Assembly: GCF_000835495.1 (NCBI RefSeq)
Contig: NW_015622541.1
Location: 868,001 to 932,000, forward strand
Direction of reading: 5' to 3'
From: Cladophialophora immunda
Lineage: Eukaryota > Ascomycota > Eurotiomycetes > Chaetothyriales > Herpotrichiellaceae
Length of the DNA: 64,000 bases
Shown: positions 1-64,000 of the stretch, one piece after another
Position numbering within the stretch: position 1 is the first letter of the stretch
Layout: every line of letters starts with the position of its first letter
Translations under genes and position numbers: made by a program
The notes under the pieces: generated by a model
The model's input: the letters and a program-made list of their open reading frames with translations, nothing else
Database searches by the model: none
What the model was told of the DNA's origin: nothing

Positions 1-875
1 AGATAATTGGCATACGAGCCGATGACCTCGTTGTGTTTATCTGATGGCCCGAGGATAGTTATGTCGGGTTCCTCGCAGTCGTATACCGTTAGTGGTCGGC
101 CTTTTGCGTCCCTCGCAGATGTAAGGTCAGACCGAGCAGAGTTGTAGGCGTCTATTGCAATGGGGTGAGCATTCGGCCCTGGCTTGCTCAGGAGGACGAC
201 GCTTGGTGATGTGAAGCGTGCCAGCGCGTCGATGTGGTAATCTGTGATGTCGTAGCCTTTGACGCCGGGGATCCAAATGAAATGCGTGACTCCAAGCTTG
301 TCCATAAGCTCGGCCTCGACATCGGATTTGGAGAATCCTGGGTTGCGGTTGTCGTTGATGATGCAGCTTTCGGTGCCTAGGAATGTTCCCTCGCCGTCGT
401 GCTCGATGCCCCCTCCTTCCATAGTGAGTTTCGAGGATACCGAGGCTTCGTTTGCGTGTGCAGCTATTTGGGCAGCGATTTCCTCGTCGCCAACTGCAGG
501 GAGCTTGCCGCCCCAGTAGTTGAAGTTGAATTTCACTGCCGTCCGTTTCCCTGTTGACAAGTCTTGCACAAAGACCGGCCCACTATCGCGGATCCAGAGT
601 TCGCTGACCCTGGCTGGCTTGACCAAGACATTGCTGCCGACCATGGATTTTGCCTGTGTGATGAGTCCCTCCCTGGCATAGAGGTGGACTGGTTCGAAGC
701 GGGAGATGGTGTTGGCGATGCTTGTGACTTCGGATTGTAGGGCTTCCAGATGCTCTGTACTTTCTGCTGATTCCATGCTAGGGAAAGCCATCAGGGTATG
801 CGAGTGGCGAGCGCTTTCCACTGGCATTCGAAAGCAACCATGTTGAGTGGCTTTCAAGGGCTGCTGGCCAGGCAT
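1..875 (-). CDS. Agmatine deiminase / peptidylarginine deiminase-family protein (partial)
   Basis: The minus strand is open from an ATG at 875 to the window edge, so the C-terminus with the expected catalytic Cys is missing. The family (guanidino-group hydrolases, PF04371) converts agmatine or a peptidyl/free guanidino substrate to the ureido product plus ammonia. Visible family blocks, in order, are H-T-L-M-A-F-P near the N-terminus, SELWIRDSGPVFV, FNFNYWGGK, EGGGIEHDGEGTFLGTESC, NDNRNPGF and the IPGVKGYDITDYHIDALARF block, which carries conserved Asp/His positions. An inner ATG at 827 gives MPVESARHSHTLMAFP, which fits the usual family start better; the extra 16 residues from 875 may be untranslated. 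No intron is seen. The divergent neighbour is an amidase, so both neighbours act on C-N bonds, but nothing else links them. Confidence 0.85.
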   Translation of the reverse strand, partial: MPGQQPLKATQHGCFRMPVESARHSHTLMAFPSMESAESTEHLEALQSEVTSIANTISRFEPVHLYAREGLITQAKSMVGSNVLVKPARVSELWIRDSGPVFVQDLSTGKRTAVKFNFNYWGGKLPAVGDEEIAAQIAAHANEASVSSKLTMEGGGIEHDGEGTFLGTESCIINDNRNPGFSKSDVEAELMDKLGVTHFIWIPGVKGYDITDYHIDALARFTSPSVVLLSKPGPNAHPIAIDAYNSARSDLTSARDAKGRPLTVYDCEEPDITILGPSDKHNEVIGSYANY

Positions 876-1502
876 GCTGGATAGTTGTCTTGCAGCAGGA
901 ATTCTCGATGGTATGATTGTTATCGCTGCCCGGTGTCTAGAGACTTGTCGATAGAATGATGTGGATTGGGCTTTAGTTGCCTGGAGACCCAGACAAGATA
1001 TATCTCGAATAAAGTGCCATGTCGACGCGGGATGCATATTGACAACCGTGCAAGTGCGATAGAGCGCAACTTGACGCCATTGGATGCCGGGATAGCATCG
1101 TTGTGACCGGGCATCCAAGCCACTTGGGCTGACCAAAGGGTTTTAAAGCCATTTCTTACTCAGGGGGAGCGTCGGTAATACCTCCCGAAATGGGTTAGCC
1201 CAGGCGAGAAGGTTTTGAATATTTTCCACTTCGGCTCCACACAACAAAAGCTGTCGGTCGGGGATGCGATAGCCGTGGACATCCACGCTGTATCGCTACT
1301 TCATGCCATATATGATCCATTTCAATCGAGTAATAGACCGGGGCATGGAGCAGACATTGGAGAACTAGTGTCGAGGATAGAACACAACTGCATCCTCTCG
1401 CCTTAGACACCGTTAAACCCCCTCCTGTTCCATCGATCCTGCAGTCATCAGGCTTGGTAAGATCGAAACTTGGGTATATCAGTTCTCTAAACTCAAACAA
1501 AC

Positions 1503-3611
1503 ATGTCGCTCAACGATAGTATCGTCGACGCTTCCATCGCCGACTTGTCGAAAGCTCTATCAAGCGGCAAATTGACTTCAGTTGACCTCATTGCTAAATA
1601 CCTGCTGCGCATCAGTACTTATGATTGCCGAAACACCGCCCTCAATTCAATTCCATTGATCAGCGAGGATGTATTTGAAGAAGCCGCCGCTGCGGATGAT
1701 CGCCGTGTCTCTGGTCAAGCGCGTGGTCTGCTTGAAGGAATTCCCTTTACTGCCAAGGACAGTTACAAAGTTCGTGGAATGACCGTGGCGAGTGGCTCGG
1801 AGGCGTTCGAGAACCTCGTCGCCAACGAAGACGCATTTACTGTTAGAGCTCTACGAGACGCCGGCGCCATCCTGTTGGGTCGGACAAATATGTGTCCTAT
1901 GGCGTACGGCGGAATGCTTCGGGGCGTGTACGGCCGGGCAGAGAGCCCCTACAACAAAGACTATCTACCAGCTGCATTTGGATCTGGGTCCTCCAACGGG
2001 AGCGGTGTCTCTGTTGCAGCATCTCTTGCCGCCTTCGGCATGGGTGAAGAGACGGTGTCCTCTGGCCGGTCTCCTGCTTCAAACAACGCATTGGTGGCTT
2101 ACACTCCTTCACGGGGACTGATATCAATACGCGGCAACTGGCCACTATATCCAACCTGTGATGTCGTTGTTCCTCACACGCGCACCATAGACGATATGTT
2201 CATTCTGATGGATGTGCTTACCAGACAGGACCCTGAAACCATCGGGGACTTCTGGAGAGATCAACCGTTTATACAGCTTCCACCGTCACCATGGTCTGGC
2301 GTCTCTCAGCTTCTGACGGATGCCAGAGACACCGGATATCTCAACGGAAAGCGAATCGCAGTCCCTCAGATGTACCTCATGCAGCAGGATGGCGGCCCAT
2401 ATATATCCCAAGCGATCGACCCGTTGTGGCGTCAGGCACGAGCCGACCTCGAAGCCGCAGGTGCAGCTATCGACGTTATTCCAGACCTCCCGGTACTGCG
2501 TATATACGAACAAATGCTGCGCAAGCCCGACACTGGCGATGCATCTTCATCACTCCCTCATCTCCCGGGCGACTGGAATGCCACCGAGCGGGGAGTCCTT
2601 ATCGCTCATGCCTGGGAAGACTTCCTTCAGAACAACCGTGATCCGCAAATCCAATCCTTGGCCCAAGTAGATCCGAGGCGGATATTCCCCCACTTACCAC
2701 GCGATAACCCTCAAGTCAAGTTCACTGAACCAGCCAATGCCGTTCATTGGGGCAAGTTGGCAAGCTACGTGGCCGACCGACCCCCCACAGGCAGACAAGG
2801 CAAGAGTGCAATCTACGACGTCCCTCGTCTCGAGGACGCCGTGAGGGCTCTCGAGCAAATCCGAATCCGTTTCTTCGAGGATTGGATGTCCGTGCACAAT
2901 TACGACTTCGTCGTCTTCCCCGCCGCGGGCGATGTAGCGCGTGCCGATGCCGACATTGACGACAAGAGTGCACAGCATGCTTGGACCGATGGCGTCAAGT
3001 ATAGCCACGGCAATCGCGCATTGCGGCACTTGGGCATACCAAGCGTGACAGTACCCATGGGCATTCTGGCGGACTCGAAGATGCCCATGGGCTTGACGTT
3101 CTTGGGCCAGGCTTACAAGGACCTCGGCCTGCTGCAGGCCGGGTATGCATATGAACAGCAAAGCAAGAGGCGAGTTGTGCCGCCTTTGACACCGCCTCTA
3201 CCGTCCGACGGCCTTCCGAAACAGATCCAGGTATCGTCGACCCCGCGGCCGAAACTGGCAATCATAAAGTGTGGTGCCAGCCCGGGGCAAGGAGGCAATC
3301 TAACCATTTCGATCGAAGGGTCGCTGTCTGCGGCACCGGGGCCAGGAGACAATTTCACACCCATTCTGGAGATATACATAGACGGGCAACGCGTCCCGCC
3401 ATCACTGATCTCGATCGAATCACTTACAGCCACAGACGGAGATCTCAACGTCTCGAAATTCGTCTGCGAATACCCGGCGCTCCCACCGCCAATCCAGGAC
3501 GACCGCAACCGCGTAGTCGGAAAGGTCGCCAGAGACAGCACGATGGTCATGATCGTTGCGCGGAACGGAGCAGACGGCCGACCATCAGGATATGTGAAAC
3601 TGTTACACTGA
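1503..3611 (+). CDS. Amidase-signature family hydrolase with C-terminal beta-rich extension
   Basis: Single-exon 702-residue protein. Residues ~1-545 are an amidase-signature fold that hydrolyses amides through a Ser-cisSer-Lys triad. The Lys lies in PFTAKDSYKV (~res 85). The cis-Ser lies in GSGSSNGSGVSVAA (~res 160-173). The nucleophilic Ser lies in EETVSSGRSPAS (~res 182-193), which replaces the common DTGGSIRxPA. The closing PTCDVVVPHTRTIDDM block matches the family region that ends the signature. After PPLTPPLP (~res 565) there is a ~135-residue tail rich in alternating hydrophobic residues that is not part of the usual ~540-residue enzyme. No signal peptide is visible, so a cytosolic enzyme is likely. 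The start is the first in-frame ATG, just after CTCAAACAAAC. Substrate unknown. Confidence 0.9.
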   Translation: MSLNDSIVDASIADLSKALSSGKLTSVDLIAKYLLRISTYDCRNTALNSIPLISEDVFEEAAAADDRRVSGQARGLLEGIPFTAKDSYKVRGMTVASGSEAFENLVANEDAFTVRALRDAGAILLGRTNMCPMAYGGMLRGVYGRAESPYNKDYLPAAFGSGSSNGSGVSVAASLAAFGMGEETVSSGRSPASNNALVAYTPSRGLISIRGNWPLYPTCDVVVPHTRTIDDMFILMDVLTRQDPETIGDFWRDQPFIQLPPSPWSGVSQLLTDARDTGYLNGKRIAVPQMYLMQQDGGPYISQAIDPLWRQARADLEAAGAAIDVIPDLPVLRIYEQMLRKPDTGDASSSLPHLPGDWNATERGVLIAHAWEDFLQNNRDPQIQSLAQVDPRRIFPHLPRDNPQVKFTEPANAVHWGKLASYVADRPPTGRQGKSAIYDVPRLEDAVRALEQIRIRFFEDWMSVHNYDFVVFPAAGDVARADADIDDKSAQHAWTDGVKYSHGNRALRHLGIPSVTVPMGILADSKMPMGLTFLGQAYKDLGLLQAGYAYEQQSKRRVVPPLTPPLPSDGLPKQIQVSSTPRPKLAIIKCGASPGQGGNLTISIEGSLSAAPGPGDNFTPILEIYIDGQRVPPSLISIESLTATDGDLNVSKFVCEYPALPPPIQDDRNRVVGKVARDSTMVMIVARNGADGRPSGYVKLLH

Positions 3612-3928
3612 CGAGGGCAAAAAGATTGTCTTAAAAAGAGCCCGATGTTGCGGCCCGGACCACACCATACTTTTCAGAGTCTGCAGTCGAGATTGGGCGA
3701 ATCGAGTCGGTCCACACTGTACTCCCATGCAGGGGCAATGGAGGAGAAGGTAGTAAAACGGATTGAAGGAGATATTCCTGTCGAGTCTATAAAAAGAACT
3801 GCTCACACTGACGAGCCGGGAGAGACTGCAGTGCAGTTCAATTAGTCACCAGCTACAGTTATACAAATCCGCTCCCTTTTCCTATATCCCTCAAATACGA
3901 TCCTAGAAACTCCCTTGGAGCTTGCCGC

Positions 3929-6402
3929 TTATAGCCTGGACCGCTGGATACTCTTGAATGCCACTCTGCCATCCTTGACCTCGAGCACATTGACCGGCAC
4001 CCTGACCTTGACACTGTCCTCCCCGGGCAAGTTCATGGGGGCTGAGAATCCCGCGACGTAGGAAACCGCAGTCTTGCACGTCGGGCAGAACCATTTGTCT
4101 CGCGACTGCGGCTCCACCGATGTGAAGGCGCCGGTGATTGATGACGGGTCGATTTCGCGGACGCAGACGTTGCAGAACTGATGGTCGCAGGGTCGGACGC
4201 TGTCACGGTATTTGCGTTAGCCAAAGATAAAGGCAACCTGAACTGATATGCCAGGGGATCCTTACACGCAGTCACATAGTCTGATGCCACATTTGCACTG
4301 GGTCGGCTGATTCGGATCAAGCGACGGCTCAGTCCTCACACCTTTACCTTTATCCACCGCCGAGACGGACTCAACGTTGTCGAAATCTCCTCCCTCAACA
4401 CGATTTTCGGGCTGCTCTTCCACAACGAAGAAGGCACCGCCCTCCTCGATGTAGCCCATCGCGTCGATCGGCGGCGGCGGCGGCACGACGTGGGTGACGG
4501 CTTCGCAAGAAGCTGGGTCCAGGATGTGGACGTGGACGATTCTCGCGGCTTCGGTGTTCCAGATGTGTGCTGGGTTGTGGTCGCGGTATATATCTTGGAC
4601 TGTGGAGAAGGAGGGATATGAGCCACATAATAGCTACCATGATACCCATCACCAAATTTGTGATGGATCCGCTGTGATTCGCAGATAGAGCCACTTACCG
4701 AGCTTGCCACCTGCAGCGAGTCCCATTGCCTTGAGGTCTTTGGTCGTGATCTTAGGTTCTCTTTCTGCTTGCAATATTTCGTGTTTTCTTGAACCTGGCG
4801 TAAGTAGCTCTCCCTCGAGGAATTCACTGGCCATATGTAAATCCGAGACCCCCATCAGCGTCTGCGCCCGAGCCAGCGTAGTGGAGGCTTGAACTGTTTC
4901 TAGAAAACCACCGGCGACATCTAAGCCAAGCGAATAATCATGACTGGAATCCGCTAGAAGCATTGTGTCTTCAACACCATCACTGGAATCCGCTAGAAAC
5001 ATTGTGTCTTCACTCCTTGTCGGGCGTAGCATTAAACTAGAGCTTGTCCTCCACCCCAAAGTGTACGTTGACGTGAATTGCTGACCTGAAATTAACGGCA
5101 TGCCACTTGGGAGGGAGCAGCAATACTTACTGGGCCGTTCTCCTCTATCCCTCCTCCATCAGCCATGTCTAGCAAAGTCGACGGGACATGTTCAAAGGCT
5201 TCAGCTGGATATAACCTTATCGTGGCGCCAACCTCGAGCCCCAACTCGCGTGGCGTTTTGAATTCGTCGATATGAACGCTCACGAGACGGTCAAGGAGTT
5301 CTTCTACACCGAGACATTCATTCTGGTCTGTGACCCAGGACCGCAGCTTCACTTCGAAGGATGGGATTACCTCGATCTGGAGACCTCCGTGCTTCTCCTT
5401 TCCTGTCTTTTGTCCCTCGACAGTGTAGCCAGATCCCACTGGCAGCGGCACATTAGATGAACTTCACTTTTTGGAAACCAACAGAGTGGACACTTACATG
5501 GCATAGCAACAAACTGTCTGACAATGCCGGAAGCGACACAAATCCCATCCAGCCACTCCTGGCCTGGGACGACCACATAGTCTTGGGCGCTTTCTATATC
5601 TCCCGGCACCTCTTTTGTCTCGTCCATTTGCAGTCCAGAGACAGCATTGATGCGTCCCAGCGAGAATCTCAATGCATAATGTCTGCCATATGGTGCTTCA
5701 AGACTCACCCAAAGTGCCTCTCGCTGCCACATGGGCATGAAGACTCCACCCTCCTGCACAATCGCATCAGGCAACTTGTCGGAATATGCCGCAACACTAT
5801 GAAGGGGGAAAGCTCCAAGTGATCCGGGCAGCTGGTGAATCTTTTCATCATCTGGCATCCTAACTGTCCGGTGGAACGTGATCTCCAACCCACGCGAATC
5901 CTTTAGGCTATCGACTTTGATACCGTAGACGTTCGAGGTATTTTCATCTATGTTGAACTGGATCGGCTGCCCGAAGCGTCGATTTGTATATGCAATGAGT
6001 CGATCATCAACATGGATGGATTTACTAGGATCACACAAGTGGTCTTCGACTACGGTGATTTTCTCGAATTCCTTGAAAGCCGTCTTAGTGCAGCCAGGCC
6101 TCCAGGCCTTCCCGTTGCGATAGAGAACATCGGGCGGATCGTAATCGAGCTCTACAAGTTGGTCAGCCTTGTCCTATCGAAACCATAGTAGAGTGCCAGA
6201 AGGAGAGCACCATACCCTTCAACTTGTCCCATAACGCTGAAACTGGCAGATGGCTTGGCAGCAGAATGGTCTCTTCTGATGTATCATCCGCCTCAGTATC
6301 ATCTGGTGTGTTGGACGTCAAGCGCCTGAGACCTTGGACTCGTAAGCGCACTTTGGTGTTCGTAGAACCCACAGAGACATCGTCGGCTGCACTTGCTGCC
6401 AT
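3929..6402 (-). CDS. RING-finger protein with N-terminal ubiquitin-like region, multi-exon
   Basis: The gene reads on the minus strand from MAASAADDVSVGS (ATG at 6402) through about six exons to TAA at 3929. The N-terminal exon has KVRLRVQGLRR and ILLPSHLPVSALWDKLKG, the look of a ubiquitin-like fold. A large exon (~6130-5500) follows, containing ITVVEDHLCDPSKSIHVDDR and GVFMPMWQREALWVSLEAPY. Further exons hold EVIPSFEVKLRSW and a proline run, then CKCGIRLCDC, RPCDHQFCNVCVREID and DKWFCPTCKTAVSYVAGF. The Cys/His spacing in this tail resembles a RING or other zinc-binding module, so an E3 ligase role is possible. A 13-residue unit (EDTMxLADSSxxx) is repeated in tandem near 4943-5020. I do not recognise the family by name. 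Exon boundaries are approximate and function is inferred only from the tail. Confidence 0.6.
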
Positions 6403-6920
6403 GATCGAGAAATGTAAATCGAAGCCTGTCTTCGACTTTGGATAGACAGCAGAGAAGGAGAGCAGTTGAGAATGATGTTTTAGCTAGTCAGGCTGGAAGG
6501 CAACAAGTTTTATGGACGCGCCGGGGTTGTCGCTTCCTACTCAGCCGCATCGGATGAGATGTAGCCTGAGGTGCATTATTTGCCTACTTGCAATGTATCA
6601 GCCTAGGTCAGGGCTGATCCCCACGAATCAATGCTTCGATTGAACATGCAGGCCAAGGAAAAAGGCAACTGGGATTGTACAAGCGAGCCGCTCGTCACCT
6701 CTCGGCATTTTTGTCCATGTGAAACACGAAGGATGTCAGGTGCGATGTGAGAAAGACAACCAGAATCATATTTTGCTTGGTACACAGAAGGCAAATCGCC
6801 GATGGTATCGTTGCGTTCGCCATTTCTAGCGGCCAGATTGACACCAAAGTCATCACTTCACCATCTTTCCCGTTCCATGGCTTAGGTCTGAGTTCAGCCT
6901 GACGGACAAACTCCACAGCA

Positions 6921-8481
6921 ATGTCGTTCGGCTTCAGCGTCGGTGACATAATTCTGCTCTCGCAACTGTCCTACCCTCTACGGAACTTTGACTTCCGGCA
7001 GACGTAATGCGAGCCGCGAATTGAAGGAACTGGAGGACGTCCTATTCGGCTTGCGGTGTGCCCTAGACCACTTGCGCCATGTAGCTAGTGATATCTCCAA
7101 GACAGCTTCAGAGTCTGCATCAAGTGACAGTCACGGTCGGGAAATGCAGCAGGCTTTGGACCAAATGATACAGAATTGTGCAGTTACACTAGAAGACCTC
7201 GACAATGTGACCAAGAAATATCGCGACGGAGTCATGATCTCCAGTAACGAGGGTGACTCTGGTCCCAGTCGAGGACAGAAAAGAAGGACGCGCCTGAGGA
7301 ATGCAATCGCCTCCAACTGGGCAAAGATCACATGGGATATGGATAAGGACTCACTGAAGACATACCGCGACAGGTTACAGTCACACGTTGATGCCATCAA
7401 TCTGGTTCTGAGTACCTTCCACTGGTAAGATCGCCTGGGGCCCAACCTCCCAGGATTTCAATCGTGCGGTGGTTTCGTGGCTCGCAGCTGATAACGGTAC
7501 AGGTCGGCGACTGAGAAGATCTACGCACACAACAAGATTCAAGCGGAGAAGATGCAAGAGTTTCATGACAACATGGTACAGTCGAATTGCTCTCTGGCGC
7601 AGCTTGTCGAAGCCATGCATTCGATGCTGTTGCGGCCCAAACAGGCAACTCCTGGTGCATTTCTGATGGGCATGGACTATGAACTCGAGGGTTCCAGTGG
7701 AGGCGCAGCGGAAAGCGCTTCTGTAAGAGCAGGCGGCTTCGCTCCAAGAGAAATCGTTCCTGTTGCCGCTCACCATGTGCCAATAGGCATGTTCAACAAG
7801 AGGGTTCCGGGTTTAAACATGGCAAACTTTGCAATGCTTTCCGTTCCCTCCGGTCAAGCCCCTGCCCCTATTATCAAGGCGTTCAGTGCGATGTCCGCAG
7901 TCGAGGCAGTAGCCCCTTCTCCCAGCATCAAGCCGCCACAAGAGCTCCCACCTAAGATCGTTTCTATCAACATAAGGCGCCAAAGCCAGGGGGCAAGGGC
8001 ATTGGCAGACTTGAAGCAAAGTCTCACTCCAAAACTCCGACCGTCCTTCCTGGATCCAACTGTCCCGTCCGTCGGGCAACTGTCAGAAGGTTTGGAGTAT
8101 ATCTTCAGCCCGTTGCCGCGGAGCACTGGCCGGCAATTGGAAATCGCAAGAGAGGCCCGTGTCGGAGAGCTTCGGCTATGGACTCAGTCGTTAGATCACT
8201 TGATCAACTCTCTTGCCATTCCTCACGCGACATCTGGTGATGGAAGCCATAAGTTGACGGTCTCTCAACATCGCAACGACTTGATCAGCATATTGTCGAA
8301 GATAAACGAGGCGATCGAGACCTCGAGTGCGAACATGCGGGATCTAGTTTACGAGGGGTTCTCGGCTGCCCACATCGACCATACCTTGGACAAGGTTTTG
8401 TCCTTGACCAACTTGGTGAGGGCCCATATGCAGGTGGAGGAGTTTATGGAAGAGAGATCGGACTGGCTGCGCACACGCTAA
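6921..8481 (+). CDS. Fungal STAND-type N-terminal domain protein, possible frameshift near 6966
   Basis: An ATG at 6921 encodes MSFGFSVGDIILLSQLSY, the stereotyped start of the fungal N-terminal domain seen on STAND/NLR-like and many orphan proteins. The continuation normally reads xLYxTxTxGRRxASRELKEL. Here LYGTLTSGRRNASREL is present but in the +1 frame from about 6966, so the start and body are out of phase. The body has helical segments (DVLFGLRCALDHLRHVASDI and LKTYRDRLQSHVDAINLVL). A GT-AG intron (about 7427-7502) joins LSTFHW to SATEKIYAHNK. The C-terminal part (to LRTR, 8481) is helical and contains no visible NACHT/NB-ARC or repeats. Function unknown. An annotation starting at MTSGRRNASREL (6988) would hide the frame problem. 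Confidence 0.65.
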
Positions 8482-8965
8482 TACTTTGTCTTCATTCCTA
8501 AAGCACCAAAGCACGGCGAAGACATGGGACAAGGGCAAAGGAGAGGCCTACAATGCTCTTTCCTCGTTTCCGCACACCTCTTGGGATTGATTATGTAGGA
8601 TGGTGTTTAGCCATAGGGCTGTATGATACAAAATCGTCAATGCCATAGGTCGCTCGTGCAGCATAGACAGTACGTCGAGCCAGGAGAGGTGAAAGGCCCT
8701 GCTTATTTCTCAAGCCCACAACTGCGGTTATGTTAAGCGAGGCTGAACTCTGCGGGACGATCGACCCGACCCGAACCCAGCTTTCTAGGTTCAAGCCTTG
8801 GTATTAACTCGTCTTTCTTTTGAAAAACCTTTGATCACACAAACAAATACAACTAGAGGGACATCTTCACCGAGTGCGCTAACGGCTCAGAGATACCAAA
8901 AGTGAACATAGGGCTTGCTGGCATCTCATATGGACCGCTGAGCGCTGGCTAATTTTGAGCCTCCA

Positions 8966-10198
8966 ATGCGATATCACATTCTCCATCTTCTCCCAAGCCC
9001 CGGAGGCGAGACCGTCCCAGATCTGCCTGACGACAGACCTAATGCGCCCTATGAACTCTTCATTGGATTGGAGCTCGAGGCCAATGACTGGCTGGTGCAG
9101 GCTCCACGGATAACTAAGGAAGACTACAATTGGCTGTCTTTGTTCTGGGTCTGGTACTTTTCTGCTAGGTCCGACTTTGCAATGCGCCATCTCCAACGCT
9201 CAAGTGATGCCTCGCGAGGCACGCAATTGGATCTTCTGTCGCATACGCATGAAGTACGTCGTCCGGGACACGCAGAGTCGATCGAAAGGCCGCATCTTCT
9301 GTATCCACGTGGTGATATGGGTCCGGTACTTTTGGCTCTTTCTGAAGGTTTGTTTTGTCGAGATACAAATCTTGACGCAGTTATTCAGGGGAATCCACTG
9401 GGCCATGAAGAAATTCTGTGGCTGCGGGTTCATCCAGTTTCATGGATTGGCCGTCCTCGAGTTAAGCGAGTCGAAATGGCGATGCTGCCTGGCTAAGATC
9501 CTGGCGACCAGGTGGTACATCTGGGCAGTAGGATCATATTTTCTCTGCATCGTCGGAACCATACTGCCCACAGTGAAAGCAGAGATCAGTGTCCAGAGAT
9601 GGCTGCTGGAGTTGGAAATAAAGAAATCAGTGGGCCAGTGGTCGATATGGATGGCTCTTGCATTGGCAGTTGCAGCTGCGATCGTCTCTCGTCTGTTCTG
9701 GCCCAAGAAGAAAAGGAGAAAGACGATCCTCCTGGGTGACCCTGTATTGGGGAACCAGAGGCAGCTTGAACTAATTATGATGGCCAAAGGGCTGGAGGAT
9801 CACGAGCATCTGCACCGATACCTCAGCGCACTCTTCTATTGTGAATGGAGCGACTTCTCGAGCTGGTGGAAACATTCGATGGAGGCGTCAGCGGAGAACC
9901 CATCGGAGAAGAGCGAAGAAGAATCTATCGTTAAGAAGAGAAAGAGGGAGGGGGTAGCATCGACAACGAGGAATAAATATTTATCGTGTTTCCAGTGCTA
10001 TCCACTACTGGCCAACCTTCTGCAACGGCCTCCTTTGATTTTCCTCCTCGCGCTCAGCCTCCAGAGGAATATAGTTATGAGGAAGACGAAGAGTTGCAGA
10101 GATTTCTCTATGAAGAGAAGGAAGAGGTCAAAGGGAAAGAGGGGAAGCAGGCGATTTCTACAAGACGTCTGCTAGTGCGGCTTCTTGCGACGAGATAG
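8966..10198 (+). CDS. Unresolved membrane-protein locus, hypothetical
   Basis: No known family recognised. Open reading continues in frame 2 from an ATG at 8966 (MRYHILHLLPSPGGETVPDL, later NWLSLFWVWYFSARSDFAM). In frame 3 a segment from ~9480 to ~9980 contains two convincing transmembrane stretches (WYIWAVGSYFLCIVGTILP and WSIWMALALAVAAAIVSRLF), followed by a basic KKKRRK stop-transfer and a Glu/Lys-rich tail. Frame 2 resumes near 9986 with PPRAQPPEEYSYEEDEELQ to a stop at 10198. A spliced two-TM protein using both frames is plausible, but I could not place clean GT-AG junctions, so boundaries are loose. It may be an orphan or decaying gene. It lies just outside the palindrome-marked cluster and has no site of its own. 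Confidence 0.35.
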
Positions 10199-10311
10199 TT
10201 GAGGACGACAGGCGTACTAAGGGAGGATCCCGGCTTCTAGAATGCAATTGCGATATTCCAAAAGGTATACGAAAGTTCGCATGTATATACCCAGATCGCC
10301 ATCTCGAGATA

Positions 10312-12380
10312 CTACTTTTCCACATACCAAGCTAGGTCATTTCCCTGTTGCAACTCATATTCCAAGAATCCGTTGCCCAAGAAACGAAAACGGTTCTTCT
10401 CTCTTGGCTCAATGTCAAAGTCTTCGGCCCGCAGGTCCTGGAGAAGCCGCTTGAACAACAACGCGCTGCCGGCAAAGGTGGCCGTCACGCGCCCGTCGAC
10501 GGTGTTGCTCTTGTACCAGCTCCGACAGGCCCCAGTCCAGGTCAAGGTCTGGTGGATCTGGTCCGAATAGACAATAAAGTCGTCCACAGCGCTCTGCTTG
10601 GGGACGACGGCTTTGATGTCCTCCGAGGCAATCTTCCGGATCCATTTGATCATGTACTCGGCGCTCCATCCCAAACTCTCCATCAGAGAGCCGTGGCCGA
10701 TTAATGCGTTCGGGCCGGTGAACATGAAGTAGTTTGGCATGTCGGCCGACGCGAGTGACAAGTAGGATGAAGGCTCGTCCGCCCATTTGTCGGCGAGATT
10801 CACCGAGTGACGACCAACGACGGGGTACTGAGGACGATAGGAGACGTCGAATCCGGTGGCGCACACGACTGGATTCGCGCGCTGTGTTAGCTCGCCAGGC
10901 CTCTTAGCAGGGGTGCGTCAGGATGTGTCACCCTTACCAACATCCACCTTGTAGGTCTTTCCATCGGCGGTAACGACACTGTCGGCATCAATCCTTGTGA
11001 TGGGACTTTGAGTGAGCTCAACATTGTCGCGCAAGAAGGATTCCAGATAACCTTCGCCCGGGGTGATCCTCCGACAACCCAGCTCCCACTTCGGAATGAG
11101 TAATTCGCAGAGTTCCGGGTCGTTCTGTAATTTGCTCGACATCTGTCCACGGGCAAGATCATAAATCTGCCGATTGAGCTCCGAACCCTTCACAAACTGT
11201 GCTTGTCTGTCAGCGATCAAATTTCCGAGAATATAATCGCCCCCGTGGGTCGACACCATACCATCTTGAAACCGTCGTTGATGCTGTGTATTATCTTCTT
11301 GCGATATTCATGGTGTTTCCCGGGATCGTTCGCAAATTCGTGCTTCTCTTCGGCGGTGTACTCAGGGTTATATGCATGGTCGTTCTTTCCAAGCAGGGAC
11401 GCCGGGTTCATGGTGCTGACCACCCACGTAGGCCCTCGTTGAAAGCTCGTTACCTTCGTGCCCGGTAATTTGGCCAGTTGAGGCAGGATTTGAATTCCCG
11501 ATGACCCGTTCCCGATCACGGCGATTCTCTTGTTGCTGTAGTCGTATTCGTGGTCCCAACTGGCCGAATGGACCTTCTTGCCCGTAAATTGCGACAATCC
11601 AGGAATCGATGGCCAGTTCCAGGTGCTGTAACTCACAAGTCAGCTCATTTCAGAATTTTTCGAAGCATTTGACGACCATTTCCCCGTCGGGGGGAGCAGC
11701 TCACTTCAGGAAGCCTTGCGCTGATATTAAGATGTCCGCATAGTCCTCTATGATATTATTGTTATGCTCGACCATCACCTGCCATTGACCGCGACCTTCT
11801 TGCCAATAGGCGCCAGTGACTCGATGATTGTATTTGACGTCCCGCTCGAGATTCCACTTCTGAGCCGTTTTCTTCATGTATGCCCAGATTTCAGGGCCGG
11901 TTGAGAAGAACCGAGTCCAGCTAGGATTGGGGTCAAATGGGAAAGCCTTCGCCGGTCAGCGTCAAAGCATACAGACATTGAGAAACTCTGAGCACGTACA
12001 TAGATGTGCGACGGAACATCGCAGACAACGCCAGGGTAGGTGTTTACCAGCCAAGTGCCGCCTAGCTCGGACCTGACTTCGTAGATCGTGTGGTCGATCA
12101 CGTCGGCAAGGTCGCTGTGTTGATGCTGGAACTTGTGGGCCAGGGTGAGGCCCGAATAGCCGGCGCCAATCGTGATAACGCGAAGCTTTCTGGGTGTGTA
12201 TGCTGGCAGAGGTTTCAATACTGTGCTCGCGCCTTTCAGACTTTGTATATCGCCGGCATGGGCAGTTGGCTCAGGGAAGGTTTCAGACGTGACACCGACG
12301 CCGTTGTTGGTGCCATTGGGTGTGCTTTTGGTCGCGTAAGTGGCGACGCCGTTGATCTCACTATGGTGAGCCATTGACAT
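10312..12380 (-). CDS. Type I Baeyer-Villiger monooxygenase (FAD/NADPH), cluster gene 1
   Basis: Five exons, all resolved with GT-AG introns, from ATG at 12380 to a stop at 10312. The enzyme family uses FAD and NADPH to insert oxygen next to a ketone, giving an ester or lactone. Motifs in order are an FAD Rossmann site RVITIGAGYSGLTLAHKFQ, the Baeyer-Villiger fingerprint FTGKKVHSASWD (F-x-G-x3-H-x3-W-D), an NADPH Rossmann site IAVIGNGSSGIQILPQLA and, across the fourth intron, VDVVVCATGFD. The C-terminal half has NYFMFTGPNALIGHGSLMES, typical of fungal members. No signal peptide is seen; the ~60-residue Thr/Asn/Ser-rich leader is of unknown use. The gene diverges from a second BVMO at 13020, and one perfect 13-bp palindrome lies between them, ~266 bp upstream of this start. 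Confidence 0.92.
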
Positions 12381-12639
12381 GTGGGTGGTAAATGAACAAG
12401 GTGCTGTTGGGAGCGCATGGCAAGCGAAAGTGGCATCCGCTCGTGGAATAAATCCAATCCTCTCGGGCTGTAACTAAGGCTGGGATTAGTGCCATGTACA
12501 GCCTTGCCGGCGGAAAGACTTGGTAGCTAGCTGCAATGAGGAAGCCAGCCTGGGGCTTCGGAGTCGCAAGTGGGTGCGGCGTACCCGAGGCGGGTAAATC
12601 TAGATCGTAAGCTCCATTCTTCGAGAGACTCGGGTCCCC

Positions 12640-12652
12640 TTTTCGGCGAAAA
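12640..12652. promoter_or_regulatory. Cluster palindrome site 1 (13-bp perfect)
   Basis: TTTTCGGCGAAAA is a perfect palindrome around one central base. It sits in the 640-bp region between the two divergent BVMO genes, ~266 bp from one start and ~374 bp from the other, so one site could serve both. It has the same core as nine other intergenic sites in the cluster. Binding by the cluster's Zn2Cys6 protein is inferred. Confidence 0.75.
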
Positions 12653-13019
12653 GAGTTGGCCGATGATGTAGACACGTCCAACCACTTGGCCGTGAAAGAG
12701 AAGGATGATTTGGCATACCAGTGATGACCATGAGATGGGCCCAGCCCAGGTCAAAGACCTCCATCGCCGAATCCCTCTCCGCAAGGTTCAGACTCGACTG
12801 CGCCGCGATGATTCCTCGCCGCGCCGGGGAAGTTTTCATGACCCGATAAATGCTTCTAGCAGATATCGGTCTTGTAAACACAGTTTCGATTCGCGTGTTT
12901 AACGACTCTATCTCCAACTCGTTCCTCAAATCCCCTTCATACAAGGGTTGCGCTTTCGTTCGACAGCAGCACCCACTACGCAGATTGCTCACCGCCACCA
13001 GACCGGATTTTGGCAGGAA

Positions 13020-14980
13020 ATGGGTTCCATAGGGGAGAGCCGTGAGTATGACGCCGTACTTGTCGGTGCCGGCTTCGGAGGCTTTACAATGCTTCCGAAG
13101 CTGCGTAAATTAGGACTTCAAGCCAAGATATTCGAACGAGGGTCGGGCTCTGGAGGTGTCTGGTTCGTGTTTTCCCACCGTGAGAAAAGTGATTGAACTG
13201 TCTGACTAAAAGATTCTGCAGGCATTGGAATCAGTGTAGGTGAAACATTCCTCATGACTGGCAAGAAGCTCATCATTCAGACCCGGGTGCCCGCGTCGAC
13301 AGCGACTCACCGGCCTACCAGTTCTTCGACCGGGAGATTTGGGAGGATTTTACCTTCTCTGAACGTTTCCCGGGATTCCGCGAACTGCAAAAGTACTTTC
13401 AGCATGTGGAGAAAAAATGGGACCTTCGAAAAGATATTGAGTACCACAAAAACGTTACTTATGCGCACTGGGATCCCCATAGTCGACGATGGACGGTTGG
13501 GTGTTCTGACGGAACAACGACGCGATGCAAATGGTTGTTCGCGAATGTGGGCTTTGCGGCTAAGGAGTAAGTGTGTTGAGATCTCATACAACCTTTCTGC
13601 AGCATGACTGAGCGTCGAATAGGTATAAACCGTACCTCAAAGGCTCTGCCGACTTTCAAGGCGAGATGTTCCACACGGCTCATTGGCCACACCACGATGT
13701 CGCTCTCAAAGATAAACGCATCGCCGTCATCGGGACTGGGGCCAGTGGGATTCAGGTGATTCAAGAAGCCGGTAAAGTCTGCAAGCATCTCACGGTGTAT
13801 CAACGCACCCCTAACTTCTGGTGAGTTGCCGCCCATCCGACGTCGGACGCATTCTGAAACGTCCTTAGTCTCCCAATGCAGCAGCGTTGTCTAGATCCTG
13901 TGGAAGAGCAGAGAAAGAAAGATAGTGGCGTCTACGAGGCGGCTTTCAAAGCCTGCGAGAAGACCTCTGCTGGAGTGCCGTACGAAACAAATGGCCGTAA
14001 GACCTTCGATGACACAAGTGAAGAGCGCGAAGCGTACTGGAACCGGCTCATACAAGACGGCGGCTTTAAGTTCTGGGTTGCAGGCTACGCTGACCTGAAC
14101 TTGGACCAAAAGGCCAACGATGCCGCCTACAACTTTTGGCGCCGCATGGTCCTGAAACGCATCAAGGACCCCCAGAAAGCCCGGCTGTTGGCGCCGGAGA
14201 TTCCGCCGCATCCTTTTGGCGCGAAGCGTCCGTCGCTAGAACAGAACTATTTCGAGGTTCTCAGCCAGCCAAATGTCGACATCGTTGACTTGAACGAGCT
14301 CCCTATCCAGGAAATCAACGCGACGGGCATTCGCACCGCCGCGGGCCAAGTCGATGTGGACTTGATTGTTCTCGCAACCGGCTTCGATGGCTTGACAGGT
14401 GGCTTCATGGATATCGATCTCCAAGGCGTTGGGAGGAGGACTCTGAAGCAATACTGGAGTGACGGAGTCAAAACGTCCATGGGGGTAGCCATCCCCGGGT
14501 TCCCCAACCTGTTCTTTCTGTTTGGACCGCAAGCGCCATCAACATTCTCGTAGGCGAACCCTTTTGCACCAGCCTCTCCGGAGCTAACAGTATACCTTCT
14601 CAGAAACGGCCCGTCCTGTATTCAATTTCAGGGCCAGTGGTTCCAGAAATTAGTCCAGAAAATGCTCGCCGAGGGCATAGAAACATTGGAACCCACGGAG
14701 GAAGCAGCAGATAGTTGGGTAGAGAAGATTCGTGAGCGATGGGAGGCAACTCTGCTCCCTCAAGGCAAGATAAGTATCTCTGCTGCTCAAAAGGTGTGTG
14801 TCCTTCACTGACATTTCCCACAGTTGGTGGACCGGTGCGAACATCCCGGGCAAAAAAGTGCAGCCTCTCAGTTGGGCAGGAGGGCTCCCTTCATATATGC
14901 AGATGCTTGATGAGACTTTGGAGAAAGATTACCAGGGCTGGATTGTTGAAAGACAGTCATCCGAGTGCTCTGTGTCGTAA
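13020..14980 (+). CDS. Type I Baeyer-Villiger monooxygenase, cluster gene 2
   Basis: ATG at 13020 starts MGSIGESREYDAVLVGAGFG, an FAD Rossmann motif. Exons read as 13020-13162, a 14-nt micro-exon 13222-13235 (encoding the HWNQ of the family's W-H-W-N-x-Y-P-G), 13281-13566, 13623-13820, 13869-14549, 14604 onward and a last exon from about 14824. The Baeyer-Villiger fingerprint is FQGEMFHTAHWP (F-x-G-x3-H-x3-W-P). The NADPH site is IAVIGTGASGIQVIQEAG, and VDLIVLATGFDGLTGGF follows. The last exon has WWTGANIPGKK, the conserved C-terminal block of phenylacetone/steroid-type BVMOs. The last splice junction does not resolve in frame with a GT-AG intron. The protein is about 540 residues, typical for the family. 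It likely oxidises a cyclic or aryl ketone in the same pathway as gene 1; substrate unknown. Confidence 0.88.
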
Positions 14981-15282
14981 GTGAGGGAACTTGACAGGCG
15001 TAGCGAGGGACTTTTGATGGCTATGGGAAAGGATCCCAGTCTATGGAGGCGATCAAAAGAAAACAGCCTATGTGCCATGAGGTAGTCGAAGGCACAATTC
15101 TTAGCACATGAATTGCTCCAGCAACAATAAGGATGGAGATAAACAGTATACATAGCTGTTCCGCTCTTGCCACTCCATTCTCCTCCCCCAGTCGACTATA
15201 CGCAATGAAGTTATACGTTTTCCACCGTGCTAACATCCTCTTGACTGGCATCGCCGTCAATTGCTCCAGGGTGAATCTGGCC

Positions 15283-15762
15283 TCATTTTTCCGGCCAAGC
15301 AACCAGCGGCCATATCTCTATGATCTTTCCCTCCTTGAACTGAAAGAACACGTGCTCGTAGAACACCACGCGATCTTTCACCAACTTTTCGCTCTGAGAG
15401 TCATAGCTCAGCCTGAATCTTGCTGAGACCATGCCGTCTAGGTCGGTCGAGCAGCCGTCATCCACAACTAACATCTCCAGAACAAGACTAAAATTGTCGA
15501 ATTGGCAAACAATTCCATCAATCATCCTGCCATAATCTTCGCTGGTCATCGGCGGCTGTGCGTTGTAGATGACGCCATCATGAACAAACTCCGGTAATTG
15601 TGTAAATTTGCGCTCGCTCATGCAGGCCGCGTATCTGGAGCAAATTGCGCGAAGATCCATCGAGTTTGGCGAATTAGATGATCGGTAAGATAGGATCTTG
15701 TGCGTCGTGGGAGGAAATGCGGCCTTGATGTCTGAGCAGAGAACGTCAAGCTGGAGAACCAT
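15283..15762 (-). CDS. SnoaL-like / NTF2-fold protein, cluster gene 3
   Basis: Small single-exon protein; ATG at 15762 gives 159 residues, while ATG at 15660 (MDLRAICSRYAACMSERKF) gives ~125, the usual size for a SnoaL-like domain. The alternation of an N-terminal helix (ICSRYAACMSERKFTQLPEF), VHDGVIYNAQPPMTSEDYG and the C-terminal strands VFFQFKEGKIIEIWPLVAWP is typical of the NTF2-like cone fold. Members include polyketide cyclases, limonene-1,2-epoxide-hydrolase-like enzymes, dehydratases and isomerases. Catalytic residues cannot be assigned by eye. In a cluster with two BVMOs it could act as a hydrolase, isomerase or dehydratase on a cyclic intermediate; this is inference. A perfect palindrome lies 80-190 bp upstream, depending on which start is used. 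Confidence 0.75.
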   Translation of the reverse strand: MVLQLDVLCSDIKAAFPPTTHKILSYRSSNSPNSMDLRAICSRYAACMSERKFTQLPEFVHDGVIYNAQPPMTSEDYGRMIDGIVCQFDNFSLVLEMLVVDDGCSTDLDGMVSARFRLSYDSQSEKLVKDRVVFYEHVFFQFKEGKIIEIWPLVAWPEK

Positions 15763-15841
15763 AAACGAGATCAGATTTTATAGCAGCTAGCTTGACCTTC
15801 GCTCCTCGCCCCTGCTTGGACAATGATTCAGTAGAGAGACG

Positions 15842-15852
15842 TTTCGGCGAAA
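15842..15852. promoter_or_regulatory. Cluster palindrome site 2
   Basis: TTTCGGCGAAA, a perfect 11-bp odd palindrome, centred 85 bp upstream of the longer SnoaL-like start (15762) and 187 bp upstream of the shorter one (15660). Confidence 0.75.
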
Positions 15853-16041
15853 AATTAATTACAACATTTCAGAGACGACTGGTGGACGCATGGACGTGAA
15901 CGACGGCTTATCAATCTGCTAAATCCAATATACCAAACACTAGTGAAGCCGCATTGCATTTTTTCCACCTATCATGATGCCATCTCAACGAAGGCCTGCT
16001 TCTTCATTGCTGGCTGACACTCAGGCATGTGCATTTCTTGT

Positions 16042-17642
16042 TTAGGGAAGGTTGAAGTCTACCACTATGCGCCTACATACATCAGCGGCCCATACCAAAT
16101 CGTGGCTCAGTACTTACCCTGCCACTTGTCCATTTTTCAGCCTTTGGACGGCTTCATTGAACTTGCTCATTCCAACCACGACAGGTTCAAGGTGGATCTT
16201 TCCTGCAACACCAACAGTAAACACCGTTGCTTCATCTGTCACCATTGTGAGAGTCTCACCTCGTTTCGCAAAGTCCAGTGTCTCTGCTATATCCTTCCGA
16301 CTGCTTGACAAGGTACCCTTGATTGATTGATTGTTCAAGCAAAGCTGGGTAGGATCTGTATCAATGTGGTATCTACCCTTGGGCGGGAGTCCAACACTGT
16401 TTTTCCAATGAAATTCATATATGCTTCTCCTCAATTGGAAGATGTACGGTGTTTTGACATACCACATAACCACCCCACCGACACGTGAACCAAGGTAGCC
16501 AAGCGAGACCGGATAAGCCTGGACAGCTAGTTTACGTCAGCTTCAATTACGAACAGCCATACCAGTTTCAAGGAACACATACCACTAACAAACACGCCGT
16601 GAGCACCTCCATTGGTGACTTCCAAGACCTTCTTGACCGGGTCTGCCTCGGTCAAAAAGTCAACAAAATCTTCGGCACCAAGGCTGAGCGAGAGCGACCG
16701 GCGACTTTCGCCAGTATCAACCACCACGACTCGTATACCCATGGCACAGGCCAGCTGCACACCCTGGATGCCTGTTCCACCGCCTCCGCCAGGGAAAACG
16801 GCCCAGTCACCCGCTCTAAGTCCGGATTCTTTGAGCGAAGAGTACATGGTACCTGCAGAGCACATCGCAGGCCCTGCCACGTAGTCAGAAACCCCCTGTT
16901 CGTTGTTTTAGCTGGGTGAACATCTGACATCAGTCTGGTCAAGATACCTCGGGGATTAGCTATGTTCACGACATGTTATCAGTGTCTGTTCGTTCAACTT
17001 CTGAGGATTCGCTCTGCAACACACATGGACAAACCCCTCTGGGACAGCACAATACTGCTTGTAAGTTCCTGCGAGGGATTAATACACAGCCTGTCCACGC
17101 AGAGGGCAAGTCTTGAGCGTACCGTCCACTGTCCCGCCTGTATAGACTGCTTGCTGGCAGTACGTCTCTCTTCCCGACTTGCAGTACTCGCATAAAGTGC
17201 ATGTGTTGTGAATAGGACCATATGCCGCTCGCTGGCCGACTTTGCAACTCTTCACGTTTTCACCAATCTTCACAATCACTCCAGCACCTTCGTGGCCTGC
17301 ACAAGAAAGACCCATCTCCGACATCTTTGGGAACGCCCAATCGTTCATCATAAAATGCACATCGGTCAGACACAATCCAGTTACATTAAGCTTGATAAGA
17401 ACCTCCGAAGGCCCTGCGAACATGGCCATCAGCAAGTGGCATCCATGACGGTGTGAGCAGTCCAACCGATGCTGGGCACTGGAACTTTCTCAACCGCCAC
17501 GAAGAAATTTGTCCCTTCGTTTTTCTGTCAGACTCTATAAGTCCAGGTTCGCGTTTTGTTCATAAGGCAACCGTCTACGCACGACAATCGCCGCCCAACC
17601 CTCCTTTGGGATTTCCATGACTGTTTCCTCCTCCTTCGACAT
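16042..17642 (-). CDS. Zinc-dependent alcohol dehydrogenase (MDR family), cluster gene 4
   Basis: Read on the minus strand from MSKEEETVMEIPKEGWAAIV (ATG 17642) to VVDFNLP-stop at 16042. Exons 17642-17579, 17524-17467 and 17413-17123 join with clean GT-AG introns to give GWAAIVVQNEGTNFFVAVEK, then EVLIKLNVTGLCLTDVHFM. The catalytic zinc ligands are the Cys in TGLCLTD and the GHEGAG His. The structural zinc loop is CTLCEYCKSGRETYC. The NAD(P) Rossmann site is VVFPGGGGGTGIQGVQLA-like (AVFPGGGGGTGIQGVQ in the text). The enzyme oxidises an alcohol to an aldehyde or ketone, or the reverse. Between ~17050 and 16880 the path uses a very short exon (CTAATCCCCGAG) and is less certain. It probably supplies or reduces the ketone handled by the BVMOs. 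Confidence 0.9.
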
Positions 17643-17844
17643 CCGCGCTCTACTCGGTCGAAGTCGCGTCTTGTAATCTGGAGAAGTGTGATGGTGGACC
17701 AGATATAAGTGAGTGTGCTGCCTTCCCGTATTGTGAAGAGGCAGCACAAGTCCATAAGCTGAACCATTGGTTTGCACACAGTGGTACAATTATTCCTACC
17801 TTTCCACCAAAACTGACACGATCGAGAGATCCAAGATACTCTTC

Positions 17845-17855
17845 TTTCGCCGAAA
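17845..17855. promoter_or_regulatory. Cluster palindrome site 3
   Basis: TTTCGCCGAAA, perfect 11-bp palindrome, ~208 bp upstream of the alcohol dehydrogenase start at 17642. It is the opposite orientation of the central base compared with sites 1 and 2, which is equivalent on the other strand. Confidence 0.75.
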
Positions 17856-18311
17856 TGGATTGAAAGCTTGCTTTCCTCCGGCCGTCGGGCATTAGGAAAG
17901 TCAACCTTGACGTCACGAGGTCATTGTTACAAGCCACAGTAGATATGCACAGAATGTTTTTTGAGCCGACTTCGCTCGTGCTCGGGAGGACGATTTACGA
18001 CAGTCCTTCGAGAACTCATTGGAGAGCACATCGTGCACGGAACCACTCCTGGAAAATACGTGTGTGCTCGTGAATACGTGATTTGAAACTATCAGATAGT
18101 TGACAGCGCTCTTGTAATAGTTCCACCGTCTACCGAAGCCTATCGATGACTTGGTGTTAAAACGCTGCGTCTGCCGCTAAGCCTGGGCGACGAAATCGGT
18201 GAATGAAGGACCCCCCGGCGCCACTATCGAGATTTATCTTTGCTCTTCGAACCCGCCGTCAGAGGAGCTTTCGTATCACCTAGTTCCATTAGACACCGGG
18301 GAGCAAGTGTC

Positions 18312-20417
18312 TCACGCGGTGTGCACAAGCTCTTGTACATCGTCTGTGTGGAAGCCGAGGGCACGTTTCTTTTCGGCAAACTCACGTTCCATCTTATACG
18401 CCAAGGGACTGTCGCTGGCAAAAAGAACGTCAAGATCCTCCAGGTGACGATTGGCTGTTTCGACATAAAACAACCACACCGGGATGATCTGGATGAAGTT
18501 CATGACGGCGAACATGATGAAAACCCACCACCCCACGGCGCTGATGACATACGGGATGACTTCATTAATGACCGCACCCCAGATGGCGAACGACACCATA
18601 GACAAGGAGACGCCCTTTGCTCGTGTGGCGAGAGGAAAGACCTCTGTGGGATAGACCCAGCTGCCATGTCATGTCAGCGATCAAACCAGTCACTACAAAG
18701 TTGTCGAGGACAGAAATGCAAGGGAATTGGGCGGAGAAGGACCAACCAGCATGTGATCCAGGTACTGCCGAACCCGCAGGTATACAAGAAGACGAATGCC
18801 ACCACCGCGGCACCATAAGCTCTTTTCTTGGACAATTCGGTCTCGGGTGTGTTGATGGCTTCTCTCGCGAGTGGCCCGGCAATGAGCAGAGCAGAGCCCA
18901 TGACCAACAATCCAATCAACATCAGCTTGCGCCTCCCGGCTCGCTCGACGAAGTACATGCCGATTGGGACACTACATGTGTAGGATATGAAGTTGAAGCC
19001 AGCCAGCATGGCAGGTAAGTTACCAGTGACTAAGCGACATCAAGGGGGGGTCAGCCAACTTCTCGGTATCGTCAAAAGTTGACACAAGACAGGATGTTTG
19101 GGTGCTCACATCCGCTGAGGCCGAAGATGATGGGTCCATAGGCTGCAATGGCATCTGGACCACAGAGCTTCTCCATAGCCTGGATACCCATGGCCAGGGC
19201 CACACGACGGCGGGTATGCAGAGCATCCTTTTTCCATATCATGGAAAGAAAGCCATGAGCTGAGGATGTGGCCTCGATGCGGATGGCTTCCCGAATTTCG
19301 GCAAGTTCCTGATCAATCGCCTGCTCTGAAGGTCGAAGGCGACAACGGCGAAGTATCTCTCGAGCCTCCTCAAAGCGACCTGTTTCGGCTAAGTGGCGGG
19401 GTGTCTCTGGAAAGAAATTGGCCGCAAGAAGAATCAATATCAAAAAGACCATTTGGAAGGCTTGTGGAAACCGCCAGGCGAATGGAAGAGACCTAGTCTT
19501 GAGGGCAGCGTATTCCATCCAATAGGTCCTGCCAAATGTCGTCAGTATGGAAGGTCAGAAATGGTTATGTGTAGTGTGTGTGTGTTCAGGTAGTCCAGCT
19601 TACATAGTCGCCCCAGCGACGCACATGGTAAATTGTACCGAAACATATGCGCCCCGTAGGTTGTAGTCTGCGATTTCCGAGGTCCAAATTGGGGCTATCG
19701 TATTGAGATGGCCGCAGCCTATGCCGCTGATGATACGACCACAGACCATCCAGGAGAAGTTCTGGGCTGATGCTAAAAGGCAGGCACCCACGATTCCCCA
19801 GACACATCCCAGTTGTATAGATTTGAGTCGACCAATCTTGTCAGCATAGCTGCCGGCCAGAATTGCACCTATGCAACGCAAAAAACCAACGTCAGCACAC
19901 TTTCTAGATCACGTAACTTGGACCACCTAATTAGATCTTTGGAATTTTCCCCGTTCGCTGGCAAGACGCTTCGGAAAAAAAAGAGACAACAAAGACCTGA
20001 TGTCAGTATTACCTAGCAGAAAGCCCAGAAACCAGAAGCTCACGATGCCTCCGACGCGGGCGGCGTCACGGTCAGTGTCTCCAGCAGAATCCATGTGTTC
20101 CAGATAGTCCGGGTTAATGTTAACCAGACTCATGACAGCAGCGTCGTAGCCAAAGAAAAGCAAGCACGTCCCCGCGAGGCCGAGAATACATGCCACCATG
20201 GGCATGCCCGACAGTTTCAAGCATCTCGACCTTGAGTAGCCTCCCGGAATATATTTCGCCCAGGTGGGTTCGGCTGTGGAAAAGAAAACACGAACGTCAG
20301 TCACCTTTCCAAATCACCAGGCCGAAAGCTCGTGGACAGACCCTGTATGTATTGCTCCGTGACGACCACGTTGGGCTGGACCTCCCAACTCTCGCATTCC
20401 ACCTTGTCGTCGCCCAT
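18312..20417 (-). CDS. MFS sugar-porter-type transporter, cluster gene 5
   Basis: Multi-exon gene on the minus strand. A first exon starts MGDDKVECESWEVQPNVVV (ATG 20417). A 67-nt intron leads to AEPTWAKYIPGGYS and the first TM segment (VACILGLAGTCLLFFGYDAAVMS). Later exons show RCIGAILAGSYADKIGRLKS (loop 2-3 motif of sugar porters), the central PETPRHLAETGRFEEA, and ISYTCSVPIGMYFVERAGRR. The C-terminal AYKMEREFAEKKRALGF tail is typical of fungal hexose/polyol-type porters. Twelve membrane spans are expected, in the plasma membrane. Sugar porters usually import by proton symport, which favours uptake over efflux, but related proteins move non-sugar ligands, so the cargo is open. The palindrome ~281 bp upstream ties it to the cluster. 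Confidence 0.88.
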
Positions 20418-21424
20418 AGCTGTGAGATGAGAAAGATTCTTGGACGTTCAATGAATGAGGCTATAACAGCACGATTAAAGACTGTAAGTGAGACAGGGTA
20501 GGTATACTACTATAGTAGATGGAAAAATGTCATACATCCCACGGGATCTGCCCATAATAAATGTCTAAGAGCCAGAGTGAAGCCCATGGGATTCCTCCAA
20601 CAGAATTCTGGGGTATAGATGCCAAGGGGAGAAGAGATCGCGGGGAAGAAGACTCCTCGCGGAGAAAGTTGCCCAGGGGTTTGGCGGACAACTTTCGCCG
20701 AAAACGGAGCGGACCTGAAAGTAGATTGACCTTGAAGGCCTTTGAGATCTAGAACCCGGCGGCCGTGTGCTGCTGGAGTAATGCGGCAACAAACACAGGC
20801 TGAGGTACGGATAGCCTGGAGATAGGAATAATTGTGGCGGGTTTTGAACCTTGCCTGTCTACTGCATGCTTTGTGGATTCACGGCCGGGTCACAGATATT
20901 CCAGCCTTGGTTTGGTGGGAGACAGCACTCAGCAGATACTACTCGAGCCCATTTCCGGCGAAATCTGTATCGTCATCAACTGACGACGCTAGTGATTGTG
21001 AGATAATGAGTATCGGCTCCTGGGAAAGCGTGGGAGACTTGTATTCAAGACAACGCCTTTTCAGAGGCTACACTGGATGCTAGATGGATATCGTTGGCAG
21101 GAAGACTACCCTCGACTCGAATACTGTGGGGAGGGTTTGTTCTTTCACAGCTCTGTGCAGAGCCAAAGACCAGCTCGATAACGTTATTGCGGATTTGGAA
21201 GATTGTCAATGTTGTCACCGAAGTCACAGTCGATAGCTGAAATACGGACCTATCGTTGGCAACCGCATGAAAATCCGAAACATACGGACATTGGTATGCA
21301 AGTTGTCAAATGTAAGCAGTTGGCATTTATAGTTTGTTATGTAATATTGATTTATTCCTATTGGTGAGGCTTTAGACGTGTATTGTCTGGTTTTAGATGG
21401 TGAGCCTAACTTGGTCTCTCGCGC
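20418..21424. other. ~1-kb intergenic region between MFS and reductase genes
   Basis: Holds palindrome site 4 and one degenerate copy. No credible gene is visible; the short open frames lack family features. Confidence 0.6.
20693..20703. promoter_or_regulatory. Cluster palindrome site 4
   Basis: TTTCGCCGAAA, perfect 11-bp palindrome, ~281 bp upstream of the MFS start at 20417. A degenerate copy with one inserted base (TTTCCGGCGAAA, 20952-20963) lies in the same intergenic region. Confidence 0.75.
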
Positions 21425-22450
21425 TCATGATAGAAACCTTTGTAGCGAGTTCACGGTATCCGTGACGGTGTCGGGCAATTTCTTCCATGTGATGCCCAAG
21501 ATCTTTGCAGCCTTGCTACTGTCGACCTTGTACAACCCAGTCTCTGGATACCCACCACCAGGGCTATTTTCTGCAGGTAGCTGATCCCGCAGTCGAGGAT
21601 GTTGCTTCCTGATAATATCCACAAGCTCCTTGTTGCAGAAGTAGCCAGCGGCGACCAGGAAGCGTTGATTTGCAGCTTCGGGCTTCTCCAGTGCCAGGAC
21701 GTGGCAGAGGGCGAGGTCACGCACATCCACCCACGTGAAGGTCATGTTGTCCGGGATCTTGTCCTTGTGTTTCCCCTGAATCAGATCACGGATAACTTGG
21801 TTGCTGGTGTTGAGGTTGTCCAGGCTGCTGAGGTGGCTTATCACGGGCCCCAATACTAGCGGTGGGCAAATGGTCGTGAGTGAGAAAAGAGGCGGCTCTT
21901 GCTGCTGCAAGAACTCCCACGCCGCTTTCTCGGCAAAGGTTTTACTTGCTCGGTAGCCATTGGCAATGCTTTCTGACGCTTGTTGCAGAGTGACAGGATT
22001 CCAGTCTTCTTCGGTGTACATGTGCTCTGGCCATGATCCTTTGAAAGGATTCACAACCGAGGCGAAGGAGGAAGTAATGACGACCAGTTTGACAGAGGGC
22101 GCATTCTTGACGATAGATCGCAGAAGACCAGTCGTACCCTTGGTTGCAGGATCTAGAAGATCGCGTTGGACATTTGTGACGTTGAAATGGAACGGACTGG
22201 CCGTGTGAATGACCGCTTCGAATGGGGGAGTGGATATGAGGGCGTCGTCAAAAGCGTCATCTTGGGCAATGTCTTCCACAATCGCAAAATCCAGTCGATC
22301 TGTACCGATGGTTGGGTATGCAGCTCTGATCTTGTCGGCCTTGGCTGTAGAGCGCACAGTCGTAACCACACTGTATCCTCGCTGGATGAGATGGTCCAAT
22401 ACATGAGCCGCGATGAAGCCGGAGCCACCCGTCAGGAGGACACGCGTCAT
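21425..22450 (-). CDS. NAD(P)H-dependent DFR/GRE2-like extended SDR reductase, cluster gene 6
   Basis: Intact single-exon 341-residue protein. The N-terminus MTRVLLTGGSGFIAAHVLDH carries the T-G-x2-G-F-I cofactor motif of extended SDRs, followed by VVTTVRS (basic residue favouring NADPH). The catalytic Tyr and Lys are in YRASKTFAEKAAWEF (Y-x3-K), with the Ser in VVITSSFASV. This is the family of dihydroflavonol reductases, cinnamoyl-CoA reductases and yeast Gre2-type methylglyoxal/ketone reductases, which reduce aldehydes or ketones. The C-terminus has KILGITWKKLPDTVTDTV, a usual family ending. The cytosolic enzyme probably reduces a carbonyl intermediate of the pathway. Palindrome site 5 lies ~268 bp upstream, with a half-match 22 bp further out. 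Confidence 0.92.
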   Translation of the reverse strand: MTRVLLTGGSGFIAAHVLDHLIQRGYSVVTTVRSTAKADKIRAAYPTIGTDRLDFAIVEDIAQDDAFDDALISTPPFEAVIHTASPFHFNVTNVQRDLLDPATKGTTGLLRSIVKNAPSVKLVVITSSFASVVNPFKGSWPEHMYTEEDWNPVTLQQASESIANGYRASKTFAEKAAWEFLQQQEPPLFSLTTICPPLVLGPVISHLSSLDNLNTSNQVIRDLIQGKHKDKIPDNMTFTWVDVRDLALCHVLALEKPEAANQRFLVAAGYFCNKELVDIIRKQHPRLRDQLPAENSPGGGYPETGLYKVDSSKAAKILGITWKKLPDTVTDTVNSLQRFLS

Positions 22451-22713
22451 GGTCGTCTAGGTCCTGTTGATTCTGTGGTTTCCAGATGATCTCCTGTTGT
22501 TATGTACATCTAGAATTCAAGACGTAAGTGGCCTTGCGGATGGAGTCTCAACGCTGGCATAATGATCTCTGATATCAATCGCAGAAATCTCTTATATTCT
22601 AAGCTACAACATCGGCCAGTTTGAGCTATAGCTGTGCTAGTCGCTACATAATCCGGCTGTTAGGCGTGCGCATACCATGTACTGGAGCTCTTGAAGTGCT
22701 TGCTGCTGCACAA

Positions 22714-22722
22714 TTCGGCGAA
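22714..22722. promoter_or_regulatory. Cluster palindrome site 5
   Basis: TTCGGCGAA core palindrome (flanks A and G, so not extended to 11 bp), ~268 bp upstream of the DFR-like start at 22450. A half-site CGGCGAAA at 22736-22743 follows. Confidence 0.65.
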
Positions 22723-23251
22723 GCTCTGACCTTCCCGGCGAAATTGGCTCATTTTATTGACAAAGACTTTGCCTCTGACAATCTCCAGTGGAAGGGACTG
22801 TCGGTTAATATTTAGAACGGACAAAGGCCTTGAGCGCCGTTGGATACGTCTCTTCTATTCTTCTGACTAGGTCTATTGAAAACCGCGATCCTCAACTTTC
22901 GTGAGAGTCCCCTGGGACTTGGGCAAGTGCGTGGAGGAATAGCTAGAAGGCATGGAGCAACGTTCATTTATCATATTTGGAACAAGATCAACATCCCGCG
23001 GGAAGCACTATCCGTCAATTTTGCTGTACTGCTGTCTCGGCAGAAAACATGGCCAATGAGTCGTGTTGTTCAGTGGCATGAATTCCGATCTCAGAACGGC
23101 GGAAGCATTTTCATCTCCGTGTACTTTTTGAACACCGCGTGTATAGATTCGATAGAATTTACAGAGCCATGCCAGCCAAACTTGCGGGCTTTATCCATGC
23201 TAGGATCACTATTAGTATTGCCTTGGTTTCGGCGTTCTATCTGAGGACTTC

Positions 23252-24597
23252 TCACCTCGTCTGCCAGGACCATGTTAGCTCGAGTGCGAACTGTAGGAAA
23301 GCAAAAGTCTTGTCGGGATCCTGTAAAGGCTCGGTGTTGAGTTCGTGTTCTTGCTTCAGCTCAGCCCAGGCTTGTCGAGTTGCTGGCTCCTTTGCCCAAT
23401 CGATGAAGCTAAAGGTTGACCGGAGCTTGCCTCTCGGGCCGTACCTAACGTACAACATCAGTAACAGGGATTTGACGAAAGACCCAAGGTTAACATACCC
23501 TCTCGGAACAAATGGCAGCTCTACCTCGTGGTAGCTGACGTTCTCCTGAGGGGGAAGCCACTTTAAGTCAAACCATGATGCCAGAGTTGGCCATAGTTTG
23601 GAGAAAGTGAACTCGGATCCATCAGTGATATTAAAAGACTCCCCTGCGGTGCCCTCAGTCAACACCAACCATTCGTAAAATGTACCAAGAATGAAGCCTG
23701 AGGATATCGGATGATTGTTGTCCCAAGATACAAAATCACCGGGATATCTCAGTGGCTGCTTTAGCTTTCGCTGAATAGCAGCGTAGACTGCCAGCGGATA
23801 GAAGATGGTCATGTCTGTTCCGGCGACTGCCGCCAGAATCCATTGCGGCATGGTAACATTGTAGCTGACCCCAGGGTGGGTTTTGGCGTATTTCGCCAGT
23901 AAATCTTCTTGGGTATAGTAGAAGTTGGGCTCTAATTCCACCCTGGGAGCCCCTTCGGTCAGAGGGACGTTCACGTGGCCTTGGTGAACGCCGTAGTTCT
24001 TTCCCCCAGTCTGAAGCACGATTCGTCTGGGCTGAACATCCGCTTGGTCCAAGGCGAGAAGGAAGTTCTCAAAAAGCCGCCCTGTATGGAATTCAAATTA
24101 GCACCACCACGACTCATCTGTGTGCCTGGTAGGAGTTCTCTCACCGTTGGTTTCGGCCAAGTGATTTGCATCCCCAAACACCTCCGAGTCGGCACCTCGT
24201 CTTGCAACCTGCACATAACCGAAGTAGAAGATGTAATCACTGAGCAGGTAGAAACGTCAATTTCTCCCCTGTTACGCGAACAGGAACTGGGGCCGCCTTA
24301 CGCCTGGACTTTGTGTTTCCGTAAGGCACTTGCAATTTGTTCAGGCTCCCAGAGCAAATCCACTGCTACATGCTCGATGTTCTTCGCTTCTGTCGTGGGC
24401 GGCCTCCTTGACAGGGCATAGATCTTCTCCCATCGGTCCGGACTGGAGCTTAGCACATCAACCACGGGTTGGCCAGACTGACCGCTTGCGCCGACAACTA
24501 TAGCTCGAAGGTTCTTCCGAGCCGCATCGATGACTGGCAATCCGTGGAAAATGCCGTCTGAGCGTACTTGGTACGTCTTGCCTGTCGCGTGAGACAT
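23252..24597 (-). CDS. PRISE-type enone reductase (progesterone 5-beta-reductase/iridoid synthase-like), cluster gene 7
   Basis: ATG at 24597 starts MSHATGKTYQVRSDGIFHGL. The cofactor site RAIVVGASGQSGQPVVDVL is followed by IYALSRRPP, the atypical SDR start of the PRISE family. A second exon has DYIFYFGYVQV, then LQTGGKNYGVHQGHVNVPLT, whose K-N-Y-G is the family signature with the catalytic Lys and nearby Tyr; FYYTQEDLL is also characteristic. The rest (WILAAVAGTDMTIFYPLAVY, FNITDGSEFTFSKLWPTLAS) matches fungal homologues. Three or four exons end at 23252. Plant relatives reduce activated C=C bonds of enones or iridoid precursors with NADPH, so an enone or unsaturated ketone is the likely substrate class here. 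An upstream ATG at 24744 is disfavoured because it would sit almost on the palindrome. Confidence 0.85.
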
Positions 24598-24753
24598 GAT
24601 ATTTGATAAACCTGGACCAGGAGATTGACTCGCGATTATGCATAACTTCAAAATATAGGATAGGGACAAGAACTCAGACTGGAAAATGATCCGCCAGATG
24701 ATGTCAATGCCGAGTTGACGTTGGCGCCCTTTTTTCTGGGACAACCTTTTGCT

Positions 24754-24764
24754 ATTCGGCGAAT
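24754..24764. promoter_or_regulatory. Cluster palindrome site 6
   Basis: ATTCGGCGAAT, perfect 11-bp palindrome with A/T outer bases, ~162 bp upstream of the PRISE start at 24597. Confidence 0.7.
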
Positions 24765-25118
24765 TTGTTATTATTCAGGAGATGCTCCCGGCTGGTGCTC
24801 AAGACTTGATCCAGTAAAGATCAAGATAATTAATAATCTCTACTTACTTTGAGGGATGCATTCACAATCCAAAGGCAATAAGACAAGAGATCAGACATCG
24901 TATTATTAAGCTCTTCGGCATAGCACGAACTCGGTACAAGCACTTATTGCATGTTCCTGATTAGGACTAGCGCGGACATGGGATCTGCCCACTCCCACGC
25001 CTTGTCCTCGCAGTCCCAGCATCCTTGTACATAGCCCTCCGACTTGGTTGTTTTCATCATATGTGGCCTTATGGTTTGAGGTCCTGATGACCTCTTCGTC
25101 GTCGTTATGAGTACCCCT

Positions 25119-26190
25119 TCAGGCTTCACCAATGTACTTCCACCAATTTGGACTTGGGTTACGAGCAATCCATCCGCCGTCGACGATAAATGCTGTCATC
25201 ATTTAGTGGTCTGCAGATGACTAGAGACATTTAGGATGGGACCCTTACGATGCCCAGTGATATAAGATGCTTCGTCTGAAGCCAAGAACAGAACCAGCTG
25301 AGCCACCTCGTCCGGGTACCCTCCGCGATTCATCGGTATGCTCTCGAACAATTCTTTTCTCAGTTGTTCATTCTTCATCGTCCCTTCCGACATTGGAGTG
25401 TCCATAAACCCGGGGCAGACTGTCACTGCACGAATGCCGTCCCTTGCATGGTCCATGGCAATTGTCCGCGTGAGGTTGATCAACCCGCCTTTTGCGGCGT
25501 TGTAGGAAGAGAGGCCATAATCTCCACCAATGCCAGAAACACTGGCAGTATTCACAATCACTCCTTTTCCCACCTTTTTCATGTGCGGAATGACAGCTTT
25601 GGCAAGATAGAAAGCGCCACAGAGGTTGGTCATGATGACTTTGTTGAAAACGTCAACGTCATGGTCGGCCACGGGGACTATCGGACTCAGCATTGCTGCA
25701 TTGTGGAACAGGACATCGATTTTTTTGAATCTCGTAATGCAGGCATCGACAGCGGCGAAGCAGGACTTTGGGTCTGAATATTGTCTCAGTGTCAGTGTGA
25801 TCGTACGATCCGTGTAAAAGATGGAAGAATTGTGAAGGGTGAATGTGCAGGACGTTGAGACGAATGTTTACCTGAGACGTCGCATTGGTGGAAGTGAGCG
25901 TTCGGACCAAAGCGCTGCAGTGCATTTCGTTCCTTCATGGTTGATCTTCGTTAGCAGTTTGCAACGGACAGCAGTTTGGCGGCGAGCAGAGGTGTCTTGT
26001 CTGTCGGCTCAAGCCTGTGCCAGATTCGAGGGGGATCTTCGACGTCTCGATGTGCCATGGAAACAATTACCTTCAGGTCCGTAACAAAGACCCTGGCGCC
26101 CTCACCCAAGAACCGCTCGCATGTCTGTGCTCCCAGTCCAGAGGTACCCCCGGTGATGAATATTACTGCCTCGTGAAAACGTCTCCCCAT
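25119..26190 (-). CDS. Classical short-chain dehydrogenase/reductase, cluster gene 8
   Basis: Reads from MGRRFHEAVIFITGGTSGLG (ATG 26190; T-G-G-x3-G-L-G cofactor motif) through short exons including ERNALQRFGPNAHFHQCDVS. The main exon has DVLFHNAAMLSPIVPVADHD (N-A-A for the NAG motif), VIVNTASVSGIGGDYGLSSY with catalytic Ser, and SSYNAAKGGLINLTRT with the Y-x3-K pair. CPGFMDTPMSEG follows. The last exon encodes FIVDGGWIARNPSPNWW and ends at TGA 25119. It is a ~280-residue NAD(P)-dependent oxidoreductase of the FabG-like class, interconverting a secondary alcohol and ketone, probably in the cytosol. Site 7 lies ~341 bp upstream. Confidence 0.88.
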
Positions 26191-26526
26191 GGTTTCAGCA
26201 AGCAGCGTCCTATTGCAGTACAAACTAGCTTCCCGAGAGTTTACATCCGAGGTAGCAGAGAGTGTGAATATCTCTTCAACAAACCGTCGATGGCTCGACC
26301 TCTCTTATTCCAGCACAGAGTAGTTTCCAGGATGGTTAACACCAGACTTGAAGTGAAAGTTGCATTCTTCGAGCAAAAGCCACATAAAGTCATGCTTTTA
26401 TGTGGCTCTTGCACATCACCTGTAAGCCACAACGAGTCTTACTCAGGTCCCGAGCCGGGGGATTTGGGAGGGGATGATGGGCCCTGATAGTGACGACCGA
26501 TCTAGGCTCACACATGGTTTGGAAGC

Positions 26527-26535
26527 TTCGGCGAA
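26527..26535. promoter_or_regulatory. Cluster palindrome site 7
   Basis: TTCGGCGAA (flanked C and A), ~341 bp upstream of gene 8 (26190, minus strand) in the divergent region shared with gene 9. Confidence 0.65.
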
Positions 26536-26760
26536 ACAACCATTGCTGGGTAGGTCATCTACATGATTCAGTCGGGGCCAGATGCGATATTCCTTGCTAC
26601 ATCCTCATTTATTCCCCAGATCTTTCAGACCCAATCGGCCATGCTGGAACTCGACGGTAAATATCTCTAGCCAACCAGCGGAGATTTTCCTCTCCGCAAA
26701 ATGCCAAATGCGATTTCGATGTCTTTGGTTCACCCAGCAATGTTGGTGCCTGGCCCAGAC

Positions 26761-26769
26761 TTCGCCGAA
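26761..26769. promoter_or_regulatory. Cluster palindrome site 8
   Basis: TTCGCCGAA (flanked C and A), ~229 bp upstream of gene 9 (26994, plus strand). Sites 7 and 8 are 234 bp apart, so each divergent gene has its own nearer site. Confidence 0.65.
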
Positions 26770-26993
26770 ACAAAATTTCCTTGGGGAGGGTTTTTCGACC
26801 AAGAGACGGAATTATATCTACGATCTTAGGGCTACCTCTGGGAGTAAGACGTGGACGTTTATAGTCCAACAGGTCTCAACGAAGCTGCATGTAGGGGCAG
26901 TCGGGAAGTGTGTCTACATAAAGCAAGGCACTTTGCAACAGAAAGGACGGTCACTATAATAACCACTGCTTCAACTACTTGTCTGTTTCAACA

Positions 26994-27871
26994 ATGGCAC
27001 CGCTTTTGATGACAGGGTAAAGAAGTTACTTTCCACAGAGCAGTCATCTTGTACTAACCAGAACAAAAGGGTCGGCCTCGTCACCGGAGCTGCCTCTGGA
27101 ATTGGGCGAGCATGTGCCAAGATCCTGGTCGAGGAAGGGTGTACGAGGCTCGTGCTCTCGGATTTGACTGGGAGTGGTCTGGAGGAGATCTCGAACGAGC
27201 TCAAGAACACCGAACCTTCCGTGGAGACTGTTCTATTCGTCGGTGACATGAGCAAAGAGGTCGACGTCAACCAGATGGTCGAGGCTGGCGTCGCTAGATT
27301 TGGAGCAATTCACTATTGTATCAATAGTGCGGGCGTGACAAGTAAACCCAGACTACGGACGCACGAACTGGAGACGGAGGCATTCGATCGAGTCATCAAC
27401 ATCAACCTTCGAGGCTTATGGCTTTGCGAAAGAGCGCAGATCCGCCAGTTCCTGAAGCAAGCGCCAGCGCTGAAAACTCGCAATCATGCCGAGGGAATAG
27501 CGACCCAGCGAGGAACTATTGTCAACATCAGCAGCATTTTCGGCATCACAGCACACGCAACTGCTGGGGCTTATCCCGCCTCGAAATCCGGAGTACTAGG
27601 GCTGACAAGGACGGATGCGGTGGCGTATGCACAAGATGGGATCCGAGTCAACGCCATCTGTCCTGGGTTTATCAACACACCGTTGGTGGAAAAGGCAAAA
27701 GCAGCAGGCGCAGACTACAACAAACTCGTCAGCCTGATCCCATTCAGACGAATGGGTACTGCCGAAGAGTTGGCCGAAGCGGCAGTGTGGTTAGCAAGTG
27801 AGCGAGCAAGTTATGTGAGCGGTGTTGAGTTACCGGTGGATGGTGCTTGGGTCAGAGCGTGCAACACATGA
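26994..27871 (+). CDS. Classical short-chain dehydrogenase/reductase, cluster gene 9
   Basis: A short first exon (ATG 26994, MAPLLMTG) joins across an intron ending near AACAAAAG to VGLVTGAASGIGRACAKILV, a classic T-G-x3-G-I-G cofactor site. LVLSDLTGSG places an acidic Asp at the end of strand 2, which favours NAD(H). The catalytic block has IHYCINSAGVTSKP (N-S-A-G), IVNISSIFGITAHATAGAYP with the Ser, and AYPASKSGVLGLTRT with Y-x3-K. The C-terminus RASYVSGVELPVDGAWVRA is normal for the fold. The mature protein is about 265 residues. It is divergent from gene 8 and similar in class but clearly not a recent duplicate. Likely an alcohol/ketone interconversion in the same pathway; direction and substrate are open. 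Confidence 0.88.
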
Positions 27872-28115
27872 GGATTACGACAGTCAGAAGGGTACAAGAA
27901 ACAACAAGTGGCAAGTCACGGTCAGGATCGCCAGCCATAAGGTCACAGATGATGAAAATAACCAAGTCGGAGGCGTACAAGGATGCTGGGACTGCGCGAG
28001 GATGAGCTGCGGGCGCAGGCAGTGCCGATTGAAGCGCTACTTAGTCTTAATCGGGAACATGCAACAAAGTGCTTGTGCCAACAATCATTCTGCATTCATA
28101 CTCGGTTGAGGTACA

Positions 28116-28124
28116 TTCGCCGAA
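28116..28124. promoter_or_regulatory. Cluster palindrome site 9
   Basis: TTCGCCGAA inside ACATTCGCCGAAATGT, whose outer ACAT/ATGT is also nearly symmetric. It is centred 26 bp from site 10, about 775 bp upstream of the Zn2Cys6 gene and downstream of gene 9. Confidence 0.65.
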
Positions 28125-28139
28125 ATGTGTGGCTCAGTC

Positions 28140-28152
28140 ATTTCGGCGAAAT
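28140..28152. promoter_or_regulatory. Cluster palindrome site 10 (13-bp perfect)
   Basis: ATTTCGGCGAAAT, perfect 13-bp palindrome, ~749 bp upstream of the Zn2Cys6 gene start at 28895. Paired with site 9, it suggests autoregulation of the activator. Confidence 0.75.
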
Positions 28153-28894
28153 CGATGAGAGGGTCACCTCCAGCTGGCCTACCACTAGGCCGAGGCAAAA
28201 ATGTTTCGGAATGCGTTGACCACAGCTCAGCTCACCCGTGAAGTCCCTTTCCGCTTGCACAGTACGTCCATGTCCTTCAGCTAAGAGCTTCAACGTGTCC
28301 TTCGAAGTCAAGAAGAGGACGAGGGGGGATGGGTGCTCTAGACATCCTCGTATCTAAAAGCTACCACTGGCAGATTCCAGGGTTCTTGATATAATGATCA
28401 TCGATCAGACCAAATTACTACAGCTTTGTAGTACGCATGCGATTCATATAGAACAGTAGTGCTCCAAGAGGCTTCCGACTCTCTTAATTTTCGCAATTGT
28501 TCCGTTGATAGAAACAATCAGGACCTGCACGGCGGGTGGCCAAGTAGCAGTTTCTTATATGAAGAATTCGGGTCTGATCGATGCTGCAAGCGACCATGTT
28601 GCTCCCGCAATCGTCCTGCAGCCCAAGATCTAGTCCCCAGATCTACATCCACCCCATGAATAGACTTCGCATTCGGTGGTCCAAAAGGCTCTAACGTGCC
28701 CCATGAAATGCGAGTGTGGGGGATCCCGGCCATGAGTAAAAGCAGTGGCCAACCCACGGCTCTTACCTCCCCCTACAGTTTTACTTTGATCTCGCTTTAC
28801 GTGTTGAGTTCAATGTACACGGTCTTAAAAAAAAATCTATCATCCCCTGCTCTGAAAAGATTCTTGCCCCACGTCAAATTCCAGCTGTTCAGCA

Positions 28895-31529
28895 ATGGAG
28901 CAAAGCTCGAGTCGTGCGTACCGTCGGCGAAAGCGGAAGTTGGCGTGTAGATACTGCAATTCTCGCCATATACGATGCAAGATGCCAGAGACGTCAGACA
29001 GAGCAGCAGGAAAACCTGGTCCATATCAATGTCAGGCTTGTTTGGGTGCTAATAAAGAGTGCGACCTCGGACCACTTACGACTACAATGTATCAAGAATT
29101 CTTGCCTCAGTCTCAACCAACACAGCGTGAAAAGGTCCGAGCCCGTCTGCAGGGGACTGACGCCTCCGACCAGCAGCATTATTCCACGCTTCCAGAAATG
29201 TCACCCACCCAACTGGCAGAAAATCACGAGCACCACAGCACGCAGACCGTCGCTGCCCCCAGTTTACCGGCAGTGGGCGGAGAAGTTTCATTTTCGCCTC
29301 ACTCCGACAGTACCCCGCCCCAGGAGGGCTCGGAGATGCTCCTCGTACGATTGATGGATACGCAGGACAAGAATGAAATTGGCCAGCCTGCCAAAACGAC
29401 CGACAGAGTCCTATATTTCGGAGACGGATCGATCTGGTCCGATAGCCTTCGAAGAGCTCGGAGCAGCAAGTCCAGATATCCTGCGAGCCCACAGCCTCTA
29501 AGCACCCGATTCACGGATAGTAACAACCTCCATTATGCAGTGCCCCCAACAGTGAGGGATCAGCCGCAAGATATTCCACAGGATGATCTCGACGTGCAGC
29601 AGGAAGAAATCAAGTTACTCCGAAGGAAGGGAGCCTTCTCTTTACCACCTCCCGACATCCAAAGAAAACTCCTCGACGCATACTTCACTTGGCTATATCC
29701 CTTGCAGCCCATCCTCGATAAAGAACAGTTCCTTGACGACTTTGACAGGGGCCAAGCACCCATCATTCTCCTCCAAGCATTATTGTTTGCGGCCACCACC
29801 TGCTGTGACGAAAGCATCATCGTCCAATTTTGGCCAAGTCGCCGATCGGCTCAATCTACCCTGTACAAGCGGGTCAGGGCGCTGTACGATGCGGATTACG
29901 AACAAAATCGGGTCACGATTGTTCAAGTTCTCTTCCTCATGTGTTTCTGGTGGGGGAGTCCCATGGACAAAAAAGACTTTAGCCACTGGTTGGCGGCATC
30001 TATACATCTGGCACAAGTGACTGGCATGCATCGGTCGTATGATCAAATCCCCACGCTACCATACACACCATGAGAGGGGATGAATATTGACTGACTGCCA
30101 CCTACTCTTAGAACCAAGGACTCACATCTGTCCACCAAAGATAGAAAGCTCTGGAAACGCATCTGGTGGACTTTATATGTAAGGCACACCCGATCGCTGG
30201 AACCCTGTCCAGTGTCCACACACAAAGATGGTTCACTAAGTGATCTAGGTCCGGGATCATTTCGATGCTGCGTCAGTAGGCCGACCCATGATCATTAATG
30301 ACGACGATTGCGACGTCGAGCCCTTGTGCTTGACCGATTTTGAATGCGACGAGGACGAAACGCCACCCCTAGGAGCCATGCATTGTGTTGAAATGACGAA
30401 ACTCGCGACTTTAAGTACGCACCCCAAAATCATCATGCAAGAGAATTAAAGGCTGATGTGCATAGTTGGCAGAGCAATTCGAGCCGTGCGAGCCGGTCAG
30501 ATTCACAGAGATCATCCCACCGGCTCCAAGGGAGCCATCGATGAAGATCTTTCGGCCTGGGAAAAGCAGCTGCCCGAACAGTTACGATACCACGAAGGGG
30601 AGCGTAGCCCACAGGCCATGTTGTTTGCAGCAATGCTAATGTTGGGCCTCCAGTACGTGATGTATCCCCATTGCAAAGTTGGAATGTCTAACGAAACATG
30701 ACCAGTTTTTGCCGGATTGTCCTGCATCGAAAAGGTTTCCTGGACTCGAAACACAAAAATGAGTCCATCTCAATGGCCCCGGCGTCTGCTAATGCCGTAA
30801 CCCGTATTGTCGAGGAACTGCTCAGCGAGGGTCTCCTGCCGCGGGCACAAGTCCATTTGTAAGCTGTCATGTTGTTGTGTTAGCAGGTCGATTCACACGG
30901 CACAAGCTAACATTATATCTCTACCGGAACACAGAATCGCGGTTATTTTTGCCTCCTTCACAATCCATATTGTTTCGATGGAGCAAAGCCAGGGAGCACG
31001 CAGGCGAGTCCTGCAGCACAAATCCAAGCTATGCCTGTTGGGTCTTGCAGAGTTTCGTGACTATTGGCCATTTGTGGACTGGATGTACCGACTGTTCAGT
31101 AGCCTCCTGCACTGGCTGGAGGTTGGAGACAGCTCCTCCTCCTCCTCCTCCTTCTCCTTGTCCGAGGGCCACACTCAGGGGTTGTGGACGACGACCCAGC
31201 TTCGCCCGGAAAACACGACGCTGCAAACTGAACTGACAGACAGCACCCCAGAGGTCAACCATGGTGACAACAACACGGCCATGTCTCTCCCTCTTTCCTA
31301 TGAACAAGATGCAAGCTCCATGGCTGCTGTTCAGCCGGATCATTTCGGCATGCTCCAGCAATTCACGTCCGGCATGCTAACGTCAGAAAACTTTCTTGAC
31401 CCGTTTATGCCACTGGACAATCTCGATTGGGATGATGCCAACATGGCCAATTTAGCCAACCTGGCAGGAAACCCCATGCTCTGGACTTCCACACCCTTAC
31501 CCACGGTGGAAAAGGGGTCTCTGTCCTGA
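28895..31529 (+). CDS. Zn2Cys6 transcription factor with fungal_trans domain, cluster gene 10
   Basis: ATG at 28895. Residues ~18-57 hold the six-cysteine binuclear zinc cluster: CRYCNSRHIRC (C-x2-C-x6-C), a long loop, then CQACLGANKEC (C-x2-C-x6-C), preceded by a basic RRRKRKLA. The middle homology domain (fungal_trans) begins near DAYFTWLYPLQPILDKEQF and continues with LFLMCFWWGSPMDKKDFSHW. Exon 1 ends at 30036 (MHRS), exon 2 is 30112-30178 (KLWKRIWWTLY) and exon 3 starts at 30249 (VRDHFDAASVGRPM). At least two more introns follow before the stop at 31529. A (TCC)n tract encodes a Ser run near 31135-31155. It is a nuclear DNA-binding protein and, as the only regulator in the cluster, the best candidate to bind the palindromes. 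Confidence 0.9.
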
Positions 31530-32238
31530 TCATCTTTCGTCTTTCACAGGGGTTTGAGGCAGAAAGAGTACCATCATCTCCGAGAGCTGCCTACTCAGAA
31601 GCCTGGCTTTCTTGATGCTCCGACCTCGTCAACCTTCCAAGTGGGAGTTAATCTGCATCCAGCACCGCATTTTGCCAGCACGGCTAGCTAGCGCCCAGCT
31701 GAAGCGTTAGCCACGGCCACCCGAGTGTGCTGAGGGAATCATGTCGCATTTTTTTTTCATCAGACATTTTGTAGTGAGATGTGTTTTTGTCCATCTTCAG
31801 GCTCACAGCGCCGCTCCGAGCGGAGAGTTAGATCCTCCTATGAAGTTGATGCAAACATGTTTCTTGTCTCGTCTGTACCGAGAACGATAATAATGAGTTG
31901 AAGCCATGTGCTTTCGAAGAAAACGACTTTTTCTCCGGACAGATGGTATGCAAGTCTAATTTCCCTTGCGAGGATATTCGTGCAGTGTCATCTAGATCCA
32001 GTTGGTAGTACTGTACCAAAGGAGGGCCTGCAAGTGACAGAGGAGTCGGCGCAGGGGTGGGGAGAGTCCAGGGAGAAAAACGCTGCCAATTCAGAAAAAT
32101 CAATCATGGCTCCAAACTCCGTCATTCTGTCCTCGCTTACTCCGTATTGCATCTCAAATCTCAACTCCGGGACATTTGGGTAATCTACATTCAAATTTCA
32201 TCAACTCACCACTTGTTGAGCCCCTTCATAATGGTACC
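31530..32238. other. Intergenic region, right border of the palindrome cluster
   Basis: No gene and no palindrome seen. It separates the cluster regulator from housekeeping-type genes. Confidence 0.5.
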
Positions 32239-33012
32239 ATGTTCGGCGCGTGCATCTCACGCATTGTTTTTCATGCGACAATGCCACAGCAGCCAAACCA
32301 CCACCAGGTCGACAGTCCGGAGCTGCCAAAACATTCAGTTGTCAATCCTCTCAATCCGCACCGTCGAATTTCACTCAACGCACCCCTCGTCTCCCAAACC
32401 ATTCGAAGTCGAATCCTCCTTCCGAACCGAGTCCACCTCAGCCCTCGCGACTCCTCGCCCAAGCTATGCGCCGCCACCGAGACCTCGACCAAACTCACGG
32501 CGTGAACATGGTTCAAGACGCTCTTTGGCTGGCGTCTGAAGTCCAACTACAAGCCCGCGCCCGTTCCACATCACCAACGACCCGTACCGCGCGCGCAGGA
32601 GGTGGCCTCCCGACTTCAACAACCTCGACCCCCAGGCAGCAGTTCCACTTTGAAAAGGCAAACCGTCGGTGCGCGGCGCTCAAGTGGGCGCGACCGACGT
32701 GGAACCAAGAGCATCAAAATCCCCACCTTGATCACCTTCACCATTATATACTTTGTCTTCATCCTGGAGCCGACGCATGGTCACGGCACGCCGTTGGATG
32801 GCTTCCGCGTGTGGTTCTTTGGGAAAAGCAGCACGCTCAGTCAGCTTCCCGACTCCACGAGGGTCGAGGCCGGAAAGTTGACAGAGGAGGATGAGAAGAA
32901 ACTCAATGACAGGGCGAAAGTTGATGCGGATGTGACCGCGGACAATTCTGGCGTAGGAGTAGAAGTCATTATCAAAAAGGGAAGGGGTAGGCCCCAGGCG
33001 AATTATGGGTAA
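32239..33012 (+). pseudogene. Mitochondrial-type single-TM protein locus with apparent frame breaks
   Basis: Protein-like segments appear in order but in different frames. First comes RTVEFHSTHPSSPKPFEVES with TPRPSYAPPPRPRPN (frame 2). Then KTLFGWRLKSNYKPAPVP (frame 1), FHITNDPYRARRWPPDFNNL (frame 2) and QQFHFEKANRRCAALKWARP (frame 3). Last is IPTLITFTIIYFVFILEP, a TM segment, with DGFRVWFFGKSSTL (frame 1) to the stop at 33012. The N-terminus is rich in Arg/Ser and FHST, like a mitochondrial presequence. The pattern reminds me of a conserved fungal mitochondrial membrane protein, but I cannot name it. The shifts are too close together for introns, so this is either sequence error (a five-C run lies at one break) or a decayed gene. 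Confidence 0.5.
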
Positions 33013-33332
33013 GTTAAAAGATACGTTCAAGATAAGTAAAAGGTCAGTGAGGCGAGTTAAAGCTGAGTGGGAGGTGAGTAGTGTTTAAAAGCGGCGTCGG
33101 TCGGGTGAGTGTCGAAGTGCGCCGGGTGTCGATTTCTGTACCTCGTCTTGACCCGCCATTACATAATAACTCCTCGTCTCTTGGCCCATCTCTTGCAGGA
33201 CCATTCCTGGACGTGGCAATAAACAAAAGGTCCTCTGCTCCCTCCAATCGAGATACCCCAGGTTACGGGCCGAGAGTCTGCTGTAACAATCCTCCTGTTC
33301 CTCCCTCGGGCATATCGCGTCACTGCACCATC

Positions 33333-33848
33333 ATGGAAGGCAGCTGCCAATGCGGCACCGTGCGCTTCCGTACCCCTCTGGACAAGCCCATCAAGTGGTA
33401 CATCTGCCACTGCTACGAATGCCGCCGCCAGAGCGCAAGCGCCTTTGGCATCTCGGCCATCTTCCCACACTTTGATCTGCTTTCCCAGGCCTCAGCATCG
33501 GACGTGGCGTCTAATTCGGCATCGGAATCACAGGGGAAGTCGGATCCGGAAGGAGGAGAAGGGGATGCGGGTCGGGAAAGTGAATGGATCGGGATTTATG
33601 AGCATTCCAGAACGACCTCCGGGCGAGCCAAAAAGTGCTACTACTGCAAAAGGTGCGGGACCCGGATTATGAATGTCAGCGTGGCTCCCTCGGGCATGTC
33701 AAGCCATGTCGCTGTCAAGGGAGGGTGTCTGGAGGGCATTGACGGAGACATCTTCAGCAAGGCCACGCATATCTGGACCAAGAGCGCATTGGTGCCAATT
33801 CCAGAGGGCGCCGAGTCCTATCCCGAGGAGCCTCCCCCAAGAGCATAG
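33333..33848 (+). CDS. GFA / CENP-V domain protein
   Basis: ATG at 33333 gives a 171-residue protein starting MEGSCQCGTVRFRTPL. The GFA (glutathione-dependent formaldehyde-activating enzyme-like) domain is a small zinc-binding beta fold. Its ligands are visible in CQCGTVRF, in CHCYECRRQSASAFGISAIF and in YYCKRCGTRIMNV. A Ser/Glu/Gly-rich insertion (SEIVASNSASESQGKSD-type, ~res 55-85) interrupts the fold. The open frame extends upstream to 33081, but the domain begins at the chosen Met. Fungal genomes have many GFA paralogues; few have proven formaldehyde-related activity, so no reaction is assigned. It has no palindrome nearby and is not part of the cluster. Confidence 0.85.
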   Translation: MEGSCQCGTVRFRTPLDKPIKWYICHCYECRRQSASAFGISAIFPHFDLLSQASASDVASNSASESQGKSDPEGGEGDAGRESEWIGIYEHSRTTSGRAKKCYYCKRCGTRIMNVSVAPSGMSSHVAVKGGCLEGIDGDIFSKATHIWTKSALVPIPEGAESYPEEPPPRA

Positions 33849-34346
33849 TAAACGGATGGGAAGGGACTTTGGGGGGCTAGGAGCAACGAAGAAGCGATCG
33901 CTGCGTGGGATCAGGGCTATGGTAATCCCTATCAATTCTATATTATAACCGCGCAATACTCTTTTCTTCTTCCCTTATTCTCATCTCTCCATGATGCTAT
34001 GGGCATTTTGAGAAACCTTCAAAATGCATCGTCATGCGGAAAACGCGCTTGCACGCTGCGGCTCAATATCAGGGGCAAGTTTGTGTGTGATGGTGATGGA
34101 TTTGCTCCATTTCGGAGCTGTATTCACTCCTTGTCATCGTGACTTTTGAGACTGCTGTATATGGCATTTGTCATACAAAATGTCGTAGGCCTTTGTACAA
34201 TAGTAGTGTTGAGGGTGTAGTCTGACGCTGCAGCTCCCCGTTCTTTTCTCCTCTCTCAGCAATTTGCCGTGAACTGCAAATTCCAGGTCTATTTTCAACT
34301 ATCCTCTGGCTCAGTATCATTCATCCACCTCGTTCGTCGGTCGGGT

Positions 34347-34707
34347 TTAACTCGTCGATGCCAGGACGCCCGCGGTCTCGGCGGGATCGGCGTTCGCAGC
34401 AGCCGCTTCGCGCTCTGCTCTTCGCCGTCTCTTCTCAATTATAATCTCTTTCCGCTGTTGTAGGAGCTTGACTTGTCTATCTTCCACGCCCGTCAACCAA
34501 TAACCGAACGACCCCCCGATGCTCGCAAATAACGGGTACACCCATAACGTGCCGCGTTGGAAAAATGGTCTCATCTCTATCCCGAGTTGGACGAAGCGTG
34601 TGGCGATGCCTGCTAGAATGTTAAAACTAAAACCATGGAGCGTGTTTGGGAAGGCATAGCGATAGGTGCTCACCGAAGCCGGCCCAGAATAGAATCTTGT
34701 GAACCAT
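34347..34707 (-). CDS. Complex I accessory subunit, NUXM-like
   Basis: Two exons on the minus strand. ATG at 34707 encodes MVHKILFWAGFG, and an intron joins it to IATRFVQLGIEMRPFFQRGT. The protein continues LWVYPLFASIGGSFGYWLTG and VEDRQVKLLQQRKEIIIEKR to the stop at 34347, ~98 residues. The short N-terminal start, the MRPFF segment, one TM span with GGSFGYWL and a basic, coiled C-terminal tail match my memory of NUXM, a fungal mitochondrial complex I (NADH:ubiquinone oxidoreductase) membrane-arm subunit. The assignment is by pattern, not alignment. Upstream minus-strand sequence to 35044 is open with possible GT-AG introns and may be 5'UTR. Confidence 0.7.
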
Positions 34708-35044
34708 GATTGAGGATGTTTCGCGCCTTGGGCGCGCCGGGACAGTGTTGGCAATCTGTCACTGGAGCAGGAAGGGAGCTGGCGCAGCAATCGAGAAGGA
34801 TATTGCAGGGAAAGTCTTGTAGAATGAGGTGGTTGTCGCGGTCTTGGAGAGCTCGGAGATTGGAGAGCAGCTCAGGTGGACAGACCCTTTCACGCAACTT
34901 TTGGACGCCAAGTTCGAAATGCGCTGCTCCGTGACTGTACTCACCCGTAGCGCCAAGACTGGCACGGGGTTGACTCCCGTGACTCCCCAGCCTCGCCGCC
35001 TTTGGCAAGGCTACTTGTATCCAAGGCTTCCAGAACGCAGCCAT

Positions 35045-36031
35045 GAACTTGGAGCATTGAAGCGAGTTTGTTCTCTCGCTATATAGCTAACAGTCACCAG
35101 AGGGTCCGGATCTTTCCCACGCAGAGGCTAATCATACTCCAAGTCCAGTCAACTTGCAGGAGGCCACTACGATCATCTCGCCCGGCTTAAGACGTTGTCG
35201 CCAGTGAGCGTTCTTTGCCCATAACTATGTTCTGAGGCTCATCTTTGTTCTTCTTTATTATCCATCTCAATGTACGCCCTTGATCTCTTCTCTGCATAGA
35301 AACTCGATTTCGATGACAGCTGGCTTGGGGCAGCTTGCCGGACTTGACCGGTCTCATTGTGGAACGAGGGAAGCTCGGACTTCGCAAGGAAGAAAGATAA
35401 ACCGACCTCCCCCCTTTGGCCGTGTTTATTGTGGTGTTACAAAACCCAACTGCCGGACGCCACCACCGCTACGATGGTGATAATGAAAACCCCTGGACGC
35501 TCTGGTGACATCGGAGGCTAGCAGACTTGTTGGTATAGGGAAAAAAAAAGACACATTTGACCTGTACAATAGACTGCCGACTCGACATCATGGAACAGAG
35601 ACTCCGTGCTTAACTTCCTATTGCTTCCTAGGACGATTTCCCAATTGGTCTTTTGGCTTTTCCGCTTGTTGTTCATGATCAATTGGTTGGCGTTGACTAA
35701 GCAGCGCCGAGCTGAGCTAAAGCCGAGGGATTCGCCAATAAATGCGTGGGAGGCGCAAAAATAGGCGTCGTGTCTTTATCCATCAGACGTGGGAAAAATG
35801 TCGAGTCCTTTCGTGTTTGTATCTCCTCCGTACCATCCTCTCAATATCCGCCATGGGTGACAATGACAGGAGAGTCGAGGGTCTTGTAGTGACAGCGCTT
35901 CCACCCTCTCGACCGGCTCACAACTGCGCCACCTCCCAAATGACTTGACGCCAGCTGCGCACCCGCAATCTCCCATTCGCCCCCCGGCCGTTCCGCTGTT
36001 CCGCTGCCACTTCTTCACCCACACAAGCAAG
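35045..36031. other. Intergenic/promoter region upstream of the hybrid histidine kinase
   Basis: No credible gene seen. It contains a short A-run near 35539 and is the probable promoter and 5'UTR of the Sln1-type gene. Confidence 0.5.
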
Positions 36032-39000
36032 ATGGGGGTCCGCCTTCACATTCGTGAACAGCTATGCCTCGTCATCGGCCTCACGAGTCTGCTGTCTCTG
36101 ACCATCCTCGCCGTCTCAATTTGGTTCCAGACTGTGCACCACTTGAACAACGCAAAATGGGAAACGCTCATGGTCACGGCAAACCTAAAAGCCACTCAGG
36201 TGGCCCAGGACATCTCTCTGATGGGGACGTCAGTACAGTCAATTGCCACCAGGCCTATCATCCAGAACCTACTGCGCGACTTCAACAACGGCAACCATAC
36301 CCAGGATCTCTACGATGCTATACAGGTAGGTTGATGGTGAACTTGGTCGGACCCCTCGCGTGGAATCACTGACGTCAGGCTAGGACAATCTTCTGCTCGC
36401 ACTGTCTGGCGGCAACGACGATGCAGTCCTCCTGCAAGCGGCCGTTTTCCCTCGCAGACCCCGGCCAGATCAAGGTGACAGTGCCCTTACCAACGCCACT
36501 GGGAAGGGAGCGGCCAGCAAGATCGTGCTTCCATTTACTTACAAGAATGGGACCGCAGTCCTTCTCGGCGACATCGGCAGTGGTTGTCCAGCCCAGCTCT
36601 ATCCTAACCTCACCTATGGCGATCAGCCATCAGATACTACGTTTGTCATCTACGAAGACAAGCTGCTGTACAACAACTCAACGCTGTTTCTCGGTCCGCT
36701 TTTCCTGCACAGTAACTCCTCGCTTGTCTCATTAACAGTCCCCATAAACAACAACACCAGTCGCACCGACGTCCTTGGATGGCTCACTGTCGTGGTTGAC
36801 GGAAAGTCACTCTACGACATCGTCGAATCCCCAGTTGGACTGGGGAAGACTGGAGAGGTTGTGATCATTGGTCCTGCTCGTCCTGACAACCTCTTCGCCG
36901 ACGACATCTATGGTCGCTCAGAATCCGAGAATGCCGAAGTACCCCTCCAATTTGTCCTACCGCCTTACAGTAACCGCCATCCAGAGCGCGCCAAAGATCC
37001 GTATCTTCCTTTCCCTATGCAAGACTTTCCAGCTGTGCTCCGTGCATGGTCTGACATAAATGGGGAGATCAATAACGCCGGAGCGCTGATGTCTACCCAC
37101 AACGAGAACAACAAGAAGATATCAGCTGGCTATGCCAGGGTCTCTTCCGACGTTGTTGACTGGGTGGTAGTCTTTGGCCAGGCGCACAGTGAGGTGGTTG
37201 CTCCTATAAATGACCTACGGAATACTGTACTAGCATGCATTTTCAGTGTGGTTGGCACTGTGATCATTATTTCCTTGTGAGTGCTGTAGAAACACTCTCC
37301 AGCGCCCTGGCATGTGCTGATTTAGTTGCAGTCCACTCGCCCACTTTGCTGTCAAGCCGATCATTGCGCTTCGAACTGCAGCCGAAAATTCAGTAACCAC
37401 ATACGAGGCTTACGACCCCTCCGAGAAATCGTCCGATACTGACAGCGAAAATGCGTTAGGAAAGGCCGACCTAGTCCAGGAGAAGGCGATGGTTCACAAT
37501 GTCTACAAAAGGTCTGCGAGAAAGAAGACTCATGTTCGACCCGTGCGAGTATTTAAGATTCCTGAGCGCGTGCCGGAGCATCGCCATGTCGTTCACGATG
37601 AATTAACGGATCTGACTCGTACCTTTAACGAAATGGCCGACGAACTTACGATCCAATATGGAAGACTCGAAGACCGCGTGAAGAAGAGAACTTCAGAACT
37701 AGAGCAAAGTCGAAATGCCGCTGAAGCTGCCAACGAAAGCAAGACACTGTTCATTGCCAATGTATCTCATGAACTGCGCACACCATTGAACGGTATCATC
37801 GGCATGTGTGCAATCGCCATGCAAGAGGAAGACGTTGGCAGCATCCGACAGTCCCTCAAGATCATCTACAAATCTTCGGATTTGCTCTTACATCTCCTCA
37901 ACGACTTACTGACATTCAGCCGCAGCTCCTTTGGTCAAAATTTTGCCATTGAAGAAGACACATTTCGACTCGTGGATGTCGGCTCACAACTCGTGTCCAT
38001 CTTTGAGAAGCAAGCGCGTGAATCTGATATCAGTCTGAGAGTGGTCTTCATTGGGGTCGAGCCAAAATTTCAGGGCGATGCCGATCAAGACGACCTGGAG
38101 GACGCCATTGTCGCTAGGCATGACATGGCTGGTGCTATCCAAAAACAGAAGACGAATGCACTAGCCAAAGGACCTGCAGACCTTGGACCTCTGAGGGAAA
38201 TAGGCTTGAGAGGGGACAAGAATCGGATATTGCAAATTCTGATGAGTAAGTCTCGATTCCACCCATCCTTGAGATGTCATGTCGGGTCGACTACATGCTG
38301 TTCATTCGTCAGTGGCACTCTCCTAACTGGTGCACAGATCTCGTAAGCAATGCACTGAAGTTCACAGCTGCCAAAGGCGTTGTTGAAGTGCGAATACGGT
38401 ACAAAGGATTTGTCGAACCCGAAGCCATGCCCACTGTGGCATACTCAAATACTACAGCTACCCCATTTACACCTTCCAAGGCGCTGCAGCGACGCGATAC
38501 CGAGTATGCCCAGCCAAAGTCATCAATGAAAGGATTGCTGTTCGACTTTGAGGTTGAAGATACAGGTTCAGGTATACCGGAACATTTACAACAAGACATC
38601 TTCAAACCCTTCGTCCAGGGTGACTTGGCTTTAAGCAAGAAACATGGTGGTGTCGGTCTTGGGCTGGCGATATGTTCGCAGCTCGCAGGCATGATGGGCG
38701 GCACTATTACGCTAAAGAGTACTGTCGACATTGGCAGTACATTCACCCTTTCTCTGCCACTGCGCTACACCAAAGAAGTTGTGCCTTCAGTATCTGACTC
38801 ACTTGCGCGACCAAAACCCGGAAGTATTTCCAGCAGCATCCAATTTGAAAGCTTCAGTACAAAATCTCGTAGGTCGAGAGATCCACGCCAACCTATACGA
38901 TCGAGACAGACGTCCGTATATTCGAAACAAGACAAAGACTCCCAACTGGATGTGCCCCGTCTTGTTGGGTTCTCTCAGCCATACCTGATAGACGGGAATG

Positions 39001-39671
39001 TGAGCTCAGAAGCAGTGGATGCTGTAGCCCAGCAGCCCAAACCAGAAAAGAGGCCAAACGTGCCCCCTCCAAACAATCGGCTCGCATCAATCATGTCTGT
39101 AAAGACACCGGATGAAACGAATGACTTGACGGGAATGAAATTAGGAGAGCAACCGAAGACCACGGAAACTACCGAGAAGAAAACACCAGTTCTGCCATCG
39201 GGAGCTGCTGCGGAAGCGTGCACTCTCAAAGTTCTGGTCGCAGAAGACAACCCCGTCAATCAACAGGTGATCCTGAAGTTACTCAAGCTCGAAAAAGTGA
39301 ACGACGTGACATTGGCCGAGGACGGAGAGCAGGCTTTCAACATTGTACGAGAATCATACTCCCAAAAAGAGAACGAGAACGAGAAGCCACGGTCTTTCTC
39401 ACTTGTTCTGATGGATATTCAAATGCCGCGCATGGACGGAATCGAATCTACAAAGAAGATGCGGGAGCTAGGGTTTGATGCTCCGATCCTTGCGCTGACG
39501 GCGTTTGACCACGAGATAAACCGAACGGCGTGTCGTGATGCGGGCATGAACGGTTTTCTTCCCAAGCCGATCAAACGGACAGCTTTGAAGAAGATACTTG
39601 AGCAGTACAGAAACCCGAATGAAGGAAGCACTGAAACCCAACAAAATAACGAACAAAAAGATGGCGAATGA
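36032..39671 (+). CDS. SLN1: Sln1-type (group VI) hybrid histidine kinase
   Basis: ATG at 36032. A first TM (LCLVIGLTSLLSLTILAVSI) is followed by an extracellular sensor region and a second TM near 37205-37280 (VLACIFSVVGTVIIISL). After PLAHFAVKPI come a HAMP-like linker and coiled coil (LTDLTRTFNEMADEL...KKRTSELEQSRNAAEA). The H-box is FIANVSHELRTPLNGIIGM (phospho-His). The N-box is NLVSNALKFT, spliced across 38245-38337. The G-boxes are VEDTGSGIPEHL and HGGVGLGLAICSQL. The C-terminal receiver (LKVLVAEDNPVNQQVILKLL) has its phospho-Asp in LVLMDIQMPRMDG and a Lys in FLPKPIKRT. Introns near 36328, 37277 and 38246 were placed by GT-AG. In fungi this membrane kinase senses osmotic stress and signals through Ypd1 and Ssk1 to the Hog1 MAP kinase path. 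Confidence 0.93.
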
Positions 39672-40465
39672 GTCCCTAAAGGAATTTACGACCTTAATGA
39701 CAGCAAGACAGCCCAAGTCAAATGAAAACTCGACTTCTCCGATTTCTCAGCCCACCGGAGAGAGACCTTCGCATTTTTGACCCTGGTGGTATTACCTAGC
39801 ACCTTGAGCAGACGGAGACAGGACCGATTATGCTCTGCAAAATATCCTGCTTCTAGGGACAGCAGTCAGTGAATTGCTACCGACAGGCAACTGGAGTGGT
39901 GCTCCAAGCTCTTACGACTGAGAGGTCTTGGAAGCAAGGGACAAGACTCGTAAAACCAACCGTGGCTGTAACGGACTTCGGAAAAGAGATATTCAAGGTT
40001 TCAACCTTGGGATGGAGGCTGGGTTTCATGCATCAGAAGGATTGTTTCAAAGATAAATCCGCTACTCCAGCACCACAGCGAGCACGGGCTGGGGAAGAGC
40101 AAGAGGTCTTTTCTTTGGAAGTAAATCGGCGCTGGGTGGGAGTGTGGCGCATCAATCAGCAAGGACTTGGAAAAGTAGACTGTACATCATCAGTCGTGGG
40201 AACAAAAGTATACATTGCCTGCTGCTAAGTACATAGACTCCTGCTCGCTTTGAAAAGGCTGGATATCGGGCAAGCCGGACGCAGAATTGGACAATCCCTG
40301 GGATACTGCGCTTCAAGGATCCATACTTCGCCGTAGCAATAGTTGAGGCACGTGAGCGCAACCAAACGCGCAGTTCGCGTTAAACTTCAAACCAGGGATT
40401 TCGATCCTCACACTACCTTCACAATAAATTCTCTTTCGACTCGCTGCAAAGAAGTCGTCGGCAAC
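39672..40465. other. Intergenic region between the Sln1-type gene and Shg1
   Basis: About 0.8 kb. An open frame at 39869-40228 has no family features and is treated as chance. Confidence 0.5.
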
Positions 40466-42616
40466 ATGGCTGACACAGTCATGGCAGATGCGCCACCGGT
40501 CGAGTCCCCCCCTCCCTTCTCGTTGCGTCCGCGTTTCAAGATCTCGGACCTACCTCTAGTCAAAGAACAGCGATCCACCATTGATGCGCTCCTCCTCAAG
40601 TTCAAGAAGAAAGGCGGCTACGACAGCCTTCGAAAGCAAGTATGGGCTTCCTACAACACGTCTGATGCGAAAACCGCCCTCACGGAACAAATCCATACCA
40701 TTGCGGAGGCGGAGATTGAAAAAGACCCAAATCTACTCAGTCGAGAACGGGGCAAGGCAGCAACCTTGATCCAAGGCGCCGTAGACCGAAGCGGCATATA
40801 CCAAGATGTCGAATCTAGGATCGACCAGGAGATTGCGAGACATTTAAGCACTGTGCTGGACGCTGTACGTGACATTCGCAGGGAAGACGTCGGGGCTGAA
40901 GTCGCAGCTGAAGAGGAGCAGCGGGGCGGCAAGTCTGATGAGCAATACGCGGCGGAGACTCAAAACCGGGCTGCTGAAAGAGAGAAGAACAGAGCTCGGA
41001 TGGAGCAGTTGCTTCGTGAGACGGCGGAATTGAAGGCCAAGATCAAGCAGGAAGAGGAACGGAAGCGGAAGAAAGAAGAAGCAAAGCGAGAAGAAGAGGA
41101 GAAGAAGAAACGTGAAGCAGAGGCAGAAGAGAGACGAATTGAGCGCGAAAAGAGACGGAAGGAGGAAGAAGAGCGGGAAGCAGAAAGGGTCAAGGCCAGG
41201 GATGAGAGACACAGAAAGCGTGAGGAAGAGAGACGGGAACGATATGCTCGATATGAAAAGGAGCGGGAGAAAGAAAGAGACCGCGACCGTGAACGCGACA
41301 AAGATCGTGACCATGAACGAACAAGCCGAAAGAGCACCGATCGACGAGATTCGGTTGCAGGATCCACAGCTGCCAAAGACGTTCAAACGGACGAGAAGGA
41401 TTTAGAGGCCACAGCCCTCGAACTTCTTTTGAGTGAAGGCAAAAAAATGGCAGAAAAGTCCAAGCAGAGACACGAATACAATTTCGACAAGTCTGAAATA
41501 CACGACAGCTCGCGGAAACATGTTACGTCGGACCGATTTTCCCGACGAAGAGACAGATCTCGAGAAAGCCACAAACGCGAGCCCGACCGTCGAAGCAGAT
41601 CCCGCGACAAAAAGCCATCCGTCCAAGAAAAAGACAAACCTGAACCAGCTCGCCGCCGGAGTCCCAGTAAAGATCGCGAGGAAGGCGAAGCCCGAAGCCA
41701 GCGCGATTCCCCATCACCTAATCATGAGAAACGCTCCGTTCGAGAAAGAAGACCTCGCTCAGCATCGCCGTTAGGTATCGACCGCTATGTCCCTGGAGGC
41801 GGTGTCCATCGTACTGAAGAGGAACGTGAACGTGATCGACAACGACGTCAACCCCGGGATACTGACAGAGATCGTGACCGAGAGCCGAGAAGAAAGTACG
41901 ACAGTCATCGCAGTGACAAAGATCGAGACCGGGATGGGGACCGTGACCGTGACCCCGAACCAGGGCGCGAGCGTGATCGTGAAGGTGGAGATCGCGATCG
42001 GGACCATGAACGTAGAGACCGTGACCGCGAATCGGGGCGCGAGCGCGATCGTGAAGTTGGAGGTCGCGATCGCGACCATGAACGCAGAGACCGTGACCGC
42101 GAGCGCGAACGAAACCGATCAAGGGAAAGAGACCGGGACAGAGAGAAGGATAGGGACCGAGAACGAGAACGAGATCGGGATCGCGAGCGCGAGCGTGACC
42201 GTGGGGACCGTGGGGACCGAGACCGCGACCGCGACCGTGAGCGGGATAGGTCCCGAGATAGGTATCGAGAGCGAGAGCGCGACCGAGATCGAGACGTCGA
42301 TAGACCCCGGGATCGAGACAGAGACAGAGACCGCGACCGGGAGCGAGATCGAGATCGCGACAGGGAACGGGAGCGAGAGCGTGATCGAAGTCGTGAGCGG
42401 GATCGGGATCGAGATCGCGACCGTGATAGGGACAGACGAGATCGAAGCCGGCGTCGTGATGATCGACGAGATGATCGCCGGGATGACAGAAAAGATGACC
42501 GTCGGGACGACCGTCGCGAAGACCGACGGGACGACAGAAGACGAGAGAGAGAGAGAAGTGATGTCCGCAGAGATCGCGATCCTGTGCCTATTGACCGATA
42601 CGTCCCTGGTCGGTGA
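40466..42616 (+). CDS. SHG1: COMPASS complex subunit Shg1 with long Arg-Asp/Arg-Glu repeat tail
   Basis: ATG at 40466 (MADTVMADAPPVESPPP) gives ~716 residues in one exon. Residues ~22-130 match the COMPASS Shg1/BOD1-type domain: FKISDLPLVKEQRSTIDALL, KKGGYDSLRKQVW and AEIEKDPNLLSRERGKA. The Set1/COMPASS complex methylates histone H3 Lys4. Residues ~160-300 form a charged coiled coil (KIKQEEERKRKKEEAKREEE). From ~res 400 the protein is an extreme RD/RE dipeptide tract with DRYVPGG and, at the C-terminus, PIDRYVPGR. Yeast Shg1 is a small protein of ~140 residues, so nearly 600 residues here are extra. Such mixed-charge tails usually drive nuclear-speckle-type condensation or RNA interaction; that role here is inference. 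Confidence 0.85.
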   Translation: MADTVMADAPPVESPPPFSLRPRFKISDLPLVKEQRSTIDALLLKFKKKGGYDSLRKQVWASYNTSDAKTALTEQIHTIAEAEIEKDPNLLSRERGKAATLIQGAVDRSGIYQDVESRIDQEIARHLSTVLDAVRDIRREDVGAEVAAEEEQRGGKSDEQYAAETQNRAAEREKNRARMEQLLRETAELKAKIKQEEERKRKKEEAKREEEEKKKREAEAEERRIEREKRRKEEEEREAERVKARDERHRKREEERRERYARYEKEREKERDRDRERDKDRDHERTSRKSTDRRDSVAGSTAAKDVQTDEKDLEATALELLLSEGKKMAEKSKQRHEYNFDKSEIHDSSRKHVTSDRFSRRRDRSRESHKREPDRRSRSRDKKPSVQEKDKPEPARRRSPSKDREEGEARSQRDSPSPNHEKRSVRERRPRSASPLGIDRYVPGGGVHRTEEERERDRQRRQPRDTDRDRDREPRRKYDSHRSDKDRDRDGDRDRDPEPGRERDREGGDRDRDHERRDRDRESGRERDREVGGRDRDHERRDRDRERERNRSRERDRDREKDRDRERERDRDRERERDRGDRGDRDRDRDRERDRSRDRYRERERDRDRDVDRPRDRDRDRDRDRERDRDRDRERERERDRSRERDRDRDRDRDRDRRDRSRRRDDRRDDRRDDRKDDRRDDRREDRRDDRRRERERSDVRRDRDPVPIDRYVPGR
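41268..42585. repeat. Low-complexity GA/CG-rich degenerate repeat (codes RD/RE)
   Basis: Degenerate GATCGNGAC/GAGCGNGAC hexamer-like repeats encode Arg-Asp and Arg-Glu on the plus strand. Long parts stay open in other frames too, including an Arg-Ser frame on the minus strand. Confidence 0.85.
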
Positions 42617-42637
42617 TCCAGCATCCGGACTTCACCT

Positions 42638-43535
42638 TCACCCCACTGTCAAGGCACGTACAGGGCCGGGTCGTCTGATCATTGAGCCCAGACCCATCGA
42701 AGCATGCAAAACTGGGACTTGGATATGGGCTTGTATCTGCGATTGTCGATCCTGCATTTGCACATTGTGCATATCTATCTTCTCCGCATGTCTCCGGTAG
42801 TTGAAGTCGGCGCTGGATTTGGGTCTAAGGTCGGGCGACAAGCCGGCGAGAATAGCCCGTTCCATCAACATGATACTTCGCAGGTTATCGCCTCTCTTGG
42901 TCCATATTGAGATGTGCGTGAAGTATTGTCGTGGCGAGAAGGACATTCCGAGGATATGGTCACGTTCTGTCGAACCAAATCATCGGTGAATAATCACCAA
43001 GGCTTCTTCAGCGATGGAGCTAGGGCTGAGACGTACCTTGAGCAATGGCCGCCTGCAATTCTCCACCACAGCACAACAGACATATCTCCTCCCAGCACCT
43101 GACATCTCTCCCTTCGTCCGGACGGACTCGAATCAACCAACGGCCACCTTTTCGGTTTTCCTCGTCTTCCCATAACGGCTGGACCCCGGAGCGGAAAATG
43201 TGAATACTGTCCTTTGTTCGAACTTGAGACCAAGGCAGGTTGTTGAAAATGCGGTAGAAGGTGCCGATGTCAGCGACCGAATCGACCAGCAGCGTTAATT
43301 GATATGCATCCGAGGGCGGGATGTTGCTACCGGGAGGCTGGAAGTGTGACTTGGAGTGCCAGACTGACCAGAGGTATTGGAATGGCAGCGGACGGAGTTT
43401 GGCTATCACTTGTTTATGCAGCGAAGAGGAGCGGCGCGGCAATGAGGGCCGAATGGGCTCAGCGACACTGTTGACGCCGGGAGATACGTTTGAAGAGATG
43501 CCTTGAGATATGGTTGCTGTCATCGTGGACGGCAA
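42638..43535 (-). CDS. eIF4E-family cap-binding protein
   Basis: Two exons. ATG at 43535 (MPSTMTATISQGISSNVSPG) leads to the eIF4E core: PLPFQYLWSVWHSKSHFQPP (cap-binding region), VDSVADIGTFYRIFNNLPWS and IHIFRSGVQPLWEDEENRKG with the conserved W-E-D. RWLIRVRPDEGRDVRCWEEI follows. The intron runs from about 43022 to 42938; splicing gives AIAQERDHILGMSFSPRQYF and then HISIWTKRGDNLRS. The protein binds the m7G cap and, in this family, either starts or represses translation. The N-terminal extension and divergence (HSKSHFQPP instead of the KS.WxDNL type) suggest the 4E2/4EHP-like class rather than the main housekeeping eIF4E. The family assignment is sure; the subclass is a guess. Confidence 0.88.
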
Positions 43536-44925
43536 GCGTTGCGCAAGAAAGGCGCAAGTGACTCAAGCAGAGCAGCAGCAGCAGGTACACGAGGATAGGT
43601 AATCGGTTCCGAGCCTTGGTCCCGAGCGAGCAAGAGCACCTGTTGGTGGTTTTAAGGAGTAATATGTAGGAAAAAACCAAAAACCAAAAACCAAACCTTC
43701 GATTTGCTGGGCGTTAAGAAAATGGTCTTTGGGGGAATAAGAGCATTTCTTTTTCTGACGCTGAAGTCACAATTTCTTTCCAGTCCTGTAACCCCTCCCC
43801 GTTCCCAAAAACCTGCAATCCTGCAGGAACGCGTGCAGCCAGCCAAGTTCGACCCGCTCTGTGACCTGTGCAGGCGGGAGCAGGAGTAAGGGAACCAAGC
43901 GTACCCAGCAGTGCTCGTAGGTACGGGCAGGGCAGGGAAGGTGAGGCTTGGGAGATATCGTCGTCATCTGCCATGCATAAGCGAGGCCAGAAGCCATGGC
44001 CGGGGCCGGGGCCAGCCAGGGTCAAGGGGAGGAGGGAGGGAGGATAGGGTGTTCCTCCGTCACTGTTACGCGCCGGGGTGGGCTTGGATCGGTGGGTGGG
44101 TGGGTGGGTGGGTGCGATGCTCATGCCACATGATCACCCACTCACTCACGCACTCACGTATGCACGGTTAATGGCCAGCAAGTAGAGCTTCTGAGTGAGT
44201 GCATATGTATGGTGGATGTACTCGCATGTGTGGGTGTGGGAGTGGGTGTGGATGAGTGTGAGTATGCATGTTTCGAAACGTGAAACGCCAGGGGGCCGTC
44301 GATGCGCGCGAGATGTCGAGGTTTCAAACACCCTTTTACGCGCCCGGGGGATAGACACTAAGAGACCATACCCTACCAGGTCATGTATGTGGCAAGCAGC
44401 TGACACCCAAATGACATGTCCTACCTGTCTGCCTAGATACCTCCCGAATAGGGACGACAGAGCTTCTGATCGTAACCGCCCCCCTAAGTATAGACAACCG
44501 CGCGACCAAGACTGTGAAGTTCTCATTTAGACCGTTGAGTGACACGCAAGCAGGAATGGCATGTCAGTGGTACAGGATGTACACGTACAACCTGCGAGAG
44601 CTACTACGAGTAGGTATTGAGAAGGCGGACGTCGTGAAGGTGTGTGGGGGCGGTGGAAACAAGCAGCTTTGTGAAGACGTCATTGGACGAGGCTGCGGCG
44701 GTTAGGAGAGGGCGGGCGCTTAGGTATGGAGCACAAACTTCGGGTACATACGACACAGCGCATGGCCGTGGAATGAGGAAGTCTGCACTTATACACTTAT
44801 GCACTGGTCCCTATAAGTGATTTGCGCCTTTCTGGGCATCTAGATACGTGCCTGACTAGGACAGGACTTGACTACCTAGGTATCTGGCCACACTGGGGAT
44901 CACCTGCTTTGTCAAGCCACGACCT
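43536..44925. other. ~1.4-kb gene-free region with simple repeats and a G-quadruplex motif
   Basis: Contains a CCAAAAA triple repeat near 43674-43697, the GGGT run at 44091-44114, CACTC-type repeats to ~44155 and GT-rich sequence at 44215-44260. No credible gene seen on either strand. Confidence 0.6.
44091..44114 (+). repeat. (GGGT)n tract, G-quadruplex-forming
   Basis: Five consecutive GGG runs separated by single T bases. Single-base loops with GGG runs are the classic very stable parallel quadruplex pattern. Confidence 0.8.
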
Positions 44926-46037
44926 CTACCAGCCTGTGTTCGCGTGACAGGTCCAGCAGTCCTCCTCATCCGCCTGAGGATCGTACTCGACATATGCCGA
45001 GGCGGCGCCCGAGAGCAGGCCATGCAGCACCTCGACCTCGCCGGCAATCTCCTCGTTCTCGTCGTGCGCGCGCTCGAGCTTCTCCTGGAGCTCCTCTGTC
45101 TCCCGTTCCAGGAACTGGACACGCTGCTCCAGTTCTCGCTTGGCGGCGAGTGCCGCCGCGGCGACCTCGTCCGCCAGCCACAACTGCTCGTCCATCGCAC
45201 TTCGCACCGACGCCCACTTCATGACCGTCCGGTCCCGTCGCACGACGAACCTCGCCACGGCCCGCTTGATCTCCGTCGTGTCCGTGTCCAGCTCCGCCAG
45301 CTTCCTCAACACCCCGCCAAACCCTTCCTGGTTCTTCGCACTCCATCCCTTCGGGTCACGCGGCGGTCTCTGGTCGGTCTCGTAGAACAGCACCAAATTC
45401 GCGTTCATGTAAGCCCGGAGCTCGTCCAAGCCGTATTTGTCCGCGACCACGAAGACGTCGAGGTCGCGCTCCACGTCGCTGAAGAGCGGGTCGCCTGGGC
45501 GGTAGATCTGGGTGACGTCCAGGGTGTAGAGGTAGCGCAGCATGGCTTGGACGGCCCTGGGTTCGTCGTCGGGGAGACCGATTTCGTGCGTTGTGGACTC
45601 CTGGGTGATGCATGAATATATATATATATATATATTGGGGGATTGTGGGATTTGGGTGGGGAGAATCTTCACAGTCTTCTCTGGGCACAGGGACGGCAAG
45701 TATGGAGAAGCGAGGCAAGCGAGAAACACACACACCGTAAATCCACCTTCACAGCATGTCTTGAAGAAGGAGCAGCGCGAGGCGAGGATGTCTTTGTGAC
45801 ACCGCCAGGCCCATTGGCCACATCGAACGACGACATCTCCGTCACCGGCATCGAGAGTGCTGACTCAGGATGGTGTTAAAACTAGAGGGGAGCTGGGGTA
45901 GAAAGCATTTGCAAAACAACACACCATTGCTCTTCACATACGTCGTGGTCACCGTTGCTCTCAATCAGTCTTGGGATCTTCCGCACGGCCTCCTCCGATC
46001 CTCCATCCTCTCCAGGATGTGCTCTTTTCAAAGCCAT
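44926..46037 (-). CDS. BTB/POZ domain protein with C-terminal coiled coil
   Basis: Three exons on the minus strand. Exon 1 starts MALKRAHPGEDGGSEEAVRK (ATG 46037). Exon 2 carries GDGDVVVRCGQWAWRCHKDI and LASRCSFFKTCCEGGFT, the N-terminal half of the BTB fold with its H-K-x2-L-A-S-R-C-S-F-F block, and ends at 45736. A 135-nt intron with an (AT)n microsatellite leads to exon 3 (45600) with ESTTHEIGLPDDEPRAVQAM and LRYLYTLDV, completing the BTB fold. A BACK-like region and a coiled coil (AKRELEQRVQFLERETEELQ) follow, to TAG at 44926. BTB proteins dimerise and often act as Cullin-3 adaptors, but no client-binding domain is visible. The exon 1 to 2 junction is uncertain (AACG/GTGACC with TGAG/TCAGC keeps frame). 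About 300 residues. Confidence 0.8.
45616..45636. repeat. (AT)n microsatellite inside the BTB gene intron
   Basis: About ten AT units just upstream (in gene sense, near the 3' end) of the intron's acceptor. Confidence 0.8.
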
Positions 46038-47421
46038 AGCGCCCATGAGAGGAACAGGAGGCGACCTGCATCTCTCGGCAACGCACTCTTACGAATGGGT
46101 AGATGTGAAGTCGACTTCACCGCTCCGTGTGGGAGGTGATACAAGTCCCTAGCCGCCAGCAGCAGCGTGAGCTGCGAAGGGTTGGCGCCAAGACGCAACT
46201 GAGGGATGAAATGCTCCGCCGTATAAGAGATAGTGGACTATTGTCGAGTATACAGCTCATGAAGCGGCTCTCTGTCACACGTACTGGCGCTTACTCGTAA
46301 TAAACTCTGACTTCATCGCCACGACTCCATACAGCAGTCTAACCAAGTGCTGTGCATGGACGCAGATGTTGCTGTCGTTTCAGATTGCCCGGCAAAGCTC
46401 CCATCGTGTCGCCATCACTACTGTCAGTCAGCGCCCACAACCGGCCACGGATCAAACAAACTGCGTCTTTCTTTGGTAAAGCCAAAGCTGGAGATTCCGG
46501 TGATTTTGTCTGGTTAACGAATAAACCGGCTGATCGATGTTCTTGTTCAATTCTTTGAATCGGGTCCTACATCTCTAGGAGTCTGGGCCGGGGCTGAGCC
46601 CTGTGCCTGGGATGACAAAGTGCAGTTTTGAGGAGATTATGCTATCCGTCACGAATACGAGACGACAGCAACACGGACACGACGTGAGCCATGTGGCGAT
46701 TGACAAAATGATAGAGTGCTAACCAAATAATCCCAATCAACTACCCCACTTGGACCAATTATGTAGGTATTTGTATTTACATGACATTGGGGCCTTATTC
46801 TGTTATGCGAGGCTGAACTTATCCGTCTCACTGTCAGACTCTGCGTCGTTGCAATTTCTGTTTTCGAGATCGAGAGAATCAGGCCAGCCTCGTCAACGCA
46901 GCCACCCCGCGACAACTGGAAAACTCTCTTCGCTGGTGCGCATCTCTCACCGTCGGGTCCTTCGACGGCGGCGTGTCGTTGTTGTTACCCGGACTATGTT
47001 ACCTTGATCCCGGTTGAGCCATGAATGTCAGCTTGTACGTTGCCATCTGCTCCTGGGAAAATGACACACATACCCTTCGAGAGCAGTGTATTGGACTGTT
47101 GACAGAGGAACGTAAGCTTGCGTGACTTTTCCCTTCTTCCCGTAAACCAGGGGAATGTCCGTGCGGGCTGACTCTGACTCTTCTTTTGGGTACTTAGCAT
47201 CGAAGAGACTTGCTGACTGATGCCATAGCATACGGGAGTGGCTGAATGACTGATGAATATAAGTTTGGCGGAGCTGAGCACTTTTAACTGTATACGATTT
47301 GGTCGCGAAGGGTTCACAGTACGTGTATAGATGCATCTCTGTCAGTTGCCCGCTTAGCTATCGATTCTCTAAGCACCACCAAGCGAACAGTACACCCCAT
47401 CACTGATCCAACAGTGCAGCA
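46038..47421. other. ~1.4-kb intergenic region
   Basis: Between the divergent BTB and FAD-monooxygenase genes. No credible gene, RNA or repeat recognised; it serves as a shared upstream region. Confidence 0.5.
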
Positions 47422-48759
47422 ATGGGCTCTATAACACTACCGATATCGCTTCAAGTTATCGTGGTGGGTGGCGGCATCAGTGGTCTCTCTGCGGCCATCG
47501 CTCTTCGACGTGCTGGCCACCATGTGACCGTGTATGAGAAATACTCCGCCGATGCCGATGCCGGAGCTGGGATTGTGGTAGGCGCAAATGCCGTCAAGGT
47601 TCTCAGGCAGTGGGGTCTCGATCTGGAAGGCGCCGGGATGCTCAAATACAAGGCCGGCTATATCCTGGAGGGAAAAACGCTCGAGCGGTTAGACTTTGTC
47701 TACGGAGAGGGCAGCCATGTGAACGATGAGAAGAGCAATGGCGAACCGAGCTACATGGCGACAAGATCGGACTTGAGGTCGATGTTGAGGAGGGAAGTCG
47801 AGAGAGACGCACCAGGGCAAGGCACTATCGAAATTCGGTATGCGATGGAGGTCCTGGACTATGACCCGGAGGTACCAGCGGTCAGGTTTGCGGATGAGGG
47901 GTGGAAGGCAGCGGACTGGGTGGTGGCGTGTGACGGAATCAAGAGCAAAGCCGCAAGGATTGTGAGCGGAGGAGAAAATCCGCCCAAGGCAACCGGTATG
48001 TCGGCCTTTCGGATGTTGATCCCCGATGAAAAGCTGGCAGTGGTCAAGGAAAAGTTCAGACAGGACCACCTGATTCAAGAAAAGTTCGACAAGAACAATG
48101 GCACGATTTGGTTTGTTCGCGGAAAGGATAAACAACTCGTTGTGTGGTGGACATGTCGCTTTGGCACGATCCAGGCGTTTGACATGCTCATGCCAGACAA
48201 CGAAAACTACGCCAGCAGCGAAGATTGGACAGCCCGATGTAACAAGCAAGTCCTTCTCGACGAGGTTGGGCACTGGCACCCATTGTTCCAAGAGATTTTC
48301 AGGGCAGCTGATGAGGATCCGTTGTTGTGGAAGGTGTGCTCCCGAGCACCATTGGACACCTTGCATAAAGGGAAGCTTTCCATGCTCGGCGACGCTTTAC
48401 ACCCGATGCCGCCCTTCCGCGGGCAAGGAGGTAGCCAGTCCATCGAAGATGCCGGAGCTCTGGAGATGATCGCGACCTACATCACCGACAAGGCGGACCT
48501 GCCAAAACGACTCGAGATATTGGACAGGGTGAGAGTGCCAAGGTACTCTTGTGCCCAGATAGTCTCAACAATTCGCCAAGACGAAGCCAACATGGAAGAA
48601 CGCTATATCGAAGTGCTGAATCAATGCCGGAAATGGTTTGAAGGAGAGGATCAATCTCACCGTAAGCTGATTTTCCTGATGATTGAGGATAATGAGCAAT
48701 CGACTGAAAGACACAGTGAAAAGCAGGGCGGCCTTCCAACAGTGGCTGCTCTCATATGA
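47422..48759 (+). CDS. FAD-dependent aromatic hydroxylase (salicylate hydroxylase-like)
   Basis: Single-exon 445-residue group A flavoprotein monooxygenase. The N-terminal FAD Rossmann motif is VIVVGGGISGLSAAIALRRA, closed by VTVYEKY. The D-G motif that contacts FAD and NADPH is WVVACDGIKSKAARI, and the G-D motif is LSMLGDALHPMPPFRGQGGS. The salicylate/6-hydroxynicotinate-type hydroxylases hydroxylate (sometimes decarboxylate) an aromatic ring with NAD(P)H and O2. The start at 47422 (MGSITLPISLQVIVVG) is in good context after GCAGCA. No signal peptide or TM tail; cytosolic. It stands alone, with no transporter or dioxygenase beside it and no cluster palindrome, so its pathway cannot be read from context. 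Confidence 0.9.
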   Translation: MGSITLPISLQVIVVGGGISGLSAAIALRRAGHHVTVYEKYSADADAGAGIVVGANAVKVLRQWGLDLEGAGMLKYKAGYILEGKTLERLDFVYGEGSHVNDEKSNGEPSYMATRSDLRSMLRREVERDAPGQGTIEIRYAMEVLDYDPEVPAVRFADEGWKAADWVVACDGIKSKAARIVSGGENPPKATGMSAFRMLIPDEKLAVVKEKFRQDHLIQEKFDKNNGTIWFVRGKDKQLVVWWTCRFGTIQAFDMLMPDNENYASSEDWTARCNKQVLLDEVGHWHPLFQEIFRAADEDPLLWKVCSRAPLDTLHKGKLSMLGDALHPMPPFRGQGGSQSIEDAGALEMIATYITDKADLPKRLEILDRVRVPRYSCAQIVSTIRQDEANMEERYIEVLNQCRKWFEGEDQSHRKLIFLMIEDNEQSTERHSEKQGGLPTVAALI

Positions 48760-49034
48760 CGTCCGAGAAGCTGCACAGAGAGCCGTCAGCACGGCGACAT
48801 AGCGACGGCGCGGACATGGGAGGAAGGCGGAATCGTGGGATGGTCGATGGCGCGCGCGGCGGAACTTGCCTCTTTGGGGCGCGCCAAGAGGCCAGGGATT
48901 CTGTCATTTGAAATCGGAACGAAAACTGCCATTTGAATCACCGAAGGATAGAATGTCTTTGAGAAATACCATGTGCCTTCACTCCATTTTCCCGCGCTTG
49001 AAATCGTTCCCGCATCGTCTAGAATATAGCAATT

Positions 49035-49763
49035 ATGTCAGACCAGAATGACAGACGCCCAGCGAAACAGCGGCGAATTCATGGAATGCCACTGCTCAAT
49101 CAAACAAGTTCTGTCGAGGATGACGAAGACTCTTCAAGTTCCTCTTCATCATCTTCCATACAATTGCCGACGACTCGGCTTACCCATCGACTGCTAAAGA
49201 ATGTCAGTTCACTACCTCCAGAAGATTCTTCCAGCGATGGAGAAAGCGGAGACGACAACGAAGAGGAGACGACGTCGTCTTCGGGTTCTGAAGATTCAGA
49301 TAGCGAGGAGATGTCGGAGGAGGAAGAAGAAGAAGAGGAGGAGGAGGAGAAGGAGGAAGGCGAGGACGTCGAGGATCATGTCGCTGCGAGTGGTCCAGGA
49401 ATTCCACGTTTCACCACGCTACCCGCTCGAGCGTCAGACCTCAAGTCTCGTTTGCAGAGTTTCTTGCCACAGCTTCAGCAAGCAAACGTGGAGCTCGATA
49501 ACTCGAGAGGATTAGTTGACAAAAGAATCGACCATGTATCGGACGACGCCGAACACTACATTGAGATGGAGGTGGGTCTAGGTGTGTTGTCTGAGCAGAA
49601 CGACGATGCCACCCAAATACGACTACCACATTCATCTCCTAGTGAGGAGGAGGACAACGCAGGCAATGACGAGACCAAGGGTGGACAGGAAGACACCGTG
49701 TTATCACGATTGGTCGGCACAAACGGGACAAAGGGAACTAAGCGAAAAATCGAGGAACTGTGA
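49035..49763 (+). CDS. Acidic nuclear protein, NOPCHAP1/DUF4598-like
   Basis: Intact 242-residue single-exon protein. An N-terminal basic patch (RRPAKQRRIHG) and a Ser run are followed by a strongly acidic stretch with a Glu run (~res 95-112). The only globular-looking region, ~res 125-185, has SDLKSRLQSFLPQLQQANVE and HYIEMEVGLGVL. This pattern resembles NOPCHAP1 (DUF4598), a chaperone that helps load NOP58 into box C/D snoRNPs. The C-terminal KGTKRKIEEL may be a nuclear signal. The family call rests on the I-E-M-E-V-x-L-G-V-L ending and the L-P-Q-L-x2-A-N motif, so it is likely rather than certain. The protein would act in the nucleus or nucleolus. Confidence 0.7.
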   Translation: MSDQNDRRPAKQRRIHGMPLLNQTSSVEDDEDSSSSSSSSSIQLPTTRLTHRLLKNVSSLPPEDSSSDGESGDDNEEETTSSSGSEDSDSEEMSEEEEEEEEEEEKEEGEDVEDHVAASGPGIPRFTTLPARASDLKSRLQSFLPQLQQANVELDNSRGLVDKRIDHVSDDAEHYIEMEVGLGVLSEQNDDATQIRLPHSSPSEEEDNAGNDETKGGQEDTVLSRLVGTNGTKGTKRKIEEL

Positions 49764-50225
49764 TGAGGGGATAGTTTTGTATGGATATGGACTTCGCACC
49801 GAGCATGGCGTCTGGGGTTAGGAGTCTTGTTGGTAGTAGTAGGGGTAGGTAGGATGGCTATTGACATAGTATATCCCTGAGATACGAGAATTCATAGGGA
49901 GGTGGAACTGAGTACCTCGTACGCGACTTTGTACGGAGTATGTGAGGAGAACTGATAAGGCGGGGGCCAAAGAGCAGGCAGCGAGTGGGTAACAACCCAA
50001 AACTCCCCAGATCCGGGCGTGGCAACGTCATTGTTTGGATCTAACCCGAAACGGTCGCCCGGGCCACGCGGGTTTGGCCCAGGACCCCCGAACCACCGCA
50101 GCAAATCTAGCGCCCCCCCATTAGCTGGCCGATCGCTTCACCGTTATTTCATGTATGTTTCCTTACATTGCAGATATCGCGCCGTCATCCAAGAGTGCAT
50201 CCATCTTCTCGACCGAACTTCGACG

Positions 50226-52064
50226 ATGGTACCGCCCGCCCGCACACTCACTCATGAGGTCCGATCAAAGACCCCAACACACTCGACCGCCTCGAGCCCC
50301 TCTCTCAGGTCCAAGACGCCTGTGAGTGTGCCGATGACACCAACAAACAGCACGATGGGCCCCGGAGGCAATGTCAAAGTCGTCGTCAGAGTCAGGGCGT
50401 TTCTTCCCCGCGGTAAGGATACCACAGCCTCTCAATTAGCCAACGCTAATAAACTGTCGGCAGAAATAGAAAGAGGTGCACAATGCCTCATTGAGATGAA
50501 CCCTCGAACCCAGTCGACGAAGCTGCTGGTGCCTCCCTCAACCGACCCTGCGAACGCACGAGCACAGACGAGAAAAGTGGTGGAGGAGAAGTTGTTTACA
50601 TTTGACAATTCATTCTGGTCGCACAATACGCGAGACGAACACTATGCAACGCAAGAGGATGTCTACAATTGCTTGGGAGAGGAGTTCCTAGATCACAACT
50701 TCGAAGGCTACCACACATGCATTTTCGCATATGGACAGACGGGCTCAGGCAAGAGTTATACCATGATGGGTACCCCAGAGCAGCCCGGCCTGATACCACG
50801 AACCTGCGAGGACTTGTTCCAACGCATCGAGTCCAACGAGAGCGCCAACATCAGTTACAGTGTTCGAGTATCGTACTTTGAAGTCTACAACGAGCATGTG
50901 CGAGATTTATTCCAGCCCCGGACCGAACCTCCGCAATACCTCAAAATCCGCGAATCTCCTACCGAAGGGCCATATGTCAAGGACTTGACGGAAATCCAAG
51001 TCAAGAATTACGGCGAGATCCTCAAGTACATGCGCATGGGCGACAGCTCCCGGACCACGGCTTCGACCAAAATGAATGACACATCTTCTCGGTCTCATGC
51101 AGTCTTCACCATCATGCTGAAACAAATCCACCACGATTATCGAACAGATGAGACCACCGAAAGATTGGCCCGGATAAGACTAGTGGATTTGGCTGGGTCT
51201 GAGCGTGCCAAAGCGACCGAGGCCACTGGGCAGAGACTTCGAGAAGGTGGAAACATCAATAAATCGCTGACGACTTTGGGAAGAGTGATTGCGGCACTCG
51301 CCGATCCTAAACATGGCCGAATCAACCAGGCCAAACGGACAAATCGGGACATCGTGCCGTATCGCGATTCAATCCTGACCTGGTTGCTGAAGGATTCACT
51401 TGGAGGAAACTCAAAGACTGCCATGATTGCATGCATAGCGCCGTCAGACTACGATGAAACCTTGTCAACCCTCCGATATGCCGACCAGGCCAAACATATT
51501 CGCACCAAAGCTATTGTCAACCAGGATCATGTCTCGTCGGCAGAGAAGGACGCTCAGATCAATGAAATGCAAGAGACGATCCGAGCACTGAGATGGACAC
51601 TAAGCCAGCAGCAACAGAATGGTAGTGCCTCTGTGATGAAAGCTGTGCAAGAAACCGCCGAAGCTCAATCGGAGAAGATTCGCGAATTCACGACCAAGTA
51701 CGAAAACATGCTGCAGATCATGGAAGAGAAGTTGGCCATATCAGAGTCCAAGGTACGACAACTGGAGGAAGAAAAAGAGGCCTTGGGCATTCATTTGAAG
51801 CTTGTGCTGGACGAGCTCAAGAACCCGATCGTCATCAACAAAGAGGAAACCGAATCGGTCTGCGAGAGGTCTAGGGCACCGACGCCAGACATGATATACG
51901 AGGATGATACGGCCTCTAGCGACGAGGCAGAGACTGAGTCCGAGGTCGACGACGAGGCTGCGGACATGCAGGCGGAGATGGAAGCGCTGATCTCGGACTT
52001 GGGACTGTTCAAGAAGAAGATTGCCGCAGACCACGAGATGTTTGGCATCAGCGTTGCAGCATGA
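50226..52064 (+). CDS. Kinesin-3 family motor, short form
   Basis: ATG at 50226 (MVPPARTLTHEVRSKTPTHS) gives ~612 residues in one exon; an upstream ATG at 50019 is possible but its extension looks untranslated. The motor domain starts at VKVVVRVRAFLPRGKD. It contains the P-loop AYGQTGSGKSYTMMG, switch I NDTSSRSHAVF and switch II LVDLAGSERAKATEA, with LNKSLTTLGRVIAAL-type helix (NINKSLTTLGRVIAALA) and YRDSILTWLLKDSLGG. The sequence resembles kinesin-3. After the motor comes a coiled coil (NEMQETIRALRWTLSQQQQN) and an acidic tail to ISVAA. FHA and PH domains, usual in long UNC-104-type motors, are absent. Short fungal kinesin-3 proteins of this sort (NKin3/UncB type) work in vesicle or mitochondrial transport along microtubules. 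Confidence 0.88.
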   Translation: MVPPARTLTHEVRSKTPTHSTASSPSLRSKTPVSVPMTPTNSTMGPGGNVKVVVRVRAFLPRGKDTTASQLANANKLSAEIERGAQCLIEMNPRTQSTKLLVPPSTDPANARAQTRKVVEEKLFTFDNSFWSHNTRDEHYATQEDVYNCLGEEFLDHNFEGYHTCIFAYGQTGSGKSYTMMGTPEQPGLIPRTCEDLFQRIESNESANISYSVRVSYFEVYNEHVRDLFQPRTEPPQYLKIRESPTEGPYVKDLTEIQVKNYGEILKYMRMGDSSRTTASTKMNDTSSRSHAVFTIMLKQIHHDYRTDETTERLARIRLVDLAGSERAKATEATGQRLREGGNINKSLTTLGRVIAALADPKHGRINQAKRTNRDIVPYRDSILTWLLKDSLGGNSKTAMIACIAPSDYDETLSTLRYADQAKHIRTKAIVNQDHVSSAEKDAQINEMQETIRALRWTLSQQQQNGSASVMKAVQETAEAQSEKIREFTTKYENMLQIMEEKLAISESKVRQLEEEKEALGIHLKLVLDELKNPIVINKEETESVCERSRAPTPDMIYEDDTASSDEAETESEVDDEAADMQAEMEALISDLGLFKKKIAADHEMFGISVAA

Positions 52065-52462
52065 GGCGGGAAGGGGACTGGACGAAAATGAACGTTTTGT
52101 CGGTTAGCGAGGCGTTGGGACTTGGAGTGGATGGAGTATTAGCTACGGTCTGCTTGCCGCCATCAATGCCAAAATTGGGAAACTCGTATACATAGTCAGA
52201 TCGAAACCTCTTGAGCAGGACCAGAAGCAAATGCACCTACTCCTTGGGGCGGTTTGTGTCGCCATGTCAGTTGTGCTCGTAGTCAACGCACCGTGGTTTA
52301 TTCTCTCCCCCACACTTCTTGTTTTCCCACGTCTATTCTCCTCGTCTAAACGTGCTTGCCACTGCCAATTGTGAGACGATGAAACGGTTCTTCCCGACAT
52401 GCTAACTCGCGCGGTGGCCGGCAAATACCACTTGAGAACTTGTCTCATCGAGACAACGCGAA

Positions 52463-53470
52463 TCAATCCAGGTGGTAATACTTCTCAGCAAAGGCTGCAA
52501 CTTCCCTCAAATCCGCGACCCACCAGACCACCGGCCTAATAATATTGGCTTTCGTTTGACCCCGTTGGCCCCGTAGTACTTCTCTCTGATACTCGGCCCA
52601 ACCGTCCCAGTCGAGCCTCGACACCTCGACGCCCACGCGCTCCAGACTTTCCTTCAACTCGGCCTGCCCGCTGCCCATCGGGTCATCGCGCACACAGACG
52701 CCCACGTCGGCGGCGACAAGGCAGTCAAAGTCGGTGGGCGAGTCGCCGACGTAGAGAACATCGCAATCCCCGCCGTCTCGGAGTGCGTTGAGGGCATCCA
52801 GTTTATCGGCACTGGTGCGAATACCGGCCGGGCCGGGAACGCCCCCAGAAGGTTCGCACGCGAGGCGGTTGGCGAGAATTGGGATGGCGTCGATCGTGCC
52901 TTTCGCGGGTGCGGCATCTCCAAGCGCTGATGATAGACACGCTCTGATAAAAGCGGCGCTCCAATTCACACTGATGATGGAGACGGGGGAAGGGGCTGCG
53001 CCGTCGTCCCTCGAGTGTCTCGCAAGTGAAACAATGTCCTCCCATCCATCCCGGAGCTGGACCTCGCTGTTCCGCACTGCATCCTCTGCCGCCCTGCATA
53101 TCTCCTGCTCGGTGACGTCCGCGAAGATCCCAGCGCCTTGTACCCGGTGGACACTCCGCAACTCGACGTCCTTCAGACTGGCCAGCCACGCGCTCTCCTG
53201 GGCGCGAGTCCTGCGATCTGGCCTTGCCGGGTGATACGCGTCCCGGTGTCTCCTGTAGTCCGACATGTACGCCTGGACTATTTGGTCCCATGGCATGAGA
53301 TCCCGATGTCGGTTGCGTTGGTAGCCAATTGCCGCGACGACGTGCAGAGTGTCGCGTTTGGTCAACGTGCCGTCCCAGTCGAGGACTGTGCGAAGCCCCT
53401 TCATCTCTGGCCTTGTGGGCGTGGACAATGTACGCAGATGCCGGACCACATGAGTGAAGTATTTGCGCAT
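52463..53470 (-). CDS. HAD-superfamily phosphatase
   Basis: ATG at 53470 gives 335 residues; an inner ATG at 53404 starts MKGLRTVLDWDGTLTKRDTL. HAD motif I is DWDGTLT (the first Asp is the nucleophile). Motif II is VSIISVNWSA (Ser), a Lys follows near PAKGTIDAIP, and motif IV is VLYVGDSPTDFDCLVAADVG with the Asp pair. C1-type helical cap residues lie between motifs I and II. The extension from 53470 (MRKYFTHVVRHLRTLSTPTR) is basic with Ser/Thr and no acids, like a mitochondrial presequence, so two start sites could give two locations. HAD members dephosphorylate small metabolites; the substrate cannot be told. No intron seen. Confidence 0.85.
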   Translation of the reverse strand: MRKYFTHVVRHLRTLSTPTRPEMKGLRTVLDWDGTLTKRDTLHVVAAIGYQRNRHRDLMPWDQIVQAYMSDYRRHRDAYHPARPDRRTRAQESAWLASLKDVELRSVHRVQGAGIFADVTEQEICRAAEDAVRNSEVQLRDGWEDIVSLARHSRDDGAAPSPVSIISVNWSAAFIRACLSSALGDAAPAKGTIDAIPILANRLACEPSGGVPGPAGIRTSADKLDALNALRDGGDCDVLYVGDSPTDFDCLVAADVGVCVRDDPMGSGQAELKESLERVGVEVSRLDWDGWAEYQREVLRGQRGQTKANIIRPVVWWVADLREVAAFAEKYYHLD

Positions 53471-53946
53471 TCCACTATTGGTGATGGAGGATCGCGCTTG
53501 TAGCGAGATCTTTATCGTGGTGGTCTCGGGACTTTGCCCTAGCCCCGGAAAATCTTGGCTGGCCCGACCCCTACTCCGTACTTACCAAGCCTTGTCCAGG
53601 AATGATTAGCACAAGAGAAGACGCAATCTTGGAATGTAGGTAATTAGAGCTACTCAATAGCGACGAGGTGGCTGTCAACGAGCGCGTAGTTTTCATTTGT
53701 GAGTGAAAGGATATTTTCCGCATAATCCTAGACGCCAATGACCTTTGGTATTCTGTGCAAAGTCCTAGAAACAATTCCATACACTCTCAGGCGTTGAGAG
53801 TCCGAGAAGGCAGTCATCCAATCCAATCGTCAAAGTAGAGTGGCTCAAATCAGCACACAAGCTGGATGAATTTACCAAATGCATATTTATACTCCAGCCA
53901 CGCGTGGAGGGAGTATCTGTGCCAGTGGAGTATAGCCAGCGCATCC

Positions 53947-55368
53947 TTAGGGGAACCATCGCTCCAGGGTCGGCAACAGAATAGGGAATACCATCAGGAG
54001 TATCGGGACTACTTTTCGCTCGAAGAGTTCTTGCCAGGCCACGCCCTGCCAGAACCACAGTTTGAGGTATGAAGGATGGATGCTCATATGTACCGTCGAC
54101 ATTTTGAGTCTCAAAATGTCGTTGTAGTAAGTCATGACCCGGTTTCGGGCGTTGTGAAGTCCATAGAATACTGAAATCTGGCCCAGTAGGATCATCTGTA
54201 TCGACGCTTAGCACAAGTCTCCACGCTGAAAGGCGGGAAGTATTTTAGGACAGGCTGAGGGGCTCACTAGATAGAAAACCTTGTGCACCAATGGTCTGTC
54301 GATGAAATGCTCCTGTCGCACATAGGTTGGGATCAAATCGCACAGAATATCACCGGTAAGGCAAAGTGCGAAGACCAGAGGAATCAGTCCGATGAATGCC
54401 AGATGCGCGCCAAGAATGAGGACGGTGTCCCCGAGCCCAACAACGTGAAGGCGATCAACCGTAAATTCCATGCCGTGGTGGAAAGAGAGACGAGGAGAGC
54501 CATTGCGTCGTATCTGAACGTGGCGAAGAATAAGCTCTTCCAGTTTTTCTCCACGAGATCGCCTTCCAAGTTTGTGATGGCGGCTTTCGCGAGTTGTTCG
54601 CAATTCGCCGACAATTTGTTGTATTCTGCATTGTCCCAAGGTTGAAGCGCGGTTGCCACTTTGTAGATGTGAGCGCTGAAATTGTCTTAACAACAGGGGG
54701 GATAGAAACGAACCAGTTGAGTTGATTCTAACCATAGAAGAATGAATCTTTCCGATCCGTCTGTATTGCCGAAAGGGTCCATAAGATAGTACCTGTTTGG
54801 AGAACACTTTCCAATTCTCTGGTATCGAAGAGGGCTTGATGGTTGATCGACTATAATACGACGTAGTGGGAATGATTTTCGTGCTGTCTTCGGATAAAAC
54901 CAGGTCCCACACCAGACCCCTTACGCCGGTTCGACTCGGATGGTCCGATACTGCGAGCAGTGCAGCATGACGGAAAGTGTTTCTGTGAAGAATGTTTGAG
55001 ATATGATACCATAAGCTTACGAACAAATAGCGCAAGGGCCTAAATAGGAGGGAGCTGTCATTGTCGGGAAGATGTGACTGGGTGGACTTGGGGTTTGGCC
55101 AAGTGTATTCAAGAAACAGGTACCAATCGCGAGTCTCTTCCGGGGAGGGAACGCGGTGTTGTGCCATGTAGGTCAAAAATTGAGTTGATTTACCAAGGAG
55201 AGAGATCGGAAGGTGAGTTGCAAGAGAGCTTTTGGGGACAGTGGAAACTGGCCAGCGAAGTAGAGAAACTGATCGCCTGTGTACAACTGTAGACAGCAAG
55301 GCCGAAGTCTGTGTGAGGCTTCGTGTTTTTGGAAGGGCAAACTCTCTATATATGTACTCTTCTTTCAA
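53947..55368 (-). CDS. Putative membrane protein, reading frame not resolved (possible pseudogene)
   Basis: Family unknown. Minus-strand segments look real: EETRDWYLFLEYTWPNPKST and LFRPLRYLFVSLWYHISNIL near the start; then YNKLSANCEQLAKAAITNLE and NWKSLFFATFRYDAMALLVS in one frame; then HLAFIGLIPLVFALCLTGDI and LVHKVFYL in another. An intron from 54267 to about 54197 with a TGCTAAG branch point and CGATACAG acceptor joins to MILLGQISVFYGLHNARNRV, TYYNDILRLKMSTV and VVPILLMVFPILLPTLERWF, ending at 53947. A second intron (GTTAGA...TTTCAG near 54735-54680) is likely. Between ~54480 and 54384 the protein-like reading changes frame, and no AG lies there to end an intron. Either the gene is broken or one frame is misleading. 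Confidence 0.4.
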
Positions 55369-57616
55369 ACGACTAGACTGACAGTCAGTTCCACACGAGG
55401 CAGAGCCACGTGTGGATGGTCATTTCTATATGATTGGTCGGATGTTGAGATGACAAGGGCGTCATAGTTGCTTGACATCGACGAGGGAGGCACTGCTGCA
55501 GTAGTTATTCACGACGCCTTGAATGTGCGAGCAATGCAGGCGCTCCAGTCACACATTTTCGAGGGGAAGATGATGAAGCTGAGCCTCAGGTTGCCCGAAG
55601 ACATCCTTGAGAGCATAGGCACCAATGGAAAGCGGCCACGCAGTCAACACGAAGCAAGGCGATGATGAGCTTCGCCCTAAGTGGTGGCTTTGTCACTGCA
55701 ATCCACTATTAGCAGCGGAGGCGGTTACACAAGGCATTCGGCTAATTGTGCTGCACTATCAGCTGAAGACGACACGGTATGGTACCGAACATCGTAGCAG
55801 AGCTTTGATCCCAAGCCAATTGCTTCTTGATGGTTCGGCGACCTTGGCTGCAAACCAGCCTTGCGGAATCAAATGCAGCATGCTTTCCTCTTTTGTATTT
55901 TAGCCGTCAGGGTTTGTTAAAGCAAAGAGCGACATCAACCTGTACCAGATTCCGCTAGCATGGCAGACGGTAACCAACTTGCAATGTGCTCCGAAGAAGA
56001 AGGAGTGGGCTTGCGTAGGGCGTCTTTGTCGACAGGTTTTTTCGATATGCCAATAACTTGACGGTGTTCATGCCCCGGCCCCATCACTACCTGGAACAGC
56101 ACGCATAATTCAAGATGCACAGCTTGTGGACATGTCTACAACAAGGTCTGTTGTATGGTCAGTGAGGCTGAGCCTCGAGCTTTGGATCCGGTTGCTTATT
56201 TAACACCGTGGAAGCATAGAGGACGCGTTATTCAGGACAACAGTCCCCCAACTAGTAGATTTAGCCTGCACCGAACCTAGCCAGCTTGATACATGAAGCA
56301 GGAAGGACAGAAACAGCACAAACACATTGTGGATGTGCGTAAAAAGCCCCGGCGCCCAAAAGGTTTCATTCAGTCTTACTCTTGCTTGACTGATGTTGCC
56401 ATGGGGTTGAAGGCTGCCGCCCTCCATACATGAGCAGCTAAATATCACATGCAGCCTTTCCAATTCGAATTCCAGTCTCATGTACGCCATCCTGTGGTTG
56501 ACAACGGAAATGGACTTTGAAGAGGTCAAAATTCGCCGCTGAGTATCTTGGTATTTCTCGCTATAGAAGACTAATCAGGGACCCGTGTGCGGTCTTATGG
56601 GATCCTGTACATTGGTTGAGAACAACACCAGGAGGTCTTCTTCCCGCGCCAATAGCCACCACTTCGGCGTCGACCGCATCATGAAGCGCGTGGGACATGA
56701 AACTTCCCTGCGTTTGGCCGCCGGCTGTGTATCGGATTCAAAAACAATCTCCAAAGTCTCCCATCCTAAGTGAGAAGATACTTGAATCTTCTGTTTAAGT
56801 GTGATCCGGTCGGTGCAGGTTTCAAATGCTACCAGAAATGATGGTACCAGGCTTCTGTATAGTGGCAGTAAGGCTGGCGTCCCGAGACAAGGCTTTGTTC
56901 ACTGTTCACTGGTTCTCGCCATCCACACCAGCCGCAAGGTATGGTCACAATTCTGTCCGAAGTTATTGGGTGCACGGAGTGGATACATACTCATCCAGGG
57001 TGATTTCATTCCACACTGCACCTGCTGATTCGAACCGAGTCCGTCAGGTCGTCGTCTGTGGCGAGTGCCAAGCGGCGTCACGGCACACACTCGCAACTAG
57101 GTATTCCCTGTCCCATTTTGTTGATGAAACCTCAGCTGGTATACACACCTTCTCTTGAGGATTTCACCGGAAAGTGTCCTTGGTGCCACTTGCACCTCTG
57201 TAACTTGATCTACGAAAGGGGTAGGCCGAGGCACCCATTGCTCTTTACGGACTACGCCCGCTGATCCTCCCAAGAGGCGATCCGCCGGTTCGGCAAATCT
57301 GACATTGCCCGTCCAACTCTTTCGGGCTTGCGATTTTCCCACGAGAAAACTCAAAAGTTGACTGCAAACGACACATTTCATCTGCAGATAGTATACCCTG
57401 GGAGTGACTTCCGGACGGCATGCCGCTCCCTGGTCCTCGCAGCCTTGCCTGGGCACTACATTAAACCGTTACTGAAGGTCACAAACCACAACATTATTCC
57501 TCTCAAGCTGTCAGGAGCACCACGCTGAAAGTGTATTTTGTGGCTGCAGGCAATGTCTAGGACAACTTTTCCAGGCGAAGTGCAGATTGTTATATTTTTA
57601 TTGATTCATCATCAAC
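55369..57616. other. ~2.2-kb region without a credible gene
   Basis: Only short open frames without family features. It may hold the promoter of the DUF1593 gene and decayed sequence. Confidence 0.5.
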
Positions 57617-59104
57617 ATGGCAGCGCGACAGAACTTCCGAGTCTGCAAGACTAAGCCTCGAGTTTTCATTGTCTCTGACATCTCCAATGAACCTGACGAT
57701 GCCGAATCTCTGGTCCGCTATTTGCTCTACTCGAATGAATTTGACACAAGAGGCCTAGTTGCGTGTACGTCCACATGGTTGAGGAAAAATGTCCACCCAG
57801 AAGACATGCGAACCATTGTCAAGGCTTACGGACAAGTTGTGCACAATCTGAACGCCCACGTACCTCCGGAGAACCAGTTCGAACCCGCTGATTATTTCCT
57901 CTCGATCATCAAGACGGGACCGTCGTTGTATGGGAAAGAGGCGTTGAAAGATGATGTTCCCATAAGTGACGGTGCAGCACTACTGATAGAGCAAGTGGAT
58001 CAATCGGCGCAACCACTGTGGGTTCTCTGCTGGGGCGGTATCAATGTCCTCGCCCAAGCGTTGTATCACGCACAGAAGGCAAAGTCTGCAGCAGATTTTG
58101 CTCATTTCCGTTCGAAACTACGGGTATACACCATCTCCGACCAGGACGACAGCGGCATCTGGATTCGAATCACTTTCCCTGATATCTTCTATATCTGCTC
58201 TGTTCATGGGTGGAACGAATATGGGAACGCCGCCTGGACTGGAATTTCGGGTGACATCTTGCATGACTTCGATCGAGGCGGACCCGACAAAAGTAAGATC
58301 ACAAAAGAGTGGCTGAAAGAGCACATCCAGATTGGCCCTTTGGGCAAAGTGTACCCCGACTACGCTTTCATCATGGAAGGCGATACGCCTACATTTCTCT
58401 ACCTCATCCAGAATGGCCTTGGAGATCCTGAGCACCCTGAATGGGGCAGTTGGGGCGGACGATACTCTCGCGTTGACTTGGGCGGATGCACAAACCACTA
58501 CCACGATGCAGTTGATGCGGTGACTGGCATGAATGGCCAGATGTTTCGCAGCAGCCAGGCCACCATCTGGCGATGGCGCGATCAGTATCAAAACGACTTT
58601 GCCGCACGGATGCAATGGACCTTGACAGACAAGCCCAGCAAGGCGAACCATGCACCTGTGGTGATCGTGAATAACTGCACGCCAGGTCCAGAGCCACTGC
58701 TCTTGGAGGTCGAGGCGGGCACGGAGGTGACTCTCGACGCATCGCAAAGCTACGATCCAGATGGCGACTCACTGACATTCAAGTGGTTTCAATACAAGGA
58801 ACCAACTTCATCGCAGTCGCCGATCCATTGGCTGGTTCCAGACATTGAGCTGGTGCCAGTAGGCGGCGAACAGAAGATCGTGAAGATCGAACTCCCTCCG
58901 CCAGAGACATGTGCGGTCAATATTGTCACGGGGAAAGCGCTGGAGAAGGGGATGGCGCTCCATTTCATCCTGGAGGTCACTGACAATGGGTCACCCAGCA
59001 TGACGACGTACAAACGTGTTGTGGTGCAGACTACCAACAAGAATCTCATCGGCGGTCGAGACAAGGGTTTCGAAACAGTGACCGCTGCGTTAGGGAAAGA
59101 TTAA
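57617..59104 (+). CDS. DUF1593 (Sde0182-type, nucleoside-hydrolase-like) protein
   Basis: Intact 495-residue single-exon protein, ATG at 57617 (MAARQNFRVCKTKPRVFIVS). Residues ~15-300 are the DUF1593 domain: RVFIVSDISNEPDDAESLVR, with an Asp cluster recalling the nucleoside-hydrolase metal site, then LVACTSTWLRKNVHPEDMRT, PLWVLCWGGINVLAQALY and WGGRYSRVDLGG. The C-terminal ~150 residues (LLLEVEAGTEVTLDASQSYD, PDGDSLTFKWFQY) are a PKD/Ig-like beta domain, as in bacterial Sde0182. In bacteria these are linked to plant-polysaccharide use. No signal peptide is visible here, so the protein is probably intracellular. Reaction not known. A sugar porter and a polyol dehydrogenase follow within 6 kb. 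Confidence 0.85.
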   Translation: MAARQNFRVCKTKPRVFIVSDISNEPDDAESLVRYLLYSNEFDTRGLVACTSTWLRKNVHPEDMRTIVKAYGQVVHNLNAHVPPENQFEPADYFLSIIKTGPSLYGKEALKDDVPISDGAALLIEQVDQSAQPLWVLCWGGINVLAQALYHAQKAKSAADFAHFRSKLRVYTISDQDDSGIWIRITFPDIFYICSVHGWNEYGNAAWTGISGDILHDFDRGGPDKSKITKEWLKEHIQIGPLGKVYPDYAFIMEGDTPTFLYLIQNGLGDPEHPEWGSWGGRYSRVDLGGCTNHYHDAVDAVTGMNGQMFRSSQATIWRWRDQYQNDFAARMQWTLTDKPSKANHAPVVIVNNCTPGPEPLLLEVEAGTEVTLDASQSYDPDGDSLTFKWFQYKEPTSSQSPIHWLVPDIELVPVGGEQKIVKIELPPPETCAVNIVTGKALEKGMALHFILEVTDNGSPSMTTYKRVVVQTTNKNLIGGRDKGFETVTAALGKD

Positions 59105-59540
59105 GTCTTCCGCAAGCGGTTGAAGATGGCTGAAGAGGGAGGCATAAGGACTCACTTCGATACTCTACAAGCACAGCGCTTCTCCTCCTAAAATATGAGA
59201 TAGAATCCTTATACAAAGATATCATACAGCCTTGAAGCAGGGAGCCATGTTTATACCTAGAATGACACCACGCAGCTACTATTACAAGCAATTAGAACAC
59301 TTCTTCCAGAACGCTTCGCATCGTTCGCCAGTGGCCCAAGGGACTGGAGCTATAAAATCGATCAAGGAGTATATAATGACCTTAAAACATTCTATACAAT
59401 TGTGTCGAAGTCATTTTGCTGCGGCACCACCATACTAGGAGTAAATAACCCCCTTCGGCAACGCATCAGCTGGCGACCTGTTGGCTCTTCGTACTAATAA
59501 CGTAGAGCCTTGTTCGCGTTATCGCAACCAGAATTCCCTC

Positions 59541-61413
59541 TCAAGCTGTTGCAGGCTTTTGGAGCTCTACGTTGTCTTTGACCACCTCACCCTTTGCCTG
59601 AGCATCCGGCTTGTAATTCTTGAACTGCCTCGCCGGGACTCGTTTGGCAAACATCTCGTCCAGCTCCTCGTAAGTCCGGCCACTGGTCTCGGGCTGGAAA
59701 TACCACAGGTAACATAGGCAGAGGAAGCTGGGCCCGCCGAAGACGAAGGCGACCTTGCCGCCGAGGTTGCCCTTGTCCGGGTTGAACATGTAGGGCAGGA
59801 CGAATTGCCACATGACGTTGACCGAGTTTTGCAGCGCGAGGCCGATCGCGATGGTCTTGACGCGGAGACGAGCCGTGGCGGTCTCGGTCATGATGGAGAA
59901 GGCGGTCGAGCCGATCGAGACGTTGTACATCCAGCTGTAGATCAAGATGATGGCCACGGTGCCCTTGATCTCCCCGGGGCTGCCGCCCGTGGCGAGCCCG
60001 CCCTCGATGAAGAGGAGGACCACCAAGATGGCCAGGCCGTAGAAGGTCAGATTGCGTCTCCCGACCTTGTCGATCAAATACGCCGCCATGAGATTGCCCA
60101 CAATGGACAACACCGGCTGCGCAATCTGGATTCGGAAGCTCTCCTTCGCAGAATAGCCCGCGAGTTGGAGGTAGTAGGTGAAGTACCCGGCCACGAAGGT
60201 GATCCCCGTCAGCACTTGAATGATCAAGGGTCCAATGCTGATAATTGTGCGTCGAAGGTTGGACCGTCGGAAGCATTCCAGGTAAGTGACGCCCTCGGTT
60301 TCCTTTCTGATCTCTTCGAGTGTCAACTGAATGAGTGCCAGCCTCTTCCTGCCCTCCTCGCCTTTCTGACCGAGTTTGGCGAGACTCTTAAGCGCCCTTT
60401 CATTTTTGCCTTTTGAAACGAGCCACCAGGGAGATCTGGAAGGCACAAAGGATCAGCGACGGTCGCTATCAGGAGAGGGAGTGACGAAATTTACATACTC
60501 GGGCATGAAGGGGGATAGAAGTGCCGAGACACCCGCGAAGCCGTATTGGCAGCAGAAAACCACACGATAGGCCCAACGAGTGTCGACATCGCCAGTGTAA
60601 TTGACAATGATGAAGGCCAAGAGAGGGCCAATCTGCGACGTGGAGTCAGTATCGGCATCTTGATTTTGAAAGTTCGGGGAGGTCTTCATAGTCCCAGACA
60701 ATCGCAGGAGAAGGAAAGAGGAAGAACACGTACGCCAAAGGCGACTCCAATGCCAACAGTAAAGATGCCTCTCCAAGCATGGGGTGTAATCTAAGTTGTT
60801 GGTCAGCAAGAATTCGAGAGCTCGGGGGTATAATGTATTGACATACCTCCCCAACATAAGTCGTCATGACGCCCTGAATGGCGCCGACCGCAAAGCCATT
60901 CAAGAACTTGCCGCCGAAGAAAACAGGATTGGTCGTCGCGGCAAATTCTACGCTGATTGCAGCGAAGCTGATTGCCAATGCGCCGATCAAAGTGAATTTG
61001 CGCCCGATAATATCGGCAATAGTGGCGCCACCAAGCACACCGAAGATGGCAGACGCGACGGGGGCCGCATTGAAGGCCGATTGCCAATCTGCCGGCAAGA
61101 CATAGTTGCCGTCGAAGGAAGAGCCAAAGTCTTTGCGGAATTCCGGGATCCCAAGGACCGACCCTCCTGCCTGGACCTCAAACGCAGCAAGGATGATGGA
61201 CCAGCAAGCATAGACACACCAAGCGCAAGACCAAGGATATCTTTTCAGAGACAGCCAGACACCCAACTCGTGGTCTTCCTGGTTGGCCAGGTGGCCGAGC
61301 TGTTCATCTGGAGTGACTTCCATATGATCAACGCTGAGCTTTTCTTTCGCCACAACTTCGACGGATTGCCTCTCAGGGTCCGCCCCGAGTTGGGAGATGT
61401 TGGAGTTCTCCAT
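59541..61413 (-). CDS. MFS sugar transporter (alpha-glucoside/maltose-permease-like)
   Basis: Four or five exons on the minus strand from MENSNISQLGADPERQSVEV (ATG 61413) to QKPATA-stop at 59541. The cytosolic N-terminus is ~60 residues. Span 1 is SCAWCVYACWSIILAAFEV. IADIIGRKFTLIGALAISFA is the loop 2-3 motif, and FLNGFAVGAIQGVMTTYVGE leads across an intron to ITPHAWRGIFTVGIGVAFG. SPWWLVSKGKNERALKSLAK is the central loop (the P-E-S-P-W-W-L motif of fungal maltose/alpha-glucoside permeases, split by an intron), and YLIDKVGRRNLTFYG follows. FQPETSGRTYEELDEMFAKR is the C-terminal signature. Proton symport of a di- or monosaccharide into the cell is expected. The neighbours DUF1593 and polyol dehydrogenase fit a sugar-use group. 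No cluster palindrome nearby. Confidence 0.9.
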
Positions 61414-63751
61414 GGATGGTGGGACAGGTAGAGAAGATCTTGATAAACAACAGCTGGGTTCGGTGGGTGAAGGTCAGGAACGTTCAAGGGACATGGTGTA
61501 GCAGCGGCAAGAAGGGACTATGTAGGCCCTTTTCTAGAACCAGATTCGGATTCGAGACCCCATGGGCAACGGCAACGCGGTCTGCAAGCGAAGGCGGAGG
61601 AATTGCCGAAATTTCTCTCCAGGGTTTGAGCGGGTTGATGGTGCTTACTGTGGCTAGAGATGTGGAGACAACTGTCGGCCACTAGAGCAAATTAGGAATC
61701 ACGAGGCTGAAATCTCCTGGACAGGTAATTGCAGCCACAGTACCAGACCAGTCTCCTGACAGGGAAGCGTTGCTTCGCGCTCCTGGTTCTCCTTGTATCC
61801 CCAAATTAGACGTGGGTGGTACTGCCCCAGGCAAAGTCATGCGTTACCCCGGGCGAACCCCCTGGAATAGTGCGGAGTATAGCTGAATCACTAGTAAGTA
61901 TGCACACGTTCAGAGGCGAAGCGGCCAAATACCGACGAGTAATCCGTCCGAATGATGCAGAGCCTAGAGCGCTGATATTATATTTGCTATATTACCATCT
62001 GTGAGTTCTGTGAACTATCGGCGCACCAAGTTTCAAACTTGGAAAGTGGCTGTTGAACTCCCCATAGATACCGTTCAGTGGCGTGGACTGCGGAAGTTTG
62101 TAGGAGCTCAACTACGGATTTCCGCCGGTCGCAACAACGTCCTCGGTTCTCGAGTTTGTTTGTCCGCTGCCTTTGCCTCTCGCTGCTCTGGCGGCCCCAA
62201 TGCGCGAGCTCTTATGGAGAATCTTACAAGCGGCCCTGACATAGGGAGACAACTTTGTTTACTCGACCCGGACCTTTTCCTTGGCATTCCTACGTGCCGC
62301 CTTGTTGAGGCAACTGATTGAGGTCACTGAAATGCTTCCACCCCTCTATGTCGAGAGTGGAGACCTTTGCCTACCTGAGAGCACCAGATATGGCCACTCG
62401 CACCTTCTGAATAGATCGGGGAAGAGTCGATGCACCACAAGGTCTTCAGCCAAACAATTTTAGCCGGGGAGGCGCGACATTCGCCAACTATTTCCCAATG
62501 TGGACCTTGTCCGCAAAGATCAAAGACTCCTGTTATCTCGTCTACGAGTGGGTAACACCTGATTGTGTACACTGTGGCCCAATAGTCTAAGATGTGTGAC
62601 ATATATCGGCAATCAGTGGGTCGAACGCAAATTGTGTTCCGGAGGCGAGAAGAATTCTCCCTAACAACCAACAGCGAGGCATGGGTGAACAATAACACAC
62701 TTGGAAATTACCGAGTGGGCTGCGGCATCAGTGGAGGAAGCCACGTGGAGGCCGAGCCAAAGATATCCAAGTATTCTGGGAATAGAGTCAACTGCGTAGA
62801 TAGCGCTATTGGAAGGAAAGAGTAGTATTAGCATTTAACCCAACGGCTGAAGAATACGATCTATTCGGTGCCTCCTGTGGGATCAGCTGACCTCAACCTC
62901 TGCCAGCAGTTTGGCGTCGCATGCAGCGTCTGTGGAGTAGTATCGCTTTCTGGCTCCTTGCGTTGGTTGAAGTTTGTCTTCAGGGCCTGGATCAATAGTG
63001 AACGGGAGCATCATGCGTGGGTGGGTGTGCCGCCTTAGTTAGCTGATGATTTCTTGACTCGAGATGTTGAGACAGGATGGGCGTTGTAGAATGCCCTGAT
63101 TGTTCCTGCATGAGCAATCGCACGAGGAGCTACCACTGACCAACAAGTGTCTGTGAAACCAAAGAGTGGTGCCTATGCAGAATATTTTGTGGTGGAACTC
63201 TGCTTTTACCCCAGCTACGAGTTACGATGTCGCACGACATGAAGGGGGCTCATCGAAGCTTGACAACCCCGGCAGTTGACTGATGCTTAATGATGCCTGA
63301 AGCAGTAAGCTTGGTGGAGCCTGCTAGCCCGGAGCCTACCTAGTCTCGTGCGTGCGAGGGTCGCTGGCTTTCTGGGCCCTTCCCTCCCACGACGAGATCC
63401 GAGGTATGTGAGAGCCAGATGCACAAGCGGACGCTTTCCCGATACCATCGCCAATAATGTCCATGAGGACCATCAGACACGGGATTGTCTACTCCGTTCA
63501 TCGGCTCAATCCAATGTCTGCAAAGGAATTACACCAGTGCAGAAATTGCCCCCGCACGGTCCTCAGCCTACACTCGTAGTTGCTTCTTTTCTGCCACGGT
63601 CGTGCTTTACCAGTATTGGATCTCTGCTCGCAGACGTGTTTTATTCATTCCCTGTCTCAAAGACTTCGATATCGTTCGGCCTGATATCTGGTATACTCAA
63701 TTGAAAGAGTCTTCTGCGGTTTCAAACCTCTCGTGTCGAGAACCTCCAAAG
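61414..63751. other. ~2.3-kb region without a credible gene
   Basis: Between the divergent sugar transporter and the polyol dehydrogenase. Short open frames only (for example 62324-62698 and 63348-63704); no family features, no RNA gene and no repeat recognised. Confidence 0.5.
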
Positions 63752-64000
63752 ATGGCGCCTTCGGCGAGCCTCACAGGCTCTCAACTCCTCAATGGCGACA
63801 TTCCTGCCACCAAAAAGCTCGTCGCAAGTGTAACGGAAATTTCCAACGGAGACGTTGCGACTCCATGTCTTGATCTCGTGGCTTCCAAATTCGCTTCTTA
63901 CAAGAACCCTTCCTTATTTGTTACGCCGGAGCACGGAATTCACATGAAGGAAACTTCAATACCAAAGATACGACCAACCGAAGTTTTAGTTCATATTCGT
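63752..64000 (+). CDS. Zinc-dependent polyol dehydrogenase, N-terminal part (partial)
   Basis: ATG at 63752 opens 83 codons to the window edge without a stop (MAPSASLTGSQLLNGDIPAT...). After a ~55-residue leader, KNPSLFVTPEHGIHMKETSI and PKIRPTEVLVHIR match the start of L-arabinitol/sorbitol/xylitol-type medium-chain dehydrogenases, just before the expected G-I-C-G-S-D zinc motif, which is outside the window. Such enzymes oxidise polyols to ketoses with NAD+ in pentose catabolism. The leader is longer than usual. The assignment to the polyol subgroup is by the V-T-P-E-H-x-I-x-M pattern only; another zinc alcohol dehydrogenase is possible. It lies divergent to, and about 2.3 kb from, the sugar transporter. 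Confidence 0.7.
   Translation, partial: MAPSASLTGSQLLNGDIPATKKLVASVTEISNGDVATPCLDLVASKFASYKNPSLFVTPEHGIHMKETSIPKIRPTEVLVHIR

What the first reader, a model, noticed from the sequence alone, without database searches (positions are those of the whole stretch)
12640..28152. A shared palindrome, TTCGSCGAA, marks every promoter of a ten-gene cluster
Seen directly: ten full copies at 12640, 15842, 17845, 20693, 22714, 24754, 26527, 26761, 28116 and 28140. All are intergenic, and each lies 85-375 bp upstream of a cluster gene, except the pair ~750-775 bp upstream of the regulator. Seven extend to 11-13 bp symmetric matches or nearly so. The 9-bp core with either central base is expected ~0.5 times in 64 kb of equal base composition, and I found none outside 12.6-28.2 kb. 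Six of the ten are perfect palindromes of 11 bp or more. The TCG-N-CGA half-sites do not match any Zn2Cys6 site I know. The simplest reading is a pathway-specific regulon read by the protein at 28895.
Basis: partly seen in the sequence, partly recalled or inferred. Interest (0 to 1): 0.92.

Follow-up and report, generated by a model that had tools for sequence, protein, structure and literature searches.

The report
Promoter palindrome of fungal gene cluster
In a black yeast close to Cladophialophora immunda, every promoter of a ten-gene, probably catabolic cluster carries the same 9-letter DNA palindrome, which is sparse in the rest of the genome and is most likely the switch read by the cluster's own regulator, a protein with an unusually long loop in its DNA-binding zinc cluster.

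Summary
Ten exact TTCGSCGAA lie at 12642-28150, none elsewhere in the window; shuffles expect 0.53. Genome-wide the motif is at background (421 in 42.2 Mb, reversed control 336), about 175-fold below its density in the cluster's intergenic DNA. All 8 gaps holding a promoter carry it; the one gap without a promoter has none. A blind search of spaced palindromes ranks TTCG.CGAA first. The centre is always G/C although A/T centres are commoner genome-wide; the double site upstream of the regulator is unique in the genome.

Best reading: a cluster-centred regulon read by the regulator at 28895. Its zinc cluster has a 17-residue loop (20 and 18 in two relatives; 7-9 in nine in-genome paralogs; AlcR 16). 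'Matches no known site' needs softening: each strand reads TCG(G/C), the opening of published AflR and Pho7 motifs. New is the overlap of both half-sites on one base pair. Binding, expression and site conservation in relatives could not be tested; a few outside sites near other zinc-cluster genes leave extra targets open.

The parts
12642..12650 (.). TTCGGCGAA, shared divergent promoter of genes A and B (15-bp perfect palindrome)
15843..15851 (.). TTCGGCGAA, promoter of gene C
17846..17854 (.). TTCGCCGAA, promoter of gene D
20694..20702 (.). TTCGCCGAA, promoter of gene E
22714..22722 (.). TTCGGCGAA, promoter of gene F
24755..24763 (.). TTCGGCGAA, promoter of gene G
26527..26535 (.). TTCGGCGAA, divergent promoter of genes H and I (nearer H)
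26761..26769 (.). TTCGCCGAA, divergent promoter of genes H and I (nearer I)
28116..28124 (.). TTCGCCGAA, distal half of the double site upstream of regulator J; 17-bp gap to the next copy; only such pair (gap 5-35 bp) in the genome
28142..28150 (.). TTCGGCGAA, proximal half of the double site upstream of regulator J (13-bp perfect palindrome)
10312..12380 (-). gene A: Baeyer-Villiger-type flavin monooxygenase (FMO-like), 600 aa, 5 exons
   Evidence: 98% to CLAIMM_03444 of C. immunda
13020..14980 (+). gene B: Baeyer-Villiger monooxygenase, about 556 aa (last exon junction uncertain)
15283..15762 (-). gene C: SnoaL-like protein (Pfam hit just under its cut-off, 28.0 v 28.4 bits), 159 aa
16004..17642 (-). 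gene D: zinc-dependent alcohol dehydrogenase (ADH_N, ADH_zinc_N), about 8 exons, 3' end uncertain
18312..20417 (-). gene E: MFS transporter (Sugar_tr), 550 aa
21425..22450 (-). gene F: extended SDR (NAD-dependent epimerase/dehydratase family), 341 aa, single exon
23091..24597 (-). gene G: PRISE-type (progesterone 5-beta-reductase/iridoid-synthase-like) reductase; the model reads through one small intron
25119..26190 (-). gene H: classical SDR; exon borders put together by eye from the frames
26994..27871 (+). gene I: classical SDR, 274 aa
28895..31529 (+). gene J: regulator, long-loop Zn2Cys6 domain plus Fungal_trans (PF04082), 769 aa, 6 exons
28946..29062 (+). zinc cluster of J, C-x2-C-x6-C-x17-C-x2-C-x6-C, preceded by a basic stretch RRRKRK
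14981..15282 (.). convergent gap between B and C: the only cluster gap without a promoter and the only one without the palindrome (internal negative control)

Best explanation
TTCGSCGAA is the operator of a cluster-centred regulon in a black yeast. Ten genes (two Baeyer-Villiger-type monooxygenases, an alcohol dehydrogenase, a PRISE-type reductase, three other short-chain dehydrogenase-type enzymes, a SnoaL-like protein, an MFS transporter and the regulator J) form one unit, probably for breakdown of a cyclic or branched ketone or terpenoid-like compound. J, a zinc-cluster protein, most likely binds each palindrome as a symmetric pair of zinc clusters, each reading TCG(G/C) on its own strand with the central G:C pair shared, and switches on all cluster promoters and, through a unique double site, its own gene. 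Shown by computation: sites, statistics, gene content, architecture, linkage in relatives.
For: 10 exact sites v 0.53 expected in shuffles; genome-wide background density, about 175-fold lower than in the cluster's intergenic DNA. 8 of 8 promoter gaps hit, 1 of 1 non-promoter gap empty; of all palindromes with half-length 3-5 and spacer 0-12, 11 reach 5 or more of the 8 gaps and TTCG.CGAA is the top one. Centre S in 10 of 10 although the genome has 558 W-centred and 421 S-centred copies (P about 2e-4), as expected if each half-site is TCGS. Seven sites facing a single gene show both orientations and dissimilar flanks, as expected for a symmetric operator. The J double site is unique genome-wide (0.13 such pairs expected). 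J is the only one of the ten cluster proteins with a transcription-factor domain. Locus tags place J close to A and/or G in 6 further species, and J and A on C. immunda contigs of the same length.
Against: No binding, expression or deletion data. Sites could not be checked in relatives. The J double site is 749-775 bp from its start codon, far beyond the others. The Zn_clus Pfam model does not reach its cut-off on J (14.5 v 21 bits) and the predicted model of the domain is low confidence (mean pLDDT 59.8; no significant fold match). In E. oligosperma and E. spinifera a 78% J relative is listed but no close A or G relative appears among the listed hits (lists cut at 120 and clustered at 90%), so J may survive without part of the cluster. 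Exclusivity is not proven: 16 of the 17 outside TTTCGSCGAAA sites were examined; several look non-coding, three of the 16 lie in stretches or next to stretches with a J-like zinc-cluster gene, one of them 256 bp upstream of that gene's first zinc-cluster cysteine codon (L028).
Confidence: 0.78

Rival explanations
1. The palindromes are real operators of the cluster, but are read by another factor encoded elsewhere (a zinc-cluster paralog or a stress regulator); J reads a different element.
For: Many J-like factors exist in the genome (65 matched segments). The J sites are unusually far from its start codon. Three of 16 examined outside 11-mer sites lie near other J-like genes, one of them just upstream of such a gene. 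TTC-N3-GAA superficially recalls heat-shock half-sites.
Against: A factor with broad targets should leave the motif enriched elsewhere, but it is at background. In the 20 fetched stretches no relative of genes A-G was found at E 1e-6; only weak SDR (H, I) and J-like matches. The N3 spacing and the fixed CG-S-CG core are not the heat-shock arrangement (recalled).
Confidence: 0.14
2. J is the reader but acts as a monomer in the manner of AlcR, TerR or Pho7; the palindrome is two overlapping TCGS sites of which one monomer occupies either.
For: Long loop and adjacent basic stretch recall AlcR; AlcR and TerR bind as monomers and this was proposed for Pho7 (PMC4360782 and PMC5559640, passages). Two half-sites sharing a base pair leave little room for two domains.
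Against: A monomer would not need both halves, yet 10 of 10 sites keep both perfectly, and TTCG.CGAA outranks the 6-8-mers listed.
Confidence: 0.3
3. J is mainly a repressor held on the palindromes until an inducer arrives.
For: Site positions (85-374 bp upstream for genes A-I) do not distinguish activation from repression.
Against: General knowledge: cluster-embedded Zn2Cys6 proteins with a Fungal_trans domain are mostly activators.
Confidence: 0.12
4. Non-regulatory origin: chance, or copies of a duplicated promoter segment or repeat.
For: None found.
Against: P about 1e-15 or less; flanks of the ten sites do not resemble each other; all ten sit in intergenic DNA and the convergent gap is spared.
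Confidence: 0.01

Closest known systems
AflR regulon (aflatoxin/sterigmatocystin clusters)
   Same: Cluster-embedded zinc-cluster regulator; palindromic site built of TCG(S) and (S)CGA half-sites: TCG(N5)CGA, TCGSWNNSCGR (PMC7344883, passages).
   Different: Half-sites there are separated by N5 between the triplets; here they overlap on a single S. TCG-N5-CGA hits fewer than 5 of 8 promoter gaps here. AflR motif coverage is partial (11 of 17 and 9 of 25 genes, same passages); here 10 of 10 genes.
Pho7 (fission yeast)
   Same: Site begins TCG(G/C) (PMC5559640, passages), exactly what each strand of TTCGSCGAA reads.
   Different: Asymmetric 12-mer without a second half; phosphate regulon, not a gene cluster.
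AlcR (Aspergillus nidulans ethanol regulon)
   Same: Best solved-structure match of the J zinc cluster by sequence (1f4s, E 0.015); long loop between the third and fourth cysteine (16 v 17) and basic residues before the domain (alignment).
   Different: Weak match. AlcR targets TGCGG-type sites (recalled), not TCGS. AlcR full length was not compared.
Pdr1/Pdr3 PDRE TCCGCGGA
   Same: Compact palindrome with the triplets pointing outward (PMC8211738, passage).
   Different: CGG everted with zero spacer; here CGA everted with one shared base pair.
TerR (terrein cluster)
   Same: Cluster regulator whose consensus opens with TCGG and is present in all promoters required for terrein synthesis (PMC4360782, passages).
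   Different: Direct repeat with 5-bp spacer; inverted half-sites not bound (same passages).

Membership tests
Zn2Cys6 binuclear cluster regulators | Six cysteines C-x2-C-x6-C-xn-C-x2-C-x6-C | tested here: met
   J: 2,6,17,2,6; kept in P0005 and P0012, the two orthologs seen with a complete domain
Zn2Cys6 binuclear cluster regulators | Pfam Zn_clus (PF00172) above its curated cut-off | tested here: not met
   14.5 bits v 21 on the N-terminal 90 aa; P0012 14.2, P0005 not listed; short-loop relatives P0017 and P0024 pass with 23.2 and 26.8. The long loop is the likely cause
Zn2Cys6 binuclear cluster regulators | Fungal_trans domain (frequent companion) | tested here: met
   PF04082, 8.7e-31
Zn2Cys6 binuclear cluster regulators | CGG-type inverted or everted repeats in target promoters | tested here: not met
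   No symmetric CGG/CCG pattern with spacer 0-12 hits 5 or more of the 8 promoter gaps; direct repeats were not tested; the shared motif is TCG-S-CGA
Zn2Cys6 binuclear cluster regulators | Sequence-specific DNA binding | not testable with these tools
   needs EMSA or DAP-seq
Pathway-specific gene-cluster regulon | Regulator gene inside the cluster | tested here: met
   gene J
Pathway-specific gene-cluster regulon | One motif in all cluster promoters and not enriched outside | tested here: met
   8 of 8 promoter gaps; genome at background
Pathway-specific gene-cluster regulon | Linkage of regulator and enzymes conserved in relatives | tested here: met
   locus tags and contig lengths agree in E. 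bonariae, C. chaetospira, E. mesophila, C. carrionii, T. pinophilus, T. rugulosus and C. immunda; A-G linkage also in F. monophora and E. aquamarina. Against: J relatives in E. oligosperma and E. spinifera without listed A or G. Only three of ten genes queried
Pathway-specific gene-cluster regulon | Motif conserved in orthologous promoters | not testable with these tools
   no fungal DNA of relatives reachable; two viral-contig scans empty
Pathway-specific gene-cluster regulon | Co-expression dependent on the regulator | not testable with these tools
   no expression data
AflR-type site | TCG(N5)CGA spacing | tested here: not met
   fewer than 5 of 8 promoter gaps
AlcR-type long-loop zinc cluster | Loop of about 16 residues between cysteines 3 and 4 | tested here: met
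   17 in J, 20 in P0005, 18 in P0012 v 7-9 in nine in-genome paralogs
AlcR-type long-loop zinc cluster | Common descent with AlcR rather than independent loop growth | not tested
   the nine relatives outside J's ortholog group in the alignment have short loops, which favours independent growth, but no tree was built

The most novel reading that the evidence does not exclude
A new recognition mode within the zinc-cluster family: a lineage of regulators that enlarged the loop inside its Zn2Cys6 domain and reads a 9-bp palindrome made of two TCG(G/C) half-sites overlapping on one shared G:C pair, so that a single central base pair belongs to both half-sites and must be S.
Probability: 0.35. Interest if true: 0.68.

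Novelty: new variant of a known kind. Interest (0 to 1): 0.55.

Why it matters
Fungal cluster regulators are very numerous and few have a known site (general knowledge). Here the site can be read from sequence alone, with complete promoter coverage and an internal negative control, which makes regulator, site and cluster a ready set for testing and a possible orthogonal promoter system. If the overlapping half-site geometry is right, it tests how close two zinc clusters can sit and whether the loop insert makes this possible. The motif strings gave no paper or three listings on unrelated topics; six locus tags, three seen in hits here and three guessed as neighbours by number, gave none.

Tried and rejected
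Looked at again: L017-L019 (C1:4685001-4715000) hold a zinc-cluster gene, SDR-like frames and two TTTCGSCGAAA 10 kb apart; L028 has a site 256 bp upstream of the first zinc-cluster cysteine codon of a J-like gene; L020 has a J-like gene, but its site lies in a long open frame. These stay open as possible extra targets. Coding versus non-coding of outside sites by codon bias was too weak to settle each. The home-made gene finder over-merged neighbours; cluster genes were remodelled by hand. The first trial of the final H exons was out of frame; H as used was put together by eye from the frames. One more small intron in G was recognised after comparison with relatives and not re-run, so G queries carried 18 extra residues. 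Cross-species promoters through viral contigs: nothing. AlphaFold of the J DNA-binding domain: mean pLDDT 59.8; Foldseek best match Pho7 at E 0.67, so only suggestive. Paper searches that led nowhere: (listings only). The Blasi 2017 toluene paper (PMC5595782; passages only) has no Baeyer-Villiger mention in its main text. Symmetric CGG-type repeats and AflR spacing as the shared motif: rejected.


Full report
WHAT IS THERE. The window is fungal and lies at C1:868001-932000 of a 42.2-Mb genome in 39 contigs. The regulator is 99% identical (96% covered) to a Cladophialophora immunda protein and gene A 98% to CLAIMM_03444 of C. immunda, so the source is that species or a very close relative. Ten exact TTCGSCGAA lie between 12642 and 28150 and none elsewhere in the 64 kb; 100 dinucleotide shuffles gave mean 0.53, maximum 3. 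Six are perfect palindromes of 11-15 bp.

GENES. Hand-curated models with Pfam and solved-structure matches for A, B, G and J give: A, Baeyer-Villiger-type monooxygenase (-); B, Baeyer-Villiger monooxygenase (+); C, SnoaL-like (-); D, zinc alcohol dehydrogenase (-); E, MFS Sugar_tr transporter (-); F, extended SDR (-); G, PRISE-type reductase (-); H, SDR (-); I, SDR (+); J, zinc-cluster/Fungal_trans regulator (+). None of the ten is a polyketide synthase, peptide synthetase or terpene synthase, so breakdown of a ketone- or terpenoid-like compound is more likely than secondary-metabolite synthesis; the substrate is a guess from enzyme classes.

IS IT MORE THAN CHANCE? Genome-wide TTCGSCGAA occurs 421 times, the reversed control 336: about background. 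At the outside rate, 0.15 are expected in the 15.5-kb span and 0.057 in its 5,845 bp of intergenic DNA; 10 are found (P about 1.5e-15 and 9e-20; scan-corrected expectation about 4e-11). TTTCGSCGAAA occurs 22 times, 5 here, reversed control 38; the other 17 are near the ~19 expected from a window-like composition. Of the 50 places that one search lists (C1 up to 3.55 Mb), 10 are this cluster and 40 lie outside; places beyond 3.55 Mb are counted but not listed.

ARCHITECTURE. All 8 gaps holding a promoter (two of them divergent) have at least one site; the only gap without a promoter, between convergent B and C, has none. Enumerating all palindromes with half-length 3-5 and spacer 0-12, 11 patterns reach 5 or more of the 8 gaps; TTCG.CGAA ranks first: 8 of 8 gaps, 10 copies, none in the 42 kb of window used as background. 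No symmetric CGG/CCG pattern and no TCG-N5-CGA pattern is among the 11. Site-to-start distances are 85-374 bp for genes A-I (nearest site), 749 and 775 bp for J. A pair of sites 5-35 bp apart occurs once in the genome, upstream of J (0.13 expected).

CENTRAL BASE. The centre is G or C in 10 of 10, while the genome has 558 A/T-centred and 421 G/C-centred copies; chance of 10 of 10 about 2e-4. This follows if each strand must read TCG(G/C). Seven sites facing a single gene occur in both orientations, as a symmetric operator would.

OUTSIDE SITES. Of the 17 TTTCGSCGAAA outside the cluster, 16 were fetched. No relative of A-G lies in those stretches at E 1e-6, but weak SDR-like and J-like matches do. 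Three of these places are worth telling against a strictly cluster-only reading: L028, where the site is 256 bp upstream of the first zinc-cluster cysteine codon of a J-like gene; L017-L019, where a zinc-cluster gene and SDR-like frames accompany two sites 10 kb apart; and L020, where a J-like gene lies a few kb from a site that itself is in a long open frame. J-like genes are common here (65 matched segments), so this may be chance.

THE REGULATOR. J carries C-x2-C-x6-C-x17-C-x2-C-x6-C with a basic RRRKRK just before it. Pfam Zn_clus misses its cut-off (14.5 v 21 bits), apparently because of the loop: 17 in J, 20 in an E. mesophila ortholog, 18 in a Talaromyces pinophilus ortholog, against 7-9 in nine in-genome paralogs. 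The nearest solved structure by sequence is AlcR (E 0.015), loop 16. The nine relatives in the alignment that lie outside J's ortholog group have short loops, so the long loop was probably gained in J's own group; no tree was built. Several public orthologs (P0001, P0002, P0004, P0009, P0010) start inside the loop, so half of the DNA-binding domain is missing from their annotation. The AlphaFold model is poor (mean pLDDT 59.8) and its Foldseek matches, led by Pho7 (E 0.67), are not significant, although 16 of the 16 listed are zinc-cluster proteins.

CONSERVED LINKAGE. From locus tags and contig lengths of homologs of J, G and A: E. bonariae LTR84_001151/001154/001158; C. chaetospira H2200_004806/004812/004808; E. 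mesophila PV10_08311/08313/08317; C. carrionii G647_08954 (J) and 08955 (A); T. pinophilus TCE0_033r09851 (J) and 09844 (A); T. rugulosus 11850 (J) and 11852 (G); and J and A on C. immunda contigs of the same length. A and G are also linked in F. monophora and E. aquamarina. Against: E. oligosperma and E. spinifera have a J relative (78%), but no close A or G appears in the lists. Only three of the ten genes were queried; the A and G lists were cut at 120 (of 410 and 171), and the database is clustered at 90%, which can hide species.

HOW IT MOST LIKELY WORKS. J binds the palindrome at every cluster promoter, most simply as two zinc clusters each reading TCG(G/C) from its own strand and sharing the central pair, and activates the unit and itself. 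Monomeric binding in the AlcR/TerR manner is the main mechanistic rival; another reader or repression are less likely. None of this is demonstrated by binding or expression.

AGAINST WHAT IS KNOWN. AflR sites (TCG(N5)CGA, TCGSWNNSCGR; PMC7344883, passages), Pho7 sites (TCG(G/C)(A/T)xxTTxAA; PMC5559640, passages), TerR sites (TCGGHHWYHCGGH; PMC4360782, passages) and the Pdr1 element TCCGCGGA (PMC8211738, passage) show that TCGS half-sites and compact palindromes both have precedents. The combination, two TCGS half-sites overlapping on one base pair, was not found: string searches gave no paper or three seen as listings only, on a sensor, archaea and bifidobacteria. The library holds open-licence papers only, so this is weak evidence of absence. 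The C. immunda toluene paper (PMC5595782, passages) has no Baeyer-Villiger mention in its main text, and six locus tags (three seen in hits, three guessed neighbours) found no paper.

VERDICT. It is a new variant of a known kind.

Noticed in passing
window 14790-14980 (gene B): The conserved WWTGANIPGK stretch of this monooxygenase continues in another frame after a 28-nt gap flanked by GT and AG: either an exceptionally short intron, an assembly error or a damaged gene.
   Followed up: partly
window 28895-29062 and proteins P0001, P0002, P0004, P0009, P0010: Public models of several J orthologs start at an internal Met in the zinc-cluster loop, so databases list them without a complete DNA-binding domain (Fungal_trans only).
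   Followed up: partly
L028 (G000:C1:8152501-8162500), 3340-4860: TTTCGCCGAAA lies 256 bp upstream of the first zinc-cluster cysteine codon of a J-like factor gene: a possible second target of the regulator, or chance.
   Followed up: partly
L017-L019 (G000:C1:4685001-4715000): Two TTTCGSCGAAA 10 kb apart in a stretch with a zinc-cluster gene and SDR-like frames; no relatives of cluster genes A-G.
   Followed up: partly
G000:C1:945110-945730, about 13 kb right of the window (L014): A second zinc-cluster/Fungal_trans-like factor (37% over the matched part, short loop) lies near the cluster; no TTCGSCGAA in the 3.6 kb fetched around it.
   Followed up: partly
window 33081-33848: Open frame with a GFA (glutathione-dependent formaldehyde-activating enzyme family) domain right of the cluster, without the palindrome.
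   Followed up: no
G000:C1:3543371-3553156 (L022, L023): Three TTCGSCGAA within 10 kb, the densest other group among the 50 listed places; two look coding, so probably chance.
   Followed up: partly
orthologs P0011, P0012, P0056, P0178 (Talaromyces): J is linked to A in T. pinophilus and to G in T. rugulosus, outside the black yeasts that hold most of the close relatives; transfer or ancient retention not examined.
   Followed up: no
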